Shown here: piece by piece, positions 1 to 38,857 of the stretch
Layout: every line of letters starts with the position of its first letter
Position numbering within the stretch: position 1 is the stretch's first letter
Origin: Asparagopsis taxiformis
Lineage: Eukaryota; Rhodophyta; Florideophyceae; Bonnemaisoniales; Bonnemaisoniaceae
NCBI GenBank assembly: GCA_030407315.1
Contig: JALQPE010000120.1
Span: forward strand, 1-38,857
Direction: 5' to 3'
Length of the DNA: 38,857 bases
Made by a program: the position numbers and the translations under genes
Notes under the pieces: model-generated
Told to the model about the DNA's origin: nothing
What the model saw: the letters and a program-made list of their open reading frames with translations, nothing else
The model's database searches: none

Positions 1-620
1 CGTACCCGACCTGCTCCACCCCTCCCTCCCTCAGCTGCTCCATGCCCCCACGCCATCCGCATCTTCGATACCGTATACACACCACCACCGGCCCACGCTC
101 CCGCACTGCGGGGGGCTCCCCGCCGTATCCCCAAAACTCCCCGCTCTGAAACACATATCAACCCCCCACTTCGCACCCTTCCTCCCATCCCCTCCCTCCC
201 CAATACAATAAACCCCTTCTCTTCCATCACATCCCCACTCCACCACAGCCAGAACAGACGCCCCCCCCTTCCCCTTCTTTCTCCTCACTTTCTAAAACCC
301 CTCCTCTCGGCGCCTTCAACCGCACCCCTCCTACGGTCCCACCTAAACACCTCTCCTCCGCCCTCACTACCCCAACACCCCGCAGCGTCTCCCCAATCTC
401 CAAATATGCTTGTCGGCACTCTCTCCGAATCACAATCCATTCTAAACCCGCACTCCGTACATTTCCACCTCCCCTGTACCATCCCAGATTCCATCCCCCC
501 ACAGAACACATCCTCATACCACAGAAGAATTTCTTCCTCTCATACCTCATCCTTAAAACCTCCATCAGCTCCATGTAATTTCGATGAAAATATTTTCTCT
601 ACTATGCAATCTCAACATGT
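1..620. other. Pyrimidine-rich tract at the left edge
   Basis: The plus strand is very rich in C and T, so the minus strand reads as glycine- and arginine-rich frames. The matching part of the right copy (29705-30300) keeps a short minus-strand frame with a CxxC and a downstream His that looks like a zinc-finger relic. Here that frame is disturbed by small indels, including a short insertion near 105-125. I do not call a gene. Confidence 0.5.
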
Positions 621-908
621 AGAGCCTATGCCTTTCCGCTTTGTCAACCCTGAATATTGGTACTCATGTATTCATAAAATAGGGCCACCCACATCCCTAT
701 CCCGTTCTGCAGCTTTAAACAAACCACTAGACGCATACTCCACACTATACAACAAACCTACTCGCTATTTCAGACGACGCGGTACACAAGTAGCGTAGTG
801 TCAACCTTCCGTGACGCCTTCCCTGATGCGTACAAGTGGGAAACAAGTCTAGACGTATATCAGAAGTGAGTGCGGGAATTTTCGGCACAGGAGATGCTGG
901 GCCACCAA

Positions 909-991
909 TTGATTTTTCGGAAATTTTAGAATTTCTGGGCTGGCCAGCAATGCAATCGAGCTGGACATCCACCGGACGTCCATTTCAGGTT
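909..991 (+). repeat. Partial R repeat
   Basis: This holds only the distal part of R: the AATTTCTGGGCTGGCCAGC block, the GGACATCC...GGACGTCC block and the CATTTCAGGTT end. The hairpin half is missing. It corresponds to 30625-30709 in the right copy. Confidence 0.8.
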
Positions 992-1236
992 GGTCGCGAG
1001 AGGGTGGGGCGGGACCATGATGAAACAAGGACCAAGACCTTTCCCTGACGTGTTGAGCCTGAAATCGACCCTTCGTGAGACGCGATTTTGGCTTACAGTT
1101 GGTGCTAATAGAGCCAGTGATAGCCCCGATCGGGGCGGCAGCCGCTCCGGCTTACAGTTGGTGCTTACAGACGCCAGTGATAGCCCCGATCGGGGCGGCG
1201 GTCGGTTCCTGGGGCCGTTGTGGCCAAATTAGACAC

Positions 1237-1437
1237 CCTGATTTGAATTAAAATTTGGGCTATTCTCAAAAACATGCACATGTGAACATGTTTTTGAGAT
1301 GGGGGTGTGCCGTACGGCACAATCGACCGCCCAAATCGTTGATTTTTGCAAGATTTTTTGTGCCCGAAATTTTAGAATTTCTGGGCTGGCCAGCAGTGCA
1401 TCTGAGCTGGACATCCACCGGACGTCCATTTCAGGTT
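1237..1437 (+). repeat. R repeat, full copy 1
   Basis: R starts CCTGATTTGAATTAAAATTT and ends CATTTCAGGTT. It contains an inverted repeat with 12-bp arms CTCAAAAACATG / CATGTTTTTGAG (1265-1298) around a CACATGTG core, the 14-bp palindrome GTGCCGTACGGCAC (1307-1320) and GCTGGCCAGC. With its trailing sequence it forms a roughly 500-bp unit repeated once more at 1737. Confidence 0.9.
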
Positions 1438-1736
1438 GGTCGTGTGCTGCCTACATCCACGCATTGCAGAAACTAAGCCAGCGGGTTCACTACTAATACA
1501 AAGTACACGGAATATGAGTAACGTGATAGGTGAGTAGTGTTTGTGTTGAGGGAGTAAGGCGGGACCATGATGAAACAGGGAAAAAGATGTCACCCAAGCA
1601 TAACTTAGGCTTCAAGCCTGGAATCGAACCTTCGTAAGACGCGATTTTGGCTTACAGTTAGTGCTTACAGAAGCCAGTGATGGCCCCGCTCGGGGCGGCG
1701 GCCGGTTCCTGGGGCCGTTGTGGCCAAATTAGACAC

Positions 1737-1938
1737 CCTGATTTGAATTAAAATTTGGGCTATTCTCAAAAACATGCACATGTGAACATGTTTTTGAGAT
1801 GGGGGTGTGCCGTACGGCACAATCGACCGCCCAAATCGATGTTTTTTGCAATATTTTTTTGTGCCCTGAATTGTAGAATTTCTGGGCTGGCCAGCAATGC
1901 ATCTGAGCTGGACATCCACCGGACGTCCATTTCAGGTT
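1737..1938 (+). repeat. R repeat, full copy 2
   Basis: Same structure as the copy at 1237, with its hairpin at 1765-1798. It lies downstream of the 3' end of the minus-strand ParB-dioxygenase gene. The sequence after it (1939-2300) is shared with the right copy at 31096-31440. Confidence 0.9.
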
Positions 1939-2307
1939 GATCGTGTATCGTGCACGTCCACCCATTACCGGAAGCAAGTAGGCGATGAAGCACGTACAAA
2001 CCCAATTGTTCTGCTATTTCTACCATAGACCATCGAGTCTAGAGATGTGAGGGAATCGTCCTGGAAATCATGCTCCAACCCACGAGGGAATGGACAATCT
2101 AGTTTGAAAGCATGGAACGGAAGTACATTATACTAGGTTCATAGATTGAAGTGATAAAGGAGATGATTATATTCTCGATAATTGTTTACCAAAGTAGTAG
2201 TTGTTAAGCTATCTAGCCGTCGGAAAATTGTTCTTCCTCTTCGTCCTCACTATATTCAGGATCTCCCGGCAGAATAGGCGTTATCGGCAACTGTGGAGTT
2301 GAATAGC

Positions 2308-5300
2308 TCAAGATGAATTTTGACCCGGTGTGAGGGTTCTCTTCTTGGGAGCTTCTGTCGTCTTCATCCGCATGATTCCGAGCTGCCCTGTCTTCGGCCT
2401 ACGATCTTTCTTGACCGGGATGGGAACAACTGTCTTGTGGCGAACATTGACAGGTGCCGGTTGACTTTGCCTGGCAGACCGGCGCGGAGCATTGGCGATT
2501 ACTTCTTCTTCGAATCCCAACCGCCTGATGAAACCAAACGAAACATTGTCGGGAATCGGATACGACGCATTCCTGAAATACGTGTGATACCTCGTTGTCG
2601 TGTGTGACACAACTCTGTCGACATGCCCTGCCCCGGCATGTTGTACATGGCCGTGACCGATGAAGACTGAACGTGGCGGAACGATTACCTTCTTCAGCTT
2701 CATCGTCTTGGCGTACATATCTAATTCCAGCGCTTTGGAAAAGACGTACTTGTGGGACCCTGGACACACCCAGATAGGGAATGGGTCATCTCCGTTGGCA
2801 ATAACAAAGTAACCCGGAAGTTGATCTTTGCGGTCGCGAGGAGGAACAGGGAAATCATTGTGTGGGACCTGCCGAGGACACCCCTTTCCCGTTATCAAAA
2901 ACCGTCCCCCAGATGCCGGCATGACAAGTTTTTCTCCCGGTAAACCGCACTCCTCCAGCCCTATCAGCCGGACAAGGATTCCCAACCACACATCCAGCAG
3001 GGCTCGCCGCGTCACAAACTTGAACCGGTCGATATGCGTCTCATCGTTCTCGGCATAGTCAACCAGGCAGTGGCGCGTAGACGTGAAGCGAGCCCTCCCC
3101 TCATTCCGGTTCTTCTCATCTGTTTCATCGTCCCCAGTATTGACAATGGGACTCCACAGCTGCCGGTTCCCAGGGTCCTTGTGCACCTCCTCCCCCTCCC
3201 ACGTTCCCAAAAAGTACCGAAACAATTCCTGGTTAGGAATTTCTTCCATGAGACCCAAGTCAAATGGGAACTTGTCCGACGCATCGAGGTAGCTTACATC
3301 CGCGAAATTGTGCATCACCGTATACCCTCGCTCGTTGATTTCCGTTCGGCAATTGTGGAAGTACGCCATACCAGTGCCGGCCTCATACGAATCCTTCCAG
3401 CTTGTAGACATTCGCGCAACCTGGGCGAAGTCCAGCCTCGAGGGTAGAAACGTCGATGTAGGCTCACACATCGCCTTGGCAGCCATCTTCCACGCTGCGA
3501 AAAACATCGGATAGATGGTGTCGATCTCGAAAACAAGATGACGAGCCCGATGTTGTTCCGGAATATGCAGCCCCTCAAACACAGGGTCCATCGCCACTTG
3601 CTTCAAATACCTCACCTCTCTGCCCTCCTCATCGATTTCCACACTCTCCAATAACAACCTGAGCTCAATCGGGGGCAGACAGCCAACCCTCACCGATGCG
3701 ATGACGTCCGCGGGACGCTGCGCCAGATGATGCCCTTCAGCTCGGTCTTTGACTTCGAAATCGTCGGGAAGAGATGGCATCCGGTCGTCGAACAGGAGGT
3801 CGTGTTCAGAAGGAGAGTCACGAACGATGTAACCGTCTTCATCGACTTCCACTCCTTCCGGAACAGTGAATGTAATTGTCACTTCGCGGACCCCCTTGCT
3901 TTCGACTTGGCCCTCGTCTGCACCCTGTTTGTCTTCCTCGTCCGAAGCGGTATGGACAGATTCTTGGTTGGAGGGAGTCGCACCAGCACGTTGGTTATCT
4001 TGGGGGACAATCTCAACGGCAGAATCGGGGGAACGGGCGGAGTCTTCGTCAACCTCATCACCGGAAGCAGTGGCTTGTTGTTGATCGGTGGGTTTATCAA
4101 CAACGGCCTGCTCTTCTTCCCCGGCGGATTGTTGTACCACAACCGGCTCTTCTTCCTCGAGGCGTGTGCTCCCCGTCGAGCGAAGTCGCTGTGAACGGCG
4201 GCGGATGCCATGCGAAGCAGGCTCATGTTCGACATTCCGCTGCTTCTTGTGAGTGAGTCTCACATTGGCAGCAGAAGGGCGGCGTTTGCGTCGAGCCTTA
4301 GTCTTCTTCTTCAATGTCGGATTGAAAAACTCTTTCAAGTTCGTTTCCAAATCCTGTAAACGCGTGGTTCTCCGTCGCATTCGAACCTCACTGCTCCGGT
4401 CGTCCCCTCTATACATTGCAATGGCATTGGTGAGATGCCATTGCAACTCCTTCGGCTGCTTAACCGACCCAATTGCCATCTCTGTGCTCAGAAATGACTT
4501 GCGCATAATACTCTTTGGGCGCCCATACGCAGCGTACAGAGAATTTGCTATTGCAGTCACGCGACGGACGTATGTATAGAAGTCGTTCACGTCAAAGCGT
4601 CCATCCGGACGTCCACCATGAGCAGGGTTCAAGTACTCCGAAAGACCACGCAAGACGAAGACAAAGTTTTCTTCCAGCAACTCGCGCACTATCTTGTGGT
4701 CCAGGTGCGTTATCCCAATCTCGTTGCGGCGCTCGGAATTGTTCAGCTCACGCAACACTTCGTCGAGAACAGGATGCTTCAGCGTTGCTATAGCCAAACG
4801 CGTCCACCGCCGGGCCGTGTTCGTTGAATTCATCATCCCCATGAACTGCGCCTCGAACAATGTTCGGATGACATCAGACTCACGCAAGTCGCCAGCGTTT
4901 TCCACGTTATTTGCAACAGCAATCGTACGGATGAACTGCTGGATGGACGACAAGATTCGAACCAGGGAGCGCTCCGTCAGTTGCGTCCCAGTCGTATGGT
5001 TCGACTCTGCACTCTTGTGGATGATCTCATGAGGCTGAAGATCACTGTCGTCCTTGCGGCGAAGGTAGTACACATCCAGAGGCTGAGTAACCCAGCGCAA
5101 GCGGTTTGCGTCCTGTGGCAGCTTGGTTCTGTGCATACGGGTGAGGCGCGTGAAGTCATCGGCAATGCTATGCATAGCATTGAGACGATGCAGTCCGTCG
5201 ATCACGGTCACGTTCGCATTGGCATGGAATTTGCCATTCTGGAACAGACGCGTGTCGGCGGGCAGATGCGTGTTCTGCGACCTCAGCACCGTCACAGTGA

Positions 5301-6168
5301 TACGCGAAGAGCTCACATACCCCACAGCCAACATATTGTTGCGCAGGTCCTCCACGTGGTCTTCTTTCACATCCCGAAGGGTCACGGCCGGTTCCACTAG
5401 CTGCCTCACCAGCACAGTCGCTCCTTCTCCGACGTAATCCGACGTCACAAACTTGGGCACCGTAATTTGCGTCCCCTGCTGCTCACGAATGCTTTCCGCC
5501 ACCTCCGGTTCGTCGTCCACTTCGGTTACGTCCTGCGTAGTAGCTTCGGTGACGTTGGAGCGAGCAGGGTGCTTCGTGCCTCCACTGGAGGGTCTTGCAG
5601 AGCGAGCAGGGCGCTTCGTGCCTCCCGAAACCGGGACGGAGCGTGCTGGATGCTTCGTACCCCCCGAACCAGTGATTTCGCCTGCCGGACCGGTACTGGG
5701 CATCCGTCCCGAGCTGGCCTGGTTCGTCGCTGCGTTGAAGTTTGACGCTGCAGCAGGGGTACGAATGTCGCTAGGGCCATCCTCCGCAGCGGGGCGCATC
5801 ATCCGAGTATCCCAAGGGTAAAACGCCGCGGCGTATGCTCCACCCATCGTCTCCGGCGGTCCCTCGGCGCCATCAAACATGTACGGGAACGGGAGGTCCT
5901 TGAACTTGTCCTTAGTCGCAATGTTGCGCACGACGATGTAGTCGGCCTCGTCGGTTTCCGGCAGCTTGTGGTTGTGCAGCGTGCGCGGAAGGCCAACATC
6001 GCCACCAGCAGTGCTCACCGAAGCCGTCCCAATATGCACAGCCGCACCGTCCACGTCCGCAAACAAATTGACATCGACGCCGCGCTTGAGTCCGCGCGAC
6101 TCCGCTGACGCGCTCACTTGATCGCCGCAAACCGTTGAAAACAAACTGCTGAAATGCGTATCCGCCAT
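2308..6168 (-). CDS. ParB-like domain fused to a 2-oxoglutarate/Fe(II) dioxygenase-like domain
   Basis: The predicted protein has 1286 residues from the ATG at 6168. The open frame extends 40 codons upstream, but MADTHFSS is the natural start and is conserved in the right copy. Residues about 168-204 hold three degenerate copies of SGGTKHPARS. Residues about 236-420 look like a ParB/sulfiredoxin-fold domain, with the signature DGLHRLNAM at 324-332. Residues 600-660 are very basic and 670-800 acidic, probably disordered. Residues about 820-1215 look like a double-stranded beta-helix dioxygenase: H1103-N-D1105 as the HxD iron motif, H1177 as the distal His, and R1193 as a possible 2-oxoglutarate ligand. 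ParB-like domains bind or cut DNA, and 2OG dioxygenases can oxidise bases or proteins. A DNA- or chromatin-oxidising role is inference. The protein carries no transposase domain. R repeats flank the gene on both sides. Confidence 0.8.
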   Translation of the reverse strand: MADTHFSSLFSTVCGDQVSASAESRGLKRGVDVNLFADVDGAAVHIGTASVSTAGGDVGLPRTLHNHKLPETDEADYIVVRNIATKDKFKDLPFPYMFDGAEGPPETMGGAYAAAFYPWDTRMMRPAAEDGPSDIRTPAAASNFNAATNQASSGRMPSTGPAGEITGSGGTKHPARSVPVSGGTKRPARSARPSSGGTKHPARSNVTEATTQDVTEVDDEPEVAESIREQQGTQITVPKFVTSDYVGEGATVLVRQLVEPAVTLRDVKEDHVEDLRNNMLAVGYVSSSRITVTVLRSQNTHLPADTRLFQNGKFHANANVTVIDGLHRLNAMHSIADDFTRLTRMHRTKLPQDANRLRWVTQPLDVYYLRRKDDSDLQPHEIIHKSAESNHTTGTQLTERSLVRILSSIQQFIRTIAVANNVENAGDLRESDVIRTLFEAQFMGMMNSTNTARRWTRLAIATLKHPVLDEVLRELNNSERRNEIGITHLDHKIVRELLEENFVFVLRGLSEYLNPAHGGRPDGRFDVNDFYTYVRRVTAIANSLYAAYGRPKSIMRKSFLSTEMAIGSVKQPKELQWHLTNAIAMYRGDDRSSEVRMRRRTTRLQDLETNLKEFFNPTLKKKTKARRKRRPSAANVRLTHKKQRNVEHEPASHGIRRRSQRLRSTGSTRLEEEEPVVVQQSAGEEEQAVVDKPTDQQQATASGDEVDEDSARSPDSAVEIVPQDNQRAGATPSNQESVHTASDEEDKQGADEGQVESKGVREVTITFTVPEGVEVDEDGYIVRDSPSEHDLLFDDRMPSLPDDFEVKDRAEGHHLAQRPADVIASVRVGCLPPIELRLLLESVEIDEEGREVRYLKQVAMDPVFEGLHIPEQHRARHLVFEIDTIYPMFFAAWKMAAKAMCEPTSTFLPSRLDFAQVARMSTSWKDSYEAGTGMAYFHNCRTEINERGYTVMHNFADVSYLDASDKFPFDLGLMEEIPNQELFRYFLGTWEGEEVHKDPGNRQLWSPIVNTGDDETDEKNRNEGRARFTSTRHCLVDYAENDETHIDRFKFVTRRALLDVWLGILVRLIGLEECGLPGEKLVMPASGGRFLITGKGCPRQVPHNDFPVPPRDRKDQLPGYFVIANGDDPFPIWVCPGSHKYVFSKALELDMYAKTMKLKKVIVPPRSVFIGHGHVQHAGAGHVDRVVSHTTTRYHTYFRNASYPIPDNVSFGFIRRLGFEEEVIANAPRRSARQSQPAPVNVRHKTVVPIPVKKDRRPKTGQLGIMRMKTTEAPKKRTLTPGQNSS

Positions 6169-6442
6169 GATTGTTGAGTTGGAAAGTAAAAGAGATGGTT
6201 GACGTTGACGTATTCGAGTGATGTGGATGGTAGGTTTCACGTTGCTTGAAGAATGGTCGTGAACGCCAATCGCTGGAAATAATAACACAATACAACCGAA
6301 ATTTTGTTAGGTACACACCTATCGTGACCGCTGGAATGCAAGACAGGCAATCGAGATGTGAGTGTCCGTTCGGAACGGGCCCGAGTCGGGCTCTCGAAAC
6401 CTGACGAGGTGGCGTGAAGCAGGCAGTGTCCTTGATGTGTAA

Positions 6443-6717
6443 TGTGTTAAAATTACAGCTGTCAAGCTAGGCGGCTTTTGGGGCGGCTGCGAGCACCCCT
6501 TTATCCGGGGAACACCCTGATTTGAGTTAAAATTTGGGCTATTCTCAAAAACATGCACATGTGAACATGTTTTTGAGATGGGGGTGTGCCGTACGGCACA
6601 ATCGACCCGCCCAAATCGTTGATTTTTGCAAGATTTTTTGTGCCCGAAATTTTAGAATTTCTGGGCTGGCCAGCAGTGCAATCGAGCTGGACATCCACCG
6701 GACGTCCATTTCAGGTT
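6443..6717 (+). repeat. R repeat, copy 3, with extended outer flank
   Basis: Core R is 6516-6717, with its hairpin at 6544-6577. The preceding 6443-6515, containing AATTACAGCTGT, AGCTAGGC and GCGAGCACCCC, matches the reverse complement of 12763-12836 next to the inverted R copy. It lies about 270 bp upstream of the ParB-dioxygenase start codon and may belong to that gene's 5' region. Confidence 0.85.
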
Positions 6718-7018
6718 GATCGTGTGCTGCCTACATCCACGCATTGCAGTAACTAAGCAGGCGGGATCACTACTAATATAAAGTGCACGGAATATGAGTA
6801 ACGTGATGGGTGAGTAGTGTTTGTGTTGAGGGAGTAAGGCGGGACCATTATGAAACACGGAAGAAGATGCGTACCTAGCATAACTTAGGCTTGAAGCCTG
6901 GAATCGACCCATCTTTCGGCGCCATTTAGCCTTACAGTTAGTGCTTACAGAAGCCAGTGATGACCCCGCTCGGGGCGGCGGCTCCGGTTCCTGGGGCCGT
7001 TGTGGCCAAATTAGACAC

Positions 7019-7220
7019 CCTGATTTGAATTAAAATTTGGGCTATTCTCAAAAACATGCACATGTGAACATGTTTTTGAGATGGGGGTGTGCCGTACGGC
7101 ACAATCGACCCGCCCAAATCGATGATTTTTTACAATTTTTTTGTGCCCGAAATTTTAGAATTTCTGGGCTGGCCAGCAGTGCAATCGAGCTGGACATCCA
7201 CCGGACGTCCATTTCAGGTT
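7019..7220 (+). repeat. R repeat, copy 4
   Basis: Full-length R with its hairpin at 7047-7080 and the 14-bp palindrome conserved. It begins 503 bp after copy 3, so copies 3-5 form a short tandem array upstream of the ParB-dioxygenase gene. Confidence 0.9.
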
Positions 7221-7416
7221 GGTCGTGAGAGAGTGAGGCGGGACCATGATGGAACAAGGACCAAGACCTGTCCCTGGCGTATTGAGCCTGAAATTGACCC
7301 TTCGTCAGACGCCATTTAGCCTTACAGTTAGTGCCTACAGAAGCCAGTGACAACCCCACTCGGGGCGGCGGCCGGTGCCTGGGGCCGTTCTGGCCAAATT
7401 AGACACCTTGATTTGA

Positions 7417-7572
7417 ATTAAAATTTGGGCTATTCTCAAAAACATGCACATGTGAACATGTTTTTGAGATGGGGGTGTGCCGTACGGCACTTTCGACCGC
7501 CTAAATCGATAAAATTTTGCAATTTTTTTCCTGCCCGAAATTCTACAAGTTCTGGGCTGGCCAGTAATGCAT
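7417..7572 (+). repeat. R repeat, copy 5, 3'-truncated
   Basis: The hairpin (7435-7468) and GTGCCGTACGGCAC are intact, but the copy stops after CTGGCCAGTAATGCA and runs into unrelated sequence. The same truncation point and following sequence are seen at 36360, so the break predates the duplication of the long repeat. Confidence 0.85.
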
Positions 7573-8061
7573 TAGCTATCTCCTCTAAACCGATTCTAAC
7601 AAGCAGAAAGAATCCTCTCCTTCATGACGATGCTCTCCATCGTCTTTTCGAAGCCATTTCCGTACGAAAAATAATCGAAAAACATATTTGACTTTAACCT
7701 AACAGCTATCGCGAGCACCGTACTCAGCTATATTTCCTCTGTAATTTCCTTCCTCCAACCAATCAATAGCCGCTTGGTCACAGGCTTAAAAGCCTTCCAC
7801 TATCTGTCCTATCCATCGAAGACCCTCGGAGGGTTCGATCCAGGCCTTGATCACCCATGATGGGTGTGCAACCCGAGAAAATGAAAATGGAACATATTGC
7901 GACAGGGACGAGATATCATTCCATGAAAGAGAACTTCTCTTTCGTTTACTTTTTTCTAACAAGATTCTAAACGTCTACAAACCCTATGTCGTCCGTCCGT
8001 TTTCATCCCGGAGAGATGTGGATGTGAGGTAAGACGCAGTGGTGATGTTGTGTTGATTCCC
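7573..8061. other. Intergenic, no supported gene
   Basis: Up to 7802 this is shared with 36361-36634. From 7803 it is unique in the window. There is a 61-codon open frame at 7847-8032 with no recognisable features. A GTAAGA...CACAG pair at about 8030-8066 could be a very short intron, but joining across it does not give a convincing protein. Confidence 0.5.
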
Positions 8062-8305
8062 ACAGACGGAGGTGGAGGAGGTGGCTACGGAGGAAGCCTG
8101 GAGAACTTGTCCGGTACTGACATCTCACATGTTGCCATTAACGGAGGTGGTGGAGGAGGCTATGGTGCAAGCCTGGAGAACATGTGACTCACATCTCGCA
8201 GATGTCAGTACCCATGGATGAGAAGAAAAGCATGTTGAGGTGCGGTTCGGATATTCGATCCATTAACGGAGGTGGTGGAGGAGGCTATGGTGGAAGCCTG
8301 GAGAA
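8062..8305 (+). repeat. Three copies of a glycine-rich coding-like repeat
   Basis: Units start at about 8062, 8137 and 8262. Each reads as a run of six glycines, then Tyr-Gly-(Gly/Ala)-Ser-Leu-Glu. The first two share one frame, which ends at a TGA after the second. The third is in a different frame. It looks like the remnant of a gene for a glycine-rich protein or a coding minisatellite. I do not recognise the source. Confidence 0.55.
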
Positions 8306-8601
8306 GAATAGAGTAGTCCTATACCCATGGATCACAAGAAGACGTTGTTGGGCTCCTTTTCGAAGCCCATTCGTCTCTTGAATAAATTTAGCACCCAAAT
8401 CATATACGATTGCCGAGTTGACACCCCGTATGTCTCGTTGGTAGAAATAGCAGGGGTTCCACCACTCAGCTGGCGGGAAGTAGTTACTGATTATATGAGA
8501 TATGGCTTAGCTCCCGCCAAAACCGATAGCTCTGGGCTCAGGTTCTCCAAATGTGGTTATACGAATGTGTTCTGACAATGCTAGAAGACGAATATCTGCA
8601 T
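8306..8601. other. Intergenic, nothing recognised
   Basis: No gene, palindrome or repeat stands out between the glycine-rich repeats and R copy 6. The last bases, GAAGACG followed by TCCTGATTT, resemble the outer flank of the inverted R copy at 12762, with about ten extra bases. Confidence 0.4.
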
Positions 8602-8782
8602 CCTGATTTGAATTAAAATTTGGGCTATTCTCAAAAACATGCACATGTGAACATGTTTTTGAGATGGGGGTGTGCCGTACGGCACAATCGACCGCCCAAA
8701 TCGATGTTTTTTTGCAATATTTTTGCTGCCCGAAATTGTAGAATTTCTGGTCTGGCCAGCAATGCATCTGAGCTGGACATCC
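8602..8782 (+). repeat. R repeat, copy 6, left of the methyltransferase-SET gene
   Basis: Hairpin at 8630-8663 and GTGCCGTACGGCAC conserved. Homology to R ends after GAGCTGGACATCC. With the inverted copy at 12561-12762 it brackets the methyltransferase-SET gene as an inverted pair. Each copy starts about 350 bp before or ends about 430 bp after the coding region. Confidence 0.85.
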
Positions 8783-9132
8783 CCATGTCCAGTGGCCGTC
8801 CGGATGTCGCTCACCTGGTAAGCGTGATGCACCTGTGACAACCTATGTGACTGCAGTCACAGCCGCCATGGCGGCCGTGCAGTACAACCCTCAAAGACAG
8901 GGAATCACAATCTTTTTAAAATTTTTGTCTACCACGTATCCGTCACAACTTATTACCTACACCGGTTACGGGTTTCAAGACCTTTCCAGTGCTGTGTACC
9001 CGTATACTCTGTTCCGTTCGATATCAACCAGTGTTCCTCACGAAAGAGTGCAAACGTCACGAGATACGTCGTCAAATTTGACTGTCTCGCCGAGCGGTCG
9101 CCATCCTGTACCGAATTTCCACTCATTCCATT

Positions 9133-12100
9133 ATGACGAATAAGCGCAGGCGCAACAGCAATCCGATCGTTGACGACGCAACCGTGCCAATTCTGCGCGA
9201 ACCCGCTAGCCCTTGGGAGGATTCTAGTGACATGGGTACACGTCGAAACGTAGGTCGCGCCGCCCGCGAAACTACTCTCGCTGGCAAAGACTTCCTCCGC
9301 CTCTTGCTGGATTTGTTCGCCCACTCAAGTTTCGCAGACTTGACGGACAAGCCGGGAGGTTTCACATACGCGGACCTTGGCGCTTGGGTTGCGCAGGGCA
9401 CGGAAGAACAATTTCTGGCGCTGCAAGGTCGACTCAGCATGGCCTTCAGCGGTCGTTCGAAGAATGCTGGAGTCGAGGCGGATGTTGCCGAAATCGTCAT
9501 GGCAGAGATGAACGTTGAGCGAGCCAAGCAGATTGTTCGTCTGGCATTACCGATTGCCGAGTTTTCAAGACAGGATGAGCGTATCGGGCAATGGGTTGAG
9601 CACTGCATCCTTTCTGGGATCGTGCCGCAGACCTTCCTTATTGGATGTAACATGCTTCCTTCGCCACTACAGGCGCCGCAGCGCGGGGAACCAAGCGCCT
9701 TCGTTCTTGCTCCACCGGAAACGTTCGAGGTATTGATGTATTTCCAAGCGTTGTCTATCATCCGAAATCACAACAAGAACCTGCCGCGTCGCCGAATAGG
9801 CGACGCGGCCGAGGAGGGGAACGAAGCCGCACGCGTCCCAGCCCATCGGAAAAGCACTAATCGAGCTTGTTACGTGGTTCAAGTTTTATACCATGCTTGG
9901 ACCGATGTGGCCTTCGCCGCAAAGTTTTCCAGCTTCGAAGAGTTGATGGCGCCGTACATCATTTTCGACAGCAGTGAGCATTGGTTTGACGTGCTCGATG
10001 AAGGTCTATTCGCACCGATGGAGCAGAAGCTAGATCTCTACCACGACAAAGCTCCCCTATCTCATCCTGATGGATATGGTGGAAAAGTAGAGACAAGAAC
10101 CAGTGCGCAGCACAGTGCATTTAGGGACCTTGTGAGGAAGTTCTTCGACCGGTTGCAGTTTCTTATCGTCAACCCGGACCTGTACACCTGGCCGGAGTCC
10201 GACCGCTGGGGGGCGCTGGAAATATACTTGTCAAGCGGAAATCCGGACAAGCTGCCAGCGTACTTTGACACCCTCGACGAAGACGTTATGGCTGTCCTCC
10301 GCCCGGCACCACAAGCCGCGGACGCAGAAAAGGTCCCCAAGCCGGTTGATGACACTCCCACTCGTCGCAACACAGGAGGGAGAGGTTTGGTTCCGTCGAC
10401 AAGACACACAACCAGGCTTCAACTTGGACCTGGGAGGACCAGTCTTACTGCCCAAGGGCCGTCTCCCCCGTCACCGTCACCCCATGCGACAGAAGAGCAG
10501 GAAAGTGAAGGGCAGGCTCTCGCAAAGGACTTTCTTTCGAAAATGAGTCAGTATTGCCGGGTGTACGACGTCCCTTTCGAAGATTTGGTCAGTGCCGACG
10601 AGAGCCGAGAACACGTGCCCATCACGGGCAACGTTCAGCTCATTCTGACTGATCCGCCCTACAATGTTCGTCGTAAGAGGAACGATTCCAACTCTTCGTA
10701 CGACAGGCTAACTGCAGAAGATATGCAGGCTAGCATCGAAGTGTTTGACGAGCTGTTGCGCCCCGGTGGCCACGGCATCGTGTTCTGCTCCGTTTTGCAG
10801 TTCTACGAATGGTTCCATTACTTGGAAACGTACAAAGGACCGCAGTCAGAAGGCCCAACCGATGCTGCTGCCAGTGATGACGGGTCGGATGAAGAAGAGG
10901 TTACGTCCATGAATTCGGACTCCGAAGCATCGCAGCACAGTGGCGAAGAAAGTGCGGATGAGGAGGAGGAGGAGGACGAGGAGGAGGAGGACGTCGTTCG
11001 GAATTCAGTTTTCTTCGTTGACGAGGTACCTCTGTTGTTTGTCCGACTACCTGGGCACCTCTATCAAATGCCGGGGCGGAAGAGGTACCAACGCATGAAC
11101 ATGGCAGAGGTCGCTATCCACTTCTGGAAGCGAGGTGTTCCGTTCAAGACTGGAAGCGAGATGGTGGCCTATAGGAACCACGGATACATGGACGGCACGT
11201 ACCCGGCGTGGTGCAACGTCACCATCAATATGCCCGCCATCGATTCGAATGAGATGGTGTGGCGAACAAGGAGCACAACCGGTGCTACGGTCAGAGTTCG
11301 TGCAGAGCAGAAGAGCGTCGCTCTCATGATGGAGTTGATCAGCCAGCATTCACAGCCTGGTGATATTGTTGTCGATCCATTCTCTGGCACTTTCGCAACG
11401 GGAAAAGCAGCTATGAGCTTGCCTGAGCACCGTGTTTTCGTCGGCAGTGACATGGACAAATTGTGTGTGGCACGATCGCTTCCAAAGCTGTGTGCAGTCA
11501 TGTCACGTGTAATTCTTTCAAACAACACTGACATGAGGGTCACGACAGAAGCGAAACAGAGTGCTGAGAAGTTCTTGGCGTCCCCCTCTGTCACGATGCG
11601 TACGCAGAGGGAACGCAGGATCATCGAACCCCCACCTGGCCTTCCCCTGTACCAGAGGTTCCCGAAATATATTCGGCAGTACCTCTGGCAGCTGTGCCCA
11701 GAGTCGATTGCGTCGCACGAGCACATGGAAAAACCGGTACATTATTGGCCACCTTCCCTGCGCCGCTGGTTGCAAACTGAAAACCCTCGCGTGATGCGGG
11801 CACACGATTGTGTTGCGAAAAAATTGAGCGTTCGACCATCGCTGATTAAGCATCCAAATGCAGGAAGAGGGCTCTTCGCTGAACAGACATTTAATGTTGG
11901 CGACGAAGTATGTGCATACTACGGAACTGTTGTGTACTCTGATATGAGCAAGGAGTCGATGAGGTTCGCGTACGGAGAGGGTCACATGGCGATAACGAAG
12001 GAAACATTCTTGATGTATGCCATCAAGCTGTATGCAACAGCGGAGGACGACGAAAACATCGAGCATCCAATTTGGATTGTTCCGGCTCCGTTCTGTTCGG

Positions 12101-12336
12101 CGCAGTTCATCAACGACCCGCGGTATTTGCGAGGTGAGGACACTCCGGCGGAAGACACCAGGCGGATGGCCAACGTCGAGTTTGTCGAGAACTACAGCAG
12201 CGGTTCGACGGGGAAGAAGCTCAAGGCGAAGGACCTAGAAAATCCGAAGATCATTGTAGTACGTGCAATCCGCGATATCCGTCCGGGGCAGGAGCTCTAC
12301 GTTCATTATGGGACAGCGTTTAGAGCATGGAATTAG
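9133..12336 (+). CDS. DNA methyltransferase (N6-A/N4-C type) fused to a SET domain
   Basis: The predicted protein has 1067 residues in one open frame from the ATG at 9133. Residues 1-400 are helical and unrecognised, and 400-460 are Pro/Ser-rich. Methyltransferase motif IV DPPY is at 507-510, followed by Asn. The SAM-binding motif DPFSGTFATG begins at D748. The order IV then I matches the beta-type arrangement of amino-methyltransferases that act on adenine N6 or cytosine N4. An acidic insert (about 575-618) separates the two. Residues about 907-1064 look like a SET domain: GRGLF near its start, FINDP with N994 in place of the usual RFINH, a later ANVEF, and GQELYVHYG with Y1059. SET domains methylate lysine. 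One protein could therefore mark both DNA and histone or transposase lysines; that dual role is inference. It has no transposase domain. R repeats lie on both sides in inverted orientation. Confidence 0.85.
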   Translation: MTNKRRRNSNPIVDDATVPILREPASPWEDSSDMGTRRNVGRAARETTLAGKDFLRLLLDLFAHSSFADLTDKPGGFTYADLGAWVAQGTEEQFLALQGRLSMAFSGRSKNAGVEADVAEIVMAEMNVERAKQIVRLALPIAEFSRQDERIGQWVEHCILSGIVPQTFLIGCNMLPSPLQAPQRGEPSAFVLAPPETFEVLMYFQALSIIRNHNKNLPRRRIGDAAEEGNEAARVPAHRKSTNRACYVVQVLYHAWTDVAFAAKFSSFEELMAPYIIFDSSEHWFDVLDEGLFAPMEQKLDLYHDKAPLSHPDGYGGKVETRTSAQHSAFRDLVRKFFDRLQFLIVNPDLYTWPESDRWGALEIYLSSGNPDKLPAYFDTLDEDVMAVLRPAPQAADAEKVPKPVDDTPTRRNTGGRGLVPSTRHTTRLQLGPGRTSLTAQGPSPPSPSPHATEEQESEGQALAKDFLSKMSQYCRVYDVPFEDLVSADESREHVPITGNVQLILTDPPYNVRRKRNDSNSSYDRLTAEDMQASIEVFDELLRPGGHGIVFCSVLQFYEWFHYLETYKGPQSEGPTDAAASDDGSDEEEVTSMNSDSEASQHSGEESADEEEEEDEEEEDVVRNSVFFVDEVPLLFVRLPGHLYQMPGRKRYQRMNMAEVAIHFWKRGVPFKTGSEMVAYRNHGYMDGTYPAWCNVTINMPAIDSNEMVWRTRSTTGATVRVRAEQKSVALMMELISQHSQPGDIVVDPFSGTFATGKAAMSLPEHRVFVGSDMDKLCVARSLPKLCAVMSRVILSNNTDMRVTTEAKQSAEKFLASPSVTMRTQRERRIIEPPPGLPLYQRFPKYIRQYLWQLCPESIASHEHMEKPVHYWPPSLRRWLQTENPRVMRAHDCVAKKLSVRPSLIKHPNAGRGLFAEQTFNVGDEVCAYYGTVVYSDMSKESMRFAYGEGHMAITKETFLMYAIKLYATAEDDENIEHPIWIVPAPFCSAQFINDPRYLRGEDTPAEDTRRMANVEFVENYSSGSTGKKLKAKDLENPKIIVVRAIRDIRPGQELYVHYGTAFRAWN

Positions 12337-12367
12337 GGTCACGAAAGATGTTTTCATTTCGACTACA

Positions 12368-12373
12368 AATAAA
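12368..12373 (+). promoter_or_regulatory. Possible polyadenylation signal AATAAA
   Basis: AATAAA occurs 32 bp after the TAG of the methyltransferase-SET gene, in an AT-richer stretch. This is the expected place for a eukaryotic cleavage signal. A single hexamer is weak evidence alone. Confidence 0.35.
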
Positions 12374-12560
12374 GCTACGTTCCAGAGTTGAAGTATATCA
12401 TATAATGCAGCATGTCCAGCCACCATTACTCCAGGGTGAAACCTATTGAGCAGTACTCGCCTGTCAAAAACCAATCGTTCACACTCTAGGTGCACTTCGT
12501 CCGAGCAGTGAACCTGACTGCTTGGATGCTGTTATGCGTGCAGATGCAAAATACACGACC

Positions 12561-12836
12561 AAGTTGAAATGGACGCCCGGTGGATGTCCAGCTCAGTTGC
12601 ATTGCTGTCCGGCCCAGAAATTCTACAATTCAGGGCAGAAAAAAATATTGCAAAAAACATCGATTTCAGCGGTCGATTGTGCCGTACGGCACACCCCCAT
12701 CTCAAAAACATGTTCACATGTGCATGTTTTTGAGAATAGCCCAAATTTTAATTCAAATCAGGACGTCTTCCGGACATAGGGGTGCTCGCGGCCTAGCTCT
12801 ACAGCTGTAATTGTACCTCATTAAATACTGTTGATG
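12561..12836 (-). repeat. R repeat, copy 7, inverted, with extended flank
   Basis: Core R is 12561-12762 in minus orientation, with its hairpin at 12701-12734. The outer flank 12763-12836 matches the reverse complement of 6443-6515. The copy lies about 160-430 bp upstream of the coiled-coil gene start, with the same orientation relative to that gene as copy 3 has to the ParB-dioxygenase gene. Confidence 0.85.
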
Positions 12837-12995
12837 ACTGCCTACCGTATACAATCTGGGCTGTTGGCGTATTATCCGGTACTTGACCTGACCTGAACGT
12901 TCATCGCAGACCGTTGTGGTTACCGACACTATACAGCAATCTTTTTTGTATCTCGTGCAACTCAATCGTTCCATCGCTTCCGGGAAAGCTTCATT

Positions 12996-15279
12996 ATGCC
13001 GCCGCGTATTGCGAAGAAAGCTCCAAAGCCTCCGGGCCTCCAGAAAACCCGGTCAGCAGCTGCTGTATCGAGTGCCCGACAATCCCGTGCGAAGAAGCGG
13101 TCTGGGCCTACCGGCAGCATTGAACCGCGGTCCGGTAGTCGCAAGACGGACCGGCGCAGAACTGGGGATCCGCAGCGAGAAAGTGAGGAAGGAGGAACGG
13201 CGCGGAGAGAGATGGGGCTTGACCGAGGCAAGCGTGCTCGCAGGGACAGTGAACATCATGATGATGACATGATAGTGGCTCAAAACATGTTGGAATTGCG
13301 GCAGAGTGCTATGGCAAAGGTAGTTCCTCCCGGGTTGGCAGATGCGGAGGTGCTGCAGACGGAGTCCCAGCCGGGGGTTCCGAGACACTGGAGGCTGTGA
13401 CCCCCACTGCGCCAACTATGCCGAGTACATCAGCCCCAGCAGGTAATGCAGTCAGGGACCCGAGGATAGCGGCAAGGGATGTTGTTTCTGAGCAACGTTC
13501 ACAGGATGCCAACTATCATCGGCGGTCAGGTGGTACTGAGGGGAGAGAGCAGCCGGAGTGCGGGCCTCGTCACAACAGACTGTCATTGGTGCCAAATATG
13601 CGCGTAACGCCCCCGCGACGTCAGGCTATTGGCGATGGAGGACATCATATTCCCGATAGCGTGGGAGATGGGGGGACGGTGAGGGCAGAGAGGTTGCATC
13701 CGCCGGAATCCATCGATTTAATGGCGAGTCGCATCAATGCGCAGAAGAAGAAGATCGCGGAGCTGGAAAAAAAGTGTTTAGCCAGGACATAGCAAACAAG
13801 GCGCTCACCACGGAGATAGTTGCGTTGGAGGCTAAGGTGAAGACTCTGCAGGCGGAAAATGCCAGCCTTACTGCAATTGCGAGAACAGGTAGAATCAGTG
13901 ATCACGGTGGCGGTAAGTCGAAAATACAGAAAGCCATTCCTGTGAAATACCTTGGAGTTCTTAGGGCGGTTGAGGAAAACCTGACAAAGTGGTGCAAGAA
14001 CGAGACTATGGAGCTGGACCCTATAGCGGAACAAACGCAGAGACGTTGGACTGGACGTACCATCGAGGTAGAGCCGGTAGAAGGGGCACTTTGGAGCGAA
14101 AACGGTGTAGGATATATTGCTACCCCTCCGGGCTATATCATCAAGAATCTGCAGTGGTATACACCTTCGTACAGGGACGAGAGTGATCTGCTGAATGACT
14201 TGGTGCGACACGTACTGCGTCAAAGTCCGTGGTGTGATGTGTTTTCCGATGAGGAGCAGCGTGTGTGCTGTCAAGAGGCTGTGGCGGGGAGCAAGGAATT
14301 GAAAGTGAAGGTGACGCAGAAACTGTCCGACGTGATGAGTGCACGGAAGCGTAATGCGAGGGACAGATTGTTCGGTTCGCTGGGGTACACGAAATTAATG
14401 TCTAGATGCACGATGCTGACGACGCGAGCTGAGATGGACGAGCGAGAGGAACAAAAGCGCGAAGCGTCTGAGAAGCTTTTGAAACGGGAAAGTAACGGTG
14501 ATTTGGATATGGGGAGGTGGCGAACGGCACCGTTCTCAGAGCTGCGATACAGCAAAGGCTTGGTTCCTGACAGCTTCGAAATGGAAGTGAATGGTGATGC
14601 ATGGTTTAACAACCGAGTAGCTGTGAATGTGCTGGACATCTTCAGGGGTTATTCGATACGACCAGAACAAGTAATGGACATAGAGACGAGCATACTAACG
14701 CTGGCGCGCCTGGATGCTTGGCTAGTGACTACTGTGGAGTGTTTGGATGAACCGAAGGGGAAAGGAGGTGCACGGCAGAAGGAGTTTACAAGGCGGTACA
14801 GTCAATATGTGGGGGTAGCTTTTCAGCAATTAGTTGGTATGGTGGTGTACTGCATGTCTTGTCTCCAAGGCTCGCAAGCAAGGGAAGAAACGGACGTTGT
14901 CGAGAGCGAACAGCGGACTAGTGCACAGTCACGGCATGTGTTTGCAAGCCGTACTGTGACGAGAGAGGCTGTTGAAGTGTGGCAAAGCGGAGAGGGGTCT
15001 GGAATTGTTCATGTCGTTGATGATGTAAACCGCTGCTCATCACTTGTTCTAGTGTCCGAGGATTGGATTCAATCGCATATTACGTCAAACCTCGGTGCTG
15101 TAATGGATTGTGTGATTGCGCAAGGACTAATTGGCGCAGAACTTTTCGTCGTTGACCCATATGCTGGACACCTGAGTGCAAACCTGAATGTCGAAATCAA
15201 TGCCCCACAGTATGGGGGCATGGAGCGGCGCCATGCAGCCACTGCTGATAACGGTTTTGGCGTAATGGAGGATGGTTGA
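12996..15279 (+). CDS. Coiled-coil protein of unknown function, read in three frames
   Basis: I do not recognise a family. Reading starts at the ATG at 12996 with a Pro/Lys/Arg-rich N-terminus (to about 13370). It then moves to a second frame through ETLEAVTPTAP (stop at 13790-13792), and to a third frame from 13774 to the TGA at 15279. Both changes are in the -1 direction. At the second, the heptad pattern IAELEKK|VFSQDIANKAL continues without a break across A_AAA_AAG (13768-13774). This could be programmed -1 frameshifting or loss of one A from a run of eight. Residues after the coiled coil (about 480 codons) are mixed alpha/beta, with several Trp and Cys but no catalytic motif I can name. 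The gene converges on the Plavaka transposase gene with a 77-bp gap and may be its accessory partner. Confidence 0.6.
13768..13774 (+). promoter_or_regulatory. Candidate -1 frameshift heptamer A_AAA_AAG
   Basis: In the upstream frame the bases fall as A AAA AAG, the X_XXY_YYZ register needed for tandem slippage. After a -1 slip the next codon is GTG at 13774, which opens the 501-codon downstream frame and keeps the heptads in phase. I cannot identify a downstream pseudoknot by eye. An A-run deletion would look the same. Confidence 0.4.
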
Positions 15280-15356
15280 AATTAGTGCAGTAAATGTGAC
15301 GTTGACTAGAAGGTTTATCATGTAGTACATTATCAATAGAGTGCTGCGATTTAGAT

Positions 15357-18300
15357 TTATTCTTCTTCATTATCATCTGTGAATTGGTAATCAGTGTTGG
15401 TGTAGAAGCGGTTGAGATAGAAACGGTGGTCCGACCAGTGCATTTGTTTCGTAAATGGCTTGACTGGAAAGTTACTTCGTACGATGTGCACGGTGCCAGA
15501 TATAGTAGATGCAGGAATGAGGTCAAACCAAGGACCACCTGCACTGTGGGATGCAGTGTCATTGCTGTCAACGGATCCGTTGTCCGGGTCCCATGTGGAC
15601 CACTTTAAACAAATGCACCCAAGTGATTTTTCCACAGCGGTTTTTGGGGCAAAGCAGGTCATATACTGAACGAAAGCGAGTTCTACAGGTTGAAACAGGT
15701 TTGGAGACTGCAGGCGTACCAGTGCCAGGACGCGCCCTACCCATATGGTTCTGTAGTCATCGGCAGTTCCGGAGATGACGACAAAGGAGTACTGCGATCT
15801 CTTTGCGGGGCCGAACGATGAAGTTGCAAAGACGCGCTGCTGCTTGTGCCTCGACACGTTTGTGGGGCGAAGCATGCCACTGTGCGGGTCAAAGTCGTCG
15901 GCATCTGGGACGTACCCTCCCATGACGTAGGCGGACTTTACCACGGTGACGGAAATGTCCATGTCATGTATTGGAGGGCCTTCTGCCGTGGCGCGCAGTC
16001 TAGCGAGGGTGAGGAACGCTTGTGCAGCTGTGTCACCGAGTTGCTGGAATAGCGTTATGGTGCCAGACGGGAACGAGGAGTTGTGCAGAGGCAAAAGAGT
16101 GGCAGGATCGGGCTGTCCGTCGATATCTGCAACGAGGAGGGTTGCATCGGGCAGCAGGGAGGCAAAGTCGTGCAGTGCAACGGTGAATCCGTCGCGAACG
16201 AGTACTGCACCGTCTGTGGGCGATATCATGCGTGCGTTTCCCAATGTGTTCGATGGGGTATGACCAGTTGGAGTGGCCAAGGAGAATTCCATGTGGCGAA
16301 TAGTCTCTTCCATGGCTGTGGAGCGCCTTCGAGAGGTTTTCCTATAACTCTGTTTGAACAGAAGATGCGAGTGTTCGTAGGGGCCTGCATCAATGTGTTC
16401 CAGGGCGCCATATCTCTGCAAGTCACCGGGAAGATGGTCTAGAAGATGGAACTTGAAAGTTTTGAGACCTGTGGTGTGGAATGGGCCGAGGGTGGAGAGC
16501 ATTGATTGTTTGAAATAGGAAATGGAGTTCTGGAGGCTTTCTAGTTCGGCGGCAGTCCAGTGCTTGATGCGACCGCGTTTCATGACCCATGCGACGAGGT
16601 CAGAGTATTGCGTGCAGATGGAAGTGAGGGGGGCTGTATCTACTTCGTCACAGCATGTGTCAATGAATGCTGCGATGAAAGGGAACACCATGTCGACATG
16701 GTGATAGTCTTTGGCTGCGAGCATGCCGCGTATGCCGTCCTCCGTGAAGAGGCCGTTCAAATTGGTGCCCTTCTCACCCTTGGAGAAGTCGACATGAAGA
16801 CCGGTGATGTAGTAGTCGCGTTCGATAGCGGACAGAATGCTGTTTGAGCCGGCGAGGATGGATTTTTTCACCTTCTTGAAGGTGCGAGGTGTCCCGGAAT
16901 GGGAGGCAGTGGTGGTGAGGTCTGGGGAGCTGAGGCGGTGGACAATGCACTGTTTGATGAGCTTTGAGATGCCGAGGTGGAGATTGTGCAGAGGCTCGAA
17001 GGAGAAAATGTTGTAGGGGTCTAGGGGACTGTTGGTGGGTAAAAGAGCGGTCGATTCGAGGACAGAGTGTTGTTCGAGGAGGGAGAGAGCTTCGAGCGGA
17101 GCAGTTGTATGCTCCTGAGCGCTCTCTTGGCGTGCAGAGCGTGTATCATCGAGGGAGCGGGGCTGGTGTGGCGCGCTGGATTCAAGTTGAGTGGCGGGGA
17201 TGTAGCAGCGGTGGCAGGGATGTGTGGTGGTAGTGCTGTTGCGAGTGCATGACAGCTCTTTGGCCTCTGGAAAGTCGCAGCAATAATTGGCTAGGATGGG
17301 AAAGCATTGGCGGGCAGTTGCAGTGGAGTCTGTGCAGGGGAACCCGGAAGAGAACGCGGTGGATAGGGACGAAAACACTTTTTCGAGTGCTTTATGAAGA
17401 ATATCAATTTTGCGAGCGCGACTAGCAGAACTAGAGGTTGTCGGCATTTCATCACCGAACAAGGCGTTGGACGAAGGGTTAACAATGTACGGAAGATACC
17501 CGACGATGGTGAGGCCGGTACGGATGCAGTGGCGACGGAGGGGGGCGGAGAAGTTGAGCAGTGTGACGTGTATGGGGTATGCGACGATTGCGGAGCTCTT
17601 GAGGCTTGTGCTGCTCTTGTCGGAGTACACTTGGAGGAGGCCGGCAAAGGAGGAAGCGGTGGGATCATTTTCCTCTGCCCATACGACCTGTGGATCTTCC
17701 GAGAGCTGCACGCGCTGTCTAGTAACCTGGTGCAGCGTTTTCGCGAATTCTGTGTGTAGGGGATGAGAAAATATTGCGGTGCCGTCTGGGGCGGTCTGTG
17801 GGGAGGGGTGGAAGAGAGTATTTTGGTCGTTAGCCAGTGCTAACTGCCTGCGGAGCATGTCGACTGGGTCGCGGAGGTACAGCTGTGCCGAGTACTTACC
17901 AGTTTTGTCTGGAATGATGTGGCTCTTGTAACCTTCGGTGCGGAAATGTGTTTCGACCATGGAAGCGGTAACGTGGCGACATTCTTCTACGGTGCGAACG
18001 GCGCTGTTGAACTTTTCTAGGGAGAATGCGGGGTCTTGTAGGATGGTGATGACTTCGCTCACGCGGCCAGCGCCGGCCTTGTACTCGAGGGTTGTGAGAC
18101 TGGCGGCGAGGGATTGCACGAGGAGGTCTGCGCGGGAGGGGGTTGAGGTTGGTGGCAGTGAAGCGTCACAGGGTGAGTCGCTGGAGGAAGCACGACCAGA
18201 TTCTGGGTCTGGGGAGCTGGGTTGCGGGGAATCATGGTCGCCGTTTCGAGCAGGCTCATGGGTGACGGCAGGGACACGAGCGTTGTTGAAATGTTGGGGA

Positions 18301-18395
18301 GAGGGGTTGAAACGGTAGCGACACGTTCGCTCATGCAGCGCGAGCGCATAAGCATCTACGCAGTAGTAGAAGCACCCTTCATACTTGCATTCCAT
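15357..18395 (-). CDS. Plavaka-type transposase (KDZ-related superfamily)
   Basis: The predicted protein has 1012 residues with no frame breaks, starting at the ATG at 18395. The N-terminus is a C2HC zinc finger (C3, C8, H21, C25), followed by a Ser/Pro-rich linker to about residue 90. The transposase core shows VYSDKSS with the first acidic residue D259, then an AYPIHVTLLNFS stretch and TIVGYLP. Next come a cysteine knuckle (C372, C373, C383, C394, C397) and FEPLHNLHLG at 466-475. HLLDHLPGDLQRYG is followed by GPYEHSH with E674. This order matches Plavaka transposases known from fungi and other eukaryotes. Such enzymes cut and paste DNA in the nucleus. The conserved middle acidic position appears here as Glu (E467) rather than the Asp I would expect. 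The gene is convergent with the coiled-coil gene. Confidence 0.85.
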   Translation of the reverse strand: MECKYEGCFYYCVDAYALALHERTCRYRFNPSPQHFNNARVPAVTHEPARNGDHDSPQPSSPDPESGRASSSDSPCDASLPPTSTPSRADLLVQSLAASLTTLEYKAGAGRVSEVITILQDPAFSLEKFNSAVRTVEECRHVTASMVETHFRTEGYKSHIIPDKTGKYSAQLYLRDPVDMLRRQLALANDQNTLFHPSPQTAPDGTAIFSHPLHTEFAKTLHQVTRQRVQLSEDPQVVWAEENDPTASSFAGLLQVYSDKSSTSLKSSAIVAYPIHVTLLNFSAPLRRHCIRTGLTIVGYLPYIVNPSSNALFGDEMPTTSSSASRARKIDILHKALEKVFSSLSTAFSSGFPCTDSTATARQCFPILANYCCDFPEAKELSCTRNSTTTTHPCHRCYIPATQLESSAPHQPRSLDDTRSARQESAQEHTTAPLEALSLLEQHSVLESTALLPTNSPLDPYNIFSFEPLHNLHLGISKLIKQCIVHRLSSPDLTTTASHSGTPRTFKKVKKSILAGSNSILSAIERDYYITGLHVDFSKGEKGTNLNGLFTEDGIRGMLAAKDYHHVDMVFPFIAAFIDTCCDEVDTAPLTSICTQYSDLVAWVMKRGRIKHWTAAELESLQNSISYFKQSMLSTLGPFHTTGLKTFKFHLLDHLPGDLQRYGALEHIDAGPYEHSHLLFKQSYRKTSRRRSTAMEETIRHMEFSLATPTGHTPSNTLGNARMISPTDGAVLVRDGFTVALHDFASLLPDATLLVADIDGQPDPATLLPLHNSSFPSGTITLFQQLGDTAAQAFLTLARLRATAEGPPIHDMDISVTVVKSAYVMGGYVPDADDFDPHSGMLRPTNVSRHKQQRVFATSSFGPAKRSQYSFVVISGTADDYRTIWVGRVLALVRLQSPNLFQPVELAFVQYMTCFAPKTAVEKSLGCICLKWSTWDPDNGSVDSNDTASHSAGGPWFDLIPASTISGTVHIVRSNFPVKPFTKQMHWSDHRFYLNRFYTNTDYQFTDDNEEE

Positions 18396-18992
18396 GTCGA
18401 GTTTTGACGCAAAAGGGAGGATTGCGAGCTGAACAGGGGAGACTGTGCCGTCCAGATGCGACCAATTTTATTTTTGTGGTGCTTTCGAGACTTGGAATGT
18501 AACGTGTTCGTAGTTTTTTGGGTAGTAGTTTTGTGCTCACTCCAGCTGACATCCCAACGGTGGAATTTAACCGAGAGTTCAATCATTTCCAACTGTTACA
18601 TCACATTGCGTGCTGGCAACGTGTGCATGGAAGGACGAACGACTGCCCTGGGAGATGAATTTTCAATTAATTCATTTGTAATAATAAACTTTTTTATTTC
18701 CAAACTTCGTGGAATCTGAATGTGCTTTACAGCGGATATGCCACGGATCATGTAAGGAAAGCAAATGGATTCTCATATATATGATTATATGTTTATATTC
18801 GTTGTTCTCGATCCGGATCTCATTGTTCGGGGAATCAGAGACCATGGCTTGGGCCATACTCAATCTCACTGCCGGCGATGATTTCGAGTATGCACAGCAA
18901 GACTTAAGCGGACGCAGAAAGCTGTCCGGTCGACGCCGCAGGCTCCACTCCGCCCTCATCACCGACTGATCTTCTTTGACCGACTTTGCTTT
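18396..18992. other. Upstream region of the Plavaka gene, no firm gene
   Basis: AT-rich around 18670-18810, so it may contain the minus-strand promoter. A plus-strand open frame at 18844-18969 would encode about 41 residues ending in an Arg-rich segment (GRRKLSGRRRRLHSA). It could be a short exon leading into the array at 19058, but I have no homology for it. Confidence 0.35.
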
Positions 18993-19030
18993 GTACGTGC
19001 GCGAATCTTGATCAAGATTCGCGCACGTAC
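18993..19030. repeat. Perfect 38-bp palindrome
   Basis: GTACGTGCGCGAATCTTGA is followed immediately by its exact reverse complement, with no loop. It could extrude as a cruciform or bind a dimeric protein. It sits between the Plavaka gene region and the repeat array. Confidence 0.95.
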
Positions 19031-19057
19031 CTTCGTTCCATCCTCTACCCTCGAGGG

Positions 19058-20110
19058 TATGCGTTGAGGGAAGCGTGGGTTTTGAGTCTGACTATTTCCG
19101 TTGATGCGATATTTTTCATGGGAAGCCTGTTGACTGATGGTGTGTATTGAGCGGAGGATGGAAGAGAGGTACGTGAAGTTTTGAAAGTATGCTGTGAGGG
19201 AAGGTTGATTTTGAGTCTGACTGTTGTGGTTGATTCCGATGTTGTGTAGATGATGCAGGAATGTTGATGACGGAAGGTAAGTTTCATTGAGTGCCAAGAT
19301 GTGCTTTGCGAAGATATGGACTGCTGACTATGATTATTGTTATTGCAAGGTTTTTGGATCATGGTTTGTATTGTGTGTAGGATGGATGAGAGGTACATTT
19401 GCGAGTTCTCAGGGTATGTAGCGAGGGAAACGTTGGTTTTCAATCTGACTGTTGCGATTGAATCCGATGTTGCGTAGGTGATGGAGGAATAGTGATGACG
19501 GAAGGTAAGTCACATTGGGCGCCCAGACCGGTTGTGCGAAGATGCGGAATGCTGACTACTTTTCTTGGCTACACGATTACGTGATTTATGGTTTTTATTG
19601 TGTGCAGGATGGAACAGGTAAGTAAGTGTGCGAGTTTTGAAAGTAAGCAGCGAGGGAAGGTTGGTTTTGAGTCTGACTATTTCCGTTGATGCGATATTTT
19701 TCATTGGAAGCCTATTGAGTCATGGTGTGTATTGTGTGGAGCGAAGGTAAGTGTGCGAGTTTTGAAAGTATGCTGTGATGGAAGGTTGGTTTTGAGTCTG
19801 ACTGTTGTGGTTGATTCCGATGTTGTGTAGATGATGCAGGAATGTTGATGACAGAAGGTAAGTTTTACTGAGCACCAAGACTTGTTTTGCGAAGATATGG
19901 ACTGCTGACTTTGATTATTCATTGCAAGGTTTTTGGATCATGGTTTGTATTTTGTGTAGGATGGATGATTCAGTCATCCTCTCGGAGAGGTAAGTAAGGG
20001 AGTTTCTAGGATATCTGTCGTGGTAAGCGTTGCTTTTGAGTCTGACTGTTGTGGTTGATTCTGATGTTGTGTATGTGATGCAGGAGTGGTGAAGCAGGAA
20101 CGGCAGGACT
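19058..20110 (+). repeat. Degenerate tandem array with splice-site-like signals
   Basis: About six units begin near 19058, 19188, 19411, 19643, 19768 and 20011, each containing TTGAGTCTGACT or a close variant. Spacing alternates between about 125-130 and 220-245 bp. In three long units a 27-nt segment (19250-19276, 19478-19504, 19831-19857) is preceded by TAG and followed by GTAAGT. A second segment starting GATGG (19381, 19608, 19960) follows TAG or CAG and precedes GTA. These look like microexons. I find no long coding frame, and other readings are possible. Confidence 0.6.
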
Positions 20111-20446
20111 GAAGGAGAGTGAAGAAGGGATGTAGGAAGATGGGGAATGAAGCTGTGAGGTGTTTCTGGTATGTGTATATTTTGGGGCATACGATAGAAG
20201 TGAGAGTGGGTTTCAAGTGGTGTAAGATTTTGCTGACCATGTTCGTGTTTGATGTCTTGATGATTTAATGGGCTGGGGTGGTGTCGAGGAAAGCGGGGAT
20301 GGTATTGGGAAGGAGCGTATTTTTTGTAATCTAGGTCGTGAGGGTTCTTGCAGTATGTGCGGATGGTGGTGCATGGCGTTCGGATGGTAGGGAGAACGCG
20401 ATAGTGAGGGAGATGGGTGATCGACGATATGCTGACAGGTATTTTG
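20111..20446. other. Intergenic, nothing recognised
   Basis: Purine/G-rich plus strand downstream of the array. The minus-strand frames are Pro/His/Ser-rich and look like a composition effect. Confidence 0.4.
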
Positions 20447-20542
20447 TATTCTGGCTGGATACGTATTTCCTATTCTAACCGGGTATTTATTTCCTATTCT
20501 AACCGGGTATTTATTTCCTATTCTGACCAGATATGTATTCCC
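20447..20542. repeat. 24-bp tandem repeat, four units
   Basis: Units at 20447, 20471, 20495 and 20519. The two middle units are identical (TATTCTAACCGGGTATTTAT plus TTCC). The outer units differ at several bases. The unit length is a multiple of three and the minus strand reads as an octapeptide repeat, but there is no other support for coding. Confidence 0.9.
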
Positions 20543-20673
20543 TATTCTAGAGAGACGTATTGTATACGAGCAGTTTCCTAAATGAGAGAATAAAATACGG
20601 TCCGATATGGGCCCTGAATTTACCATCCGCTGTAATTTCTTCCCTCCCGGTTTTCGCTGATATATTGTATACT

Positions 20674-20974
20674 GGATGTCGGGTCCTAGTATTCCGCCAT
20701 ATGTACTAGAGAAAGTGGATGTCGGGTCCTAGTATTCCGCCATATGTACTAGAGAAAGTGGATGTCGGGTCCTAGTATTCCGCCATATGTACTAGAGAAA
20801 GTGGATGTCGGGTCCTAGTATTCCGCCATATGTACTAGAGAAAGTGGATGTCGGGTCCTAGTATTCCGCCATATGTACTAGAGAAAGTGGATGTCGGGTC
20901 CTAGTATTCCGCCATATGTACTAGAGAAAGTGGATGTCGGGCCCTAGTATTCCGCCATATGTACTAGAGAAAGT
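20674..20974. repeat. 43-bp tandem repeat, seven units
   Basis: Units begin at 20674, 20717, 20760, 20803, 20846, 20889 and 20932, starting GGATGTCGGG and ending GAGAAAGT. They are nearly identical; the last has a T-to-C change. The following GGACGTCCGCATCC starts the non-tandem subterminal part. The same building blocks recur, inverted and diverged, at 29039-29210. Confidence 0.95.
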
Positions 20975-21059
20975 GGACGTCCGCATCCAAAAAATTTTTA
21001 TTTTTTTTTGGACGCGGACGTTCATTTGTTCTAGTAAATCTCGGGGCCGACTAGGACCC

Positions 21060-21106
21060 GTACTAGAGAGACTGGACGTCCGCGTCCACTTCCGAAAACA
21101 CAGACG
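21060..21106 (+). repeat. Left terminal inverted repeat (inner block)
   Basis: Starts GTACTAGAG and ends AACACAGACG, with TGGACGTCCGCGTCCA in the middle. It pairs with 28992-29038, with about six mismatches, four of them clustered. Confidence 0.85.
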
Positions 21107-21205
21107 AAACGGAAATACCAGACGAGATACCCTGCTTCGACGCCGCGAACATCGTCGAACCGCACGCGGACGCCCACGCTCGAACCAACGCCGCGCTACT
21201 ATGCG

Positions 21206-21226
21206 ACTACGCCGATTCGGCGTAGT
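21206..21226. repeat. 21-bp palindrome
   Basis: ACTACGCCGA, one T, then TCGGCGTAGT. It abuts the larger palindrome that starts at 21226. Confidence 0.9.
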
Positions 21227-21292
21227 GTCAGCAGACAATCCAGGCTAGGATAATATTCCGAATATTATCCTAGCCTGGATTGTCTGCTGACA
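21226..21292. repeat. 67-bp near-perfect palindrome (33-bp arms, 1-nt centre)
   Basis: The right arm (21260-21292) continues directly into the integrase reading frame. The left arm is its exact reverse complement, and the centre is a single C at 21259. This suggests a fold-back event at the truncated 5' end of a pol-like gene. An assembly or cloning artefact is possible. Confidence 0.95.
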
Positions 21293-21330
21293 TCTCGAGC
21301 ATGTATCGAACCACCCGTATCCGCTGACGA

Positions 21331-23037
21331 GTGGATACGCGAGCAGGCTACGGACGAGTTCTGCCAGAACGCAAAACGCGACGTCGAGACCGCGCCGCAA
21401 TCGCGTTTCACCTGTTCCCCGATGGGATTCTCATGAGAACCGCGCCGCTCGATGATGCTACGCAGATAGTCGTGCCCGAAACCATAAAGGGGCGCATTTT
21501 GCGAGCTAACCACTACGCGGTAACCGCAGGACACCCGGGCGCGCGACGCATGTATGACGCAATCCGACGCGCGTACTACTGGCCGATGATGAGCGTAGAC
21601 GTCTATACTACGGTGAGACAGTGCGACGCGAGCTCACGCAACCGCGTTACGCAATATCGCCATACGAACGCCCTGAAGCTATTCCCCGCGATGCGCCCGC
21701 TCGAGGACGTCGCCATAGATATACTGGGTCCGTTGCCCGAGACGCCACGCCAACGCCGCTTCGTACTCGTAATAGCAGACCGCTATAGCAAGCTTTGCCG
21801 ACTTATCGCGCTCGGGCGCGTATCCGCACTCGCCGTCGCGAAAGCTTTTTGCCGAGACTGGGTTTTCGTATATGGACTGCCACGCACGCTGCTTTCTGAC
21901 AACGGACCGCAGTTTCGCTCGAAGTTGTTCCAAGAAACATGTGCGCTGATGGGAACACGAAACATTTTCACGACGACGTACCATCCACAATCGAATGGGC
22001 AATTCGAGCGTTTGAACCGCACAGTCGTCGCGATGCTACGCCACTACGTCGACGAAGAGCGAAAGGATTGGGACGAGCATTTGGATGCGCTAGCGTATGT
22101 CTACAACCGCGCGATACACCGCTCGACGAATACGTCGCCATTCGAATTGACACTCACGCGCTACCCTGTATCGTTGGGCACGGAACAAGTGGACACTATC
22201 CGCAGCACGCCGTTCCTTCGCATGGAGTTTCTCGCGCGACTATCGGGAGCGTACGCTCGCGCGGCGAATGCGTTGAAGAAGGCGCAAGCAAGATACAACC
22301 GCGACTTCGACCGCAGCGTACGCACGGTGAACAAAGGTGTCAAGGTTGGCGACCAAGTATATCTGGAAACGCGCGCGGGAGCGACGACGCAAGCGCAGCG
22401 AGATGAGGGTACGCGCGCGTCGAAATTGGACTACCCTGTCTCCGGCCCCCTTCCCGTAATAAGTTGCCGCGACCATACCTACGAAATCGTGATAGATGGT
22501 GTACCCGAACTGGTCAGTTCTGACCGCATCCGCCTCGCCCCTCGCCCCGCGTCGCACGCACCCGTCGTGCCTGACAGCGCAGAAGGCTGTAGCAATACGG
22601 AAGAGGTGAACGATGCGCCGCGAGTGGACGAGCACGAATTCGACGACGCGCGCAAGGTTAACCCGGAAGCCGGGTACGGAACGCGTGAATTTATGATCGA
22701 CAAGCTGATGGCCGAAGGCATCGACGACGCGGGAGAGGCAGTCTTTCGGGTGCGATGGAAGGGCTATTCACCGCGCGACGACACTTGGGAGCCCATGCGT
22801 TCACTACCCGCGCCAATCGTCGCACGCTTTCGCAAGGAGTTGAAGCGACTAGCGTCTAATGTCGCCGGGCAGGTCACCGAAGCCAACCCCGAAGTGCCGC
22901 GCAACCGCCGGAAGCTCCCAGTGAAAAACCCCGCCCCCGAAACGACACGCGTCGCAGCGCCGCGACGAACGCCGCCCCGCCGAGCGAGCGCGAGATTAGC
23001 GGACAAAAGGACGCAGCGTCACCCGCCACGTAACTAA
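21331..23037 (+). CDS. Ty3/Gypsy-type integrase with chromodomain (5' end broken)
   Basis: The open frame has 568 codons. Its first in-frame start is GTG, so the true protein start is uncertain. Coding continues upstream in another frame (21260 to about 21418, through EPPVSADEWIREQ), so one frameshift lies near 21416-21434. Domains in order: an HHCC-like zinc-binding region whose second Cys pair reads CDAS instead of CxxC; an RNase H-fold catalytic core with D130 (AIDILGPLP), D190 (SDNGPQF) and E226 (GQFERLN), a DD35E spacing; a GPY/F-like module (SGPLPV...SDRI); and a chromodomain at about 452-505 (FRVRWKGYSPRDDTWEP). Integrases join element ends to target DNA, and chromodomains steer integration to methylated histones. 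No reverse transcriptase precedes it; upstream sequence ends at the palindrome. Confidence 0.85.
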   Translation: MDTRAGYGRVLPERKTRRRDRAAIAFHLFPDGILMRTAPLDDATQIVVPETIKGRILRANHYAVTAGHPGARRMYDAIRRAYYWPMMSVDVYTTVRQCDASSRNRVTQYRHTNALKLFPAMRPLEDVAIDILGPLPETPRQRRFVLVIADRYSKLCRLIALGRVSALAVAKAFCRDWVFVYGLPRTLLSDNGPQFRSKLFQETCALMGTRNIFTTTYHPQSNGQFERLNRTVVAMLRHYVDEERKDWDEHLDALAYVYNRAIHRSTNTSPFELTLTRYPVSLGTEQVDTIRSTPFLRMEFLARLSGAYARAANALKKAQARYNRDFDRSVRTVNKGVKVGDQVYLETRAGATTQAQRDEGTRASKLDYPVSGPLPVISCRDHTYEIVIDGVPELVSSDRIRLAPRPASHAPVVPDSAEGCSNTEEVNDAPRVDEHEFDDARKVNPEAGYGTREFMIDKLMAEGIDDAGEAVFRVRWKGYSPRDDTWEPMRSLPAPIVARFRKELKRLASNVAGQVTEANPEVPRNRRKLPVKNPAPETTRVAAPRRTPPRRASARLADKRTQRHPPRN

Positions 23038-24881
23038 CTCCCGAACTGCCGCCGGGCTCGGCGGACGCGCGAACTAAAGCAGCCATCTACGCCGGCTGTC
23101 GACTAAGTGGGCCACGCCCCGCGGAAAGCCCGAATACGTAGATAGCTACACGCACCGACACATCATCGATACGCTGCGGTCAACGCCGAGGGCGTCCGCA
23201 GTTAACCGTATCGCGCAAGAAGGCCGCTGCCACCACTGCCACCGATTGCGCACGTGCAAGATGTCAGGAAGCGCAACCGTTAACGTGGCGCCACGCAATT
23301 GCCCGTCACGCAACGCCAAGCGAACAGGCCGCGTTCCGCTTGGGCGTCATGCTAATCATAGCTAGCCTGAGCCCTTCAAATCGCGGAGTGAGCCGGCGCC
23401 GTTCGTCGAGCGAAGGTGCAAATAGCGCGCACGCAACCGCCCAACAGGGGCACACGCGACTCCTAGGCCACCCGCATCATTTACCCGCGTCTATGGAAGC
23501 TCCTTCGTGTAAGGCCGCCCGAGCCTAGCGGCCGCACTGCGCGAGGAAAAAGGAGAACGCACGAGACGTTAATGCACGTCGCGGGAGACACAGCAATTGG
23601 CCCAGCGCGCCGCTCGTTCGCCATGAGAAAGCCGGTGCTCTTCGACACGAAGCATCGGCAACGGTCACCCTCACTGGAAGGAAGGAGAGGGCCTCAAAAC
23701 CCGCTCACCCTGCCACGCGTCCGTTCGGAATTCGCAATGCCACGCACGCCATTTTTCGCCGCGCCACGCAAGAGTTCTACGCCTACGCTATGATATTCTC
23801 GTTGACGACCCGCCGCGCGCCTACCGACTCACCGCACTCGGGCTCTAGAACGCTTCATGAAACCTGTACGAGTCTGGTAACCAGCGGGTGTTCTATTGAC
23901 TCTGAATGGTGGAGCGAGCTGGAATCAGCGATGAGTTCTCGCGCGAAAACGGGGAACGACGTTGGAATCAAGCGCGGGGCTGGCCCTGCTGGTCAACAGT
24001 GTAGCCGTCCCACGGAAATTGCCCCATTGGAAAATTACTAGGAGAAGGGACAGACGCATTACGCCGCCGTCCAGCCTACTCCCGCGCCGTGACGAAACGT
24101 CCCCTGCTGTCGCCTTTTGATTGGGCGACGACACACGCCGACTACCGCGAGGCGCGCGAGCTTGGTGGAAAGACGCAACCCCCTGGAAGGACGCGGGTCT
24201 CCACTGGGAATATAGCGGCACCCACGTGCACGCTTACCCCTCTCCAGCGGAAGCGAAATGGACGAGAGAGGCTCCTAGAAGATGTAATCCCGCATAAGCC
24301 TCCTAATAACACCAGCCGCCCCGTTTTAGAGGCGATAGTTGCGTGCGCCACGACCGACCCGCGTCCATCCGAAGCGAGCAAACGAGCGACCACGTTAGCG
24401 AGGAACCAATACGCGACGCAAACGAACACCTGCCATGGCGTCGGACGAATGCGCTGCGAACTAACCGCCTACGAAAGACGCTGCGTACGACGAACCGACG
24501 AAGCGCATACGCCCCGACAAAGTTCCCTCGGACGCGCTGTCCTCTCCCAAACCCTTCTTTCACCCCCGTACACCCCTTCAAACTTTGCAGCATACGCGCC
24601 ACACCTTCGCACGCGCCCGTAGGACGTCGTCGTCCGCGTGTCCCCCGAGCGCCGACGTGATCACCCAGCAAACACGGCCTCAAACGTTGGACGCGCACGC
24701 CGCGACGGCCAAAGCCCATTATGACGTGGCAACCGCCCCATATGTTCGACCGTGCGCCGAGGCAAACGCGAAGCTACAAGGCGTGTACCCAGAAGGAAAG
24801 GCGACTTAGAACAGGAAAGGCAAGGATACGTTTATTTGAGGTAGCATGGAACGTCAGAGAGGAATGTACGGATGATAACTA
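23038..24881. other. GC-rich interior of the TIR element, no supported gene
   Basis: Several medium open frames exist on the plus strand (for example 24089-24622), but they are rich in Arg, Ala, Thr and Pro with no domain. This is expected in GC-rich sequence with many CG-containing codons. A CxxC...C motif near 23230 is isolated by stops. It may be the untranslated 3' part of the integrase unit. Confidence 0.45.
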
Positions 24882-25600
24882 CTACGGATTCGCAGGCGCG
24901 TCGTCGTCGCGGCGCGTACGACGACTGGAAGTGCTTCCCACCGCATTGCGCGCGCGAGCACGGCTTGAGGCTGTGTCTGCTCGGTGACCGCGTCGACGCT
25001 CGGGATTCAATACCCGGACGACGCGCCCGCCTTGCACCCCGAGGCGCAAAGGCGGGATACTAGGAGGCGCCGACGTGGCCCCCGCAGGGCGAGAACGAGT
25101 CATTGGACACGCGCCGCCGCGACCCACTCCAACGCCCCGCGCGGTCGATGTCGCTCCGGAGGCCGTTTCATCCTGCATCGCCTCCTCTTGTAAACCGCTA
25201 ACCGACTGCGTCTCGCCGTTAGATGCGACCACTTCAGCCGATACGGCGGGCGACCGCTGAACCGAGTCGATGATATCACTCAGCGTAGCGCCAAGTCGAT
25301 GCGTGCGCTCGATAGTGTTTTGAATCTGGCGGACCGTCTCCTTCTCGCGCGCTTGATATTCGCGACGGACAGCCGCGACGCGCCCCTCGTCCCGCTTACG
25401 CTCGTTAGCAAGGCTAGCATTGGCAGCTGCAAGCGCACGCTCCGCCGTTTCTTGAGCCGCATTCGCAGCTTCGCACTTAGTATGCAGCGCCGTAATCATC
25501 GCCCGATTGCCGTCGACCTCGCCTTGATGCGCCGCCGTGCGTTCTTGAAGAACCCGAACTTCGTGACGAAGATGATCCAGCCGCGCCGCGTCTTCGCCCC

Positions 25601-25853
25601 CTATAAGAAAAGGAATATGTACCCCTGATATGCTTTAGATGAACCAATGATGTACGTGATATCTCTACTCTACGCAAGAGATACTTCGCTGATGTCCGGG
25701 AGATGAGCGTATGGACATCTCCCGTCCATCATTGGTGTATCGCTATGCGGCCATCAGCTGAAGAGCAAATGATCCTTATCCGTACATCAGAGGAACACCA
25801 TGCATGTCATAGGTACATCATGCGGCCATCTTTGGTACATCTTTAAGGCTTAC
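25601..25853 (-). other. Putative spliceosomal intron
   Basis: On the minus strand the donor is CCA|GTAAGC and the acceptor is TTCCTTTTCTTATAG|GGG. Removing it joins a Lys-Ala-Gly-Pro end to Arg-Gly-Glu-Asp in frame and continues a coiled coil. The interior is AT-richer than its surroundings and has two inverted repeats (ACCAATGAT/ATCATTGGT and GGGAGATG/CATCTCCC). Confidence 0.6.
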
Positions 25854-26006
25854 TGGGGCCGGCCTTCCTCACCAACGCCTCGTCATGTACGCGCGCATCT
25901 TGAAGAGCCCTTTCGGCTTTACGCTGCGACGCTAACGCCTCAGCGCGGATCTTGGTTGCCTCTGCGACGCGCGCCAGAGCGTCGTCACGAGCTTGAGATA
26001 TCACGG

Positions 26007-26046
26007 TCACTCGCGACAGGGCCTCGTCACTCGCGACAGGGCCTCG
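26007..26046. repeat. 20-bp tandem duplication, frame-breaking
   Basis: TCACTCGCGACAGGGCCTCG occurs twice in a row. Twenty is not a multiple of three, and removing one copy restores the coiled-coil frame. It is therefore a recent inactivating event, or an assembly duplication. Confidence 0.9.
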
Positions 26047-28005
26047 TCGCGGCTCCTTTCGATCGATTCCAGACGCGACGCCACTTCTTCACGAGCCCGT
26101 TCGGACGCCGCTGCACGCGACAAGGCATCATCACGCTCCCGCTCGGCGGCGGAAAGCTGTCTTCGTAACGCACGAACGGCCGCTTCGTCCGTCGATACGC
26201 CCGCCCCTGCGACGACTATTGCCGTGCTCGGACCACCTCCCCCGGACGCCACAACCTCGCCCGCCGCTGTAGCATCGTCTGAAGCCCGGTTCGCGCCTTT
26301 CAGCGCTTGTAACTCGTTATAGACCTTGACGTATTCCGCGCGCAGCGCCGCGTCGAGCTGAGTGACGTCAATCGGCGCGCGAGGAGCCTCGGAGAATAGC
26401 GAATAGCGACCATCGCGGAAGCGTCGTCGCTCGATAGCTAACAACGCCGCCATGCCAAGGTACTGCGCGTACTCTCGCGAGTCAATCGCACGCATGACGT
26501 GTAATTCGTTGGAAGATAACGCCGATAACACGGAATCGATAGTCACGACGTCGCCCGCCTCTAAGTTCGCGAACGCATCGCGCGACGGGTTGCGTGGGGA
26601 CTTCAGAAGGATGTGTGGAATTTCGGTATGGCGATGTACGCCCAGCGTGCCATGCGACCAATCTACAGCGCCGCGTTCTGCGTTCCAAGGCAGCCATTGA
26701 CCGCCCTACCTGAGATCGACGCCCGGCGCTACTTCGAAGACGGGAGTCTCGTCCCACGCGCAAGAGCGGTGCTCCCGTAGGAGGCTTTCTAGGTGCACCG
26801 TTGAATACGTGCCGCCGCGTACAACCGCCGATGCGCCGACGCGTTCGATGCCCGCGATAAGTTGGTCGTTCAGTCGCAAGATGCGCCGCTCGACGTACGC
26901 AACGTGCAACCAAGCGGCAGCGACCATGACGACCCATTCGCTGAGGGCTATCGCCCAGAAATACGAGCGCGTTTCGATAGAGACGTTCAAACCGAGCAAG
27001 ACCGATGGCGCGTAGTGGAAAACACAAGGGAGCGGCACTGACAACGACTCGGGAGCCTCGGGCCAGTCACGCGCGTCGTAGCGCGAGAAGAACGCACCGA
27101 CGCGGTCTTCCGGGAATTCGCGAAACTCGACGTCGCGATACGTAACAAAGTAGCCGCGCGACTGACGCAAGCGCAATTCACGGCGCGATTCAGACCGCAT
27201 GGCCGCTTCCAGGAACCACGGCACGCTGGTCTCGCCTTCGTTGTCGACGTCGTTCCACGGCACGCCGCCGTCTAACAGGAAGCCGGCACTGGGCGCTGCC
27301 GCCCAAGGGTCAATGTGAACAAACTCGTCGCGGCGCATGGTACGAAGTTTGGCCAAGTGGCGCACGAGTCGCTCGTCAGCCGCATCCTCCAAGAAATACG
27401 CGTCGCAGGGCAAGTTCGTCGGCACAGCCAGGTCGCAAAGCGCAGCGTCGCGTCGCACATCCCACACCGACTGTGCGTTTCGATGGCCAGGCAACACGGC
27501 GTACCGGTTAACGTCGGCAATGCGGTCCCAGAGGAAGCGGCGCGGATAGAACTGAAGGCGACTTAGCTCCGACCAAGTCGGGAGCGTGCGAGGAAGGAAG
27601 CGAAACGCCACGGGTCGTCGTATCGCACGCGAGGCGCCGGAGCGGGAACGTTCTGCGCGGCCGAAGGAAGCGAGACCGACGCAGGCGGAGGAACAGAACG
27701 AAGAAGGATGCCAGTGCCAGAGCGAGCCCCGGTCGCGGAAGTTGGCGTCACGGTAGCGTCCACGGTCGCGACGACGTCGGATAGCGTAGCGCCGTCACCC
27801 CCGCGTCCGCTCGACGATGCCGGCGCACCCGCGTTTGAGGAGGAGGCCTGCGCCATGGACATGTAATAAGGGCTCTCGGGGCTCGACGGAAAAGGAATCG
27901 AAACGCGCGCAGTGGACGGAGAAGCATGGGGCGTAGGCACAGTTTCGTTGCCAGGAGTGCGCCGGCTCGGAGCCAGTCGGGAAGCGAATCGTTGTCTTGC
28001 GCCAT

Positions 28006-28991
28006 CGGTAAACGAGCACGCGCACGACGGAGACGAGGAAGCGAGCGCGAATGGCACAATGGAACAGAGAGAAGGAAGGATGGAACGGAGAGAAGACGGA
28101 GGAAAAGAGCAGAGGAAGCACAGGATGATGATGCGTACGAGAGATCAAGCGCGAGGACGCGCTTCGAAGTTAGTCGGGGGGAGTGTGACGCAATTTATTT
28201 CGTCGACGGGCGCGCGTTCGCTGCGATTGTGTCGGGATGAATTCGCGTGCATCTATCTTAGTTAGTTAGTAAGCGAGCGTACGCGTGGCGTTTTGATTAC
28301 GTGTCACGGAGCGTGGATGCGAGCGCGTGCGCGCGTACGTTGCCACGAAACCGCGAGCCCGGCGCCACGTGGAGCGCTTTTTACGAATTTCCCTTTTATT
28401 TCCCTTTTTGGGTTTTTTATGACGAAAGTCTTTTTCCCAAATATTTCCCTTTTTGCGTGCGAGCGAGCGGCCGCGGGCCGGCCACGTAAGGACAACCTGT
28501 CCTGAGTAGTTAGCTACTAATGGTCGTTCTACTTCGCACCTTACCAATAAACAGTCAGCATCTTCGCAGCTACGAGTTAAGCGTTTAGCGAATCGCGAGG
28601 ACCGATTGCGTTACAACGTTGCGTGCGGGTTGCTCACGATCGCCGACGTTCGCGTGCGCGCTGCGCATAAACCGATCGTCGAACCGCGTCGCACCGCGAT
28701 AGCGCGCGTTGCGTCGCACGCCACTAGGCCAGGGATTTACGACCCCTGTATGGATCGCGTTGTGCTCGAGTTTACTCGGTGATCTCACCCTGACATCACG
28801 GCTTGCGCCGGCCCGCGAATCCCGTGTTGCGATCGTTCCCTACGCGTTCCGCCGTTGTACCACCCGTTCGCCAGCGCGACCGAGCGACGCGCGAACGGAA
28901 GTTCAACCAGCGCGTTACGGTTCATCACGCCCTGACACGGCTGCAATTCTAGAACTCCCTTAGCGATCGCCACCCCGGCTGGTCCTACACA
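28006..28991. other. 5' flank of the minus-strand gene, no gene
   Basis: GC-rich, with a T-rich pyrimidine stretch at about 28380-28450 and TTAGTTAGTTAGT near 28259-28271. The promoter of the minus-strand coiled-coil gene should lie here, but I see no clear TATA box. Confidence 0.4.
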
Positions 28992-29038
28992 CGTCTGTGT
29001 TCTCGGAAATGGACGCGGACGTCCACAACCTCTAGTAC
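28992..29038 (-). repeat. Right terminal inverted repeat (inner block)
   Basis: Begins CGTCTGTGTT and ends CTCTAGTAC, the inverse of 21060-21106. It is followed to about 29300 by further GGACGTCC and CTAGTATTACTAG blocks matching the left subterminal sequences. Confidence 0.85.
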
Positions 29039-29300
29039 ACCTAGTATTACTAGGCGGACGTCCATGTTCTCCAGTATTTTTGGATGTCCGCCTAGAACCG
29101 GACGTCCATGCGGTCTAGTACGTCTAGTATTACTAGGGTGACATTCATTGTTTCTAGTACCACGGATGTCCCCCTCGGGATGGACTTCCGCCATGTCTAT
29201 GTCCACCTAGGACGGGCGCCGGTTCAGAAATTCAAAAATTTCGACCCAGAAATTTCTGCCGCCGTGCTCGACATGGATGTCCGCATCCATCACGGCGACC

Positions 29301-29704
29301 ACTCTATTTTTCCTTGTCGGTCGACTCCAATTTTGTCTTTAATTTTTTCATCCTCTCGCTCACGCCCCCTTCCAGTTGGTGCTCAGCCCCCCCGTACTGT
29401 ACCTCAAACACCCCCAATACCACTCTAGCACGCATTTTCAGCTACCTATCCCCGCTTCCACGGTGCACACCTCCATTCCATACCTACTTTTCTGCTCTAC
29501 CGTACAGATTTCGTATAACCAGTCCTCATACTACCTCAGAATAGGGCAAAACACCCCCTATCTCCTCGACCATGCTCTCCCCCATCACCTTTGAAACGTA
29601 TTGTTCTTCAATACCCTCTCTCCTCTACCTTCAACCCCTCTCCTTCGCCCTCTCCACAAACTTCCTCTGCAGCTTACTCTTCCAAACCCTCTCACTCCCC
29701 ATCC
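29301..29704. other. Pyrimidine-rich spacer before the right long repeat
   Basis: C/T-rich like 1-620 and running without a composition break into the right repeat. It may be part of that repeat that lies beyond the window on the left copy. Open frames here are low-complexity. Confidence 0.4.
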
Positions 29705-29734
29705 CGTACCCGACCTGCTCCACCCCTCCCTCCC

Positions 29735-30238
29735 TCAGCTGCTCCATGCCCCCACGCCATCCGCATCTTCGATACCGTATACACCACCACCACCGGCCCA
29801 CGCTCCCGCTCCCCCGCCGTCTCCCCAGAAACCTCCCCGCTCTGAACCACATATCAACCCCCCACTTCGCACCCATCCTCCCACTCCCCTCCCTCCCCAA
29901 ATACAATAACCCCCTTCTTCTCCATCACATCCCCACTCAACATAGCCAGAACAGACGCCACCCCCCCTCTTTCTCCTCACTTTCCTAAAACCCCCTCCTC
30001 TCGGCGCCTTCAACCGCACCCTCCCACGGTCCCACCTAAACACCTCCTCCGCCCTCACTACCCCAACACCCCGCAGCCTCTCCCCAATCCCCATAATATG
30101 CTCGTCGGCACTCCTCTCCGAATCACACTCCAATCTAAACCCGCACTCCGTACATTTCCACCTCCCCCTGTACCATCCCAAGATTCCATCCCCCACAGAA
30201 CACATCCTCATACCACAGAAGAATTTTCTTCCTCTCAT
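29735..30238 (-). other. Zinc-finger-like open frame in the pyrimidine-rich tract
   Basis: The 167-codon frame starts near 30238 and includes KCTECGFRLECDSERSADEH, a CxxC followed by a downstream His. After that it becomes Gly-rich, matching the purine-rich strand. The left copy keeps the CxxC but is frameshifted afterwards. It may be a relic of a zinc-finger protein; chance coding in skewed DNA is possible. Confidence 0.3.
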
Positions 30239-30624
30239 ACCTCATCCTTAAAACCTCCATCAGCTCCATGTAAATTTCGATGTAAATATTTTCTCCACTA
30301 TGCAATCTCAAACATGTATGAGCTTATGCCTTTCCGCTTTGTCAACCCTGAATATTGGTACTCATGTATTCATAAAATAGGGCCACCCACATCCCTATCC
30401 CGTTCTGCAAGCTTTACAAACCACTAGACGCATACTCCACAACTATACAACAAACACTACTCGCTATTTCAGACGACGCGGTACACAAGTAGCGTAGTGT
30501 CAACCTTCCGTGACGCCTTCCCTGATGCGTACAAGTGCGAAAAACGTCTAGACTACTACTACTACGATATAGTATATCAGAAGTGACTGCGGGAATTTTC
30601 GGCACAGGAGATGCTGGGCCACCA

Positions 30625-30709
30625 AATTGATTTTTCGGAAATTTTAGAATTTCTGGGCTAGCCAGCAGTGCAATCGAGCTGGACATCCACCGGACGTCCA
30701 TTTCAGGTT
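30625..30709 (+). repeat. Partial R repeat (right long repeat)
   Basis: Counterpart of 909-991, with only the distal part of R present. Confidence 0.8.
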
Positions 30710-30895
30710 GGTCGTGAGAGAGTGGGGTGGGACCATGATGAAACAAGGACCAAGACCTGTCCCTGACGTGTTGAGCCTGAAATCGACCCATCGTTAGGCG
30801 CCATTTAGCCTTACAGTTAGTCCTTACAGAAGGCAGTGACAACCCCACTCGGGGCGGCGGCCGGTTCCTGGGGCCGTTGTGGCCAAATTAGACAC

Positions 30896-31095
30896 CCTGA
30901 TTTGAATTAAAATTTGGGCTATTCTCAAAAACATGCACATGTGAACATGTTTTTGAGATGGGGGTGTGCCGTACGGCACAATCGACCGCCCAAATCGATG
31001 TTTTTTGCAATTTTCTTCTCACTGAAATTGTAGAATTTCTGGGCTGGCCAGCAGTGCATCTGAGCTGGACATCCACCGGACGTCCATTTCAGGTT
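30896..31095 (+). repeat. R repeat (right long repeat, downstream of the gene relic)
   Basis: Full R with its hairpin at 30924-30957 and GTGCCGTACGGCAC intact. Counterpart of copy 2 at 1737. Confidence 0.9.
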
Positions 31096-31370
31096 GATCG
31101 TGTATCGTGCACGTCCACCCATTACCGGAAGCAAGTAGGCGATGAAGCACGTACAAACCCAATTGTTCTGCTATTTCTAGCATAGACCATCGAGTCTAGA
31201 GATGTGAGGGAATCGTCCTGGAAATCATGCTCCAACCCACGAGGGAATGGACAATCTAGTTTGAAAGCATGGAACGGAAGTACATTATAGTAGGTTCATA
31301 GATTGAAAGTGATAAAGGAGATGATTATATTCTCGATAATTGTTTACCAAAGTAGTAGTTGTTAAGCTAT

Positions 31371-34300
31371 CTAGCCGTCGGAATATTGTTCTTCCTCTTC
31401 GTCCCCATCATAATCAGGATCTCCCGGCGAATAGGCATGAACGGGACATCACTAATTGTGTAGGATATAGGCTTGCGTTCTGGCTTGCGTTCTGTCGTCT
31501 TCATCCGCATGATTCCGAGCTGCCCTGTCTTCGGCCTACGATCTTTCTTGACCGGGATGGGAACAACTGTCTTGTGGCGAACATTGCCAGGTGCCAGTTG
31601 ACTTTGCCTGGCAGACCGGCGCGGAGCATTGGCGATTACTTCTTCTTCGAATCCCAACCGCCTGATGAAACCAAACGAAACATTGTCGGGAATCGGACAC
31701 GACGCATTCCTGAAATACGTTTGATACCTCGTTGTCGTGTGTGACACAACTCTGTCGACATGCCCTGCCCCGGCATGTTGTACATGGCCGTGACCGATGA
31801 AGACTGAACGTGGCGGAACGATTACCTTCTTCAGCTTCATCGTCTTGGCGTACATATCTAATTCCAGCGCTTTGGAAAAGACGTACTTGTGGGACCCTGG
31901 ACACACCCAGATAGGGAATGGGTCATCTCCGTTGGCAATAACAAAGTAACCCGGAAGTTGATCTTTGCGGTCGCGAGGAGGAACAGGGAAATCATTGTGT
32001 GGGACCTGCCGAGGACACCCCTTTCCCGTTATCAAAAACCGTCCCCCGGATGCCGGCATGACAAGTTTTTCTCCCGGTAAACCGCACTCCTCCAGCCCTG
32101 TCAGCCGGACAAGGATTCCCAGCCACACATCCAGCAGGGCTCGTCGCGTCACAAACTTGAACCGGTCGGTACGCGACTGGTCGTTCTCGGCATAGTCAAC
32201 CAGGCAGTGGCGCGTAGACGTGAAGCGAGCCCTCCCCTCATTCTGGTTCTTCTCATCTGTTTCATCGTCCCCTGTATTGACAATGGGACTCCACAGCTGC
32301 CGGTTCCCAGGGTCCTTGTGCACCTGCTCCCCCTCCCATGTTCCCAAGAAGTACCGAAACAATTCCTGGTTAGGAATTTCTTCCATGAGACCCAAGTCAA
32401 ATGGGAACTTGTCCGACGCATCGAGGTAGCTTACATCCGCGAAATTGTGCATCACCGTATACCCTCGCTCGTTGATTTCCGTTCGGCAATTGTGGAAGTA
32501 CGCCATACCAGTGCCGGCCTCATACGAATCCTTCCAGCTTGTAGACATTCGCGCAACCTGGGCGAAGTCCAGCCTCGAGGGTAGAAACGTCGATGTAGGC
32601 TCACACATCGCCTTGGCAGCCATCTTCCACGCTGCGAAAAACATCGGATAGATGGTGTCGATCTCGAAAACAAGATGACGAGCCCGATGTTGTTCCGGAA
32701 TATGCAGCCCCTCAAACACAGGGTCCATCGCCACTTGCTTCAAATACCTCACCTCTCTGCCCTCCTCATCGATTTCCACACTCTCCAATAACAACCTGAG
32801 CTCAATCGGGGGCAGACAGCCAACCCTCACCGATGCGATGACGTCCGCGGGACGCTGCCCAGATGATGCCCTTCGGCTCGGTCTTTGACTTCGAAATCGT
32901 CAGGAAGAGATGGCATACGGTCGTCGAACAGGAGGTCGTGTTCAGAAGGAGAGTCACGAACGATGTAACCGTCTTCATCGACTTCCACCCCTTCCGGAAC
33001 AGTGAATGTAATTGTCACTTCGCGGACCCCCTTGCTTTCGACTTGGCCCTCGTCTGCACCGTTTTTGTCTTCCTCGTCCGAAGCGGTATGGACAGATTCT
33101 TGGTTGGAGGGAGTCGCACCAGCACGTTGGTTATCTTGGGGGACAATCTCAACGGCAGAATCGGGGGAACGGGCGGAGTCTTCGTCAACCTCATCACCGG
33201 AAGCAGTGGCTTGTTGTTGATCGGTGGGTTTATCAACAACGGCCTGCTCTTCTTCCCCGGCGGATTGTTGTACCACAACCGGCTCTTCTTCGTCGAGGCG
33301 TGTGCTCCCCGTCGAGCGAAGTCGCTGTGAACGGCGGCGGATGCCATGCGAAGCAGGCTCATGTTCGACATTCCGCTGCTTCTTGTGAGTGAGTCTCACA
33401 TTGGCAGCAGAAGGGCGGCGTTTGCGTCGAGCCTTAGTCTTCTTCTTCAATGTCGGATTGAAAAACTCTTTCAAGTTGGTTTCCAAATCCTGTAAACGCG
33501 TGGTTCTCCGTCGCATTCGAACCTCACTGCTCCGGTCGTCCCCTCTATACATTGCAATGGCATTGGTGAGATGCCATTGCAACTCCTTCGGCTGCTTAAC
33601 CGACCCAATTGCCATCTCTGTGCTCAGAAATGACTTGCGCATAATACTCTTTGGGCGCCCAAACGCAGCGTACAGAGAATTTGCTATTGCAGTCACGCGA
33701 CGGACGTATGTATAGAAGTCGTTCACGTCAAAGCGTCCATCCGGACGTCCACCATGAGCAGGGTTCAAGTACTCCGAAAGACCACGCAAGACGAAGACAA
33801 AGTTTTCTTCCAGCAACTCGCGCACTATCTTGTGGTCCAGGTGCGTTATCCCAATCTCGTTGCGGCGCTCGGAATTGTTCAGCTCACGCAACACTTCGTC
33901 GAGAACAGGATGCTTCAGCGTTTCTATAGCCAAACGCGTCCACCGCCGGGCCGTGTTCGTTGAATTCATCATCCCCATGAACTGCGCCTCGAACAATGTT
34001 CGGATGACATCAGACTCACGCAAGTCGCCAGCGTTTTCCACGTTATTTGCAACAGCAATCGTACGGATGAACTGCTGGATGGACGACAAGATTCGAACCA
34101 GGGAGCGCTCCGTCAGTTGCGTCCCAGTCGTATGGTTCGACTCTGCACTCTTGTGGATGATCTCATGAGGCTGAAGATCACTGTCGTCCTTGCGGCGAAG
34201 GTAGTACACATCCAGAGGCTGAGTAACCCAGCGCAAGCGGTTTGCGTCCTGTGGCAGCTTGGTTCTGTGCATACGGGTGAGGCGCGTGAAGTCATCCGCA

Positions 34301-35345
34301 ATGCTATGCATAGCATTGAGACGATGCAGTCCGTCGATCACGGTCACGTTCGCATTGGCATGGAATTTGCCATTCTGGAACAGACGCGTGGCGGCGGACA
34401 GATGCGTGTTCTGCGACCTCAGCACCGTCACAGTGATACGCGAAGAGCTCACATACCCCACCGCCAACATATTGTTGCGCAGGTCCTCCACGTGGTCTTC
34501 TTTCACATCCCGAAGGGTCACGGCCGGTTCCACTAGCTGCCTCACCAACACAGTCGCTCCTTCTCCGACGTAATCCGACGTCACAAACTTGGGCACCGTA
34601 ATTTGCGTCCCCTGCTGCTCACGAATGCTTTCCGCCACCTCCGGTTCGTCGTCCACCTCGGTTACGTCCTGCGTAGTAGCTTCGGTGACGTTGGAGCGAG
34701 CAGGGTGCTTCGTGCCTCCACTGGAGGCTCTGGCAGAGCGAGCAGGGTGCTTCGTGCCTCCACTGGAGGGTCTTGCAGAGCGAGCAGGGCGCTTCGTGCC
34801 TCCCGAAACCGGAATGGAGCGTGCTGGATGCTTCGTACCCCCGAACCAGTGATTTCGCCTGCTGGACCGGTACTGGGCATCCGTCCCGAGCTGGCCTGGT
34901 TCGTCGCTGCGTTGAAGTTTGACGCTGCAGCAGGGGTACGAATGTCGCTAGGGCCATCCTCCGCAGCGGGGCGCATCATCCGAGTATCCCAAGGGTAAAA
35001 CGCCGCGGCGTATGCTCCACCCATCGTCTCCGGCGGTCCCTCGGCGCCATCAAACATGTACGGGAACGGGAGGTCCTTGAACTTGTCCTTAGTCGCAATG
35101 TTGCGCACGACGATGTAGTCGGCCTCGTCGGTTTCCGGCAGCTTGTGGTTGTGCAGCGTGCGCGGAAGGCCAACATCGCCACCAGCAGTGCTCACCGAAG
35201 CCGTCCCAATATGCACAGCCGCACCGTCCACGTCCGCAAACAAGTTGACATCGACGCAGCGCTTGAGTCCGCGCGACTCCGCTGACGCGCTCACTTGATC
35301 GCCGCAAACCGTTGAAAACAAACTGCTGAAATGCGTATCCGCCAT
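31371..35345 (-). pseudogene. Broken copy of the ParB/2OG-dioxygenase gene
   Basis: Starts at the ATG at 35345 with the same MADTHFSS as the intact gene. A one-base loss in a C run near 34845 shifts the frame after the MPSTG-PAGEITGSG region. A second one-base loss near 32857 separates the ParB half (frame to 32827) from the dioxygenase half (frame 32830-31367). The HxD, distal His and ParB signature are still encoded in the pieces. This copy has four SGGTKHPARS-type repeats against three on the left, and a different C-terminal tail. The acidic end PGDPDYDGDEEEQYSDG is present but out of frame with the upstream part. It is probably inactive. Confidence 0.85.
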
Positions 35346-35693
35346 GGTTGTTGAGTTGGAAAGGAAAAGAGATGGTTGACGTTGACGTATTGGAGTGATG
35401 TGGATGGTAGGTTTCACGTTAAGTTGAAGAATGGTCGTGAACGCCAATCGCTGGAAATAATAACACAATACAACCGAAATTTTGTTAGGTACACACCTAT
35501 CGTGACCGCTGGAATGCAAGACAGGCAATCGAGATGTGAGTGTCCGTTCGGAACGGGCCCGAGTCGGGCTCTCGAAACCTGACGAGGTGGCGTGAAGCAG
35601 GCAGTGTCCTTGATGTGTAATGTGTTAAAATTACAGCTGTCAAGCTAGGCGGCTTTTGGGGCGGCTGCGAGCACCCCTTTATCCGGGGAACAC

Positions 35694-35894
35694 CCTGATT
35701 TGAGTTAAAATTTGGGCTATTCTCAAAAACATGCACATGTGAACATGTTTTTGAGATGGGGGTGTGCCGTACGGCACAATCGACCCGCCCAAATCGTGAT
35801 TTTTGCAAGATTTTTTGTGCCCGAAATTTTAGAATTTCTGGGCTGGCCAGCAGTGCAATCGAGCTGGACATCCACCGGACGTCCATTTCAGGTT
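35694..35894 (+). repeat. R repeat (right long repeat, upstream of the gene relic)
   Basis: Counterpart of copy 3, with its hairpin at 35722-35755 and the same extended AATTACAGCTGT flank before it. Confidence 0.9.
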
Positions 35895-36194
35895 GATCGT
35901 GTGCTGCCTACATCCACGCATTGCAGTAACTAAGCAGGCGGGATCACTACTAATATAAAGTGCACGGAATATGAGTAACGTGATGGGTGAGTAGTGTTTG
36001 TGTTGAGGGAGTAAGGCGGGACCATTATGAAACACGGAAGAAGATGCGTACCTAGCATAACTTAGGCTGAAGCCTGGAATCGACCCATCTTTCGGCGCCA
36101 TTTAGCCTTACAGTTAGTGCTTACAGAAGGCAGTGACAACCCCGCTCGGGGCGGCGGCTCCGGTTCCTGGGGCCGTTGTGGCCAAATTAGACAC

Positions 36195-36360
36195 CCTGAT
36201 TTGAATTAAAATTTGGGCTATTCTCAAAAACATGCACATGTGAACATGTTTTTGAGATGGGGGTGTGCCGTACGGCACAATCGACCCGCTGAAATCAAGG
36301 TTTTTACAATATTTTTTCTGCCCGAAATTTTAGAATTTCTGGGCTGGCCAGCAATGCAAT
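36195..36360 (+). repeat. R repeat, 3'-truncated (right long repeat)
   Basis: Hairpin at 36223-36256. It stops at CTGGCCAGCAATGCA like the copy at 7417. The intermediate full copy (7019 on the left) is missing, consistent with array contraction by recombination. Confidence 0.85.
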
Positions 36361-36876
36361 AGCTATCTGCTGTAAACCGATTCTAACAAGCAGAAAGAAT
36401 CCTCTCCTTCATGACGATGCTCTCGAATTGAGTGCAATGCAGCGGTCTCCCTCCAAGAGAACGACAAAGCATCGTCTTTTCCAAGGCATTTCCGTACGAA
36501 AAATAATCGAAACAAATATTTGACTTTAACCTAACAGCTATCGCGAGCACCGTACTCAGCTATATTTCCTCTGTAAGTTCCTTCCTCCAACCAATCAATA
36601 GCCGCTTGGTCACAGGCTTAAAAGCCTTCCACTAGAGCTTTCAGTCAGTTATTGAAAATATACTCAATTACATTAGTTTATTCATGAGAACAAGGAAAAC
36701 GACCAAAAAAAACAAAAAATGATCAAAAATATCATTTTTATTAGTAAATTGACCAAATCGTCAAAGATCCAGTATTTGATCAAAGACCGACCTATTTCCT
36801 AATTCACGCATCTCTTCCTGAGCACTAGATCAACTCCGAAAAGATCTGTTCCTCTAGAAAAAGATGCTTCATAGCG

Positions 36877-36884
36877 TATAAATA
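36877..36884 (+). promoter_or_regulatory. TATA box TATAAATA
   Basis: A canonical TATA element lies 85 bp before the transposase ATG at 36970, a typical eukaryotic spacing once a short 5' leader is allowed. Confidence 0.55.
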
Positions 36885-36969
36885 GAGTCTTTTACCTTGT
36901 ACAACAGTATCAACACTCTCTCAGCACACTCATATCCCTTTCATATCACTAATCTTCAAGTTTCCAACG

Positions 36970-38213
36970 ATGCAACGCTCAGATGAATTCCGCGCCTTGC
37001 GCATGCTTTCTGAAGTATCTGAGGAGCGCAGGGAGCGAATCACGGCGTACCAAGACCGCCCGCGCCCAGAGAGCGCAGATGAAGACAAGTCATCCAGCCC
37101 CGTGATGGATGGATTTTTCGAGGAAGAAGGCGCAGAAGCTATCAAACAGATGACAAATTTTACACCATCCGAATTTGGATCTCTCTGGAAGACTATTGCT
37201 AATCATGTGAAGTCCAAGTGGAACGTTGGAAGAGGCCGCAAGTCTGACCAAGAACCGAAGGACGTCTTGTTCATGACTCTTTCAGTACTGAAGCACGGGG
37301 GCACGTGGGATTACATGGGGAGGATGTTCAAAATCAAGGGCCCAACATTTGAGAAGCTTATCATGGGGTTCCTCAAAGTGGTTTCTGGAGAGCTTTATAA
37401 GGTGCTCGTGGCTAAACTAAGGGCCAAAATACAGTATGGAAAAAGAGATTGAAGAAAACAAAACGTTTTCCAAATTTCCATACTGTAGGTATGCCACTGA
37501 TGTCACATTCCAGCAGACGAATCGCCCAACTGGAAATATACAGGAATCTAAGCCATACTTTAGCGGCAAGCACAAGCTGTACGGGTACAAGGTTGAAGTT
37601 TCAGTCATTCCACGTGGCTTCGCCATTGGGTGCACTACGCACTTTGCAGGGTCTATTAATGACATTGATATATTTTATGACAACCTTGAATTTCATGAAC
37701 TGGCATTGCAGAAAAATGAATCATCCGAGGTGGAAGATGATGGATATCTTGTTGCTAAATATCCCGATCAGTGGGGCATACTAGCGGACAAGGGATATCA
37801 AGGAGCGGCGCATCACATCAGGCTGATTCATCCGATGAGAAAGCCTACCAGTCGGGACCTTTTCCTCAGTGAGATACAGATGAACAAGGAGATCTCAAGT
37901 GACCGCGTCATCGTAGAAAATTTCTTCGGTCGTCTGTCTAGCCTGTGGGGTGTGATGACTAACAAGTACAGGTGGAAGGAAGACAGCTACGATATGATAT
38001 TTGAAATGTGCCTTGCACTGACTAATCTGCATATCAAGTTCAACCCACTTCGTGCGAAGAATTGTCGTTCTATGATGCTCTTCAGAATACTTGTATGACA
38101 TAGGATCTCAGCGGGCACAGAAGAGGCGCAATTCGCAGAGGTCTTATAGGCGTAGAACTATGCGTAGGCTTACAATGGAGTTTGAGGAGGAGGATGGTGA
38201 TGACATCATTTAG
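36970..38213 (+). pseudogene. DDE transposase of the PIF/Harbinger-like (DDE_4) group, two frameshifts
   Basis: The first frame (36970 to about 37420) gives an acidic N-terminus and a helix-turn-helix-like region with GRGRKSDQEPKDVLFMTLSV. The second frame (37436-38098) gives the catalytic core: D22 in YATDVTF, D118 in ILADKGYQG and E161 in IVENFFGRLSSLWG, numbered from 37436, plus YFSGKHKLYGYKVEV. A third frame (about 38075-38213) gives the basic and acidic C-terminus QRAQKRRNSQRS to DGDDII. Each change is +1, so at least two indels disable it. Transposases of this group occur in oomycetes, animals, plants and algae, and make short target duplications. That the third frame is the original end is inferred from its composition and position. 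Confidence 0.8.
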
Positions 38214-38857
38214 ATAGATCGCAGCCCACCTGCATTGATAGGAAGTAAATGAGGGTATAAATCTCTATGAGGGATCTCCCGGGGTTATACCAAACACAAA
38301 TTTGATCAAAAGTAGTTTAGGAGATCTGACATGTGCTGGGGGGAAAAGAGTTGTTGGATCCGTCGCGGAAGCTGAATTTTGGAAATGGCGTTGAGCCGTT
38401 CGTTGTACTGTAAGGGGGCTAGTAGTGCGCATGAATTGGTGGACCAGAGAGATTCATGCGTGACGAATGCAACGAAACTTTGTGCCGTACACACATTTCA
38501 CCCCCCAGTACAAGTCATCCATATGACAGCATTTACCCAGGACCAGACAACTCAGTGAGATTTGAACTCGAGACCAATGCCGGAGCACCACTTTCTGATT
38601 TTGATTATTCGCCAATAATATAAGAACAAGTTACAGGTCACCCAGCAGACCAGCGTGCCAGGGGTTTGCTCAAGATCTGGAAATTTTCTAAGATATTAAT
38701 TTTTGATTAGGTTTTTCCGTAATTTCTAAAATAATGAGTGTTTTCGAGAAAGAGTCAATCTATGCTCAAAAGCCATATTATAGGAAATCACACAGTCTTA
38801 CTCGAAATGACTCCGTATTTAAGAAATAACTTGATCTTTAATTGAAGTCTAGGTAAA
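38214..38857. other. AT-rich 3' flank, no gene
   Basis: No open frame with recognisable content. A stretch near 38560-38600 vaguely resembles a tRNA T-arm on the minus strand but does not fold into a tRNA by eye. Confidence 0.4.

What the first reader, a model, noticed from the sequence alone, without database searches (positions are those of the whole stretch)
2308..18395. A mobile-element cassette with DNA methyltransferase-SET, ParB-dioxygenase and Plavaka transposase
Within 16 kb are a fused ParB-2OG dioxygenase, a fused DNA amino-methyltransferase-SET protein, a coiled-coil protein and a Plavaka-type transposase, linked by shared R repeats. Fungal KDZ transposons carrying TET/JBP dioxygenases, and retrotransposons carrying cytosine methyltransferases, are established precedents. 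A DNA writer, a histone-type writer and a putative oxidase on one element family would be a new combination as far as I know. The element could control its own chromatin, or mark its DNA to time transposition.
Basis: partly seen in the sequence, partly recalled or inferred. Interest (0 to 1): 0.92.

Follow-up and report, generated by a model that had tools for sequence, protein, structure and literature searches.

The report
Giant transposon carrying chromatin-marking enzymes
A 20,000-base jumping gene, whose genes recur in dozens of nearly identical copies in one genome, carries beside its transposase a predicted DNA methyltransferase fused to a histone-methylase-type SET domain and a predicted oxygenase, which would likely let it mark its own DNA and chromatin.

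The parts
1..21106 (+). Element copy 1; its left end lies beyond the contig start
   Evidence: Collinear with C2192, C1754 and C2038; right end exact; the window is the whole contig C120
2308..6168 (-). Gene A: ParB-like/2OG oxygenase protein, from first Met (residue 47 of P0001)
   Evidence: 35 scored copies in the genome, none with a stop (capped list)
4957..5454 (-). ParB-like region (residues about 285-450): R311, DGxHR 370-374, N436 identical in 13 of 13 family members
   Evidence: weak hhalign match to nine plasmid ParB proteins
2482..3594 (-). 2-oxoglutarate oxygenase domain (residues 905-1275), HxD 1149/1151, H1223, R1239
1234..1417 (+). R repeat
1734..1917 (+). R repeat
6513..6696 (+). 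R repeat upstream of gene A
7016..7199 (+). R repeat between genes A and B
7404..7587 (+). R repeat between genes A and B
8599..8782 (+). R repeat upstream of gene B
12518..12768 (-). R repeat, inverted, upstream of gene C
   Evidence: I1
9133..12336 (+). Gene B: DNA amino-methyltransferase-SET fusion, from first Met (residue 18 of P0002)
   Evidence: 42 scored full-length copies in the genome, none with a stop (capped list)
10633..11460 (+). N6_N4_Mtase domain (residues 518-793), DPPY 524 before DPFSGT 765
11863..12312 (+). SET domain (residues 928-1077)
12997..15279 (+). Gene C: basic N-terminus plus coiled-coil-like part; the frame from 12997 stays open to the end of the fetched stretch in 4 of 30 copies and stops earlier in 26, this one included (break or intron)
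   Evidence: residues of the 13660-15279 frame without gaps in three other copies
15357..18395 (-). Gene D: Plavaka transposase, from first Met (residue 25 of P0004)
   Evidence: 123 scored matches in the genome (capped list)
20673..20981 (+). Subterminal array, 7.2 copies of 43 bp
21073..21106 (-). Right terminal inverted repeat, 34 bp
28992..29025 (+). Left terminal inverted repeat of copy 2, 34 bp
28992..38857 (+). Left part of element copy 2; its gene A is broken into several matching pieces

Best explanation
This is one mobile element, a 20-22 kb Plavaka-type DNA transposon with 34-bp inverted terminal repeats, that carries in fixed order a protein with a predicted PhyH-like 2-oxoglutarate oxygenase domain, a predicted DNA amino-methyltransferase fused to a SET domain, a predicted coiled-coil protein and the transposase, and it likely uses the first two to mark its own DNA and chromatin so that it stays expressed and mobile. 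Shown here: the termini, the gene order, the recurrence in dozens of near-identical copies, the Pfam assignments and the oxygenase-like modelled fold. Inferred: the Plavaka transposase acts on the shared ends and the 43-bp subterminal array. Inferred: the DPPY-type methyltransferase writes N6-methyladenine on element DNA while the fused SET domain methylates a lysine on nearby histones, coupling the two marks in one polypeptide. Inferred: the ParB-like part brings the oxygenase to the palindrome-rich R repeats between the genes, where it removes or changes a host silencing mark. The net effect would be anti-silencing, as proposed for TET/JBP-carrying fungal transposons.
Against: No activity, modification map or transcript was examined. 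Gene B copies were picked by protein score, which favours few amino-acid changes. With transitions only as the expectation, the deficits are p = 0.004 (gene B) and p = 0.04 (gene A). One listed copy (C2131) lacks gene A, so gene A was not needed for that copy to exist. On C430 the listed Plavaka match does not lie at the expected place. Gene A is broken in C1754, C2038 and copy 2, and Plavaka in C1754 (four pieces) and C2038 (two pieces). No consistent target-site duplication: of four copies read at both ends only C12 has matching flanking dinucleotides (TT). In C2192 the left flank matches a retrotransposon integrase, and by my own reading the right flank does not continue it, so end pairing may be chimeric in the assembly. 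Foldseek TM-scores of the oxygenase model are only 0.3-0.4 by query length. The SET motif has FIND where NH is usual (recalled). The ParB match is weak (E 0.01, probability 4%), and Pfam, the PDB sequence search and the single-RepB comparisons gave nothing above chance.
Confidence: 0.55

Rival explanations
1. The element is a transposon that happened to capture several genes; the enzymes serve its own DNA metabolism (marking its excised DNA or replication timing for transposition), not chromatin silencing. 6mA would mark donor and target strands as in bacterial Dam-controlled transposons (recalled).
For: The transposase, subterminal repeats and a DNA methyltransferase travel together.
Against: The SET fusion points to nucleosomes rather than naked DNA; the R repeats lie in intergenic, promoter-like positions rather than only at the ends.
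Confidence: 0.2
2. The enzymes repress the element itself: methyltransferase-SET writes a silent DNA and histone mark that limits copy number, much as N4CMT and SETDB1 are proposed to cooperate on rotifer transposons.
For: PMC8885841 (passages) links a bacterial-type amino-methyltransferase and H3K9 methylases to transposon silencing.
Against: Near-identical copies in large number point to recent activity. The N4CMT case is a host gene, whereas this enzyme is coded by the element.
Confidence: 0.15
3. A chance pile-up: a Plavaka transposon nested beside unrelated repeats, with copies amplified by segmental duplication.
For: The contig is rich in repeats; flanks of some copies do not match as simple insertions.
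Against: Inverted repeats frame exactly this gene set and the spacing is constant in contigs with different flanks.
Confidence: 0.04

Closest known systems
TET/JBP-carrying (TET+) DNA transposons of fungi, including Plavaka B families (Kojima 2025, PMC12730594; abstract, section 3.2, first part of section 4 and passages read)
   Same: A CMC-type DDE transposon, some of them Plavaka, that carries a 2-oxoglutarate oxygenase presumed to counter silencing.
   Different: The oxygenase here matches PhyH-type enzymes and is not shown to be TET/JBP, has an N-terminal ParB-like part, and is joined by a DNA methyltransferase-SET fusion. Termini are CGTCTGTGTT, not the CATCA of PlavakaB or the TGT of PlavakaA.
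SET-carrying elements: HarbingerS and MuDR of Phytophthora (as cited in PMC12730594, passage) and oomycete Helentrons (PMC4067079, passages)
   Same: A transposon encodes a SET domain protein.
   Different: In the passages seen SET stands without a fused DNA methyltransferase, in other transposon classes and hosts.
N4CMT of bdelloid rotifers (PMC8885841, abstract and passages)
   Same: A permuted beta-type bacterial amino-methyltransferase fused to a eukaryotic chromatin domain.
   Different: N4CMT is a host gene, SPPY-type (4mC), fused to a chromodomain reader. Here the enzyme is DPPY-type, fused to a SET domain and coded by a high-copy transposon.
Retrotransposons carrying cytosine methyltransferases (de Mendoza 2018, seen only as an entry in a reference list)
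   Same: A mobile element codes its own DNA methyltransferase.
   Different: C5 enzymes, retrotransposons, no SET or oxygenase known to me (recalled).
Plavaka giant repeats of Amoebidium (PMC11244446, passages)
   Different: Their cargo is described as tandem clusters of genes, many coding tyrosine recombinases.

Membership tests
Plavaka (CMC/CMCT superfamily) DNA transposon | Plavaka transposase domain | tested here: met
   PF18759, 87.1 bits against a cut-off of 26.3
Plavaka (CMC/CMCT superfamily) DNA transposon | C(2)C and H(3-4)H motifs in the transposase | tested here: inconclusive
   CHRC at 418 and HLLDH at 674 are present, but the DDE residues that should frame them were not located
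Plavaka (CMC/CMCT superfamily) DNA transposon | Terminal inverted repeats | tested here: met
   34 bp, same boundary in each of the ends read, with small differences inside the repeat
Plavaka A or B lineage | Termini TGT..ACA (A) or CATCA..TGATG (B), as given in PMC12730594 | tested here: not met
   The observed boundary is CGTCTGTGTT..AACACAGACG; TGT begins only at the fifth base
Plavaka A or B lineage | Target-site duplication of 2-3 bp | tested here: inconclusive
   Of four copies read at both ends only C12 shows a matching dinucleotide; a constant CG could be terminus or duplication
2-oxoglutarate/Fe(II) oxygenase, PhyH-like fold | Fold of known PhyH-type oxygenases | tested here: met
2-oxoglutarate/Fe(II) oxygenase, PhyH-like fold | HxD...H...R residues | tested here: met
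   H1149 D1151 H1223 R1239 in P0001; 11 of 13 family members have all four, P0009 is cut short, P0018 has A for D
TET/JBP dioxygenase | Closest structural and sequence relatives are TET/JBP | tested here: inconclusive
   No chain labelled TET or JBP in the 50 rows shown by each search, which does not exclude it; no credible Pfam match in 13 of 13
ParB | ParB N-terminal domain (GxxRR box, partner motifs) | tested here: inconclusive
   R311, DGxHR and N436 identical in 13 of 13; hhalign to a 9-protein ParB profile E 0.01, probability 4%, against E 0.11-0.81 for ten controls, six of them column-shuffled; single RepB no better than unrelated proteins and Pfam negative
Beta-type DNA amino-methyltransferase | Catalytic DPPY before the SAM-binding FxG-type motif | tested here: met
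   DPPY 524, DPFSGT 765; PDB matches DpnA and CcrM
SET lysine methyltransferase | SET domain above the curated cut-off | tested here: met
   29.6 bits against 22.4, profile 1-105 of 105
SET lysine methyltransferase | Methylates histone lysine | not testable with these tools
   needs an assay

The most novel reading that the evidence does not exclude
A self-contained chromatin-programming transposon: one protein writes DNA and histone methylation together, a second is loaded by a ParB-type clamp on parS-like R repeats inside the element and oxidises the host's silencing mark there, so that the element carries its own heritable chromatin domain from site to site.
Probability: 0.22. Interest if true: 0.93.

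Novelty: new variant of a known kind. Interest (0 to 1): 0.74.

Why it matters
Transposons that carry a single epigenetic enzyme are known. One that carries a DNA methyltransferase fused to a SET domain plus an oxygenase-fold protein, in a high-copy family that looks recently active, would make the idea of self-marking mobile elements directly testable. The genome offers copies with and without gene A, so modification maps could be compared within one genome. The 13-member ParB-like/oxygenase family also matches no Pfam model.

Tried and rejected
Structure of gene A residues 280-1290 with four sequences: pLDDT 35, discarded; the oxygenase domain alone with 13 sequences worked. PDB sequence search with the gene A profile: two chance matches at E 0.59 and 0.60 to a bacterial toxin binding domain, disregarded. 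Viral contigs: no relative of gene A or B confirmed; phages and plasmids: none for P0008 except a chance match at E 8. Viral structure library: the oxygenase model matches viral 2OG/PhyH-type proteins, which adds no family. Left arm (28992-30868): no reading frame that I could see conserved among five copies, two of them partial; judged by eye. ParB: Pfam, single RepB and full-profile comparison negative; RepB (E 0.37) did no better than unrelated proteins (E 0.063-0.62); only the deeper ParB profile gave a weak match. TET/JBP chains do not appear among the listed PDB rows; this excludes nothing. Relatives of gene B in other species: one search, only a 99% identical cluster; its words came from the first 500 residues, outside the methyltransferase-SET part, so absence elsewhere is not shown. 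Target-site duplication: unresolved. Whether Plavaka matches outside the 42 gene B copies have gene B: asked, not answered. Host identity: not determined. Literature; none of the listed titles or abstract openings describes this combination. Searches listed 15 of 28, 10 of 11 and 8 of 13 papers, only four papers were opened (none in full), and the library holds only open-licence PubMed Central papers.

Full report
What is in the window. The window is a complete contig, C120, of an unnamed 141 Mb genome in 3,156 contigs. Pfam gives N6_N4_Mtase 3.1e-15 and SET 1e-6 for the second and Plavaka 1.7e-24 for the fourth, all above cut-off; the first and third have no credible Pfam match.

It is one element. 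The methyltransferase-SET protein has 42 scored matches in the genome, all over 1,084 residues without a stop (4,143 candidates, only the best scored, so a lower bound and a choice of the best). Gene A has 35 scored, all over at least 1,329 residues without a stop (of 4,674 candidates, same caveat). Plavaka has 123 scored (of 1,208 candidates). I fetched both sides of three further copies, C2192, C1754 and C2038. All three are collinear with the window through gene A, R repeats, gene B, gene C and gene D. Homology stops at the base equal to window 28992 on the left (C2192, C2038; C1754 was not fetched that far) and at window 21106 on the right (C2192, C1754, C2038), with unrelated DNA beyond. 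The two ends are inverted repeats of 34 bp, CGTCTGTGTTYTCGGAARTGGACGCGGACGTCCA; single-base differences occur in some copies. These copies measure 20.0 kb (C2192) and 21.7 kb (C2038). If end matches on one contig belong to one copy, C138 spans 22.5 kb, C12 11.1 kb and C100 29.1 kb. Only 40 of 912 and 40 of 822 candidate ends were scored.

Co-occurrence. In 17 further gene B copies I took 1.2 kb at the place where gene A should lie; 16 have it at 98-100% identity, one of them (C430) over only half the stretch; one (C2131) instead has the element's left end. Plavaka lies 4,629-4,640 bp from gene B, in opposite orientation, in 10 of the 11 contigs that are in both lists; in the eleventh, C430, the listed Plavaka match lies elsewhere and the expected place was not looked at. 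Plavaka lies 10,650-10,657 bp from gene A in 5 of 5 such contigs, and genes A and B are 1,885-2,778 bp apart in 11 of 11. The lists are capped, so these contigs are not a sample of all.

The R repeats. Nine direct 184-nt copies lie in the window and one inverted at 12518-12768. They sit before and after gene A, before gene B and before gene C. They contain a 34-nt hairpin-like stretch (ten of ten) and the perfect palindrome TGTGCCGTACGGCACA (nine of ten). GGACGTCC, part of both terminal repeats, also lies three or four bases past the 184-nt unit in four R copies of copy 1, inside the longer repeat (families D2 and D4). It occurs 8 times in 1-21106 (0.39 expected from 100 base-composition shuffles), 0 times in the 7.9 kb between the two copies and 7 times in copy 2. 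I read R as internal control or loading sites; that is inference. Subterminal repeats of 43 bp lie at 20673-20981.

Gene B. DPPY (524) precedes DPFSGT (765), the permuted beta order, with DpnA and CcrM among the matches in the PDB. DPPY is stated for bacterial N6A enzymes, SPPY for most N4C enzymes, in PMC8885841 (passages), so 6mA is the likelier product; this is prediction. SET covers the whole Pfam profile.

Selection. Thirty gene B copies, taken from the 42 best by protein score, have no indel and 14 variable sites, 10 synonymous and 4 not; expected nonsynonymous fraction 0.77, p = 1.4e-4, or 0.67 and p = 0.004 with transitions only. Choice by protein score biases this towards few changes. 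Gene A sequences of 20 copies, chosen by position next to gene B (plus copy 2) and compared with the window copy, have 37 synonymous and 48 nonsynonymous variants, expected fraction 0.76, p = 4e-5, or p = 0.04 with transitions only. Several gene A copies have small indels (C618, C2513, C1706, C1754, C2038, copy 2), which may be decay or assembly error. Plavaka is in four pieces in C1754 and two in C2038, and nearly whole in C2192. Non-coding neighbours of gene B vary more: 2-5% of columns against 0.4% in gene B, with gapped columns in each. Gene C reads open from 12997 to the end of the fetched stretch in 4 of 30 copies.

Weak points. Flanks do not show a consistent target-site duplication: C12 TT/TT, C100 TG/TA, C2192 CT/CA, C2038 TC/TG (my reading). 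Either the constant CG is the duplication, or there is none, or the assembly joined ends of different copies; in C2192 the left flank is an integrase gene that, by my reading, does not continue on the right. No activity, expression or modification was measured. The host is unknown; Plavaka families are described from Agaricomycotina (PMC12730594) and a Plavaka transposase is also reported in Amoebidium (PMC11244446).

Compared with what is known. Kojima 2025 (PMC12730594) describes fungal DNA transposons, some of them Plavaka, with TET/JBP oxygenases and mentions SET in oomycete HarbingerS and MuDR. PMC4067079 describes SET in oomycete Helentrons (passages). PMC8885841 describes a bacterial-type amino-methyltransferase fused to a chromodomain, a rotifer host gene (abstract and passages). 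None of the titles or abstract openings listed by seven searches describes a DNA methyltransferase-SET fusion with an oxygenase on one transposon, within a library of open-licence papers only. Hence a new variant of a known kind, with a mechanism that is reasoned and not shown.

Noticed in passing
window 18990-20110: Degenerate repeats of about 228 bp between the transposase gene and the right end, with GTAAG- and GCAG-like edges that resemble a chain of small exons or decayed repeats.
   Followed up: no
window 21328-23037: Integrase-chromodomain frame of a Ty3-type retrotransposon between the two element copies; a related integrase abuts the left end of copy C2192.
   Followed up: partly
window 7638-8134 and L014, L019, L022, L028, L030, L034-L037: The spacer between genes A and B exists in at least three forms: compact (L013, L015, L033), the window's form, and one with a break or insertion at about 8134.
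   Followed up: partly
L046 (C2131): Deletion derivative with the element's left end a few kb before the methyltransferase gene and no gene A there; a natural control copy.
   Followed up: partly
C12:264414-275483: Two matching ends 11.1 kb apart, probably an internally deleted copy; its inside was not read.
   Followed up: partly
window 28992-30868 and 1-1150: C-rich left arm of the element with no reading frame seen to be conserved among five copies; possibly a leader or a decayed gene.
   Followed up: partly
P0007-P0018: A family of large ParB-like/PhyH-like proteins in unnamed records, matching no Pfam model; some contigs reach 21 kb and might show further elements.
   Followed up: partly
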